Shown here piece after piece: positions 1 through 64,000 of a stretch of 64,000 nt of DNA. Positions within the stretch are counted from its first letter, which is position 1; each line of letters starts with the position of its first letter. The DNA is from Microlunatus speluncae. GTDB taxonomy: Bacteria > Actinomycetota > Actinomycetes > Propionibacteriales > Propionibacteriaceae. The position numbers and the translations under genes are program-made. Location of the stretch: NCBI RefSeq assembly GCF_009299835.1, contig NZ_VKCZ01000020.1, forward strand, positions 558,001 through 622,000, in the 5' to 3' direction. A model generated the notes under the pieces. The model saw only the letters and a program-made list of their open reading frames with translations. It was not told the DNA's origin and made no database searches.

Positions 1-170
1 CAGAACTGGACGGTCGTGGTCGATCCCGCCGAGGGCGGGTTCTGGGCCTCGGACGCGGACTGTCCGGGGGTGCCGGAACCGCAGCCGGCGAGCAACGCTC
101 CACCGCCGACGGCCGCGCCGGCGGCGAGCAGGTTCCGGCGGGTCAGCAGGTGCTGAGCAGGCGTGGTCAC
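1..170 (-). CDS. Sugar ABC transporter substrate-binding lipoprotein, N-terminus only
   Basis: Only the first 56 codons lie in the window; the gene runs off the left edge. It starts at GTG 170 behind a good Shine-Dalgarno (AGGAGTGCCT). The N-terminus has a twin-arginine pair (R11-R12), a hydrophobic stretch and the lipobox LLAGC with the lipidated cysteine at residue 30, so the product should be exported, perhaps by Tat, and anchored to the outer face of the membrane. The two sugar-type permease genes immediately upstream on the same strand make it the binding protein of that importer. A LacI-type operator sits in the 164-base gap before it, so it probably has its own sugar-responsive promoter. 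The sugar cannot be told. Confidence 0.8.
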   Translation of the reverse strand, partial: MTTPAQHLLTRRNLLAAGAAVGGGALLAGCGSGTPGQSASEAQNPPSAGSTTTVQF

Positions 171-223
171 AGGCACTCCTTCGTGATGGCGGGACGGATC
201 GGACCGGTCCGTCGGGCTGCTAT

Positions 224-235
224 GAAATCGTTTTC
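224..235. promoter_or_regulatory. LacI-family operator upstream of the sugar-binding protein gene
   Basis: GAAATCGTTTTC is a 12-base imperfect palindrome (5 of 6 pairs) with the central CG typical of LacI/GalR operators. It lies 54 bases upstream of the binding-protein start. A near-copy precedes the permease operon at 2190-2201. No LacI regulator gene is in the window; it may lie beyond the left edge. Confidence 0.6.
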
Positions 236-315
236 GAGTCTCACTATCTGTCCTTCCTCGGGTCGCGTCAAGTTACAAATCCACAACGCGCCCTGAGCTG
301 ATTTCCCCCAACGCG

Positions 316-334
316 CCCTGAGCTTGTCGAAGGG
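316..334. repeat. Dispersed CCCTGAGCyTGTCGAAGGG repeat
   Basis: CCCTGAGCTTGTCGAAGGG ends directly at the stop codon of the sugar permease. It is one of about nine copies in intergenic spaces of this window. The preceding bases repeat AACGCGCCCTGAGCT twice, at about 286 and 310. Confidence 0.7.
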
Positions 335-1162
335 TTATTTGAGGCCGGCGATCTTGATGTTGCTGATGATCCGGCGCTGGAAGATCATCACCAGCAAGAT
401 CACCGGCAGGGCGGCCAGGAACGAGCCGGCCATCAGCAGGCCGCGCTCCGGCGCCCGTTCGGAGCGGAAGTTGGCCAGATACTGCTGGATCTGAAACAGC
501 TCCGGGCTGGTGATGGTCATGATCGGCCAGACGTAGGCGTTCCAGTACGCCAGGAACGAGATCACGCCGACCACGACGAAGGCGGGCTGGGACAGCGGCA
601 GGAAGATCCGGGTGTAGATCCGCCAGCGGCCGGCCCCGTCGATCATGGCCGCCTCCTCCAGCGCGGTCGGGATCGACAGGTAGAACTGGCGGATGAAGAA
701 CATCTGACCGGCCGAGGCGATGCCGGGCAGGATCAGCACGGTCAGCGTGTCCAGCATCTGCAGCCGGGTCACCATCACGAACGAGGTGAGCAGGATCGCC
801 ATCGACGGCACGAACATGGTGCCGATCGACAACACCCAGAGCAGCGGCTTGAAGGAGAACTCGAGCCGGGCGAAGACGTACGCCGCCATCGAGTTCACCG
901 CCAGCGTGCCGACGGTGAAGATCACGGCGCCGACGAAGGTGACCAGCATCGCCCGCTGGAAGTCGGGGTCGGTGGCGATCGTGGTGTAGTTCGACCACAG
1001 CCACTCCGTCGGCAGCAACCGGAACGGGGTCGCGGTCACCTCACTGCTCGGCTTGAAGCCGGACAGCACCATCCAGAGCAGTGGAAACAGGGCGAATGCG
1101 GCGAACAGCAGGCCGACAGCGACGCGGGCGACGCGGACCGGGGTGGGACTCTTGACGGCCAC
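335..1162 (-). CDS. Carbohydrate ABC transporter permease, MalG type
   Basis: Inner-membrane permease of 275 residues in the MalG/AraQ (CUT1) family. It has six hydrophobic segments and the EAA loop that docks the ATPase (EEAAMIDGAGRWR, about residues 168-180). The start is GTG 1162, three bases after the stop of the upstream permease, with a GGAGGG Shine-Dalgarno inside that gene's end, so the two are translationally coupled. With the MalF-type permease it forms the channel of a sugar importer whose binding protein is at the left edge. No ATPase gene is nearby; CUT1 systems of actinobacteria often share a common MsiK-type ATPase encoded elsewhere. Confidence 0.93.
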   Translation of the reverse strand: MAVKSPTPVRVARVAVGLLFAAFALFPLLWMVLSGFKPSSEVTATPFRLLPTEWLWSNYTTIATDPDFQRAMLVTFVGAVIFTVGTLAVNSMAAYVFARLEFSFKPLLWVLSIGTMFVPSMAILLTSFVMVTRLQMLDTLTVLILPGIASAGQMFFIRQFYLSIPTALEEAAMIDGAGRWRIYTRIFLPLSQPAFVVVGVISFLAYWNAYVWPIMTITSPELFQIQQYLANFRSERAPERGLLMAGSFLAALPVILLVMIFQRRIISNIKIAGLK

Positions 1163-1165
1163 CGA

Positions 1166-2143
1166 TCAGCCCTCCTGCGTCTTCTCGGAATTGATGAAGC
1201 GGAAGATCAACACCGACACCAGGCCGAGCACGACGAACAACATCAGCGCCGCGGCCAGCGGCTGGCCCTGCCGCTGGTCCTGGGTGAAGTGCTGGAAGAT
1301 GTAGAGGTTCGGCATCATGGTCGAGTTGAGCGGGCCGCCACCGGTCATGATCAACGGCAGCTCGAACTGCTGGATCGCGCCGACGCTGCCCGCGATCAGC
1401 AGGTAGATCAGCACGTTCTTCAACATCGGGATGGTGATGAAGAAGGTCTGCTGCCACCAGGTGGCGCCGTCCAGCGACGCCGACTCGTAGTAGGAGTCGG
1501 GGATGTCCAGCATCCCGGCGAGCATGATCAACGCCGTTACGCCGAAGCCGATCCAGACGGCCGGCACGGCCAGCGACGGCAGTGCGGTGGCCGGGTCGCC
1601 GAGCCAGGGGATCGGCTCGAACTGCCGGAACGGGCTGATCAGCAGATCCAGGAACCAGTTCAGGATGCCGCCGTAGTAGTCGAAGATCAACACGAAGACG
1701 ATCGAGGCGATCACCCCGGAGATGATCGTCGGCAGATAGATCGATGTCTTCACGAACGAGGCGAGCTTGCGGCCCATCCCCTTCACCACCGCGGCGAAGA
1801 TGTAGGCCAGCACCAGCCCGACCGGCACCACCAGCACCATGAACAGGATGCCGCGGACGATCGACTGCACGAAGATCTCGTCGCTCAGCACGTTGGCGTA
1901 GTTGTCGAGGCCGATGAAGGTCGACGGCAGGTAGAAGGAGAAGTCGAAGAACGACAGGTAGGCGGCCTGGAAGAACGGGACGATGACGAAGATCGCCAAC
2001 AGGATGATCAGCGGCGCCAGCATCAGGTAGGCGATGCGGTTGGAGCGATGCAGCCGGCCGCGGCGCCGGGGTGCGGGAACGGCGTCCGGGGCCGGTTCGA
2101 GCTCGGCGGTGCCGGACGGGCGGCTGGGGATTGCGGTTGCCAA
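1166..2143 (-). CDS. Carbohydrate ABC transporter permease, MalF type
   Basis: Partner permease of about 325 residues in the MalF/UgpA family, with a short charged cytoplasmic N-terminus, six membrane segments (first about residues 38-58) and an EAA loop (YYESASLDGATWW, about residue 216 onwards). I place the start at TTG 2143, where GAGGAG lies six bases upstream. A longer reading from 2230 would put the LacI-type operator (2190-2201) inside the coding region and add residues with no family counterpart. It is first gene of the permease pair. Confidence 0.9.
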   Translation of the reverse strand: MATAIPSRPSGTAELEPAPDAVPAPRRRGRLHRSNRIAYLMLAPLIILLAIFVIVPFFQAAYLSFFDFSFYLPSTFIGLDNYANVLSDEIFVQSIVRGILFMVLVVPVGLVLAYIFAAVVKGMGRKLASFVKTSIYLPTIISGVIASIVFVLIFDYYGGILNWFLDLLISPFRQFEPIPWLGDPATALPSLAVPAVWIGFGVTALIMLAGMLDIPDSYYESASLDGATWWQQTFFITIPMLKNVLIYLLIAGSVGAIQQFELPLIMTGGGPLNSTMMPNLYIFQHFTQDQRQGQPLAAALMLFVVLGLVSVLIFRFINSEKTQEG

Positions 2144-2189
2144 CTGACACTCCTCGGCAATGGTCGGAACGGCCCGACGATAGGTGATT

Positions 2190-2201
2190 GTAATCGATTT
2201 C
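2190..2201. promoter_or_regulatory. LacI-family operator upstream of the sugar permease operon
   Basis: GTAATCGATTTC has central CG and 5 of 6 palindromic pairs. It resembles the operator at 224-235 and lies 46 bases upstream of the TTG start at 2143. Together the two sites suggest one LacI-type regulator controls both transcription units of this importer. Confidence 0.6.
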
Positions 2202-2290
2202 ACAACTGGGTTCGGCCGTTGCCGGGGCAACCGGTCCGGTCACGATTCGGCCACCCTAAGAGCGGCTCAGGACCGCCTCAGGGCGACGGC

Positions 2291-3073
2291 TCAGCTGAGC
2301 AGCAGCCGGGCGATCGCCACCACTCCGAGGATGACGATGATGGTGCGCAGGGCGATCGGCGGCAGCTTGCGGCCGACCGAGGCGCCGATGAAGCCGCCGA
2401 CCAGCGTGCCGGCGGCGATCAGCCCGGCGGCGGGCCAGCTGATCCGGTCGAACGCCACGATCGTGTACGCCAGCGCGGCGACGATGTTGACGCCGAGGGC
2501 CAGCACGTTCTTGAGCGCGTTCAGCCGCTGCATGCTCTCCGGCATCAGGGCGCCCATCACCCCGACCAGCAGGATCCCCTGGGCCGCGGTGAAGTAGCCG
2601 CCGTAGATGCCGATCAGGAAGACGAGGAAGATCAGCAGCACGGTCTTGGGCCGGGACAGGCTGCTCCCGTCGTCGCCGGCCGCTTCGGCCCGGCGCCGGG
2701 CCCAACCCTGGATCCGCGGCTGCAACACGACCAGGATCACCGCCATCGCCAACAGGACCGGGACGATGATCTTGAACACGGTCGGCGGCAGGTGCAGCAG
2801 CAGCCAGGCGCCACAGACCGCACCGAGCAGGGACGCCGGGAGCAGTTGCAGGACGCGCTTCCGCTGGCCGCGCAGCTCGCGACGATAGCCCCAGGAGCCC
2901 GACGCGCTGCCGGGGACCTGCCCGATCGCGTTGGACATGGTCGCCACCACCGGCTCGTAGCCGAAGGTGATCAAGGTGGGGAAGGTGATCATGGTGCCGG
3001 ATCCGACGACCGCGTTGATCGTGCCGGCGCCAACCCCGGCCAACAGGATCAGCAGGATCTCCACGGGGCTCAC
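2291..3073 (-). CDS. TauE/SafE (DUF81) family membrane permease
   Basis: About 260 residues with eight predicted membrane segments in two repeated halves, the layout of the TauE/SafE family. Members export or import sulfite, sulfoacetate or other small organic anions. The first half carries GAGTINAVVGSGTMITFPTL, matching the family's Gly-rich first helix. I take GTG 3073 as the start because the hydrophobic sequence begins at once there; an ATG at 3136 would add 21 unconserved residues. It stands alone, divergent from the APH-like gene. The substrate cannot be inferred. Confidence 0.85.
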   Translation of the reverse strand: MSPVEILLILLAGVGAGTINAVVGSGTMITFPTLITFGYEPVVATMSNAIGQVPGSASGSWGYRRELRGQRKRVLQLLPASLLGAVCGAWLLLHLPPTVFKIIVPVLLAMAVILVVLQPRIQGWARRRAEAAGDDGSSLSRPKTVLLIFLVFLIGIYGGYFTAAQGILLVGVMGALMPESMQRLNALKNVLALGVNIVAALAYTIVAFDRISWPAAGLIAAGTLVGGFIGASVGRKLPPIALRTIIVILGVVAIARLLLS

Positions 3074-3145
3074 CCGCCCGACCCTACGAGACCTCGGCCC
3101 AGCCCCAGAATCACCCCCCACCCATCGGGACGCCATCCAAATCCC

Positions 3146-3208
3146 GCCGACCCGTCACCAATGCACCGGTTTTGGCGGCGTGTCGGTGCACAAGTGACGT
3201 CTCGATGA
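3146..3208. repeat. CCGACCCGTCAC-type palindromic repeat, copy 1
   Basis: This 63-base element is almost identical to the reverse complement of 53624-53688, with only a few differences. It folds on itself: GTCAC pairs with GTGAC and GCACCG with CGGTGC around a loop. Here it lies between two divergent genes, which is not a terminator position. Confidence 0.75.
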
Positions 3209-3273
3209 GACCGGGCGGGGTGCGGGAGAAATCTGATCGCGTCCGGCCAGCGGGAGATCTAGGGTTCATCCTC

Positions 3274-4191
3274 GTGGGAGATCCAGCGCAGTCCGTACGC
3301 GAGCCTGAGCCGACGCCGCAACTGACTGCGGCCGAGATCGGGAAGCTGGCTGAGCGTGCCCTCGGCACGACGGTCGACGCGTTGACGCCGCAGGCGGGCT
3401 CGGTCGGCAACCAGAACTTCCGGCTCGACACCGGGCGGGGCCGGTTCGCGCTGAAACTGGCCGCGGACAGCGAGCTGGCCGCGGAGCGCTGGGGCCTGGA
3501 ACGCGCGGCCGAGGTCGCGGTGCCGGTGCCGCGGGTGGCCGCCGCCGGGCCGCTGCCCGGTGACCGGGGCTTCTTGATCACCGAGTGGCTGGTCGGCCGA
3601 CCGGCCGACCCGGCGACGGACCGGGCGGCGCTGGTCGAGGCGGGCCGGGCGCTGCGCCGACTTCATCAGGTCACCGGGCCGGGCCATTGGCGGGTCGAGG
3701 TGGTGTCGGGGACGACTCGAGGGAGCCACGATTCCTGGGCCGGAGTGATCGATTCCATCCTGGCCGGCACGGACGATCTGGTCCGGCACGACGTGATCAC
3801 CGCGTCCGTCGCGGAGCGGCTTCGGTCGGCGGTTGCCGATCACCGCGACGCGATCGCGTATCCGGGCGAGGGCGTCCTGCTGCACTGCGATCTGAAGCCC
3901 GCGCACCTGTTCGTCGCCGACGGGCGGCTGGTCGCGATCATCGACTGGGGCGACACCGCCTACGGCGATCCGCGCTGGGACCTGGCCCGGCTGTCCCATT
4001 CCGGCGACGCGCTCTTCGCTCCCGTGCTCGAGGGGTACGGGCTGGTGCTCGACGCCGACCTGGCCCGCACCCTCGCGTGCTACCGGGCGATCCTGCGCCT
4101 CGACGCCCTGCACTACGAACTGATGGCGGGCGGGGACTGGTTCGACGTCTATCGGGCCACGCTCGACGAGTGGCTCGCTTCGTTGTCCTGA
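3274..4191 (+). CDS. Aminoglycoside phosphotransferase (APH)-fold kinase
   Basis: About 305 residues of the APH/choline-kinase fold. The catalytic loop is HCDLKPAHLF (about residue 201) and the metal-binding segment IDWGDTAYGDP (about 222). The closest match to the pattern is small-molecule kinases that phosphorylate a hydroxyl group with ATP or GTP; antibiotic resistance should not be assumed. I choose GTG 3274. Starting at 3172 or 3205 would place the coding start inside the dispersed palindromic repeat at 3146-3208. It lies 27 bases before the S51 peptidase and may share its transcript. Confidence 0.82.
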   Translation: MGDPAQSVREPEPTPQLTAAEIGKLAERALGTTVDALTPQAGSVGNQNFRLDTGRGRFALKLAADSELAAERWGLERAAEVAVPVPRVAAAGPLPGDRGFLITEWLVGRPADPATDRAALVEAGRALRRLHQVTGPGHWRVEVVSGTTRGSHDSWAGVIDSILAGTDDLVRHDVITASVAERLRSAVADHRDAIAYPGEGVLLHCDLKPAHLFVADGRLVAIIDWGDTAYGDPRWDLARLSHSGDALFAPVLEGYGLVLDADLARTLACYRAILRLDALHYELMAGGDWFDVYRATLDEWLASLS

Positions 4192-4218
4192 CCCGATCGC
4201 CCTGGAAGGCTGCTGCCC

Positions 4219-4875
4219 GTGCGCCTCTATCTGTCGTCGTTCCGGATCGGTGATCACCCGGACCGGCTGATCGAGCTGACCGGTGCCAATCGCCGGACGG
4301 CTGTGGTCGCCAACGCCGTTGATCACCTGGCGCCGGCTGACCGGCAGCGGAGCGTCGCGGCGGAGCTGACGGCGCTGCGGGAGCTCGGGCTGGATCCGGT
4401 CGAGCTCGACCTGCGCCGGTTCGCCGGGGCGCCGGACGCGTTGCGGGGTGAGCTGGCCGGGGTCGGGCTGGTCTGGCTGCGCGGTGGGAACGCCTTCGTG
4501 CTGCGGCACCGGCTGGCCGACTCCGGTCTTGATCAGCAACTGCTCGACGGCCTGGCGACGGACCGTTTCGTGGTCGGCGGTTACAGCGCCGGCAGTTGCG
4601 TCCTGGGCCGCTCGCTGGCCGGGCTGGAGGAGTGCGATCCGATCACTGACCTGGCGCAGGTCGCTCCCGGGGCGCCGGTGATCATGGACGGCCTCGGCCT
4701 CCTCGACGGCACCGTGGTGCCGCACCTGGCCTCCCCCGAACACCCCGAATCGACCGTATTGACGGCGGTGGCGGCGAAGCTTCGCGCCGACGGCCGGAAG
4801 ATCATCGAGCTCCGCGACGGCGATGTGCTGTTCGATCGCGGTGCCGGCCCGACCCTGCTGCCGCGTTCGCGCTGA
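4219..4875 (+). CDS. Peptidase S51 (dipeptidase E-like) protein
   Basis: A 218-residue cytoplasmic protein of the S51 family, glutamine amidotransferase-like fold, which cleaves short peptides with N-terminal aspartate. The nucleophile serine is in GGYSAGSC at about residue 122, the nucleophile elbow of the family. The C-terminal LLDGTVVPHLASPEHPE region contains the likely catalytic histidine. The start is GTG 4219 with GGAAGG upstream. The length fits the family (about 210-240). Confidence 0.85.
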   Translation: MRLYLSSFRIGDHPDRLIELTGANRRTAVVANAVDHLAPADRQRSVAAELTALRELGLDPVELDLRRFAGAPDALRGELAGVGLVWLRGGNAFVLRHRLADSGLDQQLLDGLATDRFVVGGYSAGSCVLGRSLAGLEECDPITDLAQVAPGAPVIMDGLGLLDGTVVPHLASPEHPESTVLTAVAAKLRADGRKIIELRDGDVLFDRGAGPTLLPRSR

Positions 4876-4911
4876 ACTCTTGGATCGTCGGCGCCGAAGA
4901 GAATCCGGGCG

Positions 4912-5262
4912 TCAGTCCAAGATGATCATGAGGGCTTCGAAGCCGGTGTCGGTGCGGCTGGAGTGCCCGGATCCGATGGTGTCCTCGACCAGCAGCAGAT
5001 CGCCCGGCCGGCCGATCACGGTCTCACCGGAGGCAGTCACCTCGCATTCGCCGGAGAGGACCACCATCAGGCGCCGGCCGGCCTCGGGCTGCTCCGGATG
5101 ACCGCCGCCGGCCGGCGCCCGGACCACCAGCGAGCCGGTCGCCCGCAAGGGCGTCGAGACGCTCAACTCGCCCGGCTCCGGCACGTCCGGCCACAGGTCC
5201 GGTTTCCAGTCCTCGAATCGGGCCGCGCCGCCCGGTCCGGCGTACAGCCGTCGCATCGTCAT
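4912..5262 (-). CDS. Small cupin-domain protein
   Basis: A 116-residue single cupin. The conserved barrel motifs can be followed: GGHPEQPEAGRRLMVVLSGE (motif 1 region), then GETVIGRPGDLLLVED (motif 2 region). The usual metal-binding HxH of motif 1 is reduced to a single histidine, so metal binding is doubtful. Such stand-alone cupins often bind small molecules or act as isomerases; the role is unknown. It is transcribed with, or just after, the P-loop kinase gene upstream (41 bases). Confidence 0.75.
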   Translation of the reverse strand: MTMRRLYAGPGGAARFEDWKPDLWPDVPEPGELSVSTPLRATGSLVVRAPAGGGHPEQPEAGRRLMVVLSGECEVTASGETVIGRPGDLLLVEDTIGSGHSSRTDTGFEALMIILD

Positions 5263-5303
5263 AAGTCACGATAAGGCGGATCCGGCGGCCGCGCCGGCGA
5301 AAG

Positions 5304-5852
5304 TCAGTCGCGGGCGGCGGCGAAGGCGATGATCTCCGGCAGTCCGGGGCGGTAGCCGTCGGAGCTGTCGACGTCGAGCGTCGGCACGTCCAGGGTGATC
5401 GGGTCGAAGTCGAGGGTCCGGGTGCGTACCTCCTCGAGATGAGCAAGATCACCATGAGCCGCGCCGCGGAGGCCGTTCTCGTCGAACCGGCGCTGGATCC
5501 GCTCCGCGGCGGTGTCCGGGTCGACCAGGCAGCGGACCAGGCTGATCCGGGCCAGGTCGAGCAACGGGGTCAGGCCCGGCCGCCACAGCTTGTCCTGGAA
5601 TGCCGCCTCGGCGACGACGGTGATCCCGGCCCGGAGCAGGTATTCGACCGTGCCGAAGAAGGCCGGCAGAGTCTTCAGATTCAGCTCGTCCACCGGCCCC
5701 GGGACGAAGCCGGGATGGGCGTGCACCATCCCCTCCTTGAGCTCGTCCCGGCAGATCGCCGGGCAGCCGACGCCCTGTGCGACCAGATGGGCGAGGGTGG
5801 TTTTGCCGGAGCCGGGCGGTCCACTGACGACGATCAAGGAGGGGGAGGCCAT
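5304..5852 (-). CDS. P-loop kinase (AAA_33 / zeta-toxin-like)
   Basis: 182 residues. A Walker A motif is at the very N-terminus (GPPGSGKTT, lysine 17), followed by a CRDELKEGMV segment typical of AAA_33 kinases related to gluconate, chloramphenicol and polynucleotide kinases. The target is unknown. No antitoxin-like gene is adjacent, so a toxin role is not supported. It is in a minus-strand run with the cupin gene downstream and the SRPBCC/ArsR pair upstream. Confidence 0.8.
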   Translation of the reverse strand: MASPSLIVVSGPPGSGKTTLAHLVAQGVGCPAICRDELKEGMVHAHPGFVPGPVDELNLKTLPAFFGTVEYLLRAGITVVAEAAFQDKLWRPGLTPLLDLARISLVRCLVDPDTAAERIQRRFDENGLRGAAHGDLAHLEEVRTRTLDFDPITLDVPTLDVDSSDGYRPGLPEIIAFAAARD

Positions 5853-5871
5853 TCCCCGATTCCTAGCACAG

Positions 5872-6378
5872 TCAGCCGGAGACGGGAACGAGGCCTTCGA
5901 AGTAGGCGCGCTGGGCCGGGAAGTAGTCGTTGAAGTCCGGGTTCACGCCGCCGGTCATCGAGGCCAGGAGTTGATCAAGGTAGTACTCCCAGCCCGGCCC
6001 GACCTCGCCGACCATGGCGGGGTCGATCCGGTGCATCACGAACCGCAGCTCGGCGGTGTCGCCGGCCGCGGCCAGCTCCAGCGAGAGGTCCCACGTGCCG
6101 GCCTGGTCGAAGGTCAGCACGCGGAGCCGGCGCGGTGCGTCGCACTCGGTGATCTTGACGTCGGTCCAGGGCGTCTCGTCCTCGAAGCCGAGCCGGAGCT
6201 TGATCGTTTCGCCGATGGCGCCGGTGCCCTCCCAGTGGCCGATCCAGCGCGCGGTGCGCTCCGGTTCGGTGATGCTGGCCCAGGCGTCGTCGACCGTGCC
6301 GGGCAGCACCCGGGTCAACTCGAGGTCGTGGCCGTCGCCGGTCGGGATCAGTCGGCCGGTCGGGGTCGGTGCGTTCAT
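5872..6378 (-). CDS. SRPBCC (AHSA1-like) protein
   Basis: 168 residues of the START/SRPBCC fold. It has the family's opening pattern (LTRVLPGTVDDAWASITEPE) and the WIGHWEG segment. The ATG at 6378 overlaps the ArsR stop codon as ATGA, so translation is coupled. ArsR plus AHSA1-like pairs are common in actinobacteria; the SRPBCC protein is thought to bind a hydrophobic ligand, but its substrate is unknown. A start further upstream would run into the regulator gene. Confidence 0.88.
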   Translation of the reverse strand: MNAPTPTGRLIPTGDGHDLELTRVLPGTVDDAWASITEPERTARWIGHWEGTGAIGETIKLRLGFEDETPWTDVKITECDAPRRLRVLTFDQAGTWDLSLELAAAGDTAELRFVMHRIDPAMVGEVGPGWEYYLDQLLASMTGGVNPDFNDYFPAQRAYFEGLVPVSG

Positions 6379-6728
6379 GCGGTTTGCTCCTTCGTCTCGG
6401 ATCGGGTGGAGGTACGGCGTTCCCGGCGGGTCCGGGCGACCTCGGTGGCCAGGGCGTCCAGGTGGGACGGCAGTCCGGGCCCGAGCAACCGGGCCAGATA
6501 GTCGGCGACCTCGACCAGCGGCTCCCGGCGCAGGGTGTAGATCCGTTGCCGGCCGTGCACGTTCGCCTCGATCACGCCGCACTCGGCCAGGATCCGCAGG
6601 TGCTTGCTCACCCCCGGCCGGCTGATCGCGAAGTGTTCGGCGATCCGTCCGGCCGGCAGCGGCGATGCCTGCAACAACACCAGGATCTCCCGCCGGACCG
6701 GATCAGCAATCGCCCGCGCTCCCTCCAT
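6375..6728 (-). CDS. ArsR-family winged-helix repressor
   Basis: 117 residues. The winged helix-turn-helix is clear: RREILVLLQASPLPAGRIAE, then FAISRPGVSKHLRILAECGV with the recognition helix, and a wing containing GRQRIYTLRREP. No cysteine pair of the metal-sensing ArsR proteins is seen, so it is likely a non-metal member. A perfect 20-base palindrome lies 7 bases upstream of its start, indicating autoregulation. It is first gene of a two-gene operon with the SRPBCC gene. Confidence 0.9.
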   Translation of the reverse strand: MEGARAIADPVRREILVLLQASPLPAGRIAEHFAISRPGVSKHLRILAECGVIEANVHGRQRIYTLRREPLVEVADYLARLLGPGLPSHLDALATEVARTRRERRTSTRSETKEQTA

Positions 6729-6735
6729 GCCGAAA

Positions 6736-6755
6736 GCGTAACCGATCGGTTACGC
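6736..6755. promoter_or_regulatory. Perfect palindromic operator of the ArsR-type repressor
   Basis: GCGTAACCGATCGGTTACGC is a perfect 20-base palindrome just upstream of the ArsR start and 74 bases before the divergent sigma-factor start. Its position over the promoter suggests autorepression, and it could also affect the sigma gene. Confidence 0.75.
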
Positions 6756-6828
6756 ATTGTGCAATCGTCGGCATTGGCGAGCCGGTCGGGTCGGGGTGAG
6801 TGTCGGTGGGGCGTGCGAGGATTTTGGG

Positions 6829-7788
6829 GTGGCTGAGTTTTCCGAGGGGGAGCTGGAGCAGCACCGGGTCGGGCTGACCGGATTCTGTTATCGGATGCTC
6901 GGCGGGGCGGGCGAGGCCGAGGACGCGGTGCAGGAGACCATGCTCAAGGCGTGGAAGGCGGCCGAGGACTACGATCCGGGCCGCGCGGCGTTGTCCACCT
7001 GGCTCTACCGGATCGCCACCAACGTCTGCATCGACCTGACCCGGGGCGCACGCCGGCGGGCGGTCGCGATGGATTTCGGTCCGGCGGCGACGGGGCCGGA
7101 GATCGGGCCGGCGCTGCCCGGCCGGTGGGTCGAGCCGATGCCGGACGCGCGGATCCTGCCCGACGATCCCGCCGAGCTGGCCGCTCAGCGCGAGTCGGTC
7201 CGGCTGGCGTTCGTCGCCGCGCTGCAGCAGTTGCCGCCCCGGCAGCGGGCCGTGTTGATCTTGCGCGAGGTGCTGGCCTGGCCGGCGGCCGAGGTCGCGA
7301 CCCTGCTCGACACCACGGTCGCCTCGGTCAACAGCGCCCTGCAACGGGCCCGGGCCGCGATCCGCCGGCCGGTGCCGGCCGCGCCGCTGGACGACGAGCA
7401 CCGCGCCCTGCTGGACCGCTACGTCACGGCCTTCGAGCGCTTCGACGTCGACACCCTGACCGCGTTGTTGCACCAGGACGCCACCATGTCGATGCCGCCG
7501 TTCGCGTGGTGGCTGCAGGGCCGGGCGGCGATCAGGTTCGTGCTGGAGCGCTCCGACGGCGGCTGCCACGGTGCGCGGCTGCTGCCGACCGGCGCGAACG
7601 GCTCGCCGGCCTTCGGTCAGTATCGTCCGAATGGCGACGTGTTCCGGCCGTTCGCGCTGGTCGTGCTGGAGCTGTCCGGTGGCCTGATCGTCAACACGAT
7701 CACCTTCCTCGACGCGGTCGACGACTTCCCGCGGTTCGGTCTGCCGGCCGAACTGCGCGCCGATGAGTTTCCGGTCCGCCCGTCGTAG
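6829..7788 (+). CDS. ECF sigma factor with C-terminal SnoaL-like domain (SigG type)
   Basis: 319 residues. Sigma region 2 is FCYRMLGGAGEAEDAVQET through the STWLYRIATNVCIDL helix (about residues 20-75). Region 4 is LPPRQRAVLILREVLAWPA followed by VASVNSALQRARAA (about 135-180). The C-terminal 130 residues form a SnoaL/NTF2-like domain (for example MPPFAWWLQGRAAIRFVLE), as in the SigG-type sigma factors where that domain modulates activity instead of an anti-sigma protein. No anti-sigma gene is adjacent, which fits. I take GTG 6829, with GAGG upstream, instead of an ATG at 6757 next to the operator. Confidence 0.88.
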   Translation: MAEFSEGELEQHRVGLTGFCYRMLGGAGEAEDAVQETMLKAWKAAEDYDPGRAALSTWLYRIATNVCIDLTRGARRRAVAMDFGPAATGPEIGPALPGRWVEPMPDARILPDDPAELAAQRESVRLAFVAALQQLPPRQRAVLILREVLAWPAAEVATLLDTTVASVNSALQRARAAIRRPVPAAPLDDEHRALLDRYVTAFERFDVDTLTALLHQDATMSMPPFAWWLQGRAAIRFVLERSDGGCHGARLLPTGANGSPAFGQYRPNGDVFRPFALVVLELSGGLIVNTITFLDAVDDFPRFGLPAELRADEFPVRPS

Positions 7789-7795
7789 AACGGTC

Positions 7796-8284
7796 ATGAT
7801 CAACGAACCGAGAGTCGAAGACCGCTCCGAGCAGCCGTACGTCAGCATCCGGACCCGCGCGAATTTCACCGAATGGGGTGGGGTCAACGCCCTGATCGGC
7901 GAGGTCCAGGACTGGTTGGCCGCGCGCGAACTGGCCCCGGCCGGGCCGCCGCTCTACCGCTATCACCTGATCGGCAATCTGACCGACCGCTTCGACGTCG
8001 AGGTCGGCTTTCCGGTCGCTGCGCCGGTGGCCGGGGACGAACGGGTGATCACCGGCGCCTTGCCGGCCGGGCGCTATCTGGTGCTCGAGCACCGCGGCCA
8101 TCCGGACTCGATCGGCGGATCCCACGCAGCGCTGGTCGACTGGGCCGAGGCCCACGGCGTCGCGCTGACCGGAAGCCCGGATCGGCTGCGCTGGGGGCTG
8201 ATGTTCGAGTCGTACGTGACCGATCCGGCGGAGGTGCCTGAGCCGGGGCAGTGGGTCACCGAGTTGGTCTACCAGGTGGCCTGA
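7796..8284 (+). CDS. GyrI-like / AraC effector-binding domain protein
   Basis: 162 residues of the GyrI-like fold, a stand-alone ligand-binding domain. The pattern QPYVSIRTRANFTEWGG, an RYHLIGNLTDRFDVEVGFPV strand region and a closing PGQWVTELVYQ is characteristic. These proteins bind small hydrophobic or cationic ligands; some hydrolyse cyclopropanoid toxins. It starts 7 bases after the sigma-factor stop and is probably co-transcribed with it. Confidence 0.82.
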   Translation: MINEPRVEDRSEQPYVSIRTRANFTEWGGVNALIGEVQDWLAARELAPAGPPLYRYHLIGNLTDRFDVEVGFPVAAPVAGDERVITGALPAGRYLVLEHRGHPDSIGGSHAALVDWAEAHGVALTGSPDRLRWGLMFESYVTDPAEVPEPGQWVTELVYQVA

Positions 8285-8370
8285 TCGGATCTCACGCCGC
8301 GACCCTCGCCTGATCATGGGTGGTCGCGGGCCGTACCGTTGACCGGGCCGAGATCGTGGGCAGGGGCTTG

Positions 8371-8429
8371 CCCTTCGACAGGCTCAGGTGACGAACAGGC
8401 ACGGGACTTGCCCTTCGACGGGCACCGGG
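8371..8429. repeat. Two copies of the CCCTTCGACaGGCTCAGG dispersed repeat
   Basis: CCCTTCGACAGGCTCAGG at 8371-8388 and a diverged copy, CCCTTCGACGGGCACCGGG, at 8411-8429, each preceded by ACTTG or GCTTG. They lie in the 166-base gap before the MFS gene. Confidence 0.65.
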
Positions 8430-8450
8430 CCCGAAGTGGACGGGTGATCG

Positions 8451-9659
8451 ATGGGCCGAGGGCGCGGGTCGGCGGTCTCCGTCGTCCTCGGGTCCCGGTT
8501 CTTCCGATCCGCCGTGATCGGCCTGTTCTTCTCCGGCATCGGGGTGTCGGCGGTGATCCCGCAGCTGACGCTCTTTCTGGTCGACGAGCTGGGCGCTTCG
8601 CTGCCGGTGGCCGGACTCTATTACCTGACCAATCTGGCGGCGCCGTTCGCCGGCTATCTGGTCGGCCGGGCGTCGGATCGGCAGCAGGACCGGCTGATCA
8701 TGTTCCGGATCTGCGCGGTGGTCGGCGCGGTGGGCTGGCTGGTGATCGGTCTGGCGCAGGCGATCTGGGTGCCGTTCGTGGTCAGCGTGCTGGCGCTGAG
8801 CGTCGGCGGCGCGGCGATGGGTCAGCTGTTCGCCGCCTGCCGAGACGAGCTCAGCCGCAAACCGACGCCGGTCGACAACCAGGTGATCGCGCTGGTCCGG
8901 ATGGCGTTCACCGCCGGCTGGGTGCTGGGGCCGGTGCTCGGCAGCTGGTTCGGCAGTGCGGTCGGGCTGCGGCCGATGGTGTTCGCCACCGCCGCGTGCC
9001 TGGTGCTGCAGGTGATCCCGCTCGGCCGGCAGCGGGTGCCCCGGTTCGTCCGCCCGGTCAGCGCCGGCGATGCGACCGCCGGCCCGGCCCGGCTGCTGCC
9101 GTTGTTGATCTTCATGGCGCTGACCGTGTGTGCGATGGCCGGGGACACGATCAAGTTCGGCTACCTGCCGATCTACATGGATCAGCAGCTGCACTTCTCG
9201 CCGTTCCTGCGCGGCGCGGTGATCGGCATCCAGCCGCTGCTGGAGTTCCTGTTGATGCCGGTTGCTGCCCGGTTGGCCGACCGGTTCGGCCCGCTCAAGG
9301 TGCTGCCGGTCGGCGTCGCGTTCGGGGTCCTCGGCAACCTCGCGTACGCCACCAGTGACGCGGCGCCGGGTCTGTTCGTCGGGCAGTTGCTGGTGGCCGT
9401 GCACTGGGCCTGCCTCGGCGTGCTCGGCGTGACGATCGCCCAGGAGCTCTATCCGGAACGGGTCGCGACCGCCTCCGGACTGTTCATGAGCGCGATGCCG
9501 ATCGCCGGTGCCGTCGGCGGGGTGATCGGCGGACTGGGCGTCGCGACGTACGGCCTGCCGCGGGTCTTCTTCCTGCCCGCCGGGATCGCCTTGATCGGCT
9601 GTCTCGGGATGATCATGCTCGGCCGCTGGCAGCAGCGGCGGGGCCGGCCGCAAGTTTGA
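8451..9659 (+). CDS. MFS transporter, sugar-efflux (Set)-like
   Basis: 402 residues with twelve hydrophobic segments. The inter-domain loop contains RVPRFVRPVSAGDATAGPAR. The loop after TM2 holds GRASDRQQDR, a variant of the MFS motif A, and the second half repeats it as ARLADRFGPL. Overall it resembles the SetA/SetB sugar efflux branch. No regulator or catabolic gene adjoins it, so the substrate is open. Its stop lies against the stop of the convergent HIT gene with no space for a terminator. Confidence 0.85.
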   Translation: MGRGRGSAVSVVLGSRFFRSAVIGLFFSGIGVSAVIPQLTLFLVDELGASLPVAGLYYLTNLAAPFAGYLVGRASDRQQDRLIMFRICAVVGAVGWLVIGLAQAIWVPFVVSVLALSVGGAAMGQLFAACRDELSRKPTPVDNQVIALVRMAFTAGWVLGPVLGSWFGSAVGLRPMVFATAACLVLQVIPLGRQRVPRFVRPVSAGDATAGPARLLPLLIFMALTVCAMAGDTIKFGYLPIYMDQQLHFSPFLRGAVIGIQPLLEFLLMPVAARLADRFGPLKVLPVGVAFGVLGNLAYATSDAAPGLFVGQLLVAVHWACLGVLGVTIAQELYPERVATASGLFMSAMPIAGAVGGVIGGLGVATYGLPRVFFLPAGIALIGCLGMIMLGRWQQRRGRPQV

Positions 9660-10019
9660 TCACGGCCCGGGCCGGAGGGCCGGACCCGACGAGACATGCA
9701 CGTGTAGGTGCTTGGAATCCTGGTAGTCGCCGAGATTGGTCAGCACCCGGGCCGCACCGAGCCGCTCGGTGACCTCGGCCGCGACCGACCGGATCACCGC
9801 CAGCAGTTCCCGCAGGTCCGCCTCGTCGGCCGCGGTCACGGTGATCAGCGAGGCCAGATGGCGCTTCGGGATGACGACGACGTGCTCCGGCCAGAACGGC
9901 CGGGTGTGCTGGAAGGCGAGCACCCGCTCGGTCTCGGCGACGACCCGGAGCTCCGGGATCCGGCGCAGCGCGACGTCGCAGTAGAAGTCGTCGCCGGCAT
10001 AGTCGGTCAGCTCATCCAT
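9660..10019 (-). CDS. HIT-family nucleotide hydrolase/transferase
   Basis: 119 residues. The histidine triad is HLHVHVSSG at residues 104-112. The upstream FWPEHVVVIPKRH segment is the HIT nucleotide-binding strand. HIT proteins cleave adenylated or phosphoramidate nucleotides. The ATG at 10019 gives the family length; the open frame continues upstream but without similarity. It ends directly against the MFS gene (0-base gap). Confidence 0.88.
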   Translation of the reverse strand: MDELTDYAGDDFYCDVALRRIPELRVVAETERVLAFQHTRPFWPEHVVVIPKRHLASLITVTAADEADLRELLAVIRSVAAEVTERLGAARVLTNLGDYQDSKHLHVHVSSGPALRPGP

Positions 10020-10079
10020 CGGGGCAGTCTTCCACTCCGCGGCTATCCTGAACCGCGTTGTCGACAGGGTGGAGCGGGA

Positions 10080-11087
10080 ATGCGCGGACCGGCGAGGCGA
10101 TTCGTCTCGGCCATGATCATCCTGCTGGTGTTGATCATGAGTGGGGCCTGCACTCCCCAGGAGTCGCCCGCCGTGCGCCCGTCGGCGGACCGCTACCAGC
10201 CGGCGGATCCGGTCGGCGAGGACAGCGAGGCCCGGCCGGTGCCGCCCGGTGCGGCGACGACGCTGACCGCACCGCTGGTGGGGCTGGGCGCCTTCTGTGC
10301 CCAGATCCGGAGCAACGCCGAGGGCCGGGCGATCTGGTGTCGCAACGTCGACGCCGACGATCCGTGGGTGGCCCAGTTCCTGTTCGACGCCGAGGATCGG
10401 CTCGCCTGGGGCTGGATCCCGATGCCGGGGTCGCGCCGGAGCGATCCGTACCGGTTGTCCGACCTGGCCGGGGCCGCGTTCGGCGCGCTCTGGCCGGGCA
10501 CCGCCGACCGGATCTCCACCGAGGTGGTGCAGTTCGTCCGGGAGAACGAGGCCCGACTGGGCCGGCCGAAGTCGGGCGAGGGGTCCTTCCGGCACACCTG
10601 GCGCGATGGTCATGCCGCCTACTCCGTGGCGGGCCGGGACGGGCTGATCGTCGCCGGGCGCGACGCCGAGGTGTCGCGTTGGCCCTCCGACGCCGGGCAC
10701 TACGGCAGCCGGATGAGCGTCGCGGTCGGTGACCTGCAGCAATCCGGCTTCGATTGCCACTATCCGGGGCAGACGTCGTGCCAACGCGGGAACAGCGCGT
10801 TCCAGGTGTCGCTGCGCGGCGACCGGATCATCACCGCGGATTTCATGATCTTCGGCAACGAGACGCTGGCCGACACCTTTCCGCGCGGGCTGACCTTCCT
10901 CACGCCGGCCGTGCGGCCGGAGGTGGCGGCCCGGATCGAGCAGTCCCGGAAGGCCCGGACCGATTTCCTCGGGGTCGTCGCCGGCACGCTGCTCGCCATC
11001 GACGCCGCGCCGGTCCCGCCGGTCGGCGGCACGGTGCCGGTCGAGGTCCGGGTCGGTGCCCCGCTGACCGGCACGTTCCCGATCTGA
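10080..11087 (+). CDS. Putative secreted lipoprotein of unknown function
   Basis: 335 residues. The signal peptide ends in the lipobox LIMSGAC with cysteine 24, so it should be a membrane-anchored surface lipoprotein. The mature part has several paired cysteines (for example around GAFCAQIRSN, AIWCRNVDAD and FDCHYPGQTSCQRG) that could form disulfides. I recognise no known domain. ATG 10080 follows GGTGGAGCGGG. Its stop codon TGA lies inside the left arm of the inverted repeat 11084-11163. Confidence 0.75.
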   Translation: MRGPARRFVSAMIILLVLIMSGACTPQESPAVRPSADRYQPADPVGEDSEARPVPPGAATTLTAPLVGLGAFCAQIRSNAEGRAIWCRNVDADDPWVAQFLFDAEDRLAWGWIPMPGSRRSDPYRLSDLAGAAFGALWPGTADRISTEVVQFVRENEARLGRPKSGEGSFRHTWRDGHAAYSVAGRDGLIVAGRDAEVSRWPSDAGHYGSRMSVAVGDLQQSGFDCHYPGQTSCQRGNSAFQVSLRGDRIITADFMIFGNETLADTFPRGLTFLTPAVRPEVAARIEQSRKARTDFLGVVAGTLLAIDAAPVPPVGGTVPVEVRVGAPLTGTFPI

Positions 11088-11163
11088 CCGAAATCGACCC
11101 GACGTGCCCGGATCGAAGCCGAATCCGGGGCCCTGCGGGCGAAGTCGGGTCGATTTCGGTCAG
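11084..11163. repeat. Nested inverted repeat between the lipoprotein and GNAT genes
   Basis: Perfect 20-base arms (CTGACCGAAATCGACCCGAC and its complement) are separated by 40 bases, which hold an inner stem CCCGGAT/ATCCGGG. The lipoprotein stop codon is inside the left arm, and the right arm ends 9 bases before the GNAT start. It probably forms a hairpin in the transcript between two tandem genes. Confidence 0.85.
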
Positions 11164-11172
11164 GATGGGCGG

Positions 11173-11679
11173 GTGACGCTCCCGATGCCCGAACTTCCGC
11201 CCGCCATCCGACCCGCGGCCGAGGCCGACGTGCCCGACCTGATCCGGCTGATCAAGGAACTCGCCGACTACGAACGCGAGCCGGACGCGGTCAAGATCAC
11301 GGCCGAGCAGCTGGAGCGACTGCTGTTCGGCCCCGATCCGCGGGTCTTCGCGCTGGTCGCCGAGCACGAGCAGCGGGTGGCTGGGATGGCGATCTATTTC
11401 CTCAACTTCTCCACCTGGGAAGGGAAGTTGGGCATCTATCTGGAGGATCTCTACGTCAGCCCGGAGACCCGCGGCACCGGCCTGGGCAAGGCGCTGCTGC
11501 AGTCCCTGGCCGCGATCGCCGTGGCCCGCGACTACGCCCGCTTCGAATGGGCCGTGCTCGACTGGAACCAGCCGGCGCTCGACTTCTACCGCGGCCTCGG
11601 CGCTGTACCGCTGGAGGAGTGGACGGTGCACCGGCTGCACGGAGACGCCCTGGCCCAGATCGCCAAGCCGTACGCATGA
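11173..11679 (+). CDS. GNAT N-acetyltransferase, diamine acetyltransferase-like
   Basis: 168 residues of the GNAT fold. The acetyl-CoA loop is SPETRGTGLGKALLQ at about residue 96. The N-terminal pattern LIRLIKELADYERE and the central FLNFSTWEGKLGIYLEDLYV closely resemble spermidine/spermine and thialysine acetyltransferases. It probably acetylates a polyamine or similar amine. Start is GTG 11173 with AGGA upstream. It overlaps the prenyltransferase gene as ATGA. Confidence 0.85.
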   Translation: MTLPMPELPPAIRPAAEADVPDLIRLIKELADYEREPDAVKITAEQLERLLFGPDPRVFALVAEHEQRVAGMAIYFLNFSTWEGKLGIYLEDLYVSPETRGTGLGKALLQSLAAIAVARDYARFEWAVLDWNQPALDFYRGLGAVPLEEWTVHRLHGDALAQIAKPYA

Positions 11680-12455
11680 GCGCGGCCGGCGCGCTGCTCC
11701 GGCGGGCCTATCTGTCCGGGCTGCGGCGCGAGTTGCGCAGGCTGCCCCGGCCGCGGCACATCGCGCTGGTGATGGACGGCAACCGGCGCTGGGCCAAGCA
11801 ACAGGGCTTCGACAACCCGAGCGTCGGCCACGCCCACGGCGCCGAGCACGTGGACACACTGCTCGGCTGGTGCGATCGCTACGGCATCGACCAGGTGACG
11901 ATCTTCGTCTGCTCGACCGAAAACCTGCAGCGCCGCCCGGCCGAAGAGGTTGACTTCCTGCTCGACGCGATGGAGCGGGTGGTCACCGACCGCGCCACCC
12001 GGCCGGACAACGGTTGGGCGATCGAGCTGATGGGCCGGCTGGACGTGCTGCCGGACCCGACCCGGAACGCGCTGAAGCGAGCCGCCGAGGCGACGGCCGA
12101 GCTGACCGGCAAGCGGCTGGCGCTGGCGATCGGCTACGGCGGCCGGCAGGAGATCGCCGACGCCGTCCGCGAACTGCTCTGGGACGCCCGGGCCGACGGC
12201 ACCTCGCTGGCCGAGCTGGCCCAGCGGGTCGAGGCGAGCGATCTCGCTGCCCGGCTCTATGCCCCGACGATGGCCGGGGTCGATCTGATCATCCGGACCA
12301 GCGGCGAGCTCCGGCTGTCCAACTTCCTGCTCTGGCAGAGCGCGCAGGCCGAGTTCTCCTTCTGCGACACGCTCTGGCCCGGCTTCCGCGAGCTCGACTT
12401 CGCCCGCGCCCTCCGCGACTTCGGCCGTCGCCGCGCGCTCGATCCGGATCAGTGA
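11676..12455 (+). CDS. uppS: Isoprenyl (cis-prenyl) diphosphate synthase
   Basis: 259 residues of the undecaprenyl diphosphate synthase family. The catalytic motif MDGNRRWA is at about residue 33, the middle motif FVCSTENLQRRP follows, and the C-terminal IIRTSGELRLSNFLLWQ binds the allylic diphosphate. The enzyme condenses isopentenyl diphosphate in cis to make the lipid carrier of the cell wall, or a shorter Z-prenyl. Actinobacteria often have two paralogues, so the chain length cannot be told. It is coupled to the GNAT gene by an ATGA overlap. Confidence 0.92.
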   Translation: MSAAGALLRRAYLSGLRRELRRLPRPRHIALVMDGNRRWAKQQGFDNPSVGHAHGAEHVDTLLGWCDRYGIDQVTIFVCSTENLQRRPAEEVDFLLDAMERVVTDRATRPDNGWAIELMGRLDVLPDPTRNALKRAAEATAELTGKRLALAIGYGGRQEIADAVRELLWDARADGTSLAELAQRVEASDLAARLYAPTMAGVDLIIRTSGELRLSNFLLWQSAQAEFSFCDTLWPGFRELDFARALRDFGRRRALDPDQ

Positions 12456-12500
12456 GTGCGATCCGGCCTCGACTCCGGCCCGGTTCAGCGGCTGAGCGCC

Positions 12501-12652
12501 GGTTGGGGTGCGGAAGTCGACCCTGGTGGAGAAATGTTCGGGCCGGGGCCGGTTGGGGGTGCGGAAGTCGACCCTGGTCGAGAAACGTTCGGGCCGGGGC
12601 CGGCTCGTGGTGCGGAAGTCGACCGTGGTCGAGAAACGTTCGGGGCCGGGGC
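12501..12652. repeat. Three tandem copies of a 50-51 base unit
   Basis: Units start at 12501, 12551 and 12602. Each contains TGCGGAAGTCGACCsTGGT, then GAGAAAyGTTCGGG and a GGGGCC-rich end. They differ at a few positions. The array fills the space between the stops of the convergent cis-prenyltransferase and DUF1905 genes. Confidence 0.85.
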
Positions 12653-13113
12653 TAGGGCCGTTCCTTGATCCCCGCCTCGAGCAGCCGGACGACCTCGGCG
12701 ATCCGTTCGGGCCGCAGCTCGGGACGCCGTTTGGTGGCGTCGATCCAGCGCAGATAGCCGCGTCGATAGAACTGGGCCAGCGAATCGAAGAACGCCCCGG
12801 CCGCCGGGGAGGCGTCCAGGGCGGCGGCGACGTCCTCGGCGAGGTCGGCCCGCTGCGGTCCCTCCGGCGCCAGCGCCACCGTCACCTCGGTGCCCGGTTC
12901 CGGGCCGCAGCGCAGCCAGGCGGGGCCGAGCAGAAAGCCGCGCTCGCCGTCCTGTTCGGTGATCACGGCCCGGACCCGGATCCCGTTCACGGTGCCGGCC
13001 ACGTGATGCACGGGCTTGGCCGACCAGGCCGCATCCGGGTCGAACGGCACCGGGACGAACATCCGCCCCTGCCCGCCCGACCGGCTGGCCGCGGTGTAGC
13101 GCTGCTCCTGCAT
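12652..13113 (-). CDS. DUF1905 / OmdA-like protein
   Basis: 153 residues. The N-terminal part fits the DUF1905 beta-barrel (HHVAGTVNGIRVRAVITEQD, then GFLLGPAWLRCGPEPGTEV). The end (SLAQFYRRGYLRWIDATKRR, then RIAEVVRLLEAGIK) matches the YdeI/OmdA helical domain. Members are small cytoplasmic proteins of unclear function, some named bacteriocin-protection proteins. The stop touches the third copy of the tandem repeat. Confidence 0.82.
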   Translation of the reverse strand: MQEQRYTAASRSGGQGRMFVPVPFDPDAAWSAKPVHHVAGTVNGIRVRAVITEQDGERGFLLGPAWLRCGPEPGTEVTVALAPEGPQRADLAEDVAAALDASPAAGAFFDSLAQFYRRGYLRWIDATKRRPELRPERIAEVVRLLEAGIKERP

Positions 13114-13129
13114 GGTCCGATCCTGCCAG

Positions 13130-14512
13130 TCAGCGTCGCCGCCACGGCCCGGTGATCGCGAACGTCGTGCCGGGGTTGTAGCAGTTGACGTACATGGTCC
13201 GGGCGTTGTCGGCGAAGCTGACTCCGGTCAGCTCGGCGAACTTCGGCTCGGCAGCGGTGCCGACATTCTGCCGGTTGCGGCCGAACAGGTACGGCTCGCC
13301 GGCCTCGGTCACCCCGATCAGATAGTTCTCGCCGTCGCCGTCCTCGCAGACCATCAGCCCGCCGTACGGGGAGACGCAGATGTTGTCCGGCGTCTGGAAG
13401 AGTTGATCTTCGGCCGTGTCCGGATCGCGGCGGAAGATCACCGCGAGCCGGAGCAGGTTCCGGTCCGGCTGGTAGTGCCAGATCTGCCCGTCATGGGTCG
13501 CCTCCGAACCGTCGGACAGCTTGGCGAAACTGGCCGAGAAGAAGACCCCGTCCTGCCCCCACCAACAGCCCTCCAGCTTCTGCGAGTGCGTCATCGGGCC
13601 GCCCGCGAAATCCTGGAACCGGATCCCTTCGCTGCTGGCCAGGGGATCGGGCACCTCGACCCATTCGACGTCGGTGAACTCGGTGCCGGCTTCGCTGACG
13701 GTGGACAGGTCGGCGACGCCGGGCACCCGCAGCGCCTCCAACAGCCCGCCGGCCCGCAGACTGCCGTACCCGCCCATCGGCTTGTTCGGCGAGAACCGGT
13801 AGAACAGCCCGAACGGGTGATCGAAGGAGTCCTCGGTCTCGTAGACCCGGCCGGTCCGCGGGTCGACCGCGATCGCCTCGTGCGGATAGCGGCCCATCGC
13901 GGTCAGCGGCACCGGATCGGCGTTCCGGGCCCGGTCGAACGGGTCGATCTCGAAGATGAAGCCGTGGTCCTTGGTGTAGCCGTCCTCGCCCGCCCGCTTC
14001 TCGGTCTCCTCGCAGGTCAGCCAGGTGTGCCACGGCGTCTCGCCGCCGGCGCAGTTGACGGCGCTGCCGGACAGGCTGACGTACTCCTCGGCCACGGCGC
14101 CGCGCGGCCCGAGCACCAGCGTCGTCGTGCCGCCGGCGCCCTCCGGGTCGTACGTGTGCGAGCCCCGCGGCACGTGGTGCGGCGCCGAGGGATGGCATTC
14201 GTGGTTGCGGACCAGCCGGTCGGCCGGCCGGCCGACGCCGCGGCCGAACACGCCCATCCCGTCGGCCCGGCTCGGCACCAGCCCCTCACCCGAGCGCAGT
14301 TCGTCGCCCTCCCGGCTGAGGATCCGGTACGAGAAGCCGCGCGGCAGATCGAGCACTCCGTCCGGATCCTCGACCAGCCGCCCGTAGCCGCGCTTCGGCG
14401 GCGCGGCCGCCGCGGTCCCGGTGAACAGCGCGGCCAGCGAGCCCTGGAACGCCAGCGACACCCCGGCCACCGCCGTCCCCTCGGCCAGCAGCCGGCGGCG
14501 GGAGAGAGTCAT
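13130..14512 (-). CDS. PhoX-family (DUF839) secreted phosphatase
   Basis: 460 residues. The Tat signal SRRRLLAEGTAVAGVSLAF begins at residue 4, so the folded enzyme is exported with its metals. The mature protein carries the beta-propeller signatures of PhoX: LVRNHECHPSAP, WLTCEETE, FIFEIDPFD, GRYPHEAIAVDP and QTPDNICVSPYGGLMVCEDG. PhoX enzymes are calcium/iron phosphomonoesterases induced by phosphate starvation. ATG 14512 has GAGG at the right distance. I could not find a clear Pho box upstream. Not in an operon. Confidence 0.9.
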   Translation of the reverse strand: MTLSRRRLLAEGTAVAGVSLAFQGSLAALFTGTAAAAPPKRGYGRLVEDPDGVLDLPRGFSYRILSREGDELRSGEGLVPSRADGMGVFGRGVGRPADRLVRNHECHPSAPHHVPRGSHTYDPEGAGGTTTLVLGPRGAVAEEYVSLSGSAVNCAGGETPWHTWLTCEETEKRAGEDGYTKDHGFIFEIDPFDRARNADPVPLTAMGRYPHEAIAVDPRTGRVYETEDSFDHPFGLFYRFSPNKPMGGYGSLRAGGLLEALRVPGVADLSTVSEAGTEFTDVEWVEVPDPLASSEGIRFQDFAGGPMTHSQKLEGCWWGQDGVFFSASFAKLSDGSEATHDGQIWHYQPDRNLLRLAVIFRRDPDTAEDQLFQTPDNICVSPYGGLMVCEDGDGENYLIGVTEAGEPYLFGRNRQNVGTAAEPKFAELTGVSFADNARTMYVNCYNPGTTFAITGPWRRR

Positions 14513-14766
14513 CTCGAGCCTCCTCGACGAGTTCGATCCTCCCGCCCCACCCTGCTCGGTCGGCACGGCCGGGGCAAGGCCTGTTCGCTCCCCGAGCCTT
14601 GTATCTTGTCCCGTTCTCTGAGCCTGTCCACGGGCGGGCCAGACACATGCCCCCTTCGGTTTCGGCCTGACGGCCGGAAAGACGCGCCCAGGACGGGCGG
14701 GTCAGGGCCGTCCGCCGCGTTCTGCGGCCGGGCGCCGGTGTTGAGCGGCGAAAGTCGCCGGATGTG

Positions 14767-14832
14767 CATCGACTGTGACTGTGTCCCGGCCGTTCGGTGC
14801 CGGTTGAGCCGGGAAACGACACACAGTCGATG
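14767..14832. repeat. Nested inverted repeat upstream of the PhoX gene
   Basis: Outer arms CATCGACTGT/ACAGTCGATG. Inner arms GTGTC/GACAC and CCCGGC/GCCGGG extend the stem. The whole 66-base unit could form one long interrupted hairpin. Confidence 0.8.
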
Positions 14833-14991
14833 ATCCCGTCCGCCGCGCAACCGGTACCCGGCCGGACGTTCCCAGGAACCGCCGTAACCCACCCCTCCTT
14901 GGCGCGTCTTTGGGTTCTTGGCGTGCACCGAGCCGACTTGTGCGGCCGGCCGACCTCAAAGCGACCGAAGCCTGTCGGCTCGGGTCCGGAC

Positions 14992-15068
14992 TGTCGCGAA
15001 AGCTCTTCGTGCCGATGGTTTCCACGTGGCAATGGCCGTTATCGCCCCGCACGAAGAGGTTTCGCGAC
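14992..15068. repeat. Long inverted repeat between the PhoX and RsmC-like genes
   Basis: Two 21-base arms (TGTCGCGAAAgCTCTTCGTGC and its complement) match at 20 of 21 positions around a 35-base loop that itself contains CGAT/ATCG. Same architecture as 11084-11163 and 61132-61208, different sequence. Confidence 0.85.
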
Positions 15069-15120
15069 ACCGCGACCAAGATCATCGGTGGATCCGGGCT
15101 GTCTCAGGGAACGAAGAGGA

Positions 15121-16164
15121 TCAGGGGTTCGCCTTGACCGAGCGGGTGACCAGGTAGTCCCGATCCTGGGTGATCACCTCGGTCGGCCCGACGGATCGGC
15201 GGAGGGCGGAGCGGTAGGGCAGGTGAGTGTTGTAGACCAGCCACAGTTCGCCGCCGGGGCGGAGCACCCGGCCGGCGTCGGTGATCATGGTCAGCGCGGT
15301 CGAGCTGTCCTTGGCCGTGCCGCGATGGAACGGCGGATTGCAGACGATCAGGTCCACCGACTCGTCGGCCACCTCGACCAGCCCGTCGCCGCGCCGGACG
15401 TCGATCCGGTCGGCGGCGCCGTTGGCCGCGGCGGTGGCGACGGCCGACCGGACGGCGGCCCGGGAATGGTCGATCGCCGTGATCTTGGTCGCGGCGTCGA
15501 GCCGGGCCAGGGCGACGGCGAGCAGGCCGGTGCCGCAGCCCAGGTCGATCGCCGATTCCGCCGCCGGAAACCGGGGCGCCTGGGCGAGCAGCAGCCGGGT
15601 CCCGGCGTCGAGGGACGCACCGGCGAAGACCCCGCCGTACGCGACCACCTCGAGCCCGTCGACCGCCGCTCGTCGCGGCTGGGGCTCGGGGCCGGGCCGA
15701 GCTCGGGCACCGACCAGGGCTCGGGCCTTGCCCAGCCCGAGCGAGCCGCGGACCTCGCCGAAGTGCCGTTCCAGCACGCCGTTCATCGAGCGGTTCAGGT
15801 GCTTCACCCGGCCGCCGGCGATCAGCACCACCTCGGGATCGCTCGCCCGGGCGACGGCGCCGGCCAGCAGTTCGAGCGCGTCCAGGCCCTTCGGCAGCCG
15901 GGCCAGTGCGAGCCCGGCTCCGGTCGTGGCGAGACCAAGATCATCCGCGGCCGTCACCCGGAGGCCGGCCCGGTCGGCGGCGGCCCGGCAGGTCTGCTCC
16001 TCGTCCAGCGCGTCGCAGTGCAGCCGGAGCTCGGCCTCGGGCCACCGCTCGGCCGCCGCCAGCAGCAGCGACCCGTCCTGATCATCGATCACCACCACGG
16101 TTCCCGGATCGATCCCGATCCGGTCCGCCTCGGCCATGATCACCCGTGACACCTGGTCGGCCAT
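15121..16164 (-). CDS. RsmC/RlmG-like rRNA (guanine-N2) methyltransferase
   Basis: 347 residues with two related halves, as in RsmC. The N-terminal half is a degenerate methyltransferase domain. The C-terminal half is active-looking, with the S-adenosylmethionine motif DLGCGTG (about 205-211) and the catalytic NPPF motif (about 274-277), typical of exocyclic amino-group methyltransferases. It probably methylates a guanine of 16S or 23S rRNA. The ATG at 16164 is 2 bases after the adenosine deaminase-family stop, so the two are coupled. Confidence 0.85.
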   Translation of the reverse strand: MADQVSRVIMAEADRIGIDPGTVVVIDDQDGSLLLAAAERWPEAELRLHCDALDEEQTCRAAADRAGLRVTAADDLGLATTGAGLALARLPKGLDALELLAGAVARASDPEVVLIAGGRVKHLNRSMNGVLERHFGEVRGSLGLGKARALVGARARPGPEPQPRRAAVDGLEVVAYGGVFAGASLDAGTRLLLAQAPRFPAAESAIDLGCGTGLLAVALARLDAATKITAIDHSRAAVRSAVATAAANGAADRIDVRRGDGLVEVADESVDLIVCNPPFHRGTAKDSSTALTMITDAGRVLRPGGELWLVYNTHLPYRSALRRSVGPTEVITQDRDYLVTRSVKANP

Positions 16165-16166
16165 GA

Positions 16167-17189
16167 TCAACTCGCCGTCGTCAGATAGGCGTCGATCTCG
16201 GCCACCAGCTCGTTCTTCCCGGCCGGGTCCAGGAAGCTGCACCGGACCGCCGTCCGGGCCAGCTCGGCGACCCCGTCCCGGTCCAGCCCGAGCAGGTCGG
16301 CCGCGATCTCGTACTCGCGATTCAAGGTGGTGTTGAACATCGGTGGGTCATCGGTGTTGATCGTGACCACCAGCCCGCGCTCGACCATCCGGGTCACCGG
16401 GTGTTCGCCGATCGCGGCGATCACTCCGGTCGCGACGTTGGACGTCGGGGAGACCTCGACCGGGATGGCCTGCTCGGCCAGATGATCAAGGAGCCGCTCG
16501 TCCTGGACACAGGAGGTGCCGTGGCCGATCCGTTCCGCCCCGAGCGAGTTCAGCGCGTCCCAGATCGTCTCCGGACCGGTGGTCTCGCCGGCGTGCGGCA
16601 CGCTGTGCAGCCCGGCGGCGATGGCCCGGTCGAAGTAGGGCTTGAACTGCGGCCGTGGCACGCCGATCTCCGGGCCGCCGAGCCCGAACCCGACCAGCGC
16701 CTCCGGGCCATGATCAAGAGCGATCGCCAGCGTCCCCTCGGCCGCAGGGATCCCCGACTCGCCGGGGATGTCGAAGATCCAGCGCAGCCGGATCCCATGA
16801 TCACGTTCCGCCGAGATCCGGGCGTCCTCGATCGCGGCGACAAACTCCTGCTCCGGGATCCCGCGGATGATCGACGTGTACGGGGTCACGGTCAGCTCGG
16901 CGTAGCGGACGTTCTGCGCGGCCAGGTCGGCGGCCACCTCATACGTCAGCATCCGTACGTCCTCGGCGTCGCGGATCAGATCGACCACGGACAGATAGAC
17001 GTCGATGAAGTGGGCGAAGTCGGAGAAGGTGAAATACGCCGCGAGCTCGGCCGGATCGATCGGGACGACCCCCGGATAGCGGGCCGCGAGCTCGGCGACG
17101 ATCCGCGGCGACGCCGAGCCGACGTGGTGGACGTGCAACTCGGCCTTGGGCAGGCCGGCAATGAAGCCAGAGAGATCGGACACGGGCAC
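16167..17189 (-). CDS. Adenosine deaminase-family amidohydrolase
   Basis: 340 residues of the metal-dependent ADA family. Zinc ligands are seen at the N-terminus (ELHVHHVG, His19 and His21), in the PHAGE segment (about 199) and in NTDDPP (about 277). The family deaminates adenosine or deoxyadenosine. The HVHHVG variant in place of the usual HVHLDG-like motif leaves open another substrate such as aminodeoxyfutalosine of menaquinone synthesis. The start is GTG 17189 or GTG 17183; no clear ribosome-binding site separates them. Confidence 0.85.
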   Translation of the reverse strand: MPVSDLSGFIAGLPKAELHVHHVGSASPRIVAELAARYPGVVPIDPAELAAYFTFSDFAHFIDVYLSVVDLIRDAEDVRMLTYEVAADLAAQNVRYAELTVTPYTSIIRGIPEQEFVAAIEDARISAERDHGIRLRWIFDIPGESGIPAAEGTLAIALDHGPEALVGFGLGGPEIGVPRPQFKPYFDRAIAAGLHSVPHAGETTGPETIWDALNSLGAERIGHGTSCVQDERLLDHLAEQAIPVEVSPTSNVATGVIAAIGEHPVTRMVERGLVVTINTDDPPMFNTTLNREYEIAADLLGLDRDGVAELARTAVRCSFLDPAGKNELVAEIDAYLTTAS

Positions 17190-17272
17190 CAGTGTGCTGC
17201 GCCGCCGCCGGGCGCGCCGGCCCGGGCCTGTCCCGAATCGAGGGATGGGCCCGGGCCACGGCCGGCCGAGGC

Positions 17273-17289
17273 AGGTAAGGTCGACCTAA
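17273..17289 (+). promoter_or_regulatory. Putative IdeR/DtxR iron box
   Basis: AGGTAAGGTCGACCTAA matches the IdeR/DmdR core AGGTwAGsCTwACCTwA at 14 of 17 positions by my alignment. It lies 21 bases upstream of the siderophore-interacting protein start, where a repressor would block transcription under iron-replete conditions. Confidence 0.6.
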
Positions 17290-17310
17290 CCAAATGTTGG
17301 GGGAGGACCG

Positions 17311-18165
17311 TTGAATCAGCAGCAGACCCGGCGCAAGCGGGTGGCCCGGACCGCCGTGGTGAGCCGTACCGAACAGCTCGCGCCGTCGATGGTGCGGGTG
17401 ATCTTCACCGGCGAGGAGTTGCGCCAGCTGCCCGAGCTCGAGTTCACCGACCACTACGTCAAGCTCCTGTTCCCGCCGGCCGGCGCCGACTACCGGTGGC
17501 CGTTCGACCCGGACGAGTTGCGGGAGACCGAGCCGGCCGAGTTGTGGCCGGTGACGAGGACGTACACGATCCGGTCCTACGATCCGGACAGCAACGAACT
17601 GGCGATCGACTTCGTCGTGCACGGCGACGAAGGTCTGGCCGGACCCTGGGCCGCGGCCGCGCAGCCGGGCGACCAGCTGGGGTTCTACGGCCCGGGCGGT
17701 GCCTACGCGCCGGATCCGGAGGTGGACGCCCATCTGCTGGTCGGCGACGAGGCCGCGATCCCGGCGATCGCGGCGGCGCTGGAGCGGCTGGCCCCGGATG
17801 CCCGCGCGGCGGTCTACCTCGAGGTCGCCAACGCGACCGAGGAACTGCCGCTGCGTGAGACCGAGCAGATCACCGTCACCTGGGTGCATCGCGACGCCGA
17901 AGGTTCCGACTACGGCGTCGCTCTGGCCCGGACGGTCCGCGCGGCCGGGCTGCCGGCGGGCCGGGTGCAGGCATTCGTGCACGGCAATGCCTACCTGGTC
18001 CGCGATCTGCGCCGTTATCTCTTCGTCGAGCAGGGGATCGAGCGTTCCCTGGCGTCGATCTCGGGTTACTGGCGGACCGAATACACCGAGGATCGGTGGC
18101 AGTCGACCAAGGGCCAGTTCGTCCAGGAAATGGAGGCCGCGGAGCAGGCCGCGCTGGTCAGCTGA
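17311..18165 (+). CDS. Siderophore-interacting protein (FAD-binding ferric reductase)
   Basis: 284 residues of the SIP/ViuB family. The FAD motif is RTYTIR (residues 83-88), followed by the phosphate-binding GLAGPWAAAAQPGD and the C-terminal ISGYWR. The enzyme reduces ferric siderophore in the cytoplasm to release iron. The start is TTG 17311, decided by a strong GGGGGAGG seven bases upstream. The iron box just before it fits iron regulation. No siderophore transporter adjoins it. Confidence 0.9.
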   Translation: MNQQQTRRKRVARTAVVSRTEQLAPSMVRVIFTGEELRQLPELEFTDHYVKLLFPPAGADYRWPFDPDELRETEPAELWPVTRTYTIRSYDPDSNELAIDFVVHGDEGLAGPWAAAAQPGDQLGFYGPGGAYAPDPEVDAHLLVGDEAAIPAIAAALERLAPDARAAVYLEVANATEELPLRETEQITVTWVHRDAEGSDYGVALARTVRAAGLPAGRVQAFVHGNAYLVRDLRRYLFVEQGIERSLASISGYWRTEYTEDRWQSTKGQFVQEMEAAEQAALVS

Positions 18166-18370
18166 GCGGTCTCTTGCTCCCCGTTTCGCCCCCGGACCAC
18201 CGGGAGCGGCTTTTCATCCCCTGGTAACGCGTGGACAATAGGCACGATCATGCCCGGTCGGAGCACTGGTGGGGACTCCGCTGGTTACGGGCGGCGATCG
18301 GGGGATCCGGTGCGGCGCGTCGTGTTTCAGGCGCCTGCCTGCCGGTGAACGGCAAACGATGGGAGAGCAC

Positions 18371-19723
18371 GTGTCCAACACAGCTGGGTCCGTTCGTGCG
18401 ACGTACGGGGGAGTCGAGGATCACCACTCCTCCTCGTTCGGCGACCAGGACAGCGGCCAGGTGAGCCGATGGCGGGCGGCGTACACGCCCGGCGACTGGG
18501 TCATCCTGTCCGGCCCGACCTCGCTGGTGGTGCTGGAGCCGTCGTCGATCCGGCACGGATCGCTGATCAACACGCTGTGGGCCGAGGTGATGAGCTCCTC
18601 GTCCCTGGCGGATGTTGCGGAACGCCTGGCCGGCTACCGGATCGACGACATGGCGAGCTTCGCCGCGTTCTTCTGGTCACCGGACGGGATGCGATCGCTG
18701 GTGCGCGGCGGCATCTCGGTGATGAATCTGGGCAACGGCAAGATCGTGGCCGACGGCTCCGGCGTGCAGACCTGGCGTGAGGTCGGGCTGGAGGACGTCG
18801 AGCAGGTCCGGATCGAGCTGGCCCACGACGGCGACCAGACCCTGCTCGAGCTGCCGCTGGTGGTCGGGGTGGTGACGGCGTCCTCGATCACTCTCGACGC
18901 CGGCGCCGACGCCCAGGTGATCTCGCCGCAGGCGGCACCGACCCAGGGCGCCGAGGATCTCGGCCGGCAGCCGGATCTGGAGTCGGAGAACGCCGACACC
19001 GAGGTGATGGCGGCCGAGTCCGCGCAACAGAACTACGGCTACGTCGACAACGGCCAGGAGTACGGCTTCGACGACCAGTACGCCGACGCCCAGGACTGGC
19101 AGCAGGACGAGCCGGACCTCGAGCCGACCCGCCGGGTCAACGACCAGTACCGCGAGGAGGAGCCGTACCTCTCCGCCGCCGAGGCGGCCGGGGTCTACGC
19201 GGAGGAGCCGCGGGGCCGGCGGGTCGCGTCGGCCCCGGATGCGGACCTGATGGCGGGCGAATCGCTGATCATGGCCGTGCTCTGCGTGCAGCAGCACAGC
19301 AACCCGCCGGAGAGCATCAGTTGCCGGGTCTGCGGCGACCGGGTGCCGCACCAGAATCCGCGGCTGGTCACCCGCCCGGCCCTGGCCACCCTGCGCGGCG
19401 ACAACGGGGCCGAGGCCGACCTCGACGTGCCGGTGGTGATCGGCCGGGCCCCGAGCGCGGATCGCAGCACGGTGGAGAATCCGCGGTTCCTGACCGTGCT
19501 CAGCCCGGGCCACGACATCAGCCGGACCCACGCGCAGGTCGAGCCCGACGGCTGGGAGATCGTCGTCACCGACCTGCATTCGACCAACGGGACCGCGGTC
19601 GTGCTCGGCGGACCGGAGATCGTCCGGCGGCGGCTGGCTCCCGGCGAATCGATGGTGGTTCCGCTGGGAAGCGTTCTTGAGCTGGGGGATGGCGTGAGCG
19701 TTGCTATCGATTCGCCCTCCTAG
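18371..19723 (+). CDS. FHA-domain protein with zinc-ribbon-like cysteines
   Basis: 450 residues. The first 170 form an unrecognised globular domain (SRWRAAYTPGDWVILSGPTS onwards). An acidic, glutamine-rich linker follows. A small cysteine cluster (C-x12-C-x2-C within CVQQHSNPPESISCRVCGDR) precedes a C-terminal FHA domain: VVIGRAPSADR, DISRTHAQV and LHSTNGTAV carry the phosphothreonine-binding Arg, Ser, His and Asn. It should bind threonine-phosphorylated partners. I choose GTG 18371, with GGGAG at 6 bases, over the ATG at 18359. The next gene also encodes an FHA domain, 68 bases on. Confidence 0.82.
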   Translation: MSNTAGSVRATYGGVEDHHSSSFGDQDSGQVSRWRAAYTPGDWVILSGPTSLVVLEPSSIRHGSLINTLWAEVMSSSSLADVAERLAGYRIDDMASFAAFFWSPDGMRSLVRGGISVMNLGNGKIVADGSGVQTWREVGLEDVEQVRIELAHDGDQTLLELPLVVGVVTASSITLDAGADAQVISPQAAPTQGAEDLGRQPDLESENADTEVMAAESAQQNYGYVDNGQEYGFDDQYADAQDWQQDEPDLEPTRRVNDQYREEEPYLSAAEAAGVYAEEPRGRRVASAPDADLMAGESLIMAVLCVQQHSNPPESISCRVCGDRVPHQNPRLVTRPALATLRGDNGAEADLDVPVVIGRAPSADRSTVENPRFLTVLSPGHDISRTHAQVEPDGWEIVVTDLHSTNGTAVVLGGPEIVRRRLAPGESMVVPLGSVLELGDGVSVAIDSPS

Positions 19724-19791
19724 GCCATAGGTTGTCGTTACAACCAATAGGTTGTGGTTTGACCACCAGTCAGTCGGGATAGGAGCCGCAG

Positions 19792-21489
19792 ATGGGATCG
19801 CCGCAGCCAGTGCCGGCGCCGGGTTCGGGCCTGCCACCGGGCGTCGAGTCGGGTGACATCGGCAAGCGGGTCGTCGCCTATCTGATCGAGTGGGCGGCTC
19901 CGGCCGTGATCGTCTGGGCGCTGTCGCTGATCGGTGCGCTGGCGCAGAACGTGATGGTGTCGCTGATCATCAGCCTCGTGTCGTTCGTCGCGGTGATCGG
20001 CTGGGTCGTCTTCGTCTGGTGGAGCTACGTCACCAAGGCCGCCGGTCCGGGCAAGCAGCTGATGGGCCTGCAGGTCGTCGGGTTCTCCGACGGGCGCCCG
20101 CTCCCCTGGGGTCGGGTGATCCTGCGCTGGCTGATCACCGGGGTGATCGCCGGCACCGGGGTCGGCGCCATCGTGTTGATCATCCTCGCGGTGCAGAACC
20201 CGCGCCGGCAGTCGCTGGCCGACCAGGCCGTCGACTCCGTGGTGATCAAGGAACGGCAGTTGGCGCCCAAGCAGGTGCCGGGTCAGCAGCAGGGGTCGGT
20301 GCAGCCGAGCCAGCAGTCTCCGGCCGCGCCCTACCAGGCCGGCCCGGCCGGCCCGACCGATCGCGGGTTGTTCCCGCCGCAGGAGCACAGTCAGCAGACC
20401 CCGGTGCGCTACGGCCAGTCCGACCGCTACGGCCGGGAGCAGCAGGGGGCCGCGGCGGGCGGCTACGGCGATCAGTCGCAGCAGAGCCCGTACCCGCGGC
20501 AGGATCAGTTCGGCGGCCAGGACGAGGGTCGCTACGGTCAGGATCAGTACCAGCAGGGACGGTCCGACTCCGGCCGGAGTCAACCGCGCCAGGGCCAGTA
20601 CGGGCAAGATCAGTACGGCCAGGATCAATACGGCCAGGACCAGCACGGGCAGGATCAGTACGCGCAGAACCTGTACCGGCCGGACGAGCAGCAGGACGCG
20701 TACGGGAGCGCCCGGCAGACCCCGAGCCAGTATCCGCAGGATCAGTACGGGCAGCAGCCGGGAGCGGGCCAGTACGGCCAGGACCAGTATCAGCAGGGCC
20801 AGTACGGTCAGGATCAGCACGGTCAGGATCAGCACGGTCAGGATCAGTACGGCCAGGATCGGTACCAGCAAGATCAATATCAGCAAGATCAGTACCAACA
20901 AGATCAATATCAGCAGGACCAGTACCAGCAAGATCAATACCAGCAGGATCAGTACGGTCAGGACCAGTATCAGCAGGATCAGTACGGCCAGGACCGTTAC
21001 GGGCAGGATCAGCGTGGCTACGGCCAGGGCGGGCCGGCCGGCTCCGGCGTGACGCCGGTCGCGGCACCCATCCCGGGCGCCACCCAGTTCCCGGCCGCGC
21101 CACCGCCACCGGTCTCCGGGGGCAGTGCCGCCGACCACCACGATCCGCGGCCGCTGGACCAGGGCTGGCGGGCGTCGCTCGACGACGGGCGGGAGATCGA
21201 GGTCAGCCGGCTTGTGCTGATCGGTCGCAACCCGCAGGCCCGGCCGGGCGAGGAGGATGCCCAGCTGATCAAGATCTCCGACGAGACCCGGACGGTGTCC
21301 AAGACGCACCTGGCGCTGGGGGTCGACGCGGGCGGCATGTATGTGATGGACCGGGGCTCGACCAACGGCTCCACCGCCACCGATCTCGACGGCCAGAGCC
21401 GGCCCTGCGCGCCCGGCGACGTGGTCCAGGTCGACGCCGGCACCATCGTCTCGTTCGGTGATCACTGGCTCGAGGTCCAGCGGCCCTGA
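19792..21489 (+). CDS. RDD membrane protein with Gln/Asp/Tyr repeats and C-terminal FHA domain
   Basis: 565 residues. An N-terminal RDD domain has three membrane segments (about residues 27-50, 55-82 and 110-135). A long low-complexity region follows (about 160-420), ending in dozens of short QDQYGQ/QDQYQQ units. The C-terminal FHA domain has LIGRNPQA (about 474), TVSKTHLAL and GSTNGST (about 522). It would display a phosphothreonine reader at the inner membrane through a flexible tether. AGGAG lies 7 bases before ATG 19792. With the preceding FHA gene it probably forms one signalling operon. Confidence 0.88.
   Translation: MGSPQPVPAPGSGLPPGVESGDIGKRVVAYLIEWAAPAVIVWALSLIGALAQNVMVSLIISLVSFVAVIGWVVFVWWSYVTKAAGPGKQLMGLQVVGFSDGRPLPWGRVILRWLITGVIAGTGVGAIVLIILAVQNPRRQSLADQAVDSVVIKERQLAPKQVPGQQQGSVQPSQQSPAAPYQAGPAGPTDRGLFPPQEHSQQTPVRYGQSDRYGREQQGAAAGGYGDQSQQSPYPRQDQFGGQDEGRYGQDQYQQGRSDSGRSQPRQGQYGQDQYGQDQYGQDQHGQDQYAQNLYRPDEQQDAYGSARQTPSQYPQDQYGQQPGAGQYGQDQYQQGQYGQDQHGQDQHGQDQYGQDRYQQDQYQQDQYQQDQYQQDQYQQDQYQQDQYGQDQYQQDQYGQDRYGQDQRGYGQGGPAGSGVTPVAAPIPGATQFPAAPPPPVSGGSAADHHDPRPLDQGWRASLDDGREIEVSRLVLIGRNPQARPGEEDAQLIKISDETRTVSKTHLALGVDAGGMYVMDRGSTNGSTATDLDGQSRPCAPGDVVQVDAGTIVSFGDHWLEVQRP
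20530..21020 (+). repeat. In-frame short tandem repeats (QDQYGQ/QDQYQQ)
   Basis: A run of 12- to 18-base units of the type CAG-GAT-CAG-TAC-GGC/CAG-CAG within the RDD-FHA gene. Synonymous codons vary (CAATAT, CAGTAC), so the amino-acid pattern has outlived exact DNA identity. It could still expand or contract. Confidence 0.9.
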
Positions 21490-21558
21490 CGTCGATCCGT
21501 CGAGCCGGTTCGCGGCCCTGGCGCCGCGAGCCGGTCGTTCGTCGATAGGGTCCTGGCT

Positions 21559-22134
21559 ATGTTGCTGTCGGATCGCGACCTCAAGGCCGAGATCGAGTCG
21601 GGCCGGATCGGGCTGGACCCGTACGACGTGGGTCTGGTGCAGCCGTCCAGCATCGACGTGCGCCTCGACCGTCACTTCCGCGTGTTCGAGAACCACCGCT
21701 ATCCGCACATCGACCCGGCCGAGGAGCAGCCCGAGCTGACCCGGCCGGTTGAGGTCTCCGGCGAGGATCCGTTCATCCTGCATCCGGGCGAGTTCGCCCT
21801 CGGCTCGATCTTCGAGCTGGTCACGCTGCCCGACGACGTCGCCGCCCGGGTGGAGGGCAAGTCGTCACTGGGCCGGCTCGGCCTGCTCACCCACGCCACC
21901 GCCGGCTTCATCGACCCCGGCTTCTCCGGCCACGTCACGCTGGAGCTGTCCAACGTCGCGACTCTGCCGATCAAGCTCTGGCCCGGCATGAAGATCGGCC
22001 AGCTCTGCTTCTTCCGGCTCAGCTCGCCGGCCGAGCACTCGTACGGCTCGGAGCGCTACGGCTCGCACTACCAGGGCCAGCGCGGCCCCACCCCCAGCCG
22101 CTCCCACCTCAACTTCCACCGCACCCCCATCTAA
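21559..22134 (+). CDS. dcd: dCTP deaminase
   Basis: 191 residues of the Dcd/DUT trimer family. It carries [15 protein letters not shown] at the start, the nucleotide-binding [12 protein letters not shown] and the active-site [19 protein letters not shown] with its catalytic glutamate. The enzyme deaminates dCTP for dTMP synthesis. Actinobacterial members are often bifunctional deaminase/dUTPases, which I cannot decide here. A palindromic repeat begins 4 bases after the stop. Confidence 0.95.
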
Positions 22135-22137
22135 ACC

Positions 22138-22195
22138 CCCCGAGTTGTCAGACTCTCACCACGCCAGGGCGTGGTGAGAGTCTGACAACTCGGGG
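22138..22195. repeat. TTGTCAGA palindrome family, copy 1 (58 bases, perfect)
   Basis: Two perfect 28-base arms around a 2-base loop (AG). The outer part reads CCCCGAGTTGTCAGA and the inner part CTCTCACCACGCC. It sits between convergent dcd and the DUF4097 gene. Confidence 0.95.
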
Positions 22196-22204
22196 TTTGG
22201 TGGG

Positions 22205-22981
22205 TCAGTCGCGGGCTCGGGAGATGTCGATCTCACCCGAGGCGGTACGACAGCGGAGGGTGACGTACGGCTGACCCTCGGTGGGCTGCTGGCTGGGGTC
22301 GAGGTCGATGCTGATCTCGCCGGTCACCGTGTTCAGGTCCAGCCAGGCCGGCAGTCCCTCGGCGACGCCGACCGCGATCGAGCCCGAGGCGGAGCGCAGG
22401 TCGACCGAGCCGGTGGTGGACGGCACGCTGATGTCGCCGGACCCGGTCGAGCCGGTGAGCGCCGCCGACCGGAGGCGCTCCAGTCGGATGTCGCCCGAGC
22501 CGGACTTCGCGGACACCGGGCCGGTCGCCTCGCGGATCGAGATGTCGCCGGAGCCGGTGGTCACCTCCGCACCCTCGTGCACCCGACTGACCGCGACGTC
22601 GCCCGACCCGGACTTCGCCGACAGGTTGACGGCGGTGCCGACGGCGATGTCGCCCGACCCGCTGGCGAGCCGTCCGGAGCCCAGGTCCGCGTTGATCACG
22701 ATGTCACCCGACTGGGTGTTGACCGAGATGTCGAGCCCGGCCGGCACCTCGAGGAACAGATCGGAGTTGGAGCCGCGGCCCCAGGACTCGGGGGCGGTGA
22801 TCACCAGCCGGTCGCGCCGCTGCTCGACCCGGAGGGCGGTCGGATCGTCGGCCTCCCAGTCGTCGATGGTGCATCGGATCTGATCGGAATCGGCTGCGGC
22901 GTTGATCAGCACGTCGCCGCGGCCACGCTGCTCGACCGAGACCGAACTCACGCCGCTGAAGGTCTGCTCGAACAGGCTCAC
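22205..22981 (-). CDS. DUF4097 beta-helix protein
   Basis: 258 residues built mostly from repeats of the SGSGDI/V type (for example ASGSGDIAVG, KSGSGDVAVS, TGSGDISIR, TGSGDISVP). This gives a right-handed beta-helix as in DUF4097 proteins. There is no signal peptide. The GTG at 22981 overlaps the stop of the ribbon-helix-helix gene (GTGA), so the two are coupled and probably act together. DUF4097 proteins are often linked to regulators or anti-sigma factors; the function is unknown. Confidence 0.85.
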   Translation of the reverse strand: MSLFEQTFSGVSSVSVEQRGRGDVLINAAADSDQIRCTIDDWEADDPTALRVEQRRDRLVITAPESWGRGSNSDLFLEVPAGLDISVNTQSGDIVINADLGSGRLASGSGDIAVGTAVNLSAKSGSGDVAVSRVHEGAEVTTGSGDISIREATGPVSAKSGSGDIRLERLRSAALTGSTGSGDISVPSTTGSVDLRSASGSIAVGVAEGLPAWLDLNTVTGEISIDLDPSQQPTEGQPYVTLRCRTASGEIDISRARD

Positions 22982-23637
22982 TGGACCCACCCCTGGACGT
23001 TCTGTCCGCCGGGGCCGGAGCGGCCGGGCCGACCCTCACGGTGCCGGGTCTTGCCCGGGCCGAACGGTCCACCCGGACCGAACACTCCGTGCGGTCCGAA
23101 GACGCCGTTCGGGCCCAACGGGCCGTCCGGTCCGAACACGCCCGCGGGCGGCCCGGGCGGGCCCGGCGGGTGCGGCGGCCGGCGACGCTCGTTCAGCGCG
23201 TCCATGATCGCCCGCTGCAGCCAGGCGTTGGTCGAGATGCCGTCGGCGTCGGCGAACTCGTCCACCTTGGTCTTGACCGAGGCCGGCAGTCGGAGGCTGA
23301 TCCGGGCGACCGGCTCGTCCTCGTCGATCACGGGTTCCTCGGGCTCGGCCGGTTCTTCCGCGGTCGGGGTGATCATCACCGGCTCGGCCGGCGCGCTCGG
23401 CACCGAGACGGCGAACTCGGGGTCGCCGCCGACGATCCGGACGTCCACCGAGGCCGGGGCGAGGTCGGCGCTGATCGTGCTGGCCGCGTCGGACAGGGCC
23501 TGGATCAGGGCCAGGCGGGTGGAGGAGTCGATCGCGGTGCCGAGGCGCTGCGCGACTTGCTGCGTGTTGTCATCGGCCAGTGCCGCGGCGTTCTTGACGC
23601 CCTCGCGGACCGAGGCCAGATACGGTGAAAGGTCCAT
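22978..23637 (-). CDS. HicB-like ribbon-helix-helix protein with Gly-Pro-rich tail
   Basis: 219 residues. A HicB-like region opens the protein (MDLSPYLASVREGV onwards). A ribbon-helix-helix DNA-binding motif follows at about residues 110-150 (ARISLRLPASVKTKVDE, then ISTNAWLQRAIMDAL). The last 60 residues are collagen-like FGPxG repeats. There is no HicA-type toxin next to it; its partner gene is DUF4097. I choose ATG 23637. A 30-base imperfect palindrome starting at that codon is a likely autoregulatory operator. Confidence 0.78.
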   Translation of the reverse strand: MDLSPYLASVREGVKNAAALADDNTQQVAQRLGTAIDSSTRLALIQALSDAASTISADLAPASVDVRIVGGDPEFAVSVPSAPAEPVMITPTAEEPAEPEEPVIDEDEPVARISLRLPASVKTKVDEFADADGISTNAWLQRAIMDALNERRRPPHPPGPPGPPAGVFGPDGPLGPNGVFGPHGVFGPGGPFGPGKTRHREGRPGRSGPGGQNVQGWVQ

Positions 23638-23666
23638 GACGCCACTATGACACCACAGTGACGTCA
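23637..23666. promoter_or_regulatory. Imperfect palindrome over the ribbon-helix-helix gene start
   Basis: TGACGCCACT and, on the other side, AGTGACGTCA frame a 30-base imperfect palindrome with 11 of 15 pairs matching. It overlaps the start codon and leader of the HicB-like gene, where this class of regulators binds its own promoter. Confidence 0.5.
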
Positions 23667-23676
23667 ACTCAAGCCG

Positions 23677-23724
23677 AGTTGTCAGAACTGAGTTGTGTCA
23701 TGGCACAACTCAGTTCTGACAAGT
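23677..23724. repeat. TTGTCAGA palindrome family, copy 2
   Basis: 21-base arms (AGTTGTCAGAACTGAGTTGTG and its complement with one mismatch) around a 6-base loop. Unlike most copies it lies between two divergent gene starts, 20 bases before the reductase start, so it is unlikely to be a terminator here. Confidence 0.9.
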
Positions 23725-23743
23725 GGGTGGAAGGATGAGGCTC

Positions 23744-25168
23744 ATGAGTGATGCCAACGAGTATGACGTCGTGGTGATCGGGGCCGGGCCGCCCGGGGAA
23801 AACGTGGCCGGCCGGGTGGTGGAGGGCGGGCTGTCCGCGGCGATCGTCGAGGCGGAACTGGTCGGCGGCGAGTGCTCGTACTGGGCCTGCATGCCGAGCA
23901 AGGCGCTGCTCCGCGGCACCGAGGTGCTGACCGAGGCCCGGGCCGTCGCCGGCGCGGCCGCGGCGGTGACCGGTGAGCAGGACGTCGCCGCGACGCTGGC
24001 CCGGCGGGACTCCTTCACCTCGCACTGGAAGGACGACGGTCAGGTCAGCTGGCTGGACGGCGCCGGGATCGCCCTGCATCGGGGTCGGGGTCGGCTGTCG
24101 GGTCCGCGGCAGGTCACGGTCGAGGGCCCGGACGGTGCCAGCACGATCCTGACCGCGCGGCAGGCCGTCGTGGTCGCGACCGGTTCGGTGGCGTCGATCC
24201 CGCCGATCGAGGGCCTGGCCGACGTCGAGCCGTGGACCAGCCGCAACGCCACCTCGGCCCAGCAGCCGCCGGCGTCGCTGGCGATCATCGGCGGCGGCGT
24301 CGTGGCCTGCGAGATGGCGACCGCCTGGAACGCGCTCGGCACGACGGTGATCATGCTGGTCCGGGGGGAGCGACTGCTGGACCGGCTCGAACCGGAGGCG
24401 GGCGAGGCCGTCGCCGCCGCGCTGCGGGAGAGCGGGGTGGAGATCAGGACCGGCGTGCAGGTCGACGCCGCGCGTCGCGAAGGTCCGGAGGTCCGGCTCA
24501 GCGTCGGCGGCGAGACCGTGATCACCGAGCAGGTGCTGGTCGCCGCCGGGCGCACGCCGGCGACCGGTGATCTTGGCCTGGACACGGTCGGGCTGCAGCC
24601 CGGCCGCTACCTGACCGTGGACGACACCTGCCGGGTGACCGGGGTCGAGGACGGCTGGCTGTATTCGGTCGGCGACGCCAACGGCCGGAATCTCCTGACC
24701 CATATGGGCAAATACCAGGCCCGGATGTGCGGAACGGCGATCGTGCAGCGGGCGGCCGGTAAGCCGGTCGATGATCAACCGTGGGGTACGGCCGTCGCCA
24801 CCGCTGATCATGATGCGACGCCGAGCGTGGTCTTCACCGTGCCCCAGGTCGGCGCGGTCGGCCGGACCGAGGAGCAGGCGAAGGCCGCCGGGCTCCGGGT
24901 GCGGGCGGTCAGCTACGAGATCGGCAACGTCGCCGGCGCCTCGCTGTTCGCCGACGGCTACGCCGGCACGGCCAAGATCATCGTGGACGAAGATCGCCGG
25001 GCCCTGGTCGGTGCCACCTTCGTCGGCCCGGGCATCGCCGAACTGCTGCACTCGGCCACGATCGCGATCACCGGCGAGGTCACGATCGACCGCCTCTGGC
25101 ACGCCGTCCCCTCGTACCCGACGATCAGCGAGGTCTGGCTCCGCCTCCTCGAAACCTACGGCCTCTGA
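23744..25168 (+). CDS. FAD-dependent NAD(P)-disulfide oxidoreductase
   Basis: 474 residues of the class I pyridine nucleotide-disulfide reductase family. The FAD dinucleotide motif is GAGPPGENVA (residues 13-22), the redox-active pair is Cys44/Cys49 in GECSYWACMPSK, the NAD(P) motif is AIIGGGVVACE, and a dimerisation domain follows. The usual HPT..E proton relay reads SYPTISE here, so the histidine of lipoamide dehydrogenase is missing at the normal place. The substrate may be a quinone, mercuric ion or other oxidant. ATG 23744 lies behind AGG-rich sequence; a start at 23723 would enter the palindrome. Confidence 0.87.
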   Translation: MSDANEYDVVVIGAGPPGENVAGRVVEGGLSAAIVEAELVGGECSYWACMPSKALLRGTEVLTEARAVAGAAAAVTGEQDVAATLARRDSFTSHWKDDGQVSWLDGAGIALHRGRGRLSGPRQVTVEGPDGASTILTARQAVVVATGSVASIPPIEGLADVEPWTSRNATSAQQPPASLAIIGGGVVACEMATAWNALGTTVIMLVRGERLLDRLEPEAGEAVAAALRESGVEIRTGVQVDAARREGPEVRLSVGGETVITEQVLVAAGRTPATGDLGLDTVGLQPGRYLTVDDTCRVTGVEDGWLYSVGDANGRNLLTHMGKYQARMCGTAIVQRAAGKPVDDQPWGTAVATADHDATPSVVFTVPQVGAVGRTEEQAKAAGLRVRAVSYEIGNVAGASLFADGYAGTAKIIVDEDRRALVGATFVGPGIAELLHSATIAITGEVTIDRLWHAVPSYPTISEVWLRLLETYGL

Positions 25169-25181
25169 CCCCTCCTGAACA

Positions 25182-25239
25182 CCCCGACTTGTCAGAACTA
25201 GGGGACGCCAGGGCGGCCCCTAGTTCTGACAACTCGGGG
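25182..25239. repeat. TTGTCAGA palindrome family, copy 3 (58 bases)
   Basis: Outer CCCCGACTTGTCAGA is matched by TCTGACAACTCGGGG with a single C/C mismatch at the fifth base pair region. The inner arms ACTAGGGG and CCCCTAGT are unique to this copy. It follows the reductase gene by 13 bases. Confidence 0.92.
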
Positions 25240-25281
25240 TTGAGGGGGGGTTGGGGTGGGGTGTAGGTCACAGTCGGTTGA

Positions 25282-25308
25282 TGTCACATCGGCGCGTTCC
25301 GATCGGTC
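25282..25308 (+). promoter_or_regulatory. Candidate ECF41-type promoter of the CMD gene
   Basis: TGTCACA at 25282-25288 is followed after 16 bases by GGTC. The published ECF41 consensus is TGTCACA-n16-CGTC, and carboxymuconolactone decarboxylase-like genes are classic ECF41 targets. The likely transcript start is about 30 bases before the ATG. Confidence 0.5.
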
Positions 25309-25344
25309 CTTGAGGGTGTAAGGAACTACGAGAGGGAGTGCACG

Positions 25345-25818
25345 ATGGAAGCACGGCTGAATATTCACGGCAGCGCGGTCGGCGGGAAGGTCCTGAAATA
25401 CATCACCTCGGCCGGGCGGGCGGCGGAGGACGGGATCGTACCGGCGGCCACGGCCGAGCTGGTGAAGATCCGGGCCAGTCAGATCAACGGCTGCGGGTTC
25501 TGCACCGACATGCACACGAAGGACGCCACGGCGGCGGGGGAGACGCAGCAGCGGCTCAATCTGGTCGCCACCTGGCGCGAGGCGACGGTGTTCACCGAGG
25601 CCGAGCGCGCGGCGCTGGAACTGGCGGAGGAGGGCACCCGGCTGGCCGACGCGGCCGGTGGGGTCCCGGACGAGGTGTGGCAGCGCGCCGCCAAGCACTT
25701 CGACGAGGAGCAACTCGCCGCCCTGGTGGTGCAGATCGCGATCATCAACGCCTACAACCGGGTGAACGTGATGATCCAGCAGCCGGCCGGCTCCTACGTC
25801 GTCGGCCAGTTCGGCTGA
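25345..25818 (+). CDS. Carboxymuconolactone decarboxylase/AhpD-like protein
   Basis: 157 residues with the AhpD-like fold. The redox CxxC is Cys50/Cys53 with His57 (NGCGFCTDMHTKDA). It is probably a small peroxidase or thiol oxidoreductase, not the ring-decarboxylating enzyme. The long CMD branch length (about 150-180) fits. The Shine-Dalgarno GAGAGGGAG precedes ATG 25345. The upstream sequence resembles an ECF41 promoter. Confidence 0.88.
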   Translation: MEARLNIHGSAVGGKVLKYITSAGRAAEDGIVPAATAELVKIRASQINGCGFCTDMHTKDATAAGETQQRLNLVATWREATVFTEAERAALELAEEGTRLADAAGGVPDEVWQRAAKHFDEEQLAALVVQIAIINAYNRVNVMIQQPAGSYVVGQFG

Positions 25819-25828
25819 CCCACCCGAA

Positions 25829-25884
25829 GCCGACTTGTCAGAACTGAGTTGTGTCCTGGCGCAACTCAGTTCTGACAAGTCGGC
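25829..25884. repeat. TTGTCAGA palindrome family, copy 4 (56 bases, perfect)
   Basis: Perfect 23-base arms: outer GCCGACTTGTCAGA, inner ACTGAGTTG, with a 10-base loop. The right half forms the last codons and stop of the convergent MFS gene. Confidence 0.95.
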
Positions 25885-27055
25885 GGGTGAGGGCGAGGGT
25901 GAGGAGGAGGGCCGGTACGGAGAGCGCGGCGCCGACCAGGGTGACGCCGGTGAGGCCGAGCTGGCCCAGGGCGAGGCCGCCGAGTCCCGCCCCCACCACG
26001 ATCCCGACATTGAAGCCGGACACGGCGAGCGACAGGGCAAGATCACCGCCGGGCCCGGCCGCCCGAAACAGGGCCACCTGGACCATCGGGACGAACGACC
26101 ACGCGGCCAGCTGCCACAGCGGCACCAAGATCATCGCCGCCACGGCGGTCGAACCCGGCACGATCAAGATCAACGTCACCGTACTCACGGCGGCGGTCAC
26201 CACCAGCGCCAGCCGGAGCCGGAGATCGGCGAGCCGGCCGCCGAGAGCGGTGCCGGCCACGGCCGCGGCGCCGGACAGCACCAGCAACCCGTTCAAGGCT
26301 GCCCCGTTCAGCCCGGCCCGATCCTGCAGCAGCGGCATCAGATAGGTGAACACCGCGAACGAAGCCGCCCAGAAGATCATGATCAGGGCGAGCGCCATGA
26401 TCACCTCGCGGCCGGCCAGCGCGGCCAGCCGCCGGCGCAGCGAGGGTCCCTGCTCGACCACCGGCGCCCGGATCGCGAGAGCGATTAGGAGCAGCGCGAT
26501 CACGGCCGCCCCGGCCAGGCCGCCCAGCACGACTCGCCAACCGATCCCGTGGCTGAGCACGCTGCTCAACGGCACCCCGATCGCCGAGGCGGTGCTGACC
26601 CCGGCGCCGACGGTGGCGATCGCCCGGGCCTGCCGCTCCGGCCGGGCCAGCCGCGCGGCTGTCGCCACCGCCGAGGCCAGATAGAGCCCCATGGTCGCGC
26701 CGCTGATCACCCGCGACGCGAGCAGGATCGGGAAGCTGGGGGCGACGCCGGCCAGCAGCTGGCCCGCCGCGTAACCGATCAGCGCGCCGATCAGGATCCG
26801 TCGCTGGTCGAACCGGCCGAGCAGGGCGGCCAGCAGCGGAGCGCCGACGGCCAGCGCCAGCGCGTTGACGGTGACCAACTGTCCGGCGAGGGCGACCGAG
26901 ACGCCGAGGTCGGTCGCGATCTGTGGCAACAGGCCGACCGGCATCAGCTCCGTACTGGCCACCACGAACGCGCCCACGAAGAGAGCCACCGCCGGACTCC
27001 GCCGCCACAGCCGGGCGGTCCGGTCGTCGGGCGGTGCGGTCAGAGTCGAGGTCAC
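25838..27055 (-). CDS. MFS transporter of the DHA/AraJ type
   Basis: 405 residues with twelve membrane segments. The region before TM2 contains STELMPVGLLPQIATDLGVS, typical of the AraJ/Bcr-like DHA1 branch. The TM4 motif and central loop are normal. It starts at GTG 27055 behind GGAGAAGAG. The last 13 residues (VRTELRQDTTQF and the stop) are read out of the palindromic repeat 25829-25884, so the natural C-terminus seems to have been replaced. It is divergent from a CGNR regulator that may control it. Confidence 0.88.
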   Translation of the reverse strand: MTSTLTAPPDDRTARLWRRSPAVALFVGAFVVASTELMPVGLLPQIATDLGVSVALAGQLVTVNALALAVGAPLLAALLGRFDQRRILIGALIGYAAGQLLAGVAPSFPILLASRVISGATMGLYLASAVATAARLARPERQARAIATVGAGVSTASAIGVPLSSVLSHGIGWRVVLGGLAGAAVIALLLIALAIRAPVVEQGPSLRRRLAALAGREVIMALALIMIFWAASFAVFTYLMPLLQDRAGLNGAALNGLLVLSGAAAVAGTALGGRLADLRLRLALVVTAAVSTVTLILIVPGSTAVAAMILVPLWQLAAWSFVPMVQVALFRAAGPGGDLALSLAVSGFNVGIVVGAGLGGLALGQLGLTGVTLVGAALSVPALLLTLALTRRLVRTELRQDTTQF

Positions 27056-27070
27056 GAGAACTCTTCTCCA

Positions 27071-27109
27071 GGTCCGTAACTGGTCATCTATTTATACTGG
27101 TTACGGACC
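27071..27109. promoter_or_regulatory. Operator in the divergent MFS/CGNR promoter
   Basis: Perfect 10-base arms GGTCCGTAAC/GTTACGGACC with a 19-base AT-rich spacer containing TTTATA. On the minus strand a TTGACA lies further out, at 27116-27121. The 87-base gap is far more AT-rich than its surroundings, and it also repeats CTGGTTA/CTGGTCA. It is likely bound by the CGNR protein. Confidence 0.6.
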
Positions 27110-27142
27110 CGGCTATTGTCAATAGCTGGTTATGATGGAAGC

Positions 27143-27718
27143 ATGAGCGACAGTTGGCCGGGCCACCGGGATCCGTCGACCGCCCCGGGCTCGCTGCGCC
27201 TGATCGAGGACCTGATCAACAGCCGCAGCCTGGTCTACGGCGCGGACGACCTGACCGGTCCGGATGAGCTAGCTCGCTGGCTGTCCGAGCGCGAACTGCT
27301 GACCACCGCTGCCCAGGTCCGGCCGGCGGATCTGCGCCGCGCCGTGATCATCCGCGAGGGGCTGCGGGCGACGATCGCGCGGCGACTGGGCGGGCCGGAC
27401 GCGGTCACCGACCCCGAGCCGATCGCCGCGCTCGACCGGCTGGCCGGCGACCTTCCGTTGACCGTCGCGCTGGATCCGGCGACCGGGCCACGGCTACGGC
27501 CGCGCGCCACGCAGCCGGTCGACGCGGGCCTGGCCCGGTTGCTCGGCGTCGTCGCCGAGGCCGCGCTCGACGGCAGTTGGCAGCGGCTCAAGGTCTGCCA
27601 CAACCCGGCCTGCCGCTGGGCCTACTACGACCACTCCCGCAACAAGTCCCGCACCTGGTGCTCGATGGAGACCTGCGGCAACCAGGCCAAGGCCCGCGCC
27701 TTCCGCCGCCGCCACTGA
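27143..27718 (+). CDS. CGNR zinc-finger transcriptional regulator (ABATE domain)
   Basis: 191 residues. The N-terminal ABATE ligand-binding region holds LRLIEDLINSRSLVYGADDL. The C-terminal CGNR zinc finger has CHNPACRWAYYDHSRNKSRT and then WCSMETCGNQAKAR. These proteins are transcription factors that often control a neighbouring transporter. It is divergent from the MFS gene over a palindromic operator. ATG 27143 follows GGAAG. Confidence 0.88.
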   Translation: MSDSWPGHRDPSTAPGSLRLIEDLINSRSLVYGADDLTGPDELARWLSERELLTTAAQVRPADLRRAVIIREGLRATIARRLGGPDAVTDPEPIAALDRLAGDLPLTVALDPATGPRLRPRATQPVDAGLARLLGVVAEAALDGSWQRLKVCHNPACRWAYYDHSRNKSRTWCSMETCGNQAKARAFRRRH

Positions 27719-27720
27719 CC

Positions 27721-27788
27721 CAACACCCCGAGTTGTCAGACGCACACCACGCTCTGGCGTGGTCAGAGTCTGACAACTCGGGGTGTTG
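27721..27788. repeat. TTGTCAGA palindrome family, copy 5 (68 bases)
   Basis: Outer arms CAACACCCCGAGTTGTCAGA and its complement are perfect over 20 bases. The inner stem is ACCACGC/GCGTGGT with an internal mismatch between them. It fills the whole space between the stops of the CGNR and Fe-S genes. Confidence 0.95.
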
Positions 27789-27790
27789 GA

Positions 27791-29989
27791 TCAGGGGCGC
27801 TTGACGGATTCGAGGAGGAGTTGGGCCACGTCGAGGACCTCGATCGACTCCGGGGCCGATTGATCGGCCTGCTTGGCGGCGAGGCCGTCGGTCAGCATCA
27901 CTCGGCAGAACGGGCAACCGGTGGCGATCGCGCCTCTGCCGCCGTGATCAACGCCGTTGGTTGCGGCCAGGGTGGCGACGGCCTCGTCGGTGCGGTTGGC
28001 GTTGATCCGGGTGCCGATGGTCTCCTCCATCCACATCCGGGCGCCGCCGGCGCCGCAGCAGAAGGAGCGCTGTTTGTTGCGCGGCATCTCGGCCACGGTC
28101 GATCCGGGGATGGCGTCGAGCAGTTCCCGCGGCGCCTCGTAGATCTCGTTGTGCCGGCCCAGATAACACGGATCGTGGTACGTGATCGTCCGGCCGGCGA
28201 CGGAGCCCTCCGGCGGCGCGACCGGAGTCAGCTTGCCCTCGCGGACCAGCCGGTTGAGCAGCTGGGTGTGATGCACCACCTCGAGCTCGCGTACCGGACC
28301 GTCGGGGGCGACCTGCGGATACTCGTTCTTCAACGTGTTCAGGCAGTGCGCGCAGGTGGTGATCACCTTGCTCGCCTTCGCCTCGGTCAGCGTCGCCGCG
28401 TTCTCCAGTGCCAGCTGCTGGAATACGAACTCGTTGCCCGCCCGCCGCGCTGGATCCCCGGTGCAGGTCTCGCCGTTGCCGAGCACCGCGTACGACACGC
28501 CGGCCAGCTGCAGCAGCTCGGCGACCGCGCGGGTGGTCTTGATCGCCCGGTCCTCGTACGCGCCGGCGCAGCCGACCCAGAACAGGTACTCGACGCCGGT
28601 CAGGTCCTCGACGTCGTTGCCGACGACCGGCACCTCGAAGTCGAGGTCCTTGGCCCAGTCCATCCGCTTCCGCGGGCTCTGGTTCCACGGATTTCCCTTG
28701 CTCTCCAGGCCCTTGAACAGCCCGTTCAGCTCGGCCGGGAACTCCTCCTCCATCATCACCTGGTAGCGCCGCAGATCCATGATGTGATCGACGTGCTCGA
28801 TGTCGACCGGGCACTGCTGCACGCAGGCGCCGCAGCTGGTGCAGGACCAGAGCACGTCCGGATCGACGATCCCGGCCAGCCCGTCGGTGACCTGGATCGG
28901 CCCGACCAGCGGCCGCGCGGCCTCGTTGCGCAGCTCGGCCGGCAGCGTCTCCCGGGCGGCCTCGGCGGCTTGCAGATAAGGCGCCTTGGCGTACGCGTGC
29001 TCGCGCAGGCCCATGATCAACAGCTTCGGCGACAGCGGCTTCTCGGTGTGCCAGGCCGGGCACTGCGACTGGCAGCGGCCGCACTCGGTGCAGCTGGTGA
29101 AGTCGAGCAGTCCCTTCCAGGTGAAGTCCTCGATCTTGCTCACCCCGAGCGGGGCGTCCTCGTCCAGCTCCTCCAACTGCTCGAAGTCCAGCGGCTTGCC
29201 GTCGACCATGATCGGCTGCAGCGCTCCCAGCGCCGGCTTGCCGGAGGACTCCCGCTTGAACCAGATGTTGGGCCAGGCGGTGAACCGGTGCCAGGCCACG
29301 CCCATCGTCGTGTTCAGCCCGATGGTGATCATCCAAGCCATCGAGATGATGATCTTCAATGCCGCGATCACCACGATCGCGGTCTCCAGGGCACTCGCCG
29401 ACAAGTCGGCCGGCAACAGCCAGAAGGTCAGCGGGAAGTGGACCACCGACGTCTCGGCGCCGAGCAGCCGATACTCCAACCCCCGCAGGGCGATGACGCA
29501 CAGGCCGATGGCGAGGATGGTCAGCTCGACGTAGACGGCCTGCCAGGTGCGGGAGCCGAAGAAGCGGGACTGCCGACCGCGGTTGCGCAGCGCGAACCGG
29601 ATGATCATCAGGAACAGGATGCTGACGACCATCACCCAGGCGATGAGCTCGCTGACCCATTCGTAGACCACCCAGTGGCCGATCAGCGGCAGGGCGAAGC
29701 GTTGATCGAACAGCTGCCCGTACGCGGTGATCAGCGTGAAGAAGAGCGCGCCGAACCCGACGAAGACAAACCAGTGCGCGATCCCGATCTTGGTCCACTG
29801 CAGCATCCGGGTGTGCCCGAGCGACTCGGCGAGCAGGTGCTTCCACCGCTCCGCCGGCGCCGTAGAGCGTAGTCCGGCGACCGGTCGGCCGAGCCTGACC
29901 ACCCCGACGATCGCCGCGATCGCCCGACCGAAGACGGTGACGCCGACGACCGAGACCGCCAGCGCCAGCACGATGGCCATGATCTTCAC
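27791..29989 (-). CDS. Membrane heterodisulfide reductase-like Fe-S oxidoreductase
   Basis: 732 residues. The first 250 form a membrane region of about six helices. Two 4Fe-4S ferredoxin-type motifs follow: CTECGRCQSQCP (about 298) and CTSCGACVQQCP (about 381). The C-terminus holds two cysteine-rich CCG domains (YHDPCYLGRHNEIY, and SFCCGAGGARMW at about 640), as in HdrD or GlpC. This large single-chain form is common in actinobacteria and probably passes electrons between a cytoplasmic donor and the quinone pool. GTG 29989 has GAGGAG upstream. The substrate is unknown. Confidence 0.88.
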   Translation of the reverse strand: MKIMAIVLALAVSVVGVTVFGRAIAAIVGVVRLGRPVAGLRSTAPAERWKHLLAESLGHTRMLQWTKIGIAHWFVFVGFGALFFTLITAYGQLFDQRFALPLIGHWVVYEWVSELIAWVMVVSILFLMIIRFALRNRGRQSRFFGSRTWQAVYVELTILAIGLCVIALRGLEYRLLGAETSVVHFPLTFWLLPADLSASALETAIVVIAALKIIISMAWMITIGLNTTMGVAWHRFTAWPNIWFKRESSGKPALGALQPIMVDGKPLDFEQLEELDEDAPLGVSKIEDFTWKGLLDFTSCTECGRCQSQCPAWHTEKPLSPKLLIMGLREHAYAKAPYLQAAEAARETLPAELRNEAARPLVGPIQVTDGLAGIVDPDVLWSCTSCGACVQQCPVDIEHVDHIMDLRRYQVMMEEEFPAELNGLFKGLESKGNPWNQSPRKRMDWAKDLDFEVPVVGNDVEDLTGVEYLFWVGCAGAYEDRAIKTTRAVAELLQLAGVSYAVLGNGETCTGDPARRAGNEFVFQQLALENAATLTEAKASKVITTCAHCLNTLKNEYPQVAPDGPVRELEVVHHTQLLNRLVREGKLTPVAPPEGSVAGRTITYHDPCYLGRHNEIYEAPRELLDAIPGSTVAEMPRNKQRSFCCGAGGARMWMEETIGTRINANRTDEAVATLAATNGVDHGGRGAIATGCPFCRVMLTDGLAAKQADQSAPESIEVLDVAQLLLESVKRP

Positions 29990-30188
29990 TCGGCACTCCT
30001 CGGGGGCCTGATCCGGTGATCCGCGGCGCACCCGAACTGCGGCCCCTGGGCCCGCCGATAGAGCACACCTTACTGGTCAGTAACCCCGGCGCCCGGACGC
30101 CGGTGGCGTTCCGGGCTGCAACCGGGCAACGCTAGAGTCCGAGTCGCCGTTCGCTCATCGATCGGCGACCTGACTGGGAAGGATGCGC

Positions 30189-31178
30189 GTGCCGATGGGA
30201 AAGCCCAATCCGCTGCTGGTGATCCTGACCGCGATCTGGCGGCTCGGCATCGCGATCTGCGCCTTCAGCGGCTGGTGGTTGTACGGCCACGATCCGGCCG
30301 AGCTGCCGTTCCTGACCCAGAGCGGCAACCTGCTGGTGTCGATCGTCTACCTCGGCCTGGCCGTCTACTACCCGGTGGCCAGCCTGGCCACCGGCAAGGA
30401 GCCGGGATCGGGCAAGCTCCGCGGCGCGATGACGCTGCTGATGATCGTGGTCGGCTGCACCTATGTGGGCGTGATGGGCGGCGACATCGGGGAGCCGAAA
30501 GATCTGCTCACCCACGTCGTGACGCCGTGGCTGGTCTTCCTCGACTGGTGCTTCGTCGGCCGCAGCCAGAACCGGACCCGCTGGTGGCACCCGTTCCTCT
30601 GGATCATCGTCCCGGGCGTGTGGCTGATCGGCTATTCGATCACCGGCGGCTACCGCTGGGTGCGCGGCAGCTCCCCGCTCTACGGTTTCGCCGATCCGCG
30701 GGACGGCGACTACGGCGCGATCCTGATCGGGCTGGTGTTCGCGACGATCGCCGGCGGCTATCTGCTGTACGGCATCGGCAAGCTCAAGGGCGTGCTGTCC
30801 CGGGCGGTCCGCGGCGAATCGGCCCCGACCCGCGGGCCGCAACCCGGCCCGCGGCCCTACCCGGGCCAGCAACCGCCGCCGGGCCGGCCGCCCTACGGGC
30901 AGCAGCCGCCGCACCAGCAGCCGCCGTTCCACCCGCAGGCGCCGCAGTACCAACCGCAGTCGCAGTATCAACCGCATTCGCAGTACCCGGCCCAGCCGCA
31001 GCCGTACCCGCCGCAGCAGTATCCGCCCCAGCCTCAGCCGCAGTTCCCGCCGCAACCGGCGCCCCCGCCGTACCCGCCGCAACAGTCGCCCCATCCCCAG
31101 CAGCCGCCGAACCAGCCGGCGCCGTACCCCCAGCAGGGCCACCCGACGCAGCCACCGCCCCCGCCGCAGCGGTGGTGA
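30189..31178 (+). CDS. Pr6Pr-family membrane protein with Pro/Gln-rich tail
   Basis: 329 residues. Six hydrophobic segments occupy about residues 8-210 and include the family-type HVVTPWLVFLDWCFV and WWHPFLWIIVPGVWLIGY segments. About 110 residues of PxYPPQQ-like, low-complexity cytoplasmic or surface tail follow. Start choice: GGGAAGG lies 6 bases before GTG 30189, and the ATG at 30183 is too close to it. ATG 30195 is also possible. Function unknown. Confidence 0.78.
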   Translation: MPMGKPNPLLVILTAIWRLGIAICAFSGWWLYGHDPAELPFLTQSGNLLVSIVYLGLAVYYPVASLATGKEPGSGKLRGAMTLLMIVVGCTYVGVMGGDIGEPKDLLTHVVTPWLVFLDWCFVGRSQNRTRWWHPFLWIIVPGVWLIGYSITGGYRWVRGSSPLYGFADPRDGDYGAILIGLVFATIAGGYLLYGIGKLKGVLSRAVRGESAPTRGPQPGPRPYPGQQPPPGRPPYGQQPPHQQPPFHPQAPQYQPQSQYQPHSQYPAQPQPYPPQQYPPQPQPQFPPQPAPPPYPPQQSPHPQQPPNQPAPYPQQGHPTQPPPPPQRW

Positions 31179-31302
31179 AGCCCGGCCCGATCTGGGGCGC
31201 CGCTACGGCCGGGTAACAAAGTTCCAGGTTGGCCGTGGAGTGGGCCGAATCGTGGCATGATCCGACTCACCCGTGACAAGGACGCCGACCGGGAGGACCA
31301 CG

Positions 31303-32970
31303 ATGGCGCTCAGCCTCCGCCCCACGATCAAGACCTCATTGGCGGCACTCGCCGCTGCCGCGCTGCTGTTGACCGGCTGCGGCGGGGGAGGCGGCAACCA
31401 GGGCGGCGGGCAGGATCCGGCCGAGCCGAAAGTGGTCCGGCTGGCGCTGACCCAGGACGTCGACACCCTGCTGCCGATGGACTCCAACGTGGGCGACAAC
31501 ATCGCCGTGCTGGACGTGATCTACTCCGGACTGGTCCGCTACAAGCCGGACACGACCGAGCCGTACAACTATCTCGCCGCCGACATCGCCTCCGATGATC
31601 AGACGGTCTGGACGATCAAGATCAAGGAAGGCTTCACCTTCCAGAACGGCGAACCGGTGGACGCGGCCGCCTTCGCCCGGGCCTGGAACTACGCGGCGTA
31701 CGGCCCCAACGCGGTCTCCAACAACTACTTCTTCGAGCGGTTCAAGGGCTACGAGGAGATGCAGGGCGAGTACGAGGAGGACGACGAGGGCAAGGTCACC
31801 GTCACCAAGGAGCCGTCGGCCAAGGAGCTGTCCGGCGTCGAGGTGGTCGACCCGCTCACCCTCAAGGTCACCCTCAACGGCCCGTTCGTCGGCTTCTCCA
31901 CCATGCTCGGCTACACCGGCTTCTTCCCGGTCGCCGAGGCCTGCATCGCCGACGTCAAAGCGTGCGCGGTCAAGCCGATCGGCAATGGGCCGTTCCAGGT
32001 CGAGAAGTGGGACCAGGGCGTCAGCCTGGCGGCCGACAAGTGGGCCGACTACAAGGGTGAGGAGACGCCGAACTACGACCGGATCGAGTGGACCGAATAC
32101 TCCGGCTCCTCGTCCTGGCCCGACTTCCAGGCCGGCGACCTGGACACCGGCGCTCCGCCGCCGGCGGAGTGGCAGAAGGCCAACAACGACCCGGACCTCA
32201 CCGCGCGCAAGGTGGAGCGGCCGGGCGCCGGGCTGACCTACCTCGGATTCCCGCTGTACAAGGGATCCCCGTGGGACAACATCGAGTTCCGCAAGGCGAT
32301 CTCGATGGCGATCGACCGGAAGTCGATCATCGAGCAGGTGCTGCCCGGTCAGGCCGTGCCGGCCGACAGTTGGGTGGTGCCGGGCGGTGTGCCCGGCGGC
32401 GCGGCCGGCACCTGCGAGTGGTGCAAGTTCGACCCCGAGGCGGCGAAGGCGGCGCTGGCCAAGGCCGGCGGCTGGCCGGCGGGCAAGACGCTGACCATCT
32501 CGCTCGGCCAGGACGACACCCAGGAGCAGTACTTCCGGGCCATCGGTGATCAGATCAAGCTCAATCTCGGCATCCCGTACGAGCTCGACCCGACGCCGGA
32601 CTTCTTCTCCCGCCGCTCGGCCCGCAACTTCGAGGGAGCCTTCCGTAACAATTGGTTCCCCGATTACCCGCTGAACGAGAACTACCTGGCTCCGGTGTAC
32701 GCCAGCGGTGACGCCGAGAAGGGCAACACCAACTTCGGCTACTACAACGCCGACTTCGAGAAGTTGATCTCCGAGGGTGATCAGGCGGCGGACATCCCGC
32801 AGGCCGTGGCCAAGTATGCCGAGGCGGAGAAGGTGCTGGCCGGGGACTTCCCGACGGTCCCGCTGAGCTTCGCGCTGGCGGTCACCTTCCACAGCGACCG
32901 GGTCGACAACGTGGTGATCGATCCGTTCAGCGGATCGACCAAGCTGCGGCTGCTCAACTACGTCGGCTGA
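31303..32970 (+). CDS. Dipeptide/oligopeptide ABC transporter binding lipoprotein
   Basis: 555 residues of the SBP family 5 (DppA/OppA). The signal peptide has lipobox LLTGC with cysteine 26. The mature protein starts with KVVRLALTQDVDTLLPMDSN and later holds the conserved FRKAISMAIDRKSI. It is the extracellular receptor of the importer encoded next. ATG 31303 follows GGGAGG. The substrate may be a peptide, but SBP5 proteins also carry nickel, glycosides or antibiotics. Confidence 0.92.
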   Translation: MALSLRPTIKTSLAALAAAALLLTGCGGGGGNQGGGQDPAEPKVVRLALTQDVDTLLPMDSNVGDNIAVLDVIYSGLVRYKPDTTEPYNYLAADIASDDQTVWTIKIKEGFTFQNGEPVDAAAFARAWNYAAYGPNAVSNNYFFERFKGYEEMQGEYEEDDEGKVTVTKEPSAKELSGVEVVDPLTLKVTLNGPFVGFSTMLGYTGFFPVAEACIADVKACAVKPIGNGPFQVEKWDQGVSLAADKWADYKGEETPNYDRIEWTEYSGSSSWPDFQAGDLDTGAPPPAEWQKANNDPDLTARKVERPGAGLTYLGFPLYKGSPWDNIEFRKAISMAIDRKSIIEQVLPGQAVPADSWVVPGGVPGGAAGTCEWCKFDPEAAKAALAKAGGWPAGKTLTISLGQDDTQEQYFRAIGDQIKLNLGIPYELDPTPDFFSRRSARNFEGAFRNNWFPDYPLNENYLAPVYASGDAEKGNTNFGYYNADFEKLISEGDQAADIPQAVAKYAEAEKVLAGDFPTVPLSFALAVTFHSDRVDNVVIDPFSGSTKLRLLNYVG

Positions 32971-33008
32971 GCTGACGGCTCGGTTGATCACCGGGAAGCG
33001 GCAGAGGC

Positions 33009-34013
33009 TTGGGTAGCTACATCGTCCGGCGCGTGCTGCAGGGCATCGGCTCCTTGATCGGAGTGATGCTCCTGCTGCATCTGCTGATGACTGCGGCGAT
33101 CCAGCTGAACGGCAATCCGGCGCTGGCGTTCTTCGGCGACCGGGTGCCGTCCAAGGCCCAGCTGGCGGCGGTGCAGGAGCGGTTCGGGCTGGCCGACCCG
33201 TGCTACGAACAGCTCGGCAATCCCTGCCTCGGGCCGTTCGTGCACCGGATGGGCGGCTACCTGACCGGCGACTTCGGCACCAACCACCGCGGCCGGGAAG
33301 TGCTCGACATCGTCGCCACGGCGGCGCCGAACACGCTCCGGCTGTTCCTGGTCGTCACGATCACCTGGATGCTCGTCGGGATGCTGCTCGGCTCGGTCGC
33401 GGCCCGGTATCGCGGCCGGGCCCCCGATCACTCGATCCGGTTCATCAGCATCCTGATCGACGCCTTCCCGGTGTTCGTCACGTTGCTGGTCTACAAGTTC
33501 ATCGTGACCGTGCCGGTGAGCAACTGGATGAGCGCGCAGTTCGGCGACGAGAGCATTCCGGCGCTGCTGTTCAAGCCGTCCTTCTCGGCTGATCATCCGT
33601 GGGCGACGGTGATCATCCCCGGACTGCTGCTCGGGCTGGTCGGGGCGGCACCGTTCCTCCGGCTGGTCCGGGCCAGCCAGCTGGAGAACTACAACGCCGA
33701 TCATGTCCGGACCGCCCGGTCGAAGGGGCTCGGCGACGGCCATGTGACCGCGTACCACATCGTCCGCAACTCCTCGATCCCGGTGATCACGGCGGTCGGT
33801 TTCGTCTTCGCCGAGGCGTTGGCCGGGGCGGTGATCACCGAAGGCATGATGAACATCTACGGCATGGGCGGCGTGCTCTGGGACGCGGTCCGCGACAGCG
33901 AGGTGTCGGTGGTGATCGGCGTCGTCTCCATCCTGGCCGTGGTCACCATCGTGGTGATGTTCGTCGTCGATCTTCTGTACGCCGCCCTCGATCCCCGGAT
34001 CCGCTATGACTGA
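33009..34013 (+). CDS. Peptide ABC transporter permease, DppB type
   Basis: 334 residues. It has the N-terminal YIVRRVLQGIGSLIGVM, a long extracellular insertion (about 35-110) typical of DppB/OppB, and the EAA-type loop YNADHVRTARSKGLGDGHV. It starts at TTG 33009, 38 bases after the binding-protein gene, and forms the channel with the DppC-type protein. Confidence 0.92.
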   Translation: MGSYIVRRVLQGIGSLIGVMLLLHLLMTAAIQLNGNPALAFFGDRVPSKAQLAAVQERFGLADPCYEQLGNPCLGPFVHRMGGYLTGDFGTNHRGREVLDIVATAAPNTLRLFLVVTITWMLVGMLLGSVAARYRGRAPDHSIRFISILIDAFPVFVTLLVYKFIVTVPVSNWMSAQFGDESIPALLFKPSFSADHPWATVIIPGLLLGLVGAAPFLRLVRASQLENYNADHVRTARSKGLGDGHVTAYHIVRNSSIPVITAVGFVFAEALAGAVITEGMMNIYGMGGVLWDAVRDSEVSVVIGVVSILAVVTIVVMFVVDLLYAALDPRIRYD

Positions 34014-34025
34014 GGGGGTTTCGCC

Positions 34026-34964
34026 ATGACCGATCTGGCAACGTCCGCGGCGATCGCGGCCGAGACCGGCGGCCCGGCGCGGCCCGGGCGATCACTGTGG
34101 TCGGATGCGTTCCGCCGGATGCGGCGCCGGCCGGATGTGATCATCGCGACCGTGGTCGGGTTCTTCTTCCTCCTCGTGGCGATCTTCCCGACCCTGTTCA
34201 CCGCGACCGATCCGCAGCGCTGCGACATCTCGAAGTCGCGGGTGTTGCCGCAGGGGTTCGGCGCCGAGTATCCGTTCGGCACCAACCTGCACGGCTGCGA
34301 CGTGCTGGCCCAGCTGGTGCACGGAGCGCGGCCGTCGCTGCTGCTGGCGTTCACCGTGGTCGGTGCCTCGTTGATCATCGGGTTGTTGCTCGGCACCCTG
34401 TCCGGCTTCTATCTCGGCTTCGTCGATGCGGTGATCTCCAGGGTGCTGGAGATCTTCCTGGTGATCCCGTTCCTGCTGGCCGCATTGCTGCTGCTGTCGC
34501 TGTTCCGCAATGTCGATCTTGGTGGCGGGCAGGTGGCCTCGATCATCCAGCCGGCGATCGTGCTGACCGCGTTCGGCTGGATGGGTTACACCCGCTATGT
34601 CCGGGCCAGCGTGCTGGAGACCAAGAACCTCGACTACGTCACGGCCGCGCGATCACTCGGCGCCTCCGATCTGCGGCTGATGTTCTCCCACATCCTGCCG
34701 AACGCGATCGGGCCGGTGACCGCGCTGGTGCCGACCTCGATCGCCGGCGTGATCGCGACCGAGGCCGTGCTGGCGTTCCTCGGCATCGGCGTCCGGCCAC
34801 CCGCGGTCAGCTGGGGGATCATGATCTCCGACGGAGCCGAGTGGTTCACCGGCGGCTTCCCGCACCTGCTGCTGTTTCCGCTGGGCTGCCTGCTGGCCAC
34901 GATCCTCTCCTTCGTCGTCATCGGCGACAACCTCCGCGACGCCCTCGACCCGAAGCTGAGGTGA
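34026..34964 (+). CDS. Peptide ABC transporter permease, DppC type
   Basis: 312 residues. The N-terminal segment (WSDAFRRMRRRPDVIIATVV) is followed by the DppC/OppC domain with six membrane segments and the EAA loop LDYVTAARSLGASDLRLMFS. It begins 12 bases after the DppB-type gene, same operon. A nested inverted repeat follows it, before the ATPase gene. Confidence 0.92.
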   Translation: MTDLATSAAIAAETGGPARPGRSLWSDAFRRMRRRPDVIIATVVGFFFLLVAIFPTLFTATDPQRCDISKSRVLPQGFGAEYPFGTNLHGCDVLAQLVHGARPSLLLAFTVVGASLIIGLLLGTLSGFYLGFVDAVISRVLEIFLVIPFLLAALLLLSLFRNVDLGGGQVASIIQPAIVLTAFGWMGYTRYVRASVLETKNLDYVTAARSLGASDLRLMFSHILPNAIGPVTALVPTSIAGVIATEAVLAFLGIGVRPPAVSWGIMISDGAEWFTGGFPHLLLFPLGCLLATILSFVVIGDNLRDALDPKLR

Positions 34965-34987
34965 CCCGTGCACCCCCAGCACCACCA

Positions 34988-35055
34988 CAAACGCGGCAGT
35001 ACGGACGATCCGCGGCAGTTGCAACGGCCGCGGATGAGTGCAACTGCCGCGTTTG
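34988..35055. repeat. Nested inverted repeat inside the dpp operon
   Basis: Outer arms CAAACGCGGCAGT/ACTGCCGCGTTTG (13 bases, perfect) and inner arms ATCCGCGG/CCGCGGAT. It separates the DppC and DppD genes, so it may cause partial termination or RNA processing within the operon. Confidence 0.88.
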
Positions 35056-35073
35056 CGGGTGGAGAGGTGTGCC

Positions 35074-36069
35074 GTGGGCAGCGGTGAGGTGTTGCTGGAG
35101 GTGGATCGGCTGGCGGTCGAGTTCCGGACCGAGGACGGGTTGGTGCGGGCGGTCAACGGGGTGTCGTTCTCGGTCGAGGCGGGGCGGACGCTGGCGATCG
35201 TGGGTGAGTCGGGGAGTGGCAAGAGCGTCACCGCGCAGGCGGTGCTCGGGCTGCTGCAAACGCCGCCGGCCCGGATCGCCGGCGGCGAGATCAGGTTCCG
35301 CGGCACTGACCTGCTGGCGCTCAGCCGGCATGATCATCGGGCCATCTGCGGCGAACACATCGCGATGGTGTTCCAGGACGCGCTGGCCGCGCTGAACCCG
35401 GTCTACAGCGTCGGCTTCCAGCTGACCGAGGCACTGGTCGCCCGGCGCGGCATCTCCCGGCGCACCGCGCGGCGGCGGGCCGTCGAGCTGCTCGACCTGG
35501 TGCAGGTGCCGAACGCAGTCCAACGGGTGAAGGAGTATCCGCACCAGTTCTCCGGCGGGATGCGGCAGCGGGTGATGATCGCGATGGCGCTGGCCCTGGA
35601 GCCGGAGGTATTGATCGCCGACGAGCCGACCACCGCGCTCGACGTCACCGTGCAGGCGCAGATCATGCGGTTGCTGGCCGAGATCCAGGCCGAGCGGTCG
35701 ATGGGCCTGATCCTGATCACTCACGATCTTGGGGTGGTGGCCGACGTGGCCGACGAGATCACGGTGATGTACGCCGGCCGGGCGGTCGAGCAGGCCTCGG
35801 TCGAGGACCTGTTTGCGGCCCCGGCGCATCCGTACACGCAGGCGTTGTTGCGGTCCATCCCGCGGGTCGACCGGAAGGGTCAGAAGCTCGAGGTGATCGC
35901 CGGCCGGCCGCCCGAGCTGACCCGGATCCCGACCGGTTGCGCCTTCCATCCGCGTTGCCGCTTTGCCGCCGACGTCTGCCGCATCGACCCGGCACCGCCC
36001 ACCGAACCGGTCGGCGACGGCCGCCTCTCCGCCTGCCACTTCGCCGCTGACGTCCTGGCGGGACGCTGA
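35074..36069 (+). CDS. Peptide ABC transporter ATPase, DppD type
   Basis: 331 residues. All motifs are intact: Walker A GESGSGKS, signature FSGGMRQRV, Walker B LIADEPTTALD and H-switch THD. The C-terminus has the oligopeptide-ATPase cysteine cluster GCAFHPRCRFAADVC. No DppF partner follows, so the active pair may be a homodimer or use an ATPase from elsewhere. GTG 35074 follows GGAGAGG. Confidence 0.9.
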   Translation: MGSGEVLLEVDRLAVEFRTEDGLVRAVNGVSFSVEAGRTLAIVGESGSGKSVTAQAVLGLLQTPPARIAGGEIRFRGTDLLALSRHDHRAICGEHIAMVFQDALAALNPVYSVGFQLTEALVARRGISRRTARRRAVELLDLVQVPNAVQRVKEYPHQFSGGMRQRVMIAMALALEPEVLIADEPTTALDVTVQAQIMRLLAEIQAERSMGLILITHDLGVVADVADEITVMYAGRAVEQASVEDLFAAPAHPYTQALLRSIPRVDRKGQKLEVIAGRPPELTRIPTGCAFHPRCRFAADVCRIDPAPPTEPVGDGRLSACHFAADVLAGR

Positions 36070-36267
36070 GCGGTCCATGGGCGATAGCAGGCGGGGCGGG
36101 CGGAGTCCAGCCGACGGACCGTGCCGGTGGTACGGATCCTGAGCCACGCCGGGCTGGTTCCACTGATTGTCAAGCGGTCACCTCTAGCCTCGGATTCGTG
36201 GCTAAGTCTGCCCCCGTGGCCACAGAAAACTTCCCCGAACGGTTGGGCAGAGTAGTTGGTGATCGTT

Positions 36268-37650
36268 GTGATCGAGTTCGAATCGGTTAGTAGGCCGCCC
36301 AAGCGCGGCTCGGATCCGGTGACCGAGGTCACCTTCGCGGCCCACCAGGACCAGATCACCGTGCTCCTCGGCGAACCCGGCTCCGGGACCAGCACGGTCC
36401 TGCGCATGATCAATCGCCTGATCGAGCCGGTCGAGGGCCGGATCATGATCAACGGCAATCCGCTCAAGTCCCTGCGCCGGAAGGCGTTGCGCCGCACCCA
36501 GGGTTTCCTGCTCCGCGAGGGCGGGCTGTTTCCGCACCGGGACGCGGTCGACAACATCGCGATGGTGCCGCGGCTGAAGGAGCACGGCCGGGGCAAGGCC
36601 CTGGTCGAGGCGGGCGACCTGCTCCGCGCGGTCGGCCTGGACCGGGCCACCGGCCGGACGAGGCCGTCCCGGCTGACCGCCGACCAGCGGCAGCGCGTCT
36701 GCCTGGCCCGCGCCATCGCCGGCGAGCCGACCGCAGTCCTGCTGGACCATCCGTTCGGCGATCTGGATTCGGGTGACCGCGTCGCGATGCAGGGGCTGCT
36801 CCGCCGGTTGCACGCCGAGCGGTCCTTCACCGCGATCGTCGCCACCGACGACGTCGACGAGGCGCTCGCGCTGGCCGACCGGCTGGTCGTCTTCGCGGGC
36901 GGCCGGGTGATCGACTCCGGCCCGCCGGAGGCCGTGCTGGACGCCCAGAACCCGTTGGTCGCCGAGATCGTCGGGGCCGAGCGCGGCTACCGGGCGCTGG
37001 CGTACGCGACGACGATCGGACTGCCGCTGCAACGGGTCCCGGTGGTCCGCGACCCGGCCTCGGCCGATCCCGGCGCCGGCGCGACGCTGCTGGTCGACAA
37101 CGACGCCAAGCCGCTCGGCTGGGTCGATCCGGACCAGTCCGGTGCGGTGCTGCCGCTCGGTGACGTCTTCGATCCGGGCAGCGGCTCGCTGCAGCAAGCG
37201 CTGAACGCCTCGCTGACCTCGCCGGTCGGGCTGGCCGTCGCCGTCACCCGGGGCACCGGGCGCTACGCCGGAGTGCTCAGCGCGGCGGAGATCGTGGCCG
37301 CCGCCGTCGAGCAGCGCACCGCCGCCGTCCGGGCCGGGATCGAGTCCGCCGTCGTCGAGTCGGCCGCGGCCATCGACACCGAAGAGGTCGCCGCCGCGCC
37401 GCCGGAGCCGACCAGTCCGCGCTCGCCCGAGGTGCTGGCCGCCGACGCCGATCAGGACCCGGCCGACGAGACGGCCGAGGACACCGTCGTCACCCCGGCC
37501 GCGGACGTCGCCGAGGCCGACGCCAAGCCGGGGACCACCGTCGCGCGCCGGGCGCAGTCGGCCGTGGACAAGGTCCGCGATGGCAAGGACGACGAGCCGA
37601 AGACGGACACCGAGGACCGTGAGCCGGTTGCCGCCGGGGGCGGACGGTGA
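36268..37650 (+). CDS. OpuCA-like ABC ATPase with degenerate catalytic motifs
   Basis: About 460 residues. The fold follows the glycine betaine ATPase OpuCA/ProV (for example STVLRMINRLIEPVEGRI), but each catalytic site is altered. Walker A reads GEPGSGTST (lysine to Thr41), the Q-loop Gln is Arg83, the signature is LTADQ (136-140) in place of LSGGQ, Walker B ends LLDHP (glutamate to His161), and the H-switch His is Asp194. A CBS-like region follows (about 245-350), then an acidic, probably disordered tail of about 110 residues. It is the only ATPase of its operon and overlaps the permease gene (GTGA). I take GTG 36268; 36256 is possible. Confidence 0.85.
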   Translation: MIEFESVSRPPKRGSDPVTEVTFAAHQDQITVLLGEPGSGTSTVLRMINRLIEPVEGRIMINGNPLKSLRRKALRRTQGFLLREGGLFPHRDAVDNIAMVPRLKEHGRGKALVEAGDLLRAVGLDRATGRTRPSRLTADQRQRVCLARAIAGEPTAVLLDHPFGDLDSGDRVAMQGLLRRLHAERSFTAIVATDDVDEALALADRLVVFAGGRVIDSGPPEAVLDAQNPLVAEIVGAERGYRALAYATTIGLPLQRVPVVRDPASADPGAGATLLVDNDAKPLGWVDPDQSGAVLPLGDVFDPGSGSLQQALNASLTSPVGLAVAVTRGTGRYAGVLSAAEIVAAAVEQRTAAVRAGIESAVVESAAAIDTEEVAAAPPEPTSPRSPEVLAADADQDPADETAEDTVVTPAADVAEADAKPGTTVARRAQSAVDKVRDGKDDEPKTDTEDREPVAAGGGR

Positions 37651-38312
37651 ACTGGGATTGGGTGGTCCAGAACGTCGCCTATCTGGGCACCCTGATCGCC
37701 GGGCACGCCATCGTGCTCGGGTTGTCGCTGGCCGCCGGCGTGCTGATCGGCGTCCCGCTGGGCTATCTGCTGGCCAAGCTCCGGGTCGGCCCGGTGGTCG
37801 CTCCGGTGCTCGATCTGCTCTCGTACGCCTCGCCGTTCGGGCTGTTGCTGATCGCGCCGATCCTTCGCGGTACGGCGATCGACGACCGGGTCAACCTGGT
37901 GCTGGCCTTCGGCACCCTGGCCATCCTGCGGATCTGCCGGTCGGTGCTGGTCGCGCACCGGCGGAACCGACCGGCCGCTCCGTATGCTTACCTCAAGGCG
38001 GCCGGGCTCGGCGCCGGCACCCGCTTCCGGCTCGACTTCACCTACCTCGCGCCGCGGGTGCTCGGCACCATCGGCCGGGTCGCGGTCGCCACGGTGGTGC
38101 TGACCACCGTCGGCGGGGCCATCGTCTCGGCCCGATTCGGGCCGGGCGGTGAGCTGGGCAGCCTGATCTATCGCGGCCTGGACGCGCGTGATCTGACCCA
38201 GGCGGTCACCGGACTGGTGCTGGTCGCCGTGCTGGCGATCCTGGTCGACCTGATCTTCCGCGGCCTCCGGCGACTCGCCGCCGCGGAGCCGATCGCGGAG
38301 GTGGCAGCATGA
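37647..38312 (+). CDS. OpuCB-like osmoprotectant-type ABC permease 1
   Basis: 221 residues with about six membrane segments, related to the glycine betaine/choline permeases. The ATPase-docking EAA loop (AYLKAAGLGAGTRFRLDFTY) is poorly conserved, in keeping with the unusual ATPase. The GTG overlaps the ATPase stop, and the next gene's ATG overlaps this one's stop, so the four genes are tightly coupled. Confidence 0.82.
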   Translation: MNWDWVVQNVAYLGTLIAGHAIVLGLSLAAGVLIGVPLGYLLAKLRVGPVVAPVLDLLSYASPFGLLLIAPILRGTAIDDRVNLVLAFGTLAILRICRSVLVAHRRNRPAAPYAYLKAAGLGAGTRFRLDFTYLAPRVLGTIGRVAVATVVLTTVGGAIVSARFGPGGELGSLIYRGLDARDLTQAVTGLVLVAVLAILVDLIFRGLRRLAAAEPIAEVAA

Positions 38313-38950
38313 ATCTCACCGGATACCTGTTCGACCCGGCCAACTGGACCTGGACCAGCACCCTGGTCAACGCCCTCGGCGTGCACGCTCTGGCCAGCCT
38401 GGCCCTGCTCGTCGCCGGAGGGCTGCTCGGTCTCGCTCTCGGTTGCCTGTTCGGGGCGTTCCGCGGCAGCCGGCCGGTGCTCCGGGTGATCTCCTGGCTC
38501 GGCGCCACCGTGCCGGTGCTCGGTCTGCTCGGCGTCGGCGTGATCATCTTCGGCGGCGGACTGCCGGTGCTCGGCGCCTGCCTGCTGCTGTTGATCACCC
38601 TGGCCGTGGCCGGGACGACCGCCCGCGCCCTGCGCGCCACGGACCAGCCGGTGATCGAGTCCGGGCGCGCGATGGGACTGTCCCGGCTGGCGATCTTCGT
38701 CGGTTATCGGCTGCCGTTGCTGCTGCCGCGCCTGCTGCACACGCTGGCCCGGGTCGGCGCGGCGACCGTGACGATGCTCGCGGTGGCCGGGATCGTCGGC
38801 GCGCCGGGGCTCGGCGCAGTGATCAAGGTCGGCTTCGACGCCGGTTATCCGCAGGTGTTCGCCGGTGCGGTGCTGCTGATCGGCCTCGGCTGGCTGTTCT
38901 ACCTGATCTTCGCCGGACTGGGCCTGCTGGCCCGGCGACGCGTCGCCTGA
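38309..38950 (+). CDS. OpuCD-like osmoprotectant-type ABC permease 2
   Basis: 213 residues, six membrane segments. Its EAA loop (QPVIESGRAMGLSRLAIFVG) is closer to the family norm than that of permease 1, and GIVGAPGLGAVIKVGF matches the conserved final-helix region. It overlaps both neighbours by 1-4 bases. Confidence 0.86.
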   Translation: MNLTGYLFDPANWTWTSTLVNALGVHALASLALLVAGGLLGLALGCLFGAFRGSRPVLRVISWLGATVPVLGLLGVGVIIFGGGLPVLGACLLLLITLAVAGTTARALRATDQPVIESGRAMGLSRLAIFVGYRLPLLLPRLLHTLARVGAATVTMLAVAGIVGAPGLGAVIKVGFDAGYPQVFAGAVLLIGLGWLFYLIFAGLGLLARRRVA

Positions 38951-39861
38951 TGATGAAGACCCAACGCATCGTCCGGCCACTGGCCGCGCTGCTGCTGGTG
39001 TTGATCATGGCCGGCTGCAGCCTGTCCAGCGACCCGCTGCGCAGCAGCGGCCAGACCTCGGCCGCCCCCGATCTGGTGGTCGGAGCGCCCGAGACGGCCG
39101 AGGGGGCGGTGCTGGCCCAGCTGTACGCCGGTGCCCTGCAGACCAAGGGAATCACGGTCGGCATCGAGCCGGTCGGTGAACGGGTCGACTATCTGCAACA
39201 ACTGCGCGGCGGCACGATCGCGCTGGTCCCGGACCACACCGGCGCCCTGCTCACCGAGCTGAAGCCGGACCAGGCGGCCAGCACTGCGACCGAAGTCGAT
39301 GATCAACTGCCGGCGGCCGCCGGCGCGGACCTGACGGTGATCACTCCCGCCCCGGCCACCGCCCAGACGGTGTACGTGATCACGAAGGCGGTGTCCGACC
39401 AGCGCAAGATCACCACGCTGGACGAGCTCGCCGCGATCACCGCCGGCACCGTGCTCGGCGGGCCGGCCGGGCTGGAGCAGCAGAAGTACGGGCCGGCCGC
39501 GCTGACCGCGATCTACGGGATCACGTTCGCCTCGGTCAAGGCCTACCCCGACTCCACCGCCCTGGCCCGCGACCTCGGCACCGGCACCATCTCCGCCGCT
39601 GCCTTCGCCGCCAACGACCCGGTCCTGGCCGGCGACAGCTTCGTCCGCCTCGCCGACCCGGAGTCCATGGTGCTGCCGCAGAACATCACCGCCGTCGCCG
39701 GCCCAGCCCTCAAGGCCAACCCGACCGCCATCGCCGCCATCGAAGCCGTCCACGCCGCCCTGACCACCCAGGAACTCACCGTCCTGCAGAGCCAGGTCGG
39801 CAGCGGCACCCCCGTGGAACAGGTCGCCGCCGATTGGCTCAAGGCCAAATCCCTCGCCTAA
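38950..39861 (+). CDS. OpuCC-like substrate-binding lipoprotein
   Basis: 303 residues of the OpuAC (glycine betaine/choline) binding family. Lipobox MAGC with cysteine 23. The mature part includes VVGAPETAEGAVLAQLYAG and ALVPDHTGALL, where the family usually has an E/D-Y-T-G pattern. The start (ATGATG at 38950) overlaps the permease stop. It completes an ATPase-permease-permease-receptor operon. Confidence 0.87.
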   Translation: MMKTQRIVRPLAALLLVLIMAGCSLSSDPLRSSGQTSAAPDLVVGAPETAEGAVLAQLYAGALQTKGITVGIEPVGERVDYLQQLRGGTIALVPDHTGALLTELKPDQAASTATEVDDQLPAAAGADLTVITPAPATAQTVYVITKAVSDQRKITTLDELAAITAGTVLGGPAGLEQQKYGPAALTAIYGITFASVKAYPDSTALARDLGTGTISAAAFAANDPVLAGDSFVRLADPESMVLPQNITAVAGPALKANPTAIAAIEAVHAALTTQELTVLQSQVGSGTPVEQVAADWLKAKSLA

Positions 39862-39871
39862 CCCCCGTCGG

Positions 39872-40011
39872 GGTGTGGAGGTCGGGGGTGTTCGTTCCCT
39901 GAGCCTGTCGAAGGGCGCCGGTGGATGTTCCTTCGCTGGTTGGTGTGGAGGTCGGGGGTGTTCGTTCCCTGAGCCTGTCGAAGGGCGCCGGTCGATGCTC
40001 CCGCGCTGGAT
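39872..40011. repeat. 70-base tandem duplication containing the GAGCCTGTCGAAGGG repeat
   Basis: Units 39872-39941 and 39942-40011 begin GGTGTGGAGGTCGGGGGTGT and contain TTCGTTCCCTGAGCCTGTCG then AAGGGCGCCGGT. They differ at a few bases near the end. The region 39862-40154 has no gene. Confidence 0.9.
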
Positions 40012-40077
40012 GATGCGGAGCCGAGGCTCGTGTTCCTCCCATTGACCTCATCGCGGGGCCTGGGGTGAATCTGGTCT

Positions 40078-40106
40078 GCCCTTCGACAGGCTCAGGGAAC
40101 GAACAC
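40078..40106. repeat. Dispersed repeat, inverted copy
   Basis: GCCCTTCGACAGGCTCAGGG followed by AACGAACA is the reverse complement of the unit at 39893-39916. The two can pair over about 25 bases across the intergenic region. Confidence 0.85.
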
Positions 40107-40154
40107 CAGCCGGCCCAGGGCGCATCGACCGGAACGAACGGGCCGGCGGAAGGG

Positions 40155-41159
40155 TCAGCGGTTGACGGGGCGCTGGGCGTCCCAGGAGTAGTCGCGGTCG
40201 AACAGGAAGCGGCGTTCGGGGTCCGGGGTGAGGACGAGGTCCTGGTCGTCGCCGGTCAGCCTGACGGTCCCGTCCGGCGCGGGCGCCCAGCGCAGGGAGA
40301 GGGTCGTGGCCGGGTCGTCCGGCGCCCGGGTGTCGCCGCGCAGCGGCGGGTCGAGCTCGATCCGGACGGAGTCGGGTCCGGAGTCGCGAACGGTGCCGAT
40401 CAGCAGGTCGCCGTTGGCCAGCCGGATCGTCGCCCGGGCCTTGCCGCCGGCGATCCACTGGCCGAAGGCGACCTGTTGCCACCGGGTGTCCCGGGCCAGC
40501 TGCGCCGCCGGCTCGGCCCGATCCTCGGTGACCCGATAGACGCCGGCCAGCGGATGACCCTCGGTCGGCATCGGGAAGGACAGCCGGAACAGCACGCCGG
40601 AGGCGATGATCACGGCGATCGCCAGCACCGGGGTGATCACGTTGAGGACGGTGCCGACACGACCGGTGACGATGGTCGGGATCGGTCCCCGGGGAATGGC
40701 GCCGGAGCCGAACCCGGCCCGGAGAAACCGGCTCACGTACGGGATCGCAGCGACGGTGGCGCCGATCGCGAGGGCCAGTGACAGCTGCTTCACCGGCACG
40801 TCGTAGGCCTGGTTGAGCAGGAAGACGAATAACATGTCGAAGGCGGCGATCACGGCGCCGACCCCGGCGGTCCGGCGCCACAACAGGAGCGCGGCGGCGA
40901 GCACCTCGGCGACCCCGGACAGCACCTGGAACGGAACCGAATAGCCGACCATCCGCCAGAGCAGGCCCATCGGGCTCATCTCGCCGTAGTTGATCAAGGC
41001 GTCGCCGTAGTCGGCCCGGCCCATCTGAATCAGGAAGACCTTGGACCAGCCGTAGACCAGCAGATAGACGGCCAGGCCGAGCCGCAGCAGCAGGTGCGCC
41101 GACCAGGCGATCCGGACCGGCCAGCTCGGGGACGGACGTTCGGTCAGCTCAGAAGTCAC
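40155..41159 (-). CDS. DoxX-like membrane protein with C-terminal extracellular domain
   Basis: About 334 residues. Four to five membrane segments in the first 190 residues (LLRLGLAVYLLVYGWSKVFL and QVLSGVAEVLAAALLLWRR) fit the DoxX/DoxD-like family. A soluble domain of about 130 residues follows, rich in beta strands. GTG 41159 lies behind AGGATCGG. Function unknown; DoxX-like proteins are linked to thiol or oxidative stress. Confidence 0.72.
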   Translation of the reverse strand: MTSELTERPSPSWPVRIAWSAHLLLRLGLAVYLLVYGWSKVFLIQMGRADYGDALINYGEMSPMGLLWRMVGYSVPFQVLSGVAEVLAAALLLWRRTAGVGAVIAAFDMLFVFLLNQAYDVPVKQLSLALAIGATVAAIPYVSRFLRAGFGSGAIPRGPIPTIVTGRVGTVLNVITPVLAIAVIIASGVLFRLSFPMPTEGHPLAGVYRVTEDRAEPAAQLARDTRWQQVAFGQWIAGGKARATIRLANGDLLIGTVRDSGPDSVRIELDPPLRGDTRAPDDPATTLSLRWAPAPDGTVRLTGDDQDLVLTPDPERRFLFDRDYSWDAQRPVNR

Positions 41160-41255
41160 GGGTCCGATCCTGGCAGCGGGTCCGGACCGCCGCATCTGAC
41201 CGGCGTCACAAGATCATGATGAATCCGTCATACCGGGTGTCGACGGAGCGTGAGC

Positions 41256-42215
41256 TCAGGTCGCGGGCGCGTCCGCGGCCGGTGGCGGCTCGGCGTCGCG
41301 TTCGTCCCGCTCGGCCCACTGCAGAAGTTGATCAAGGCTGTAGATCGTGTCGTCGAGATCGGCATGCAGGTCGCCCAGCTCGGCGTAGCGGGCCGGCATG
41401 GTGGCGATGGTGAAGTCCCGCGGATCGGCCTGGTCGATCTCGTCCCAGCGGACCGGGGCGGAGACGATGCCCTCCGGCGTGCCGCGGACCGAGTAGGCGC
41501 AGGCGACGGTGTGATCACGGGCGTTCTGGTTGTAGTCGACGAAGACCGAAGCCGGGTTGCGGTCCTTGCGCCACCAGGTCAAGTCGACCAGCCCGTCGGC
41601 CCGCCGCTCCACCTCGCGGGCGAACGCCCAGGCAGCCCGGCGAACATCCGCGAACCCGTACACCGGAGCGACCCGGACATAGATGTGGATCCCCTTGCTG
41701 CCGGACGTTTTCGGGAATCCGGTCGCGCCGAGCTCGGCCAGCACCTCGCGGGTGACACCGGCGACCCGCTGCACGTCGGCGTAGGTCGCCTCGGGGCCGG
41801 GATCAAGATCGATCCGCCACTCGTCGGGCTGCTCGACGTGTTCGCTGCGCGAGTTCCAGGGATGGAACTCGACCGTCGACATCTGCACCGCCCAGATCAC
41901 GTCGGCCGGATGATCAACACAGAGCTCGTACGCGTGCCGGCCGGACGGGAAGTCGACCCGGACCGTCTGCAACCAGGGCGGGGCGCCGTGTGGCACCCGC
42001 TTCTGGTGCACCTTGTCGCCGTCCACGCCGTCCGGGAACCGGTGCAGCATGCACGGCCGGTGGTGCAGCGCGTTGACGATGCCGTCGGAGACCGACAGGT
42101 AGTACTGCGCCAGGTCGAGTTTCGTCTCACCCCGGGCAGAGAAATAGATCCGGTCCGGGTTGCTGATCTTGACCACCCGGTCGCCGATCTCGAGCTCGAC
42201 GCGCTCCACCACCAT
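41256..42215 (-). CDS. LigD-type polymerase/primase domain protein
   Basis: 319 residues, a stand-alone archaeo-eukaryotic primase-like polymerase of the LigD PolDom family. It carries the catalytic IDLDPG (about 135), the TSGSKGIHIYV motif (about 165) and the HPWNSR segment. In bacteria this enzyme fills ends in non-homologous end joining, normally with Ku and ligase; neither is here. ATG 42215 is chosen because any earlier start (42278) is encoded by the palindrome repeat 42230-42283. Confidence 0.9.
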   Translation of the reverse strand: MVVERVELEIGDRVVKISNPDRIYFSARGETKLDLAQYYLSVSDGIVNALHHRPCMLHRFPDGVDGDKVHQKRVPHGAPPWLQTVRVDFPSGRHAYELCVDHPADVIWAVQMSTVEFHPWNSRSEHVEQPDEWRIDLDPGPEATYADVQRVAGVTREVLAELGATGFPKTSGSKGIHIYVRVAPVYGFADVRRAAWAFAREVERRADGLVDLTWWRKDRNPASVFVDYNQNARDHTVACAYSVRGTPEGIVSAPVRWDEIDQADPRDFTIATMPARYAELGDLHADLDDTIYSLDQLLQWAERDERDAEPPPAADAPAT

Positions 42216-42229
42216 GTCCCCGACCCTAA

Positions 42230-42283
42230 CCGAGTTGTCAGAACTGAGTTGTGCCCGGACACAACTCAGTTCTGACAACTCGG
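42230..42283. repeat. TTGTCAGA palindrome family, copy 6 (54 bases, perfect)
   Basis: Perfect 24-base arms with a 6-base loop: outer CCGAGTTGTCAGA, inner ACTGAGTTGTG. The arms are nearly those of copies 2 and 4. It lies between the MFS gene end and the polymerase gene start, both on the minus strand. Confidence 0.95.
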
Positions 42284-42299
42284 TGGGGATGGGGCGGAT

Positions 42300-43619
42300 T
42301 TACTCGCGGAGGCGAGTGGCCAGGCCGCGGCCGGCCAGCAGGATGGCAATGCAGCCGAGGACCGCGATCACCGAGGTGACTAGCCAGGGCAGCGCCGGCG
42401 TGGCGGCGAAGGTGATCGCGAAGGTGCCCGGAGCCGCGATGGTGGCCAGCGCGAACGAATACTGGAACACCGACAGATAGCTGGCCCGCGCGGCCGCCGG
42501 AGCGGCGTCCGAGGCCAGCCCCATCGACACCGGCGCGTGGGTCAGCTCGGCCACCGAGTAGATCAACACCGAGATGATCAAGCCGGGCACGATCAGCCAC
42601 AGCGGGGCCAGCCCGAGCGTGGCGGTGACCGCACCCCAGACGGCCCAGATCAGCCCGGCCACGACCAGCACCCGGATCCGGCGGAACCGTCGCGTTGCCC
42701 GCACCGCGATCCCCTGGCAGGTCGCGCCGAGGATCGTGTTCAACGCCAGCAGCGGCCCGATCAGCCAGGCCGGCGCGTCCAGCCCCTCGACCACGTACAG
42801 TGGCAGCCCGACGCCGAGAACCGTGCTGCAGAAGGCGAACAGGGTGTTCGCGGCGATCAGCAGCAGGTACGGGCGATCCCGGTGCACACCCCGCCGCGGT
42901 TGATCATCGGCCGGCGGCGGGACGATCTTCGGATGGCCCGGATCGCGGGCGAGCAGCACGGCCGCGGCCACGAAGCTGGCAGCGTTGACCGCCAACGCGA
43001 TCAGGTACGGCAGCGATCCCGACATGATCAACAACGCGCCCGCCAGCAACGCGCCGACGGCGAACCCGACGCCCTGGGTCATCCCGGACAGGGCAAACCA
43101 GGCGTCCTTGCCGGACCGGCGCTCGTTCTCCGGCTGGTCGTACGCGGCGGCCGCCTCGGCACCGTCGGCCGCGTCGGCGATCAACGAGAACACCGAGGAC
43201 CAGAAGGCTCGACCGCCGACCGCGTTGAGCAGGCAACAGGCGATCAGGATCGGCAGCGCCCGACCGGCCGGCACCGCGGCGAGCAGCAGGCCGGCGGTGC
43301 CGACCGCCTGCAGGAGCAGGGCGAAGATCACGATCGTCCGCGGTCCGACCCGGCCGGAGATCGCGGCCGACAGGGCGGGCACGGCGAGCGAAAGCACTCC
43401 CGACGCGGTCACCACGATGCCGGCGGTCGCCACCGGCAGCCCGGCAACGGTGATCAGATACAGCAGCACCAGCGGCCCGGCCAGGCCGGTGCCGATCGCG
43501 TCGACGCAGAGCGCGACGACGAGGGGGACGTGGCCCCGGATCGAGGGCAGACCCAGCAGCCGGGTCAGCGTGGGACGGGTCTTGGATCGAGAGTTTTCGG
43601 GCAGCGACGAACGGCGCAT
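42300..43619 (-). CDS. MFS transporter
   Basis: 439 residues with twelve membrane segments and a polar N-terminus. Signature stretches include GLAGPLVLLYLITVAGLPVA and SAELTHAP-like SVAELTHAPVSMGLASDA in the C-terminal half. Walk-through of helices is regular. ATG 43619 has GGAGG 8 bases upstream. Upstream there is no linked regulator. The substrate is unknown. Confidence 0.85.
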   Translation of the reverse strand: MRRSSLPENSRSKTRPTLTRLLGLPSIRGHVPLVVALCVDAIGTGLAGPLVLLYLITVAGLPVATAGIVVTASGVLSLAVPALSAAISGRVGPRTIVIFALLLQAVGTAGLLLAAVPAGRALPILIACCLLNAVGGRAFWSSVFSLIADAADGAEAAAAYDQPENERRSGKDAWFALSGMTQGVGFAVGALLAGALLIMSGSLPYLIALAVNAASFVAAAVLLARDPGHPKIVPPPADDQPRRGVHRDRPYLLLIAANTLFAFCSTVLGVGLPLYVVEGLDAPAWLIGPLLALNTILGATCQGIAVRATRRFRRIRVLVVAGLIWAVWGAVTATLGLAPLWLIVPGLIISVLIYSVAELTHAPVSMGLASDAAPAAARASYLSVFQYSFALATIAAPGTFAITFAATPALPWLVTSVIAVLGCIAILLAGRGLATRLRE

Positions 43620-44027
43620 GGAAGATGCCTCCGTGTCAGTGCCCACTCGTCCGCTTGTTGTCTCTGGACGCCTCCGGCGCCTGCGCGAAACGAGACCACT
43701 CCACCGGGATCGATCCCGACTACAGTTGGGGCTGTTTGCAAGGTTTTCCCGATCGTACGACAGGGTCCGCGGGCTGTCGACCGGCATGAGTGGGGAATCC
43801 GTCGCCGGGTAGTCCCGGCCGGATCCTCCCCAATCCCGCCGGGGATCCGGCCCGAAATCTCTTCGGCTCGTTGAGGATCCTCTTTGCCCTTCGACAGACT
43901 CAGGGACCGAGCAAGCGTCGGTGGGTCCCCTCGAAGGTGCGGGCAGGGTTTGGGGTTTCGTTCCCTGAGCCCGTCGAAGGGCAGGCCGGATGCGTCCGCC
44001 GCTCCTCAGACCCAGTCGCGGCGGTGA
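43620..44027. other. 408-base intergenic region with an inverted pair of dispersed repeats
   Basis: I see no gene. It contains the promoter of the MFS gene and two copies of the dispersed repeat in opposite orientation, at 43886-43907 (GCCCTTCGACAGACTCAGGG) and 43957-43982 (TTCGTTCCCTGAGCCCGTCG then AAGGGC), which could pair. Confidence 0.7.
43886..43982. repeat. Inverted pair of CCCTTCGACAGGCTCAGG repeats
   Basis: The left copy has one change (GACAGACTCAGGG), the right copy one (GAGCCCGTCGAAGGG). Their separation is about 49 bases. Confidence 0.8.
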
Positions 44028-44915
44028 TCAGCGACCGGCCAGCCAGCGTTCGGCGAGATGCCGGGCGTGGTGATGCATCCGGTCGGCGGCGACGGAATCG
44101 TCCTCGCGGAGGTGGACGGGCCAGACGAAGAGGACAGTCGCCAGCCCGGACGCGACGACCGTGCGGTCCAGTTCGACGGGGTCGAGGCCACGGAGCTCGG
44201 CGTACAACTCGATCATGTCGGCCAGCGGCACGGTCGCGCCCGAGGGCGTAGCCCGGCCGGCGGCGAAGGCCAGCTCGCCGCCGGGGCGGCCGATGCCGGT
44301 CGACTGCCAGTCGACCCAGATCAGTCCGTCGTCGTCGACCAGCAGATTGTCGGTGTGACAGTCACCGTGGTTGAAGCACCGCGGCACCGTGCGGGCGGCA
44401 CTGATCAGCGACTCGGGATCGTCGAAGAACGGTCGGAAGAGGTCGGCCTCACCGGGGCGTCGCCAGAAGCTCCGCCATCGCTCCGGATCGCTGCCGGGCA
44501 CGATCCCGTCCGCGCCGTGGCGCCATTGACCGCCGGGCGGCTTCGGCGTCTCGTGCAGCACGGCCAGATCCCGGGCGAGGGCCAGCCACAGCTCACGGGT
44601 CCACCGCTCCGCGGGCCTGATCGACGCGTGCGCCGAGAGCAGGATCGCCACGCACTCGTCGGATCGATGGTGGCCGAGAAGCTCGGGGGTCCGGACGCCG
44701 ACCTGGGCCCGCAACGTTCGGTAGAACGCGAGCTCGCGTTCGGCCGCGGTCCGATCCCAGCCGGACCGGGAGAAGGTGATCTTGACCACCGCCGGGGTCC
44801 CGTCGGCTCGGGTGGCGCGGCGCACCTGGGAACCCGACAGCCCGCCGTCAAGCCCGTCCGCGGCGATGGTGACGGCCAGTCGTGCGGCCACCTGCTCCAG
44901 CTCCGCCGCCGTCAT
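44028..44915 (-). CDS. Aminoglycoside phosphotransferase (APH)-fold kinase
   Basis: 295 residues. The catalytic loop HGDCHTDNLLVDDDG is at about residue 182, and the metal-binding WVDWQSTGIGRPGGELAF follows. It is a second APH-like kinase of the window, unrelated in detail to the one at 3274. The target is unknown. ATG 44915 follows AAGG. Divergent from the family-A polymerase. Confidence 0.85.
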   Translation of the reverse strand: MTAAELEQVAARLAVTIAADGLDGGLSGSQVRRATRADGTPAVVKITFSRSGWDRTAAERELAFYRTLRAQVGVRTPELLGHHRSDECVAILLSAHASIRPAERWTRELWLALARDLAVLHETPKPPGGQWRHGADGIVPGSDPERWRSFWRRPGEADLFRPFFDDPESLISAARTVPRCFNHGDCHTDNLLVDDDGLIWVDWQSTGIGRPGGELAFAAGRATPSGATVPLADMIELYAELRGLDPVELDRTVVASGLATVLFVWPVHLREDDSVAADRMHHHARHLAERWLAGR

Positions 44916-45025
44916 GCTCGGGACCTTAACCGGCCCGTCCGACACTTCGCCAGGGTTCGCCGCAGACCCACCGGGCGGCCGTCGATCCGGGACGGTGTCG
45001 GTGCCGCGCCGTAGAGTCGGCGACC

Positions 45026-46723
45026 GTGGAGGAGATCGCGGTCGCGGTCGAGGACGACCGGGTCGTGCTGCAGGGGCTCGACGGCGCGACGCGGCAGGAG
45101 CTGGATCGCGACGAAGCACCGGTCCGGTTCGCCGAGCTGGAGCGGTCGGGCGCGCGCTGGATCTGGGCCGAGACCAAGGACCTCTATCCGGAGTTGCTGC
45201 GGGCCGGGATCCGGCTCGAGCGCTGCGTCGACCTCCGGCTCGGCCACGCGATCCTGGCCCGGTCGACCTATCTCACCGAGCCGCCGGCCGCGACCGACGA
45301 GTTCTGGCACCGGTCGCCGGCCGACCTGGCCGAGGACGAACAGCCGACCCTGCTGGCCCGCCCGGTCGAGCGGGCCGATCTTGATCAGGTGATCGCGGAG
45401 CACCGCCGGCAGACCGAGGCGGTCGCCGGCTCACCGCACCGTGGCCGGCTCCGGCTGCTGCTCGCCGCCGAGTCGGCCGGCGCCCTGATCGCCGCCGAGC
45501 TGCATCACCACGGGCTTCCGTTCGACGTGGCGGTCCATGATCGACAACTGACCGGGTTGCTCGGACCCCGGCCACGGTTCGGCGGCCGGCCGGCCGTGCT
45601 GGAGGGCCTGCTCGGCGAGGTCCGGTCCGCGTTGCGGCTGCCGAGCCTGAATCCCGACTCGCCGCCCGAACTGCTCCGCGCGCTGCACACCGCCGGGCTG
45701 GATGCGACCAGCACCCGGCAGTGGGAGCTGTCCAAGCTCGATCACCCGGCGATCGCACCGCTGCTGACGTACAAGAAGCTGTCTCGGTTGCTCGCTGCCA
45801 ACGGCTGGGGCTGGGCCGATCAGTGGGTGCACGATGGCCGGTTCCGCCCCGACTACGTGCCGGCCGGCGTGGTCACCGGGCGCTGGGCCACCCGCGGCGG
45901 CGGGGCGCTGCAGATCCCGAAGCTGCTCCGCGGCGCGGTGACCGCCGATCCGGGTTGGCGGCTGGTCGTCGCGGACGCGGCCCAGCTGGAGCCGCGGGTG
46001 CTGGCCGCGATGGCGAGTGATCATCGGCTGGCCCGGGCCGCGCGTGGCGGCGATCTCTATCAGGGCCTGGTCGACGAGCGGGTGGTCGAGACGAGGGCCA
46101 AGGCGAAGGTGGCCATGCTCGGCGCCCTGTACGGCGCGACCACCGGCGAGTCCGGCCAGCTGATGCCGCGGCTGATCCGGGCCTATCCGCGGGCCACCGG
46201 GCTGGTCGAGGACGCCGCGCGGGCCGGCGAGCGGGGTGAGGTGGTGACCACCTGGCTCGGCCGGAGCTCACCGCCGCCGGGGGAGTCCTGGGCCCGGGTG
46301 CAGTCGGCCGCGAGCGACGCCGAGGCCGGGCCGGCTGAACAGCGGCGGGCGCGTCAGCAGGCCCGTGACTGGGGCCGGTTCACCCGCAACTTCGTGGTCC
46401 AGGGCACCGCCGCGGAGTGGGCGCTGTGCTGGATGGCCGATCTGCGCAATCGGCTGGCCGGGTTGGGGCCGCCGGAGCAGCGACCGTACCTGGTCTATTT
46501 CCTGCACGACGAGATCATCGTGCACACCCCGGATTCGCTGGCGGAGCAGGCCGAACAGGCGGTACGGGAAGCCGCCGCGACCGCGACCCGGCTGATGTTC
46601 GGCAGCTTCGAGATCGACCTGGCCCTCGACCTGGCGACGGTCACCAGCTATGCCGAGACCGAACCCGCGGCCGATCCGGTCGAACTGCTGGACGCCGAGG
46701 AAGAGCCCGCCGTCCTCGACTGA
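45026..46723 (+). CDS. Family-A DNA polymerase-like protein (bifunctional exo/polymerase annotation type)
   Basis: 565 residues, much shorter than Pol I (about 900). The C-terminal half is a family-A polymerase: motif A VVADAAQLEPRVLA (about 313), motif B TRAKAKVAMLGALYGATTG (about 356, with Leu replacing the usual Phe of the O-helix), motif C LHDEIIVH (about 492). The N-terminal half occupies the 3'-5' exonuclease position, but I cannot see the DEDD acidic residues. It has no 5' nuclease. This actinobacterial family probably functions in repair or lesion bypass. Confidence 0.85.
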   Translation: MEEIAVAVEDDRVVLQGLDGATRQELDRDEAPVRFAELERSGARWIWAETKDLYPELLRAGIRLERCVDLRLGHAILARSTYLTEPPAATDEFWHRSPADLAEDEQPTLLARPVERADLDQVIAEHRRQTEAVAGSPHRGRLRLLLAAESAGALIAAELHHHGLPFDVAVHDRQLTGLLGPRPRFGGRPAVLEGLLGEVRSALRLPSLNPDSPPELLRALHTAGLDATSTRQWELSKLDHPAIAPLLTYKKLSRLLAANGWGWADQWVHDGRFRPDYVPAGVVTGRWATRGGGALQIPKLLRGAVTADPGWRLVVADAAQLEPRVLAAMASDHRLARAARGGDLYQGLVDERVVETRAKAKVAMLGALYGATTGESGQLMPRLIRAYPRATGLVEDAARAGERGEVVTTWLGRSSPPPGESWARVQSAASDAEAGPAEQRRARQQARDWGRFTRNFVVQGTAAEWALCWMADLRNRLAGLGPPEQRPYLVYFLHDEIIVHTPDSLAEQAEQAVREAAATATRLMFGSFEIDLALDLATVTSYAETEPAADPVELLDAEEEPAVLD

Positions 46724-46730
46724 CTCCCAA

Positions 46731-46788
46731 CCCCGACTTGTCAGACTCTCACCACGCCAGGGCATGGTGAGAGTCTGACAAGTCGGGG
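46731..46788. repeat. TTGTCAGA palindrome family, copy 7 (58 bases)
   Basis: The inner arms CTCTCACCACGCC and GGCaTGGTGAGAG repeat copy 1, with one mismatch (A for G); the outer arms here are CCCCGACTTGTCAGA. The loop is AG as in copy 1. It lies between two convergent genes. Confidence 0.95.
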
Positions 46789-46794
46789 GTTGGG

Positions 46795-48150
46795 TTACGC
46801 CGACGGGGGGATGTTGGCGTTGTAGCGGAACACGTTGCCGGGATCGACCCGTGACTTGATCTTGGTCAGTCGGTCCCACGCGTCCGGGTCGAAGGCTGCC
46901 CGGACGTCGTCCGGGCCGGCGGTTCCACCGAGGAAGGTGAACAGTCGGCCGGCGCTGCGGCCGGACAGTTGTGCCAACACCCGGCCCTGGTGCGCCGCCA
47001 CCCGGTCCAGCTCGGCCGGTTCGGGGTCGGCGGACGACAGCCCGTTGATCATGGCCGCGCTGAAGCCTGCGGTGCGGTTGCCGACCGCGTTGGGTACGGC
47101 CGGCGGCTGGGCCAACGCGCCGCCGAGGTGACGCAACTCGAACACGGTCGGCACCGCCGCGCCCGGGCCGACGGCGGTGACCAGCTCCGTGATCATCGAC
47201 TGATCAAGATCACTCAGCAGGGTGCTGCGGTTGCGGTGCGGTGCCGGGTCGGTCGGGTCGTTGTTGATCGTCGCGATCTCCGCGTACGGCAGCACCCGGA
47301 ACCCGCCGAGCAGCGGCTCACCGATCGCCTGCAACGGTCGGACCAACTCCTCGGCCTGGTCGGCCGGGCCGGTCGAGGTGACCCGGATCGACAGCACGTG
47401 CCGGCCCCGGAGCGGCGGCGGCAGCACCGGCAGATCGGGCAGCGGCACCATCACCGCCGTCGAGGTGATCTCGTCGGGCACGGTGTCCAGCCATTCCCGC
47501 CAGGCCTTGAGTCCGCTCTCCAGCAGCGGCGTGTCGAAGAACAGCGACCCGCCGAACAGGTGCGGCTGCTCGAACAGTCCGATCTCGATCCCGGCGACGA
47601 CGCCGAAGTTGCCGCCGCCGCCTCGGACCGCCCAGAAGAGGTCGGGATCGCTGTCGGCGGTGATCATGGTGCGCTCACCGTCGGCGGTGATCAACTCGAT
47701 CCGGTGGACATGATCAGCAGCGAACCCGTAGCGGCGGGCGATCGGGCCGATCCCGCCGCCGAGGGCGTACGAGATCACGCCGACGCTGCGCGCGTTGCCG
47801 GCCAACCCGGCCAGGCCGTGCGCGGCGGTGGCTGCGACGACCTCGTCCCAGCGGGTGCCGGCGGCGACCCAGGCGGTGCGCCGCTCCGGGTCGACCTCGA
47901 CTCCGGTCAGCCGGGTGGTGTTGATCAACAAGCCGCCGTCGGTCCGGCCCGGGGTGCCGTGTCCGGTGGCCTGGACGGCGATCGGCAGCCCCTGGTCGCG
48001 GGCGTAGCGGACGGCGGAGGTCAGTTCTTCGGTGTCGCTCGGGGTAGCGATCAGGTCGGGCCGCAGCGGCCGGAAGGTCTGGAATCCGGTCCGGTGGTCG
48101 TCGTACCCGGGATCCCCGGGCCGGATCACGTCGATGGTGTCGGTGGTCAT
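46795..48150 (-). CDS. FAD-linked oxidase (BBE/VAO family)
   Basis: 451 residues of the vanillyl-alcohol oxidase fold. The covalent FAD-binding histidine is His64 (ATGHGTPGRTDGG). The typical ALGGGIGPIARRYG and AVRGGGGNFGVV follow, and the C-terminal berberine-bridge segment KSRVDPGNVFRYNANI is complete. The second (cysteine) flavin link of some members is absent. Substrate unknown; family members oxidise sugars or alkaloids. Divergent from the WYL regulator across a 63-base gap with a strong palindrome. Confidence 0.9.
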   Translation of the reverse strand: MTTDTIDVIRPGDPGYDDHRTGFQTFRPLRPDLIATPSDTEELTSAVRYARDQGLPIAVQATGHGTPGRTDGGLLINTTRLTGVEVDPERRTAWVAAGTRWDEVVAATAAHGLAGLAGNARSVGVISYALGGGIGPIARRYGFAADHVHRIELITADGERTMITADSDPDLFWAVRGGGGNFGVVAGIEIGLFEQPHLFGGSLFFDTPLLESGLKAWREWLDTVPDEITSTAVMVPLPDLPVLPPPLRGRHVLSIRVTSTGPADQAEELVRPLQAIGEPLLGGFRVLPYAEIATINNDPTDPAPHRNRSTLLSDLDQSMITELVTAVGPGAAVPTVFELRHLGGALAQPPAVPNAVGNRTAGFSAAMINGLSSADPEPAELDRVAAHQGRVLAQLSGRSAGRLFTFLGGTAGPDDVRAAFDPDAWDRLTKIKSRVDPGNVFRYNANIPPSA

Positions 48151-48168
48151 GCAGGCGATCCTAGGAAG

Positions 48169-48195
48169 CCTTGAGGACAGATCGTGTCCGCAAGG
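48169..48195. promoter_or_regulatory. Operator palindrome between the FAD oxidase and WYL regulator genes
   Basis: CCTTGAGGACA and TGTCCGCAAGG frame 5 central bases (GATCG). The two halves match except for the single unpaired base in each arm. Sitting in the divergent promoter, it is probably bound by the WYL-family protein. Confidence 0.7.
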
Positions 48196-48213
48196 TGAAA
48201 GAATCTTGATCCC

Positions 48214-49227
48214 ATGGATGTCACCGACCGCTCGCTGGCCCTGCTCGCGCTGCTGGCCGCCCGGTCGGCCTGGACCGGGGCCGAGCTGACCGAACGGCTC
48301 GACGTCACGCCGAGGACGCTGCGCCGCGACATCGCCCGGCTGCGCGTGATCGGCTACCGGATCGACAGCACGACCGGCACGGCCGGCGGCTACCGGCTCG
48401 CCGCCGGCACCCGGCTGCCGCCGCTGGTGTTCGACGACGAGGAGGCGGTGGCGATCGCGGCCCTGCTGGGTCAGGCCGAGGCCAGCCCGATCGAGGGCAT
48501 CGAGATCGCGGCGGTCCGGGCCCTGGGCAAACTGGAGCAGGTGCTGCCGCGCCGGCTGCGGGGCCGGGTGGCCGCCGTTGCCGCGGTGGCCCGGACTCCC
48601 GCGTCGAGCCCGGTCGGCGCGACCGGGGTGCGGCGCTGGCAGGCGCCGATCGACAGCGAGGTGCTGGCCCGGCTCGCGCTGGCCAGCCGGGACGGCGAGG
48701 TGATCGGCTTCGACTACCGGGATCGAGCCGGCCGGGCGACCCGGCGCCGGGTCGAGCCGCACCGGGTGATCACCGGCTTCGGCTGGTGGTATCTGATCGG
48801 CTTCGATCTCGACCGGGCCGACTGGCGCACCTTCCGGCTGGACCGGATCGACCGACCCGCCGGCACCGGTCAGACCGTGCCGCCGCGGCCGCCGCCCGAG
48901 GGTGGCGCGCAGGCGTACCTGTCCAGAACCCTGGCCGGAGCTCCGTACCGGCATCGGGTGATGATCATCATCGCGACGACGGAGGAGGAGATCCGGTCCC
49001 GGGTCGGCTTCCTGCTGCCCAGCCGGATCAGCCGGCTCGATGATCAACGGCACCAGGTGGACTTCGGTGCCGATGATCTTGGTGACGTGCTCACCGTCGC
49101 GCTGGCCCTGATCAGCCTCGGTCGGTCGTACGAACTCGACGGCACCCCGGAGCTGATCACCACCCTCCGACAATCCGCCGCCACCCTCGCCGACCACCTC
49201 CCACCCGAAGCCAGCCGCGACCGCTGA
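48214..49227 (+). CDS. WYL-domain HTH transcriptional regulator (YafY type)
   Basis: 337 residues. A winged HTH is at the N-terminus (WTGAELTERLDVTPRTLRRD), the WYL core is at about 175-215 (HRVITGFGWWYLIGFDLDRA then WRTFRLDRI), and a C-terminal WCX region follows. WYL proteins sense ligands, sometimes nucleic acids, and often regulate the adjacent divergent gene, here a FAD oxidase. Its 3' end is the start of a tandem-repeat array. Confidence 0.88.
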   Translation: MDVTDRSLALLALLAARSAWTGAELTERLDVTPRTLRRDIARLRVIGYRIDSTTGTAGGYRLAAGTRLPPLVFDDEEAVAIAALLGQAEASPIEGIEIAAVRALGKLEQVLPRRLRGRVAAVAAVARTPASSPVGATGVRRWQAPIDSEVLARLALASRDGEVIGFDYRDRAGRATRRRVEPHRVITGFGWWYLIGFDLDRADWRTFRLDRIDRPAGTGQTVPPRPPPEGGAQAYLSRTLAGAPYRHRVMIIIATTEEEIRSRVGFLLPSRISRLDDQRHQVDFGADDLGDVLTVALALISLGRSYELDGTPELITTLRQSAATLADHLPPEASRDR

Positions 49228-49952
49228 TCGCCGCCGCGACCTTTGCAGCGTTCGCGGCTGCCGATAGGGGTCGCGGCTGGGGTGAGGGTCGCCGCTGGGT
49301 CGAGGCTCGGGCCGCCGCGGGCTCGGGGCCGGCGGGCAGTAGGGGGTCGAGTCGGCCACCGGCTTGCCGACCTGGAGCAGGCGCCGGAGGGGACTCGGGC
49401 AGCGGCGCACGCGACTGTTGATCACTACCGCGACCTTTGCAGCGTTCGCGGCTGCCGATAAGGGTCGCGGCTGGGGTGAAGGGTCGCCACTGGCTGGAGG
49501 GTCGCGGCTTGGGCCGTCGCGAGCTTGGGGCCGGCAGGATGCGGGTGGACTCGGCCACCGGCTTGCCGACTTGGAGCCGGCGGAGGATTCGGGCAGCGGC
49601 GCACGCGACTGTTGATCGCCGCTGCGACCTTTGCAGTGGTCGCGGCTGCCGATAGCGGTCGCGGCTGGATGAGGGTCGCTGCTCGAGTCGGTCAGGCTCA
49701 GGGATTGGCGGGCCAGGTGAGGGGTGGAGTCGGGTGATGGGGGGACTCGGCTCGGCGCGCGACTGTTGATCGCCGCCGCGACCCTTGCAGCGGTCGCGGC
49801 TGCCGATAGGGGTCGCGGCTGGGGGCCGTCGGGCTCAGGCGCCGGCGGGCTGAGTGAGGGGTGATGGGTGGCTCGGGCTTAGGCGCGCGCGACTGTTGAT
49901 CGCCGACGCGACCCCTGCAGCGGTCGCGTATGCGGAGAAGGGTCGCGGCTAG
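49226..49952. repeat. Array of five palindromic tandem repeats
   Basis: Units begin at 49226, 49420, 49614, 49768 and 49898. The first two intervals are both exactly 194 bases, later ones 154 and 130. Each unit opens with GATCgCCGCCGCGACC, then TTTGCAGCGgTCGCGGCTGC and GATAgGGGTCGCGG. GCAGC pairs with GCTGC inside CCGCGACC/GGTCGCGG, giving a nested hairpin. The first two intervals also share GGCCACCGGCTTGCCGAC. There is no gene in the space. The last unit overlaps the LysR stop codon. I see no conserved spacer as in CRISPR. Confidence 0.85.
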
Positions 49953-50836
49953 GCGGCGCCGGTCGGGGTGAGGGCGGGGTCGGCGAGGAAGGCGCGGGCG
50001 GCGGCGCTGGGGCGGCGGCCGGCGGGGGTGGCGACGGCGAGTTCCCAGATCGGGGCCGGGTCGGCGAGGGGGACGAAGCGGGCCCGGGTCCGCTTGTCCC
50101 GGAAGCTTGTCGGGACCAGGGCGACGCCGAACCGTTCGGAGACCAGGTCGAGCAGGAAGTGGACGTCGTTGGCCTCCAGCGCGACCCGGCGTTCGATCCC
50201 CTCGGCGGCCAACACCCGGTCGGTCAGGTCCCGGGTGATCCAGCCGGGATTGAAGTCGACGAACGTCTCCTCCTTCAGGTCAGTCAGCCGGACCACCGGC
50301 TCGGCGGCAAGCGAATGATCGGGCGCACAGGCCAGCAGCAGCGGCTCGGCGGACAGCGGGCGCAGCGCGGCACCGGCCGGCTCGGTCGGCGGGATCGAGA
50401 CGAAGGCGACGTCAAGATCACCGCCGCGGACCTGGTCCAGCAGGTCGGTCGAGCCGGACTGCCGGAGCCGCAGCTCGACGCCGGGGTGGGCGCGGTGAAA
50501 CCGGGTCAGTAGGGCCGTGACATCCAGGCCGCCCAGACATTGCAGGGTGCCGATCGCCAGTCGCCCGGTGACCACGCCCTGGACCGCGGCGACCGCGTCC
50601 CGCGCGGCCTCGGCGGCGCCGACGGTGTGCCGTGCCTCGGACAGCAGCGCCCGGCCGGCGTCGGTCAGCTCGACGCTGCGGGTGTTGCGGATGAACAGTT
50701 CGGCGCCCAGCTCACGTTCCAGGGTCCGGATCGCGGTCGACAGGCCGGACTGGGCGACGTGCACCCGCTGCGCGGCCCGGGTGAAATGCCGTTCCTCGGC
50801 GACGGCGATGAAGTAGGAGAGGTGGCGGAGTTCCAT
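49949..50836 (-). CDS. LysR-family transcriptional regulator
   Basis: 295 residues. N-terminal winged HTH (MELRHLSYFIAVAEERHFTR, then RVHVAQSGLSTAIRTLERELG), then a periplasmic-binding-like effector domain. It is divergent from the aldo-keto reductase gene with a 122-base gap, the usual arrangement for a LysR protein controlling its neighbour. The last codons lie in the fifth unit of the tandem-repeat array. Confidence 0.9.
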   Translation of the reverse strand: MELRHLSYFIAVAEERHFTRAAQRVHVAQSGLSTAIRTLERELGAELFIRNTRSVELTDAGRALLSEARHTVGAAEAARDAVAAVQGVVTGRLAIGTLQCLGGLDVTALLTRFHRAHPGVELRLRQSGSTDLLDQVRGGDLDVAFVSIPPTEPAGAALRPLSAEPLLLACAPDHSLAAEPVVRLTDLKEETFVDFNPGWITRDLTDRVLAAEGIERRVALEANDVHFLLDLVSERFGVALVPTSFRDKRTRARFVPLADPAPIWELAVATPAGRRPSAAARAFLADPALTPTGAA

Positions 50837-50958
50837 GAGCGACCTTGATCCGAGATGGTGATCAGTGAGATCCGATTCTTCTGTTGGACAGGATAAAGCC
50901 AGGGCCGCAGGCTGGGTACGTTCACACCTTTCACGACCTAGCAGGGGAGCAAGCACTG

Positions 50959-51981
50959 ATGGAGTACCGCACGCTCGGCGGCACCGGGACGATCGTCTCG
51001 ACGCTCTGCCTGGGGACGATGACCTTCGGCCGGGAGAGCGACGAGGAGGTGTCGCACGCCCAGCTCGACCGCTTCGTCGAGCAGGGAGGCAACTTCGTCG
51101 ACACCGCCAACGTCTACGGCCGCGGAGTTTCGGAGGAGATCGTCGGCCGCTGGCTGGGCAAGCGCGGCAGCGCGGTCCGGGACCAGCTGGTGATCGCCAC
51201 CAAGGGCCGGTTCGCGATGGGCGACGGCAAGAACGACCTCGGACTGTCTAGGACCAACCTGACCCGCGCCCTGGACGCCAGCCTGGCCCGGCTCGGCGTC
51301 GAGACGATCGACCTCTACCAGGCGCACGCGTGGGATCCGATCACGCCGATCGAGGAGACGCTGCGCTTCTATGACGACGCGGTCCGGGCCGGCAAGATCC
51401 AGTACGTCGGGGTGAGCAACTTCCTCGGCTGGCAGCTGCAGAAGGCGGCCCTGCTGGCCGAGCTGCGCGGCCTGCCGAAGATCGTCACTTTGCAGCCGCA
51501 GTACAACCTGCTGCAGCGCAGCCTCGAGTTCGAGCTGACCCAGGTCTGCGAGAACGAGAACATCGGCATCCTGCCCTGGTCGCCGCTGGCGGGCGGCTGG
51601 CTGACCGGCAAGTATCAGCGGGACAGCACGCCGACCGGTGCCAGCCGGCTGGGCGAGGACCCGGGTCGCGGGATGGAGGCGTACGCCAAGCGCAACGCCG
51701 AGGAGCGGACCTGGCAGGTGATCGGCGCCGTCGAGGAGATCGCCAAGGCCCGCGGCGCGTCGATGGCCCAGGTCGCCCTGGCCTGGCTGAACGACCGCCC
51801 CGCGGTCACCTCGGTGATCTTGGGCGCGCGGACCATCGAGCAGTTGGACGACAACCTCGGCGCCGCCGGCCTGCACCTCTCCGAGGCGGAGACCAGCACC
51901 CTGACCGAGGCCAGCCAGCCGATCGTCGACGACTACCCGTACGGCATCCCCGGCGCCAACCAGCGCTCCCGCACCCTCTAA
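50959..51981 (+). CDS. Aldo/keto reductase (voltage-dependent K-channel beta-like)
   Basis: 340 residues, TIM-barrel AKR. The catalytic tetrad is visible: Asp48, Tyr53, Lys82 and His123 (IDLYQAHAWD). NADPH-binding SNFLGWQLQ and the C-terminal VILGARTIEQLDDNL are present. It reduces an aldehyde or ketone with NADPH. It is divergent from a LysR regulator. ATG 50959 follows GGGGAG. The stop is 7 bases before the CCGACCCGTCA repeat copy 3. Confidence 0.9.
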   Translation: MEYRTLGGTGTIVSTLCLGTMTFGRESDEEVSHAQLDRFVEQGGNFVDTANVYGRGVSEEIVGRWLGKRGSAVRDQLVIATKGRFAMGDGKNDLGLSRTNLTRALDASLARLGVETIDLYQAHAWDPITPIEETLRFYDDAVRAGKIQYVGVSNFLGWQLQKAALLAELRGLPKIVTLQPQYNLLQRSLEFELTQVCENENIGILPWSPLAGGWLTGKYQRDSTPTGASRLGEDPGRGMEAYAKRNAEERTWQVIGAVEEIAKARGASMAQVALAWLNDRPAVTSVILGARTIEQLDDNLGAAGLHLSEAETSTLTEASQPIVDDYPYGIPGANQRSRTL

Positions 51982-51988
51982 GAACCCC

Positions 51989-52125
51989 GCCGACCCGTCA
52001 ATGTCACCCCACGAAACGTTCCGCTTCGCTCCACGTTCCGCAGGGACCCCGAGCATCCGTGGCCGTTGGCGCCTGTCCTGAGCCTGTCGAAGGGCGGCGT
52101 GTCGCAGCGGATGTGACGGGTCGGC
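51989..52125. repeat. CCGACCCGTCA-type element, copy 3 (with an internal dispersed repeat)
   Basis: Arms GCCGACCCGTCA (51989-52000) and TGACGGGTCGGC (52114-52125) are perfect complements, 113 bases apart. Between them lies a copy of the GAGCCTGTCGAAGGG repeat (52075-52095). The element therefore looks composite. It occupies the space between convergent genes. Confidence 0.7.
52075..52095. repeat. Dispersed GAGCCTGTCGAAGGG repeat
   Basis: GTCCTGAGCCTGTCGAAGGG, a near-consensus copy, lies inside the composite element 51989-52125. Confidence 0.8.
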
Positions 52126-52230
52126 GCGGTGGCGGTGCGTGCTCTCGGGCGGCAGGTGACCGGAATCCAGCGCTCGTTCACAGAACCGGGCGATTCAGCG
52201 GCGGTACGTCCAACGAGCGCTGGATCGCGG

Positions 52231-52713
52231 TCACTCCGCGGGAGGAACGACGATCCGGTGTCCGGCCCGGACGGGCAGGCCGCCGGCGCGCGGCCCGGCC
52301 GCGGTCCGGCCGGCGGTGAGCAGTAGCAGCGAGCCGGTGATCACCAGCAGGATGTGCGCGGCCCGGACCAGCGGGAAGTACGGCGATGTGGCGGCGCCCA
52401 GCGCCTCGGTCAGCCCGGCGCCGGTGCCCAGTTCGCCGATCAGTGGCACCAGCAGCGACCCGGTGCCGAGCACGCCGAGCAAGATCAACACCAGCCAGCG
52501 GGCGATCCGACTTCCCCGCCAGGCCAGCCCGATCAGGACGAACGCGACCAGATAGACCGCCACCCGGACCTGGATCTGCGGCGTGGCGTCCGGCGATGGT
52601 CCGGTGACGGCGAAGCTGGCCACGGCGATCGCCAGCTCGGCGACGCCGGCGAGCACGGCCAGGGTGAGCAGGACGCAGGCGGGCCCGAGCCTCGATGATC
52701 TGTTCATGATCAT
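52231..52713 (-). CDS. Small hypothetical membrane protein
   Basis: About 160 residues with four hydrophobic segments (LLTLAVLAGVAELAIAVAS, VYLVAFVLIGLAWRG, LVLILLGVLGTGSLLVPLIG, ILLVITGSLLLLTA). I recognise no family. The start may be ATG 52713 or ATG 52707. It is convergent with the aldo-keto reductase and divergent from the methyltransferase. Confidence 0.65.
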   Translation of the reverse strand: MIMNRSSRLGPACVLLTLAVLAGVAELAIAVASFAVTGPSPDATPQIQVRVAVYLVAFVLIGLAWRGSRIARWLVLILLGVLGTGSLLVPLIGELGTGAGLTEALGAATSPYFPLVRAAHILLVITGSLLLLTAGRTAAGPRAGGLPVRAGHRIVVPPAE

Positions 52714-52800
52714 CAGCCTGGTCGAATCCACCGGCCGGGGCGATGAGGCAGACCGGCCGATCGATCCGGGGGCTATCCCCACCTTCACTACGCTGGGCCG

Positions 52801-53532
52801 GTGCCGAACTATGACACCCGCATCGTCGAGCTGTACGACGTCGATAACGGGGACGGACCCGACCATGATTTCTACCGTCAGCTGGCCGACACTCTCAATG
52901 CCCGTACCGTGATCGATCTTGGTTGCGGGACGGGGCAGCTCACCGTCACCCTGGCGACTCCGGGCCGCGAGGTGGTCGGGGTCGACCCCTCCTCGAACAT
53001 GATCAACTATGCCCGGGCTCGCCCCGGTGCCGAGCGGGTGCAGTGGATCACCGGTGACTCCCGGGACCTGCCGCCGGGCCGGCACGACCTCGCGTTGATG
53101 ACCGGCAATGTGGCCCAGCACATCCTCGACCCCGACTGGCCGCGGACCCTGTCCGACCTGCACCGGACGCTCCGACCCGGCGGCACGGTGGCCTTCGAGA
53201 CCAGGAATCCGGCCGGCCGGGCGTGGCAGCGGTGGGTCACTCCGGAGGCCGAGGCGACGACCAGGTCGACCCCGTTCGGACTGCTGCGGGAGTGGCTGGA
53301 GCTCGAGATCGGGGATGCCGGAGTGATTACGATGATCGCGCACAACGTCTTCGAGGAAACGGGCGAGCACGTCGTCGAGCGCGAGTCGTTGGTCTTCCGC
53401 GACCGGGCGACGGTCGAGCGGCAGCTGGCCGCCGCCGGCTTCGCGGTCGAAGCGACCTGGGCCGGCTGGGATCGCAGCCCGCTGCGCAGTGACTCTCCGT
53501 TGATGATCTTCCAGGCCACGAGCCGCGGCTGA
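52801..53532 (+). CDS. Class I SAM-dependent methyltransferase
   Basis: 243 residues. Motif I is VIDLGCGTGQL (residues 37-47), then VVGVDPSSNMINYAR and later LRPGGTVAFETRNP. It resembles generic methyltransferases of small molecules. GTG 52801 is the only start upstream of the conserved region. The substrate is unknown. Confidence 0.85.
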   Translation: MPNYDTRIVELYDVDNGDGPDHDFYRQLADTLNARTVIDLGCGTGQLTVTLATPGREVVGVDPSSNMINYARARPGAERVQWITGDSRDLPPGRHDLALMTGNVAQHILDPDWPRTLSDLHRTLRPGGTVAFETRNPAGRAWQRWVTPEAEATTRSTPFGLLREWLELEIGDAGVITMIAHNVFEETGEHVVERESLVFRDRATVERQLAAAGFAVEATWAGWDRSPLRSDSPLMIFQATSRG

Positions 53533-53623
53533 TCAGCACGGTTCACGCCTTGCGGGTCTCGATCCGTCGGGTCCGGAGGGCGATGAGCCGGTCCCGGGCG
53601 ACCTGCCCGAGAGTTCGCCCAAC

Positions 53624-53688
53624 CTCGTCGAGACGTCACTTGTGCACCGACACGCCGCAAAAACCGGTGCGTTAGTGACGGGTCGGCG
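53624..53688. repeat. CCGACCCGTCAC-type palindromic repeat, copy 2
   Basis: Reverse-orientation copy of 3146-3208. GTCACT/AGTGAC and GCACCG/CGGTGC form the stem. Here it lies between the stops of two convergent genes, with the oxidoreductase stop 6 bases away. Confidence 0.8.
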
Positions 53689-53693
53689 GAATT

Positions 53694-54677
53694 TTAGGTG
53701 GGGTGGCGGAGGGGGAGGTTGGCGGCGCGGTAGATCGCGTCGATCACGGTCATGGTGGCGACGGAGTCCTCGGGCGGAGTGAGGATGGGGGTGCCGTCGC
53801 GGATGGCGGCGGCGAAGGCGTCCAGTTGGTAGGCATACGTGGGGCGGCGGGAGAAGCGTTCGGTCCGCCGGTGATCACCGGTGCGGACCGTGAGGCGGTG
53901 GAAGAACTGGGGCGCGTACGGATTGATCACCCGCAGCTCGCCGTGCTCGCCCACCACCCGGGCCGACATCCGCAGCACGTCGCGCGACCACATCGAGCAG
54001 GTGATCGTCCCGGTGTGACCGGCGGGGAACCGCAGCTCGGCGCGCATCGCCCGGTCCACCCGCGGGTCGCGCAGTTCGGCCGTCGCGGTGATCACCTCGG
54101 GCTCGCCGCCGAGCAGCCGGGCCAGGTGCACGGCATAGCAACCGGCGTCCATCAGCGCCCCGCCGGCCAGGCCGTAGTCGTAGCGGATGTCGGAGAACCG
54201 GGGCAGCGGGAAGCACATCGCCGTCATCACCCGGCGCAGCGGGCCGAGCTCACCGGACTCGATGATCTCGCGCAGCCGCCGGGCCAGCGGGTGATACCGG
54301 TAGTGGAACGCCTCCATCACCACCAGGCCCGACTCGCGGGCCGCCGCGGCCACCACCCGGGCCTCGTCGGCGTTGGCGGTGAACGGCTTCTCACACAGCA
54401 CGTGCTTGCCGGCGGCGAGGGCGGCCAGGGTCCAGCGCCCGTGCAGCCCGTTCGGCAGCGGGTTGTAGACGGCGTCGAGCTCCGGGTCGTCCAGCAGAGC
54501 CTGATAGTCGTCGTACGCCATCGGGATGCCGTGCTTCCGGGCGAACGCCTCGGCCCGCGCCCGGTCCCGCGCCGCAACCGCCGCCACCTCGACCGCCGGA
54601 TCGTCCCGGGCCGGCCCGATCAACGCGGCCGGCGCGATCCGCGCCGCCCCCAACACCCCGATCCGCAACCGCCGCAC
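53694..54677 (-). CDS. Gfo/Idh/MocA-family oxidoreductase
   Basis: 327 residues. The NAD(P) Rossmann motif is IGVLGAARIAP at the N-terminus. Family motif HVLCEKPFTANADEA carries the catalytic lysine, and AFHYRYHPLARRLRE and DAGCYAVHLARLL follow. These enzymes oxidise or reduce sugars and inositols. GTG 54677 is chosen because GGAGG sits 8 bases upstream. No sugar pathway genes adjoin it. Confidence 0.9.
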   Translation of the reverse strand: MRRLRIGVLGAARIAPAALIGPARDDPAVEVAAVAARDRARAEAFARKHGIPMAYDDYQALLDDPELDAVYNPLPNGLHGRWTLAALAAGKHVLCEKPFTANADEARVVAAAARESGLVVMEAFHYRYHPLARRLREIIESGELGPLRRVMTAMCFPLPRFSDIRYDYGLAGGALMDAGCYAVHLARLLGGEPEVITATAELRDPRVDRAMRAELRFPAGHTGTITCSMWSRDVLRMSARVVGEHGELRVINPYAPQFFHRLTVRTGDHRRTERFSRRPTYAYQLDAFAAAIRDGTPILTPPEDSVATMTVIDAIYRAANLPLRHPT

Positions 54678-54698
54678 CCGCAAATCCTCCCACCCCAG

Positions 54699-54766
54699 CC
54701 GACTTGTACCGGCTGAGCGGCATCTGGCCCCCCTTGGACCAGACAGCGCCCAGCCGCTACAAGTCG
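54699..54766. repeat. Related palindrome with GACTTGTA outer arms
   Basis: CCGACTTGTA and TACAAGTCGG pair, as do CGGCTG and CAGCCG, then TCTGG and CCAGA. The outer arms share GACTTGT with the TTGTCAGA family, but the rest differs. It separates the oxidoreductase start from the response-regulator stop. Confidence 0.8.
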
Positions 54767-54774
54767 GGGTGGGG

Positions 54775-55419
54775 TCAGCGGGATTTGAGCCAGGCGAGGA
54801 CGGCCAGGACGCGGCGGTTGTCGGAGCCGACGTCGGGCAGATTGATCTTGCTGAAGATGTTGGAGATGTGCTTCTCGACCGCGCCACCGGTGATCACCAG
54901 TTCCTTGGCGATGGCGGAGTTGCTGCGGCCCTCGGCCATCTGGGCCAGCACCTCGCGCTCCCGGGCGGTCAGCGCCGCCAACGGATCCGACCGGCGGGCG
55001 ACCAGCAGCTGGGCCACCACCTCGGGGTCGAGCACGGTGCCGCCGGAGTTGATCGTCTGCAGTGCCTCGGCCAGCGTGTTCAGCGAGGTGACCCGGTCCT
55101 TCAGCAAATAGCCGACCCCGCCGCGGCCGTCGGACAGCAGCACGTCGGCATAGGACAGCTCGATGTAGGCCGACAGCATCAGGATGCCGAGCGCGGGGTT
55201 CTGCTCCCGCGCGGCCACCGCCGCCTTCAGCCCGTCGTCGGTCATCGTCGGCGGCATCCGTACGTCGACGATGGCGACATCGGGCCGGTGCTCGGTGGCC
55301 GCCGCGATCAACGACGGGGCGTCGTCGACGGCGGCGACGACATCGCAGCCGACCTCGTCGAGCAGGCGGATCAGGCCCTCCCGGAGCAGGACGGAATCAT
55401 CGGCGAGTACGACGCGCAT
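54775..55419 (-). CDS. NarL/LuxR-type response regulator
   Basis: 214 residues. The receiver has the acidic pair Asp7/Asp8, phospho-acceptor Asp52 (IVDVRM) and a conserved Lys in LLKDR. The LuxR-type HTH is ALTAREREVLAQMAEGRSNS, then GGAVEKHISNIFSKI. It probably pairs with the sensor kinase at 56290-57615 on the same strand, although a hydrolase gene lies between them. Confidence 0.93.
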   Translation of the reverse strand: MRVVLADDSVLLREGLIRLLDEVGCDVVAAVDDAPSLIAAATEHRPDVAIVDVRMPPTMTDDGLKAAVAAREQNPALGILMLSAYIELSYADVLLSDGRGGVGYLLKDRVTSLNTLAEALQTINSGGTVLDPEVVAQLLVARRSDPLAALTAREREVLAQMAEGRSNSAIAKELVITGGAVEKHISNIFSKINLPDVGSDNRRVLAVLAWLKSR

Positions 55420-55496
55420 GCCCTAACTGTGCCAGCACCGGGCCGAGCTCACCTCCTCCGGCCGCAACCGGTAGCGTTGGCCGGCGTCGAGGGGGA

Positions 55497-56261
55497 ATGA
55501 TCATGCGATCCGAGGAACTCCGATTCGGGCCGGCCGAGCGACAGGTGGTCGACGTCCGGCTGCCGGAGCGGCCGACCCGCACCGTCGGGCTCTATTACAT
55601 CCATGGCGGCGGTTGGTATGCCGGCAAGCGGCAGGACTTCCACGGCCATCTCGATCACTTCGCCCAGCGGGGCTTCGTGGCCGCCGCGACCGGCTACCGG
55701 ATCGAGGAGAGCGCCGGCTACCGGGACAAGATCAACGACGTCACCGCCGGCCTGGCCGCGTTCCGCGAGTGGCTGGCCGACCAGGCGACGGAGGTCGACC
55801 GGGTCGTCGTCCTCGGCAGCTCGGCCGGGGCTCACCTGGCCACCATGGTGGCGCTGCGCTCGGCGGAATCCGATGATCAGCGGAGCCCGATCGCCGGCTG
55901 TGTCTCGGTCAACGGTCCCGGCACGTTGGTGCCCTGGCCGGAGCTGGACGGCAACATCCGGACCAAGATCGACTGGCTGCGAGCCGACGGCAGCAGCCTG
56001 GACGAGCTCTCGCCCGATCGGCGGGTCCGGGTCGGCTGCCCGCCGTTCCTCTTCCTGCTGGCCGAGCACGAGCATCTGTTCCCTCATGATCAGGTACGAA
56101 GCCTGGCCGGACTGATCGAGCAGCACGGCGGCTGGACCGAGACCGCCGTGGTGCCGGAGACGAAGCACGGCTTCGTCTACACCCTGGGCGGCCCGGCCCA
56201 GGACCGAGCGCTGGAGCTGATCACGGCCTTCCTCGACCGGATCAGCCCCAGCTCCCCCTGA
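55497..56261 (+). CDS. Alpha/beta hydrolase, HSL/carboxylesterase type
   Basis: 254 residues. Oxyanion-hole motif YYIHGGGWY, nucleophile Ser at about 109 in LGSSAGAH, and a final ETKHGFVY with the catalytic histidine. It is probably a small-molecule esterase. It lies between the two halves of the two-component system, on the opposite strand. Confidence 0.87.
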   Translation: MIMRSEELRFGPAERQVVDVRLPERPTRTVGLYYIHGGGWYAGKRQDFHGHLDHFAQRGFVAAATGYRIEESAGYRDKINDVTAGLAAFREWLADQATEVDRVVVLGSSAGAHLATMVALRSAESDDQRSPIAGCVSVNGPGTLVPWPELDGNIRTKIDWLRADGSSLDELSPDRRVRVGCPPFLFLLAEHEHLFPHDQVRSLAGLIEQHGGWTETAVVPETKHGFVYTLGGPAQDRALELITAFLDRISPSSP

Positions 56262-56289
56262 TCAGCTCCCGCCGATCAGGGCCCGATGA

Positions 56290-57615
56290 TCAGCGCAGCT
56301 CGCTCGCGGCCCGCTGATCCTTCGCGTTGACCGGCACAGTCGCGGTGATCATGGTCGGCCCGCCGATCGGTGACGAGACGATCAAGGTGCCGTCGACGCC
56401 GGACAGCCGGTCGCTCAGGCCGGCCAGGCCGTGACCCTTGGCGACGCTCGCGCCGCCGACGCCGTCGTCGCTGATGGTGATCACCACGATGCCGCCGACC
56501 CGTCGGATCTCCACGGCGCAGCCGGTGGCGGCGCTGTGCTTCTCCTTGTTGGCCAGGGATTCGGCGACCACGAAGTAGACCGCATTCTGGGCCGCGTCGG
56601 ACAGCGCCCGGGAGTGATCAAGCTCCTCGTCGATGTCCACCGTGGTGGTGATCATGCCGCGCGCGGCCAGGGCGGTCACCGCGGCCCGCAGGCCGTGCTC
56701 GGCCAGGATCGGCGGCGCGATGCCGCGGGACAGGGTGCGGATCTCGGCCAGCGCCTCCTGGGACTGTTCCATCGCCTGGCGCAGGATCTGCCGGGCCGAC
56801 TCGGGATCGGTGTCCAACCGGCGATCGGCGGCGCCCAGGTCCATGCCGAGCCGGACCAGTCGCTGCTGCGGCCCGTCGTGCAGGTCTCGCTCCAGCCGGC
56901 GCAGGGTGTGCACCTCGGCCTCACCGGCGGCGGCGCGGCTGGTGGTCAGTTCGCTGACCTGCTGCCGCAGGTGGGAGGCCTCGTCGACCAGCAGGCCGCG
57001 GCCGATCGCGGCCTGCAGTCCGACCAGGCCGCGGAGCACGAACGGGGCGGTGACCAGGAAGACCACGCCGAGCACACTGTTCAGGGCGATCTCGGGCAGA
57101 TCGCCGGGGAAGCCGAGCAGCCAGGCCAGGCCGCGGCGCTCGCTGTCGTCGGGCAGATACCGGCTCCAGAACCAGAAGGTCAGCCCGGCCGGCCCGGCCA
57201 CCACCCACGGGATGGCGATGCAGAAGCTGGTCGTACCGATGATGAAGGCGATCGGAATGTGCAGCAGATCCCGCCAGGACTGGGCCGACCGGAGCCGCCG
57301 CAACTTGCCCCAGAATCCCTTCCGGCCGACCGGATAGACCGGCCGCCGCAGCTGGTAGCCGGCTCCGGCCAACAGATTGCGGTGGAACTGGGCGAAGCCG
57401 CCGGCGACGACCAGGCAGGCGGTCAGCACGAACAGCCCGAACACGATCGGGATGGTGCCGGCCCCCGCGCTGAACATCGGCACACAGACGATGAACCCGA
57501 ACAGGGCGATGAAGAAGCCGCCGACGATGCAGGCGAGATCCCGGCCGGACTGCCGGATGATCCGGGCCAGTCGGGTGCTGCCATCGATCGGGGACGGCTC
57601 GGTGGTGTCACTCAT
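56290..57615 (-). CDS. Sensor histidine kinase (NarL-partner type)
   Basis: 441 residues. The N-terminal half has four to five membrane segments of the 'putative sensor' type, followed by the HisKA_3 dimerisation helix with the phosphorylated His at about 244 (LERDLHDGPQQRLVRLG). The ATPase domain has ISDDGVGG and GHGLAGLSDRL. It probably phosphorylates the response regulator at 54775-55419. ATG 57615 gives a sensible N-terminus; an earlier ATG at 57690 is possible. Confidence 0.9.
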   Translation of the reverse strand: MSDTTEPSPIDGSTRLARIIRQSGRDLACIVGGFFIALFGFIVCVPMFSAGAGTIPIVFGLFVLTACLVVAGGFAQFHRNLLAGAGYQLRRPVYPVGRKGFWGKLRRLRSAQSWRDLLHIPIAFIIGTTSFCIAIPWVVAGPAGLTFWFWSRYLPDDSERRGLAWLLGFPGDLPEIALNSVLGVVFLVTAPFVLRGLVGLQAAIGRGLLVDEASHLRQQVSELTTSRAAAGEAEVHTLRRLERDLHDGPQQRLVRLGMDLGAADRRLDTDPESARQILRQAMEQSQEALAEIRTLSRGIAPPILAEHGLRAAVTALAARGMITTTVDIDEELDHSRALSDAAQNAVYFVVAESLANKEKHSAATGCAVEIRRVGGIVVITISDDGVGGASVAKGHGLAGLSDRLSGVDGTLIVSSPIGGPTMITATVPVNAKDQRAASELR

Positions 57616-57939
57616 GTCGAGTCCATTCTGGGGGTTGGCGCCGAGCCCGAGGGTGTCTACCGGTTCGAGGGCGCCGCCGGTTGTGATCATGGCACCAGCC
57701 TGCCGTCGGCGACCCGGGCCGGCCCAACCGGCAGACCGGCCGATTCGGGGTGGGGGAATCCCGACCATCCGCCCGTCCCGGGCGACTCAGGACAGTGCAG
57801 AAATAGTGCAGGGTGGCCCGGAATCGGTCCCCGACCGGTCGTCGCGGGGTAACAGGGCCTGTACGGGTCATGCTTCCGCCCCCTAGGTTGGGCACCCGTA
57901 GTTCCCTTCCCGACCAGACTGCGGAGTGATCTCGAACAC
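57616..57939. other. 324-base divergent intergenic region
   Basis: Between the histidine kinase and LAL-regulator starts. If the kinase starts at 57690, 75 bases of it are coding. GTGCAG is repeated directly at 57796 and 57807 around AAATA. I see no other gene or strong palindrome. Confidence 0.6.
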
Positions 57940-60720
57940 ATGCTGGCTGCGGATACGTCTCAGCACCACCTTGTCGGCCGACGGCAGGAGCGCCAGATCC
58001 TGGCTGACTTCATCGGCACGCCCGAGGCCCGGGTGCTGGTCGTCTCCGGCCCGGCCGGCATCGGCAAATCGTCCCTGGTCGAGGCGGCCCTGGTCGACGC
58101 CGAGGTCGAGCTCGACGTCACCCGGATCCGGTACACCCCCAGCGACGAACCCTTCCGGACCGCGCTGGATCTGATCCACGGGCTCGGCCTGCGCCGCTTC
58201 GCCCGGGGCGGCGGCGACGCCGCGCTCCGGCTGTTCCGCTCGCTGGTCCTGCCCGAGGACGGCAGCGAGGCGGACTGCGGCCGGGTGGTCGACCGGCTGT
58301 CCGGCTTGATCAGCAAGATCGGCCGCGGGGTCCGGCGGCGGTCGGTGATCGTGCACGAGAACTTCCATCTCAGCGATCCGGCGACCGTCGAGCTGTGCTG
58401 CGAGGTCCTGCGCCGGGCCGACCTGTGGCCCTGGCTGCACCTGGTGGTGGTCGACTCGACCCTGGCCGAGCGGCTGAGCCGGCACCCGACGATCGAGCTG
58501 GGTGGACTCGACCACCAGTCCTGCCGGGCGCTGGTCGCCGAGACGACCGGGGCGCCGGTCGCGGCGGCGGTGGCCGACCAGCTCCGCCGGCTCAGCAACG
58601 GCAACCCGACCCTGCTCCGATCCCTCGCGGTGCAACAGACGCCGGACCGGCTGGCCGGCGCCGCGCCGCTGTCGGTCGACCTGGGCGCGACCGGCGAGGC
58701 GACCCGCTGGGTGGCGGACCGGACGGCCGGGCTGGCGCCGTCGGAGCTGGCCCTGCTGGCCGTACTCGCCGATCACCGGCGGATACCGGCCGAGGTCGTC
58801 GCCGAGCTCGGCCCCGACGCGGCCGCCGCCGCGGCGCGGCTGGCGCACCACGGATTGCTGCGGTCCGACGGCACCGGCTGGCTCGTCCTCGAACCGTTGG
58901 TCGCGCACTGGGCCGAGACCCAGGCGCGGCCGGCCGAGCGCGAGCGCTGGCACCGGCGCACCGGCGAGGCCTTCGGCCGCACCGGCGACCGGGCCGCGGT
59001 GCTCGGTCACCGGTCGCGGCTGCCCGACGAGCCGGCGGAGACGTTCCAGCGGCTGGCCGCCGTCGGCCGCCGGCTGCTGGCGGACGGCGAGAGCGAGGCG
59101 GCGACCCGGCTGCTCGACGTGGGGCTGCAGCGGCCGCCGGCCGGCTCGGTGGCCGAGCTGTCCGCGCTGCGGGCCCGGGCCCGGCTGGAGCAGGGGTTCG
59201 TCGAGGCCGCTCTGGCCGACACCGACACCGGGCTGGCGCACGCCGTGGACCCGCACACCGAGCTCGCCCTCCGGGTCACCGAGCTGGAGGCGCGGAGCCT
59301 GTCCGGCGAGCACGACCCGAGTCCGCTGACCCCGGACCGACTGCCGGGCCGGTTCGGCTCTCCCGCCGGAGAGTACGACTGGCTGCTGCTCCGGGCGGCC
59401 CACCTGAATGTCGCACTCGGCGCGCTGACCGAGGCGACCGCGATCCTGGACCGGGTCGAGGCCGCCGCCGACGCGCCGCCCGCGCTGCGCCGGGTCCGCG
59501 ACGTCGTGGCAGCACTGATCGCGGTCCGGGCCGGCGGCGCCGGTACGGCCTCGGCGGTCGGACTGCTCCGCGGCGGGCTGCCGGAGGACTGCCCGGCGGG
59601 CTGGTCGGCGCTGGTCGCCGACATGGCCGACGTGCTGCTCGCCGCCGGCGAACCGCGGGCGGCCCGGGATCTGGTGGTGCCGCAGCTGACCGACCCGAGC
59701 CGGCACTCGATGCTGGCCGAGGTCAACCTGACCGCGCGGCTGATCGCGGTCGACCTCTGGGACGGCCGCTATCCGGTGGCCGACCGGCGGATCGGCGAAC
59801 TGGTCCGGCGCTACCCGCCGGCCGGTGGCATGCTGCCGCTGGCCGGCGCGGCGGTACGGATCCGGGCCGCGCTGGGTGAGCCGCCCCGAGCCGAGGAGGC
59901 GGTCGCCCTACGATCGCGGCAGCCCAGCGCGCCGGGCCTGGCTCCGTTCGACGCCGACCTGGGTCAGGCCTTCCTGATCACCGGTGATCACCGCCGGGCC
60001 GCGACCCTGTTGGACGGCGCCCTCCGGTCCTGCGCCCCGTTGCGCCGGCCGGCGGCCGCGGTGCGGGCGGACCTGATCGAGGCGCTGGTCGCCCTCGGTC
60101 GCCACGACGACGCGGTCGCGGTGCTGCGCGGGCACTGCCAGGATCTGGACCCGGGCAGCGCCCGGACCGGTGCGCTGCTGGCGCGCTGCCGGGCCCTGAC
60201 CGCGGCCCCGGAGGCGGCCGACGCCGCCTTCGACCAGGCGCTCGAGCTGTGCACCGACGAGGTGCCCGAGGTCGATCGCGGACGTACCCTGCTCGCCCGG
60301 GCCCGCAGTCGGCTGGCGGCCGAGGACCGGGATCGCGGCCTGCGGGATCTTCGCGGTGCGCGCGACCTGATGGGGCTGCTGAAGCTGGAGGGCTGGGTCC
60401 GGCACATCGACCGGCTGGCGCAGAGGCACGCGGCACCACCCCTGGTGCTGGCCCCGCCGGTGCCGGCCGATCCCTGGCGGGGCGTCGTCCGGGACAGTGA
60501 CCGCGAGCTCCTGGTCGGTGTGGCGACCGGGCTCACTCATGATCAACTCGCCCGGAACAGCTACGTGTCGCGGCGGACGATCGCCAACCGGCTGAAGACC
60601 CTGTACGACCTCGTCGGCGTCGGCAGCAAATCGGAGCTGGTGATGCTGGTGATGCGCAACCCACCGACCTGGATGGGTGATCAGGTTCGGGAGGGACCGC
60701 CGTCGACCGAATCGGCGTGA
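57940..60720 (+). CDS. LAL-type (AAA plus LuxR HTH) large transcriptional regulator
   Basis: 926 residues. An N-terminal ATPase carries Walker A GPAGIGKSS (Lys43), but Walker B reads VIVHENFHLSD where LAL/MalT proteins have a DD pair, so ATP hydrolysis may be lost. The middle (about 350-830) is helical repeat, TPR-like. The C-terminal LuxR HTH is LVGVATGLTHDQLARNSYVS followed by RRTIANRLKTLYDL. Such regulators respond to carbon or antibiotic signals. Its target is unknown. Its end overlaps the convergent 60681 gene. Confidence 0.86.
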   Translation: MLAADTSQHHLVGRRQERQILADFIGTPEARVLVVSGPAGIGKSSLVEAALVDAEVELDVTRIRYTPSDEPFRTALDLIHGLGLRRFARGGGDAALRLFRSLVLPEDGSEADCGRVVDRLSGLISKIGRGVRRRSVIVHENFHLSDPATVELCCEVLRRADLWPWLHLVVVDSTLAERLSRHPTIELGGLDHQSCRALVAETTGAPVAAAVADQLRRLSNGNPTLLRSLAVQQTPDRLAGAAPLSVDLGATGEATRWVADRTAGLAPSELALLAVLADHRRIPAEVVAELGPDAAAAAARLAHHGLLRSDGTGWLVLEPLVAHWAETQARPAERERWHRRTGEAFGRTGDRAAVLGHRSRLPDEPAETFQRLAAVGRRLLADGESEAATRLLDVGLQRPPAGSVAELSALRARARLEQGFVEAALADTDTGLAHAVDPHTELALRVTELEARSLSGEHDPSPLTPDRLPGRFGSPAGEYDWLLLRAAHLNVALGALTEATAILDRVEAAADAPPALRRVRDVVAALIAVRAGGAGTASAVGLLRGGLPEDCPAGWSALVADMADVLLAAGEPRAARDLVVPQLTDPSRHSMLAEVNLTARLIAVDLWDGRYPVADRRIGELVRRYPPAGGMLPLAGAAVRIRAALGEPPRAEEAVALRSRQPSAPGLAPFDADLGQAFLITGDHRRAATLLDGALRSCAPLRRPAAAVRADLIEALVALGRHDDAVAVLRGHCQDLDPGSARTGALLARCRALTAAPEAADAAFDQALELCTDEVPEVDRGRTLLARARSRLAAEDRDRGLRDLRGARDLMGLLKLEGWVRHIDRLAQRHAAPPLVLAPPVPADPWRGVVRDSDRELLVGVATGLTHDQLARNSYVSRRTIANRLKTLYDLVGVGSKSELVMLVMRNPPTWMGDQVREGPPSTESA

Positions 60721-61046
60721 TCGGCGTCGAGCTCGGCCGCGGTCCGGGGAAAGGTCCAGGCCTCGATCAACTCGAGCCGGTCCAGCAGCTCATGCCGTGA
60801 CCGGTAGCGCAGGGCGTCGGTGGGCCGGTCGAACTGCAACGGCCCCTCGACCACATACCCGCCGGCAGCATGATCGACCAGGACACAGGCGCCGGTCGCG
60901 AACAGCCGCGGATCGGGCCGTCGGCCCCGGTGGCACCACTCCCAGGCCCGGTGGTCGTCGATCGACCGCCAGCCGCGGCTGAGCAGGATCGCGCCGAGCA
61001 CGGAGTCCGTGTCCTGATCGGTGGTGTGAGTGTCCCCGATCGACAA
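60681..61046 (-). CDS. Small hypothetical protein
   Basis: 121 residues, no recognised domain; rich in Trp, His and Arg in its middle (SIDDHRAWEWCHRGRRPD). I count it as real because a strong Shine-Dalgarno (GGGAGGAG) lies 6 bases before the TTG start at 61046. It overlaps the 3' end of the LAL gene by 40 bases on the opposite strand. Confidence 0.6.
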   Translation of the reverse strand: MSIGDTHTTDQDTDSVLGAILLSRGWRSIDDHRAWEWCHRGRRPDPRLFATGACVLVDHAAGGYVVEGPLQFDRPTDALRYRSRHELLDRLELIEAWTFPRTAAELDADHADSVDGGPSRT

Positions 61047-61131
61047 CTGCCGCTCCTCCCGAAGTTCTGCGGTCAGGTCGAGTTCTCACCGTAACGCGCA
61101 TCTCGGGTCTTCGGGCGGGGTGTGGAAAAAC

Positions 61132-61208
61132 GACGAAGGTGTGACCGGCTGATCATTACCTCGGGGAGTGAGTTCCGAGGCCGACCCACAGCCGGTCACA
61201 CCTTCGTC
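61132..61208. repeat. Long inverted repeat before the chaplin-like gene end
   Basis: Perfect 20-base arms (GACGAAGGTGTGACCGGCTG and its complement) with a 37-base loop that holds CCTCGG/CCGAGG. Same architecture as the repeats at 11084 and 14992. It lies between the 60681 gene start and the end of the chaplin-like gene. Confidence 0.9.
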
Positions 61209-61300
61209 TTCTATCTTTCAAGCTCCCCGATCGGTGCCCGGGTCACTCCTGCAGAGCGTGACCCGGGACGACGATGCGAGGTGTCGTGGGGCGAGCGAAC

Positions 61301-61933
61301 TCAGTTCTCCTGAACGGAGTCCTGGCTGCAGGCGCGAACGAACTCGGCCGAGTTGTCGTCGGACAGGATGCCGACCAGACCGCTGACCACACCGGCGCCA
61401 CCGACCGCGTTGATCGGGACGTCGTTGTTGCAGACCTGGAACGGGCCGACGTTGTTGTCGCTGATCTCGACCAGCGAGCCGCCGGAGCCCATCTCGTACC
61501 AGGTGGCCTTGTCCAGCGTGACCGGGCCCTCAGCGTCGTTGTACTGCGAGTTGACCTGATCGCAGTTGCGGATCTCGGTCAGCGAGTTGCCATCGGAACC
61601 GAGGATGGCGAACAGGCCGGAGGCGTCCACAGCGCCACCAACGGCGTTGATCGGGACGTCGTTGTTGCAAGCCTGGAACGGGCCCAGGTTGTTGTCGGTG
61701 ATCTCGACCAGACCGCCGCCGGCCTTCTGGACGCCGTACCAGCGGGTGCCCTCGTCGCCCGGGGCGAGCGCGGTCTTGGCCTGGCCTTCGTCCTGGCTTC
61801 CACCGAGGAGCCCACCCAGGATGGGCAGCTCCGGCAGGCCCGGAATGATCTCGGCGCTCGCGGTCGAGGCGGCGCCAACGGTCAGGAGCGCGGCAGCAGC
61901 CGCGGTCACTGCAACCCTACGGAAAACAGACAT
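61301..61933 (-). CDS. Secreted protein with two chaplin/rodlin-like repeats
   Basis: 210 residues. A signal peptide with likely cleavage after ASA (residue 27). The mature protein holds two imperfect copies of about 60 residues, each with LVEI-DNN-GPFQ-CNNDVPINAVGG and a second cysteine near its end (IRNCDQ, VRACSQ). Chaplins and related surface proteins have two cysteines per module and a hydrophobic, NVxG-rich core; the similarity is by pattern only. It could be a surface-active or cell-wall-associated protein. I do not know its role. Confidence 0.75.
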   Translation of the reverse strand: MSVFRRVAVTAAAAALLTVGAASTASAEIIPGLPELPILGGLLGGSQDEGQAKTALAPGDEGTRWYGVQKAGGGLVEITDNNLGPFQACNNDVPINAVGGAVDASGLFAILGSDGNSLTEIRNCDQVNSQYNDAEGPVTLDKATWYEMGSGGSLVEISDNNVGPFQVCNNDVPINAVGGAGVVSGLVGILSDDNSAEFVRACSQDSVQEN

Positions 61934-62093
61934 GCAGAGTGAGCCTTTCAGGGGGGTACTTAGGGGGATGACTTCCTTGCGCTCCCAAGCTAGGGAAGGC
62001 TCATCGGTCTGGCCACGCCGAATGCAACGATCCGCCCGGCTCTGCACGTTTTCTGCACACATTGCATTCCCGGGCCCCCGAACCCGCGGGTCA

Positions 62094-62124
62094 TTGACCT
62101 CAACCTCTGTTGAAGTTCTACATT
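62094..62124 (+). promoter_or_regulatory. MerR/SoxR-type promoter of the ABC exporter gene
   Basis: A -35 TTGACC and a -10 TACATT are separated by exactly 19 bases, the overlong spacer used by MerR-family activators. Within it CCTCAACCTCTGTTGAAG (62098-62115) matches the SoxR box arms CCTCAA/TTGAGG at 11 of 12 positions. Transcription would begin at about 62131, at or just before the start codon, so the message may be leaderless. Confidence 0.65.
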
Positions 62125-62137
62125 GTTCCGCGTGAGC

Positions 62138-64000
62138 ATGGAGATCGTTGCCTGGAACTCGTTGTACAACGCGATGCACGCCGCCCAGGACCGGCGTCCC
62201 TTTTCGATGGCGACCCTGCGCCGGATCTTCCGGTTCGTCCGGGGTCATCGCGCACAGTTGATCGGCTTCGTCGCACTCAGCGTGGTCACGGCCGTGCTGG
62301 CCGTCGCGACCCCGCTGCTGGCCGGCCAGGTGATCGATGCGCTCTTCGCCGGCACGGCGTTCGCGGTGGTGTTGCGGCTCGCGATCATCATCGCGGTGAT
62401 CGCGATCGCCGAGGCCGGGTTCGGGATCGTGACCCGGCTGCTGTCGGCCCGGATCGGTGAGGGTTTGATCTTGGACCTGCGCCAGGCCGTCTACGACCAC
62501 GTACAGAAGATGCCGATCGCGTTCTTCACCCGGACCCGGACCGGCGCGCTGGTCAGCCGGTTGAACAACGACGTGATCGGCGCCCAGCGGGCCTTCTCCG
62601 AGACCCTGTCCGGAGTGATCGGCAACATCGTTGCGGTCGTGCTGACCTTGATCGTGATGCTCAGCCTGTCCTGGCAGGTCACCGTCTGCGCGTTGATCTT
62701 GTTGCCGATCTTCGTCCTGCCGGCGCGGCGGATGGGGTCGCGGCTGGCCCGGCTGGAGCGCGAGGCGGCCAACCACAACTCGGTGATGAGCACGACGATG
62801 ACCGAGCGGTTCTCCGCACCGGGCGCGACCCTGGTGAAGCTGTTCGCGCAGCCGGAACGGGAGTCGGCCGAGTTCGGCGCCCGGGCCGCGCGGGTGCGCG
62901 ACATCGGCGTCCGGACCGCGATGGTGCAGGTCGTCTTCGTCACCGCGCTCACCCTGGTCTCGGCGTTGGCCCTGGCGCTGACGTACGGGCTGGGTGGGTT
63001 CTTCGTCCTGTCCGGGTCTCTGGAGGCCGGTGCCGTCGTGTCGCTGGCCCTGTTGCTGACCCGGCTGTACGCACCGCTGACCGCGCTGGCCAGCGCCCGG
63101 GTCGAGGTGATGAGCGCGCTGGTCAGCTTCGACCGGGTGTTCGAGGTGCTGGACCTGAAGCCGTTGATCACCGAGAAGGAGGAGCCGGTCGAGCAGGCGC
63201 CGGACGGCCCGGTGTCGGTCGAGCTGGACGGCATCGACTTCGCCTATCCGTCGGCGGACAAGGTGTCGCTGGCCTCGCTGGAGGAGGTCGCGGTGCTCGA
63301 TCCGCGGGCCGGCGCCCAGGTGCTGCACGAGGTGTCGTTCCGGGCCGAGCCGGGCCAGATGGTGGCCCTGGTCGGGTCCTCCGGGGCGGGCAAGTCGACC
63401 ATCGCGCAGTTGATCACTCGTTTGTACGACGTCGACGGCGGCGCGGTCCGGCTGTCCGGCGTAGACGTCCGTGATCTTTCCTTCGCGGCCCTGCGCTCGA
63501 CCGTCGGCCTGGTCACCCAGGACGGCCATCTGTTCCACGAGTCGATCCGGCAGAACCTGCAGCTGGCCAAGCCCGGCGCGACCGACGACGAGATCTGGAG
63601 TGCGCTGGAACGGGCCCGGCTGCGGCCACTGGTCGAGTCGCTGCCGGACGGCCTGGACACGGTCGTCGGCGAACGCGGCTACCGGCTGTCCGGCGGCGAA
63701 CGGCAACGGCTGACCATCGCCCGGCTGCTGCTCACCGGCCCGCGGGTGGTGATCTTGGACGAGGCCACCGCCCACCTCGACTCGACCTCCGAGGCCGCCG
63801 TCCAGGCGGCGCTGGAGAATGCCCTGGAAGGCCGCACCGCGATCGTGATCGCGCACCGCCTGTCCACCGTCCGCAACGCCGACCAGATCGTGGTCCTGGA
63901 GGCCGGCCGCGTCGTCGAGCGGGGCCGGCACGAAGAACTGCTGGCCGTCGGCGGCCGCTACGCCGAGCTCTACGCGACCCAGTTCGCAACCTCGCCCACC
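62138..64000 (+). CDS. ABC exporter (fused membrane and ATPase domains), 3' end cut
   Basis: At least 621 residues; open to the right edge with no stop. The N-terminal domain has six membrane helices of the type I exporter. The ATPase is intact: Walker A GSSGAGKST (about 412), signature LSGGE, Walker B VVILDEAT, H-switch AHRLS. It probably exports a drug or lipid. No good Shine-Dalgarno precedes ATG 62138 (or GTG 62132), in line with the leaderless promoter. A SoxR-type box suggests induction by redox-active compounds. Confidence 0.92.
   Translation, partial: MEIVAWNSLYNAMHAAQDRRPFSMATLRRIFRFVRGHRAQLIGFVALSVVTAVLAVATPLLAGQVIDALFAGTAFAVVLRLAIIIAVIAIAEAGFGIVTRLLSARIGEGLILDLRQAVYDHVQKMPIAFFTRTRTGALVSRLNNDVIGAQRAFSETLSGVIGNIVAVVLTLIVMLSLSWQVTVCALILLPIFVLPARRMGSRLARLEREAANHNSVMSTTMTERFSAPGATLVKLFAQPERESAEFGARAARVRDIGVRTAMVQVVFVTALTLVSALALALTYGLGGFFVLSGSLEAGAVVSLALLLTRLYAPLTALASARVEVMSALVSFDRVFEVLDLKPLITEKEEPVEQAPDGPVSVELDGIDFAYPSADKVSLASLEEVAVLDPRAGAQVLHEVSFRAEPGQMVALVGSSGAGKSTIAQLITRLYDVDGGAVRLSGVDVRDLSFAALRSTVGLVTQDGHLFHESIRQNLQLAKPGATDDEIWSALERARLRPLVESLPDGLDTVVGERGYRLSGGERQRLTIARLLLTGPRVVILDEATAHLDSTSEAAVQAALENALEGRTAIVIAHRLSTVRNADQIVVLEAGRVVERGRHEELLAVGGRYAELYATQFATSPT

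Follow-up and report, generated by a model that had tools for sequence, protein, structure and literature searches.

A conserved OpuC-type importer operon with a catalytically degenerate ATPase in two Microlunatus species

Background

What can an importer operon still do when the only ATPase it encodes has lost its catalytic residues? The question is raised by an OpuC-like locus of Microlunatus speluncae, which lies in the window analysed here, a stretch of 64,000 nucleotides (contig NZ_VKCZ01000020.1, positions 558,001 to 622,000). A preliminary description had seen in it a repurposed system, such as a sensor or an importer energised by another ATPase.

Results and discussion

The operon and its place in the genus

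ATPase, two permeases and receptor are encoded by four uninterrupted, overlapping genes (Table 1), just as first described. For the ATPase, the GTG start at 36268 matches the GTGATCGAG start of six of the 12 relatives displayed, and the TTG at 36256 is the alternative. The surrounding genes we take to be an Opp-type operon and DoxX-like, LigD-polymerase-like and MFS genes; none of these closest neighbours stood out as a signalling partner. The LigD-polymerase-like gene also adjoins four of the 14 canonical loci with long flanks and was not found at the other ten. Together with the common acidic tail, this neighbour marks the operon as the probable orthologue of the genus OpuC locus, an assignment without backing from the ATPase tree.

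Table 1. Features of the operon, in window coordinates
Feature	Position	Strand	Remarks
84-nt leader	36181..36264	+	identical in both species; runs into the ATPase start
Pseudo-ATPase, OpuCA/ProV type	36256..37650	+	464 aa if begun at the TTG, with GTG 36268 as another possible start
C-terminal module of pseudo-ATPase	36985..37344	+	occupies the position that the tandem CBS module has in OpuA/ProV; most highly conserved part of the pseudo-ATPase
Acidic, fast-evolving C-terminal tail	37345..37647	+	dN/dS 0.58; usual at the genus locus
Permease 1	37647..38312	+	27% mean identity to canonical; 86% between M. speluncae and M. parietis
Permease 2 (BPD_transp_1)	38309..38950	+	Pfam match
Receptor (OpuAC family)	38950..39861	+	Pfam match; lipoprotein signal by eye

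Microlunatus parietis DSM 22083 carries a syntenic operon of 80% identity, with open frames and the same catalytic losses. As for the earlier statement that the degenerate protein is the only ATPase, it is true of the operon but not of the genome: at G000:C19 M. speluncae also has an OpuC paralogue operon that is complete and intact, and the paralogue is present in M. parietis as well. With both operons in the same two genomes and their four receptors grouped in the receptor tree (98/91), dead subunits could conceivably mix into the intact OpuC complex and dampen it. The ATPase tree, however, does not unite the two operons. In it the pseudo-ATPase pair has a stem of 3.3 changes per site, with 0.12 and 0.08 for the end branches, and the pair of intact paralogues a stem of 0.45 and ends of 0.08 and 0.25; the long branch leaves the placement of the pseudo-ATPases unsure. 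Furthermore, because the nucleotide-binding domain (NBD) of the pseudo-ATPase is 39% identical to that of the intact paralogue, and the permeases average 27-28% identity to canonical ones, mixed complexes look unlikely, and we hold such dampening to be improbable.

Loss of the catalytic residues

By sequence the pseudo-ATPase belongs to the ABC ATPase family (PF00005, 78.2 bits; cut-off 25); against the proV model TIGR01186 it scores 158.3 bits, below the cut-off of 326.6, as does the intact paralogue with 274.3. All five motif changes listed in the preliminary description were borne out by alignment with relatives: Walker A reads GEPGSGTST for GPSGCGKTT (K45T in numbering from the TTG, formerly given as Thr41), the Q-loop Gln is R87, the signature LSGGQ is LTADQ in M. 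speluncae (LTADQ and LTAAQ being the variants of the pair), the catalytic Glu of Walker B is replaced by H165 beside a retained Asp164, and the switch His is D198. The aromatic residue that characterises the A-loop is lost as well (TKTY to SRPP, compared with paralogue L021). A sequencing or assembly error was rejected, as the losses recur in M. parietis. Walker A and the signature contribute to the subunit's two half-sites, and with both lost, a complete ATP site is not expected in any dimer that contains the pseudo-ATPase; a second NBD gene that could complete one was not found in the operon.

Two of ten core catalytic positions are kept against 67 of 120 other invariant NBD positions, a modest excess of change (p 0.045). 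For all motif positions together the excess is not significant (9/24 kept versus 60/106; p 0.11), which indicates that the whole NBD has drifted. The docking segment GGLFPHR is retained, with seven of eight canonical-invariant positions kept.

The shared residues could also be read as a rewired active site, in which His165 and Asp198 have taken over from the Glu/His pair and some nucleotide chemistry survives. Both species have the same residue at nine of ten core positions, Arg87 could replace the Walker A Lys, and the hydroxyls of Ser46 and Thr141 are kept along with Asp164. Yet shared replacements are not specific to the site, as the two species agree at 53 of 61 changed invariant NBD positions and at 83 of 110 variable ones; moreover, neither the A-loop aromatic nor the P-loop Lys is left, the signature differs within the pair, and the predicted structure of the ATPase (pLDDT 43) is too poor for use, such geometry being beyond its quality. 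Surviving chemistry of this kind seems quite improbable to us.

Distribution

The five changes recur in the nearest relative found, M. parietis, whereas the catalytic residues are kept in the best matches from all 18 other Microlunatus genomes that were searched, so that their loss is a lineage-specific change. Permease 1 matched in 83 of 198 genomes of the family, with M. speluncae and M. parietis the only species above 35% identity among the matches listed, and a two-row ATPase profile matched in 12 of 391 genomes of the order, with the same two alone above 350 bits. In 394 genomes of the class (permease 1) and 396 of the phylum (ATPase profile) only M. speluncae passed, M. parietis evidently lying outside both samples. 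A contig scan with two N-terminal peptide patterns returned M. parietis and two distant matches, one of which (L055) has normal motifs. The canonical set for alignments and pair comparisons comprised 19 loci; left out were L006 (divergent, on a short contig, with the signature LTAGQ and K, Q, E and H kept) and the less similar OpuC-like loci L023, L024 and L025.

Permeases and receptor

Permease 2 matches BPD_transp_1 with 40.7 bits (cut-off 26.4); permease 1 has no match at E 0.001, its M. parietis orthologue scores 16.7 bits, and its structure prediction (pLDDT 55) was too poor for use. The docking loop of permease 1, first described as eroded, is so only in part, as the loop Gly is retained and the permease core has changed too. 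Permease 1 keeps 19 of 56 canonical-invariant columns and permease 2 keeps 24 of 65, docking-loop residues being among the losses, although permease 2 retains part of its loop. The receptor belongs to the OpuAC family (PF04069, 84.1 bits; cut-off 21.2), and its signature segments are changed relative to the canonical set (the permease 2 and receptor alignments held 16 canonical rows each).

These figures bear on the earlier suggestion of an importer energised by another ATPase. Sharing is known among type I importers, for instance in the MsmX-type sugar systems, where a shared, multitask ATPase drives the importers (PMC7658222). Permeases and receptor might likewise be driven by the intact OpuCA paralogue, available in both species, the pseudo-ATPase being a regulatory passenger; the retained part of the permease 2 docking loop speaks for this. 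MsmX systems, however, share a working ATPase, whereas the present operon has kept a dead one, which is itself conserved; a heterodimer with it should have no complete ATP site, and permeases and receptor have diverged far. The suggestion has thus become less likely, and we consider it doubtful.

Selection on the operon

Between M. speluncae and M. parietis, dN/dS is 0.30 for the ATPase, 0.19 and 0.33 for permeases 1 and 2 and 0.34 for the receptor; the controls were similar, with 0.14-0.40 for six neighbour genes and 0.37/0.16/0.23/0.35 for the intact paralogue operon. The values indicate that the operon of both species is now under purifying selection, and since only these two species carry the degenerate operon, this inference rests on one genome pair. 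The NBD has changed at more residues in the pseudo-ATPase pair than in the intact pair (39/243 versus 17/241; p 0.0026), but its dN/dS is not clearly different (0.245, range 0.16-0.37, versus 0.200, range 0.11-0.35), because dS is higher too (0.45 versus 0.26).

The lost catalytic residues and the excess of NBD changes, seen in a single species pair, would fit a gene on its way out. Decay is nevertheless very improbable, given the open frames in both species, the low dN/dS of all four genes, the constraint on the C-terminal module (dN/dS 0.11) and a leader identical at 84 of 84 positions. The original preference for repurposing over decay is strengthened by these features and by the losses being kept in the sister species.

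Another use without ATP would be a gated channel or facilitator, passing solute down its gradient via receptor and permeases with the C-terminal module as gate. All four parts are retained, and permease 1 is well conserved between the species despite its changed core. The flux, however, is putative, deduced from sequence, and type I permeases are not known to conduct in the absence of ATP drive, which makes this reading unlikely.

C-terminal module and acidic tail

Between the two species the C-terminal module is 93.8% identical and the NBD 84.0%, whereas in all 171 pairs of the 19 canonical sequences, which share sequences and are not independent, the module is less conserved than the NBD. 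Compared with the intact paralogue of the same two genomes, it differs at 7 of 112 rather than 39 of 106 positions (Fisher p 1.7e-8), and its dN/dS is far below the 0.65 of the paralogue, with bootstrap ranges that do not overlap. This contrast overstates the effect, since the module of the intact pair is itself unusually variable (62% identity, against 74-90% in the nine other canonical pairs with an NBD identity of at least 88%). A CBS domain was not matched in the module among the Pfam families shown, nor was there a clear PDB match; in the intact paralogue the ProV model NF007480 extends over 27-356, and the module sits in the corresponding place, a candidate CBS position.

The acidic tail, put at 110 residues before, is present as 102 residues beyond residue 362 (25% Asp/Glu). 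It is no peculiarity: such tails, 95-280 residues long and 20-30% Asp/Glu, are found at 17 of 18 canonical Microlunatus loci, and the eighteenth has one of 29 residues. As a usual trait of the locus in the genus, it was rejected as a sign of repurposing.

A possible ATP-independent complex

An intact, conserved operon with an unusually constant leader and C-terminal domain gives the impression of an importer put to a different use. We tentatively favour, at somewhat below even chances, an ATP-independent complex of receptor, permeases and pseudo-ATPase that acts as sensor or regulator, perhaps sensing a ligand, and we rank this role before that of a gated facilitator. A fuller scenario, possible though clearly less certain, is that after duplication the whole type I importer became such a sensor, relaying ligand occupancy to the dead ATPase, with the C-terminal module as output and new RNA or DNA control in the leader. 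The intact copy would continue osmolyte import, while the old copy would form a membrane complex without ATP hydrolysis. In this complex a ligand would be bound by the receptor, whose signature segments are altered; docking of the permeases on the pseudo-ATPase would persist through the retained GGLFPHR segment, and the sensory or regulatory action would run through the C-terminal module, where constraint is now strongest. The conserved leader would set the synthesis of the complex.

The proposed complex is reminiscent of the OpuC, OpuA and ProU importers in its ATPase, permeases, OpuAC-family receptor, C-terminal module after the NBD and acidic tail; unlike them, it has no competent ATP site, its permeases and receptor signature segments are strongly altered, and constraint lies on the C-terminal module and leader. 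In the cited passages on OpuA, cyclic di-AMP is a ligand of the CBS domains (PMC10710835), and in L. lactis ionic regulation is tuned by the tail, which varies in length and in some archaeal orthologues is longer than 100 aa (PMC2861598). The degenerate site of the exporter Pdr5 is likewise changed at the Walker A Lys, Glu, His and signature (PMC7756269); exporters of this kind possess a second, canonical site, whereas in this operon neither contribution survives in the only NBD. Similarly, RbsA and NupO have an NBD half without the Walker A Lys and with deviating signature sequences (PMC11466899), but there two NBDs are fused and one site is degenerate, whereas here one NBD type leaves no intact site. 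Degenerate ABC sites in the parts of the literature compared thus adjoin a second site, and this selected importer operon has none that is competent; no importer operon with a dead sole ATPase appeared among the literature matches listed, in which subscription journals are thinly covered. If our reading is true, ATP turnover is not needed for an ABC importer scaffold to be of use, and the operon pair offers a natural test of how a transporter becomes free for another role once a second copy exists, with the intact paralogue as built-in control.

The conserved leader

The leader is the longest exact run between window positions 30001-46000 and the M. parietis locus, the next longest being 53. 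It matches once in each of the two genomes, for which reason a genomic repeat was rejected, and in none of the other 18 Microlunatus. A known riboswitch was likewise rejected, the one Rfam match being at chance level (14.5 bits, gathering threshold 40; E 0.52). A sigma-70 promoter scan found none; by eye, a -10-like TAGCCT lies at 36185-36190. An inverted repeat, TCTGCCC/GGGCAGA, occupies 36207-36213 and 36245-36251. A short upstream frame from a GTG at 36198 was also seen by eye, and the identity of the leader extends to third positions.

Loss of catalytic motifs in the ATPase

The window ATPase was aligned with 23 others and with its orthologue from Microlunatus parietis DSM 22083, which, judged by the operon genes, is the nearest relative found of the window genome (6.8 Mb, 21 contigs). 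All the motif changes from which the preliminary description had deduced a loss of catalytic residues were borne out by this alignment: Walker A reads GEPGSGTST in place of GPSGCGKTT and the signature LTADQ in place of LSGGQ, while the Q-loop Gln, the Walker B Glu and the switch His are replaced by Arg87, His165 and Asp198, respectively. The A-loop aromatic is also gone, and 2/10 core positions are retained, the Mg-binding Asp and the signature Gln (motif roles, that of the A-loop included, are those we presume). Within the catalytic domain (NBD), motif positions show an excess of change that is modest (p 0.045) or not significant (p 0.11), depending on which positions are counted. The GGLFPHR segment after the Q-loop, which we take to face the permeases in the OpuCA/ProV family, keeps 7/8 positions invariant among the canonical set (19 loci with normal OpuC motifs).

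Since the pseudo-ATPase lacks both of its contributions to an ATP site, no complete site would be expected in a homodimer or in a heterodimer with the intact paralogue, and on these sequence grounds hydrolysis-driven import by this subunit appears very unlikely. Rivals to the reading favoured below are a rewired active site, import powered by a borrowed ATPase, and a passive facilitator.

Features of the operon and its surroundings
Feature	Sequence	Positions	Remark
Opp/Dpp-type operon	Window	31273-36069	
Leader	Window	36181-36264	84/84 bases identical in window species and M. parietis
OpuCA/ProV-type ATPase, two permeases, OpuAC-family receptor	Window	36256-39861	four overlapping genes
Pseudo-ATPase gene	Window	36256-37650	
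C-terminal module	Window	36985-37344	
GTTCCCTGAGCCTGTCGAAGGGCG units	Window	39890-40110	by eye
GCAGCCGCGACCGTTCC-like repeats	L026 (syntenic M. parietis locus)	4020-4460	by eye
Diverged OpuC ATPase	L006 (G016)	1501-3426	

Conservation and divergence of the operon

In M. parietis the operon occupies the same position, flanked on both sides by the same genes, presumably an Opp-type operon on one side and DoxX-like, LigD-polymerase-like and MFS genes on the other. Its ATPase is 80% identical to that of the window and has the same catalytic losses, with LTAAQ as signature. Between the two species, dN/dS is 0.30 for the ATPase, 0.19 and 0.33 for permeases 1 and 2, and 0.34 for the receptor, alongside 0.14-0.40 for six neighbouring genes and 0.37, 0.16, 0.23 and 0.35 for the intact paralogue operon of the same genomes. 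Thus, the dead-ATPase operon is conserved and its decay, a further rival explanation, is not visible; the evidence for selection comes from a single species pair, and wider genome searches found no third case.

All four proteins have diverged from their canonical relatives, with mean identities of 41% (ATPase), 27% (permease 1), 28% (permease 2) and 38% (receptor) versus 71, 68, 64 and 61% among the canonical proteins themselves. Canonical-invariant receptor residues are gone in both species, namely F and T of NFTE and E and Y of EYTGN, as are both D residues of DQDVY and one F of FFTTES. The altered segments, which we assume to line the binding cleft, align with binding proteins of OpuBC-derived sensors.

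Given that the whole gene set is retained, we tentatively favour a non-hydrolysing complex of receptor, permeases and pseudo-ATPase, which would act via the C-terminal module.

The neighbouring Opp/Dpp-type operon (presumably including a binding protein and two permeases) has a single ATPase gene, with no second one before the OpuC-like operon, a gene order repeated in M. parietis.

Constraint on the C-terminal module

In 171/171 pairs among the 19 canonical ATPases, which have sequences in common, conservation is lower in the C-terminal module than in the NBD (mean difference -21.6 points, closest -2.1). In the dead pair, that is the pseudo-ATPase and its M. parietis orthologue, this order is reversed (93.8% versus 84.0% identity). 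The module changed at 7/112 residues in the dead pair versus 39/106 in the intact paralogue pair (p 1.7e-8), with dN/dS of 0.11 versus 0.65, although the intact pair's module is unusually variable (62%; the other nine canonical pairs whose NBDs are at least 88% identical have 74-90%). The NBD changed at 39/243 versus 17/241 residues (p 0.0026), but its dN/dS values (0.245 versus 0.200) have overlapping ranges and give no clear sign of present-day relaxation. Strong constraint on the module is therefore the firm part. It occupies the place of the CBS pair in OpuA/ProV; no CBS match to it was obtained.

Origin and the intact paralogue

Across the 18 other Microlunatus genomes searched, the best-matching ATPase always retains the Walker A Lys and Q-loop Gln as well as the Glu and His (18/18). 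An acidic tail is found at the genus OpuC locus in 17/18 relatives, and a LigD-polymerase-like gene lies near the canonical operon at 4/14 loci fetched with long flanks, whereas none was found within the fetched flank at the other 10. Given the common tail and this neighbour, the window operon probably descends from the genus OpuC locus.

A second OpuC operon, intact and tail-less, exists in both the window genome (L021, adjoining a putative groEL-like gene) and M. parietis (L022); with the ATPases of the other 18 genomes, that of L021 shares 64-73% identity. With such a paralogue at hand, the dead-ATPase system could alternatively be a modulator of intact OpuC. In the receptor tree, the four receptors of the two species form a group apart from 16 others (98/91), consistent with a duplication in the common ancestor of these species. 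The ATPase tree lacks this grouping: the dead pair there joins L006 (90/96) through a stem of 3.3 changes per site, and this join may reflect long-branch attraction. Such a duplication is plausible, not proven. The L006 ATPase, one of the 18 best matches, has an LTAGQ signature with catalytic residues present, and is possibly an intermediate or a long-branch artefact.

A conserved leader

The 84-nt leader extends from 75 nt before the frame to 9 nt inside it (TTG start). No other exact run shared by window 30001-46000 and M. parietis is as long (the runner-up has 53), and the ATPase genes of these species differ by ~0.45 changes per synonymous site. At five further stretches of this comparison, non-coding or start-proximal, exact runs are 13 nt or absent; ahead of the first Opp permease the run is 16, and before the intact paralogue the two species share a single run, of 18. 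Of seven other species pairs, six have an upstream run of at most 35 or lack one, and the remaining pair has one of 43, from -14 into the frame. As runs of similar length occur elsewhere (L021/L022 has 91 and 80 nt, the 91-nt run lying within the groEL-like frame; the more closely related pair L032/L033 has 81 nt), the leader is notable for its non-coding place, not for length alone.

A DNA search located the leader once in the window genome, once in M. parietis and in 0/18 of the other Microlunatus genomes; 177 family genomes yielded one further match (31 bases, E 5e-4), and no Rfam family was found for the leader. The predicted fold of the window stretch is more stable than those of shuffled sequences (z -2.88), but its outer stem is partly built from bases that M. 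parietis does not share, and the hairpins common to both species are inner ones only. By eye, its TAGCCT lies at about the position of TAGGGT in 8/10 canonical loci compared. The leader is possibly a cis-regulatory RNA or an operator.

Repeats were also seen near the operon. In M. parietis, the interval from the Opp ATPase gene to the leader is filled with GCAGCCGCGACCGTTCC-like repeats, and none were seen at the corresponding window position; behind the window receptor gene stand GTTCCCTGAGCCTGTCGAAGGGCG units, two direct and one inverted.
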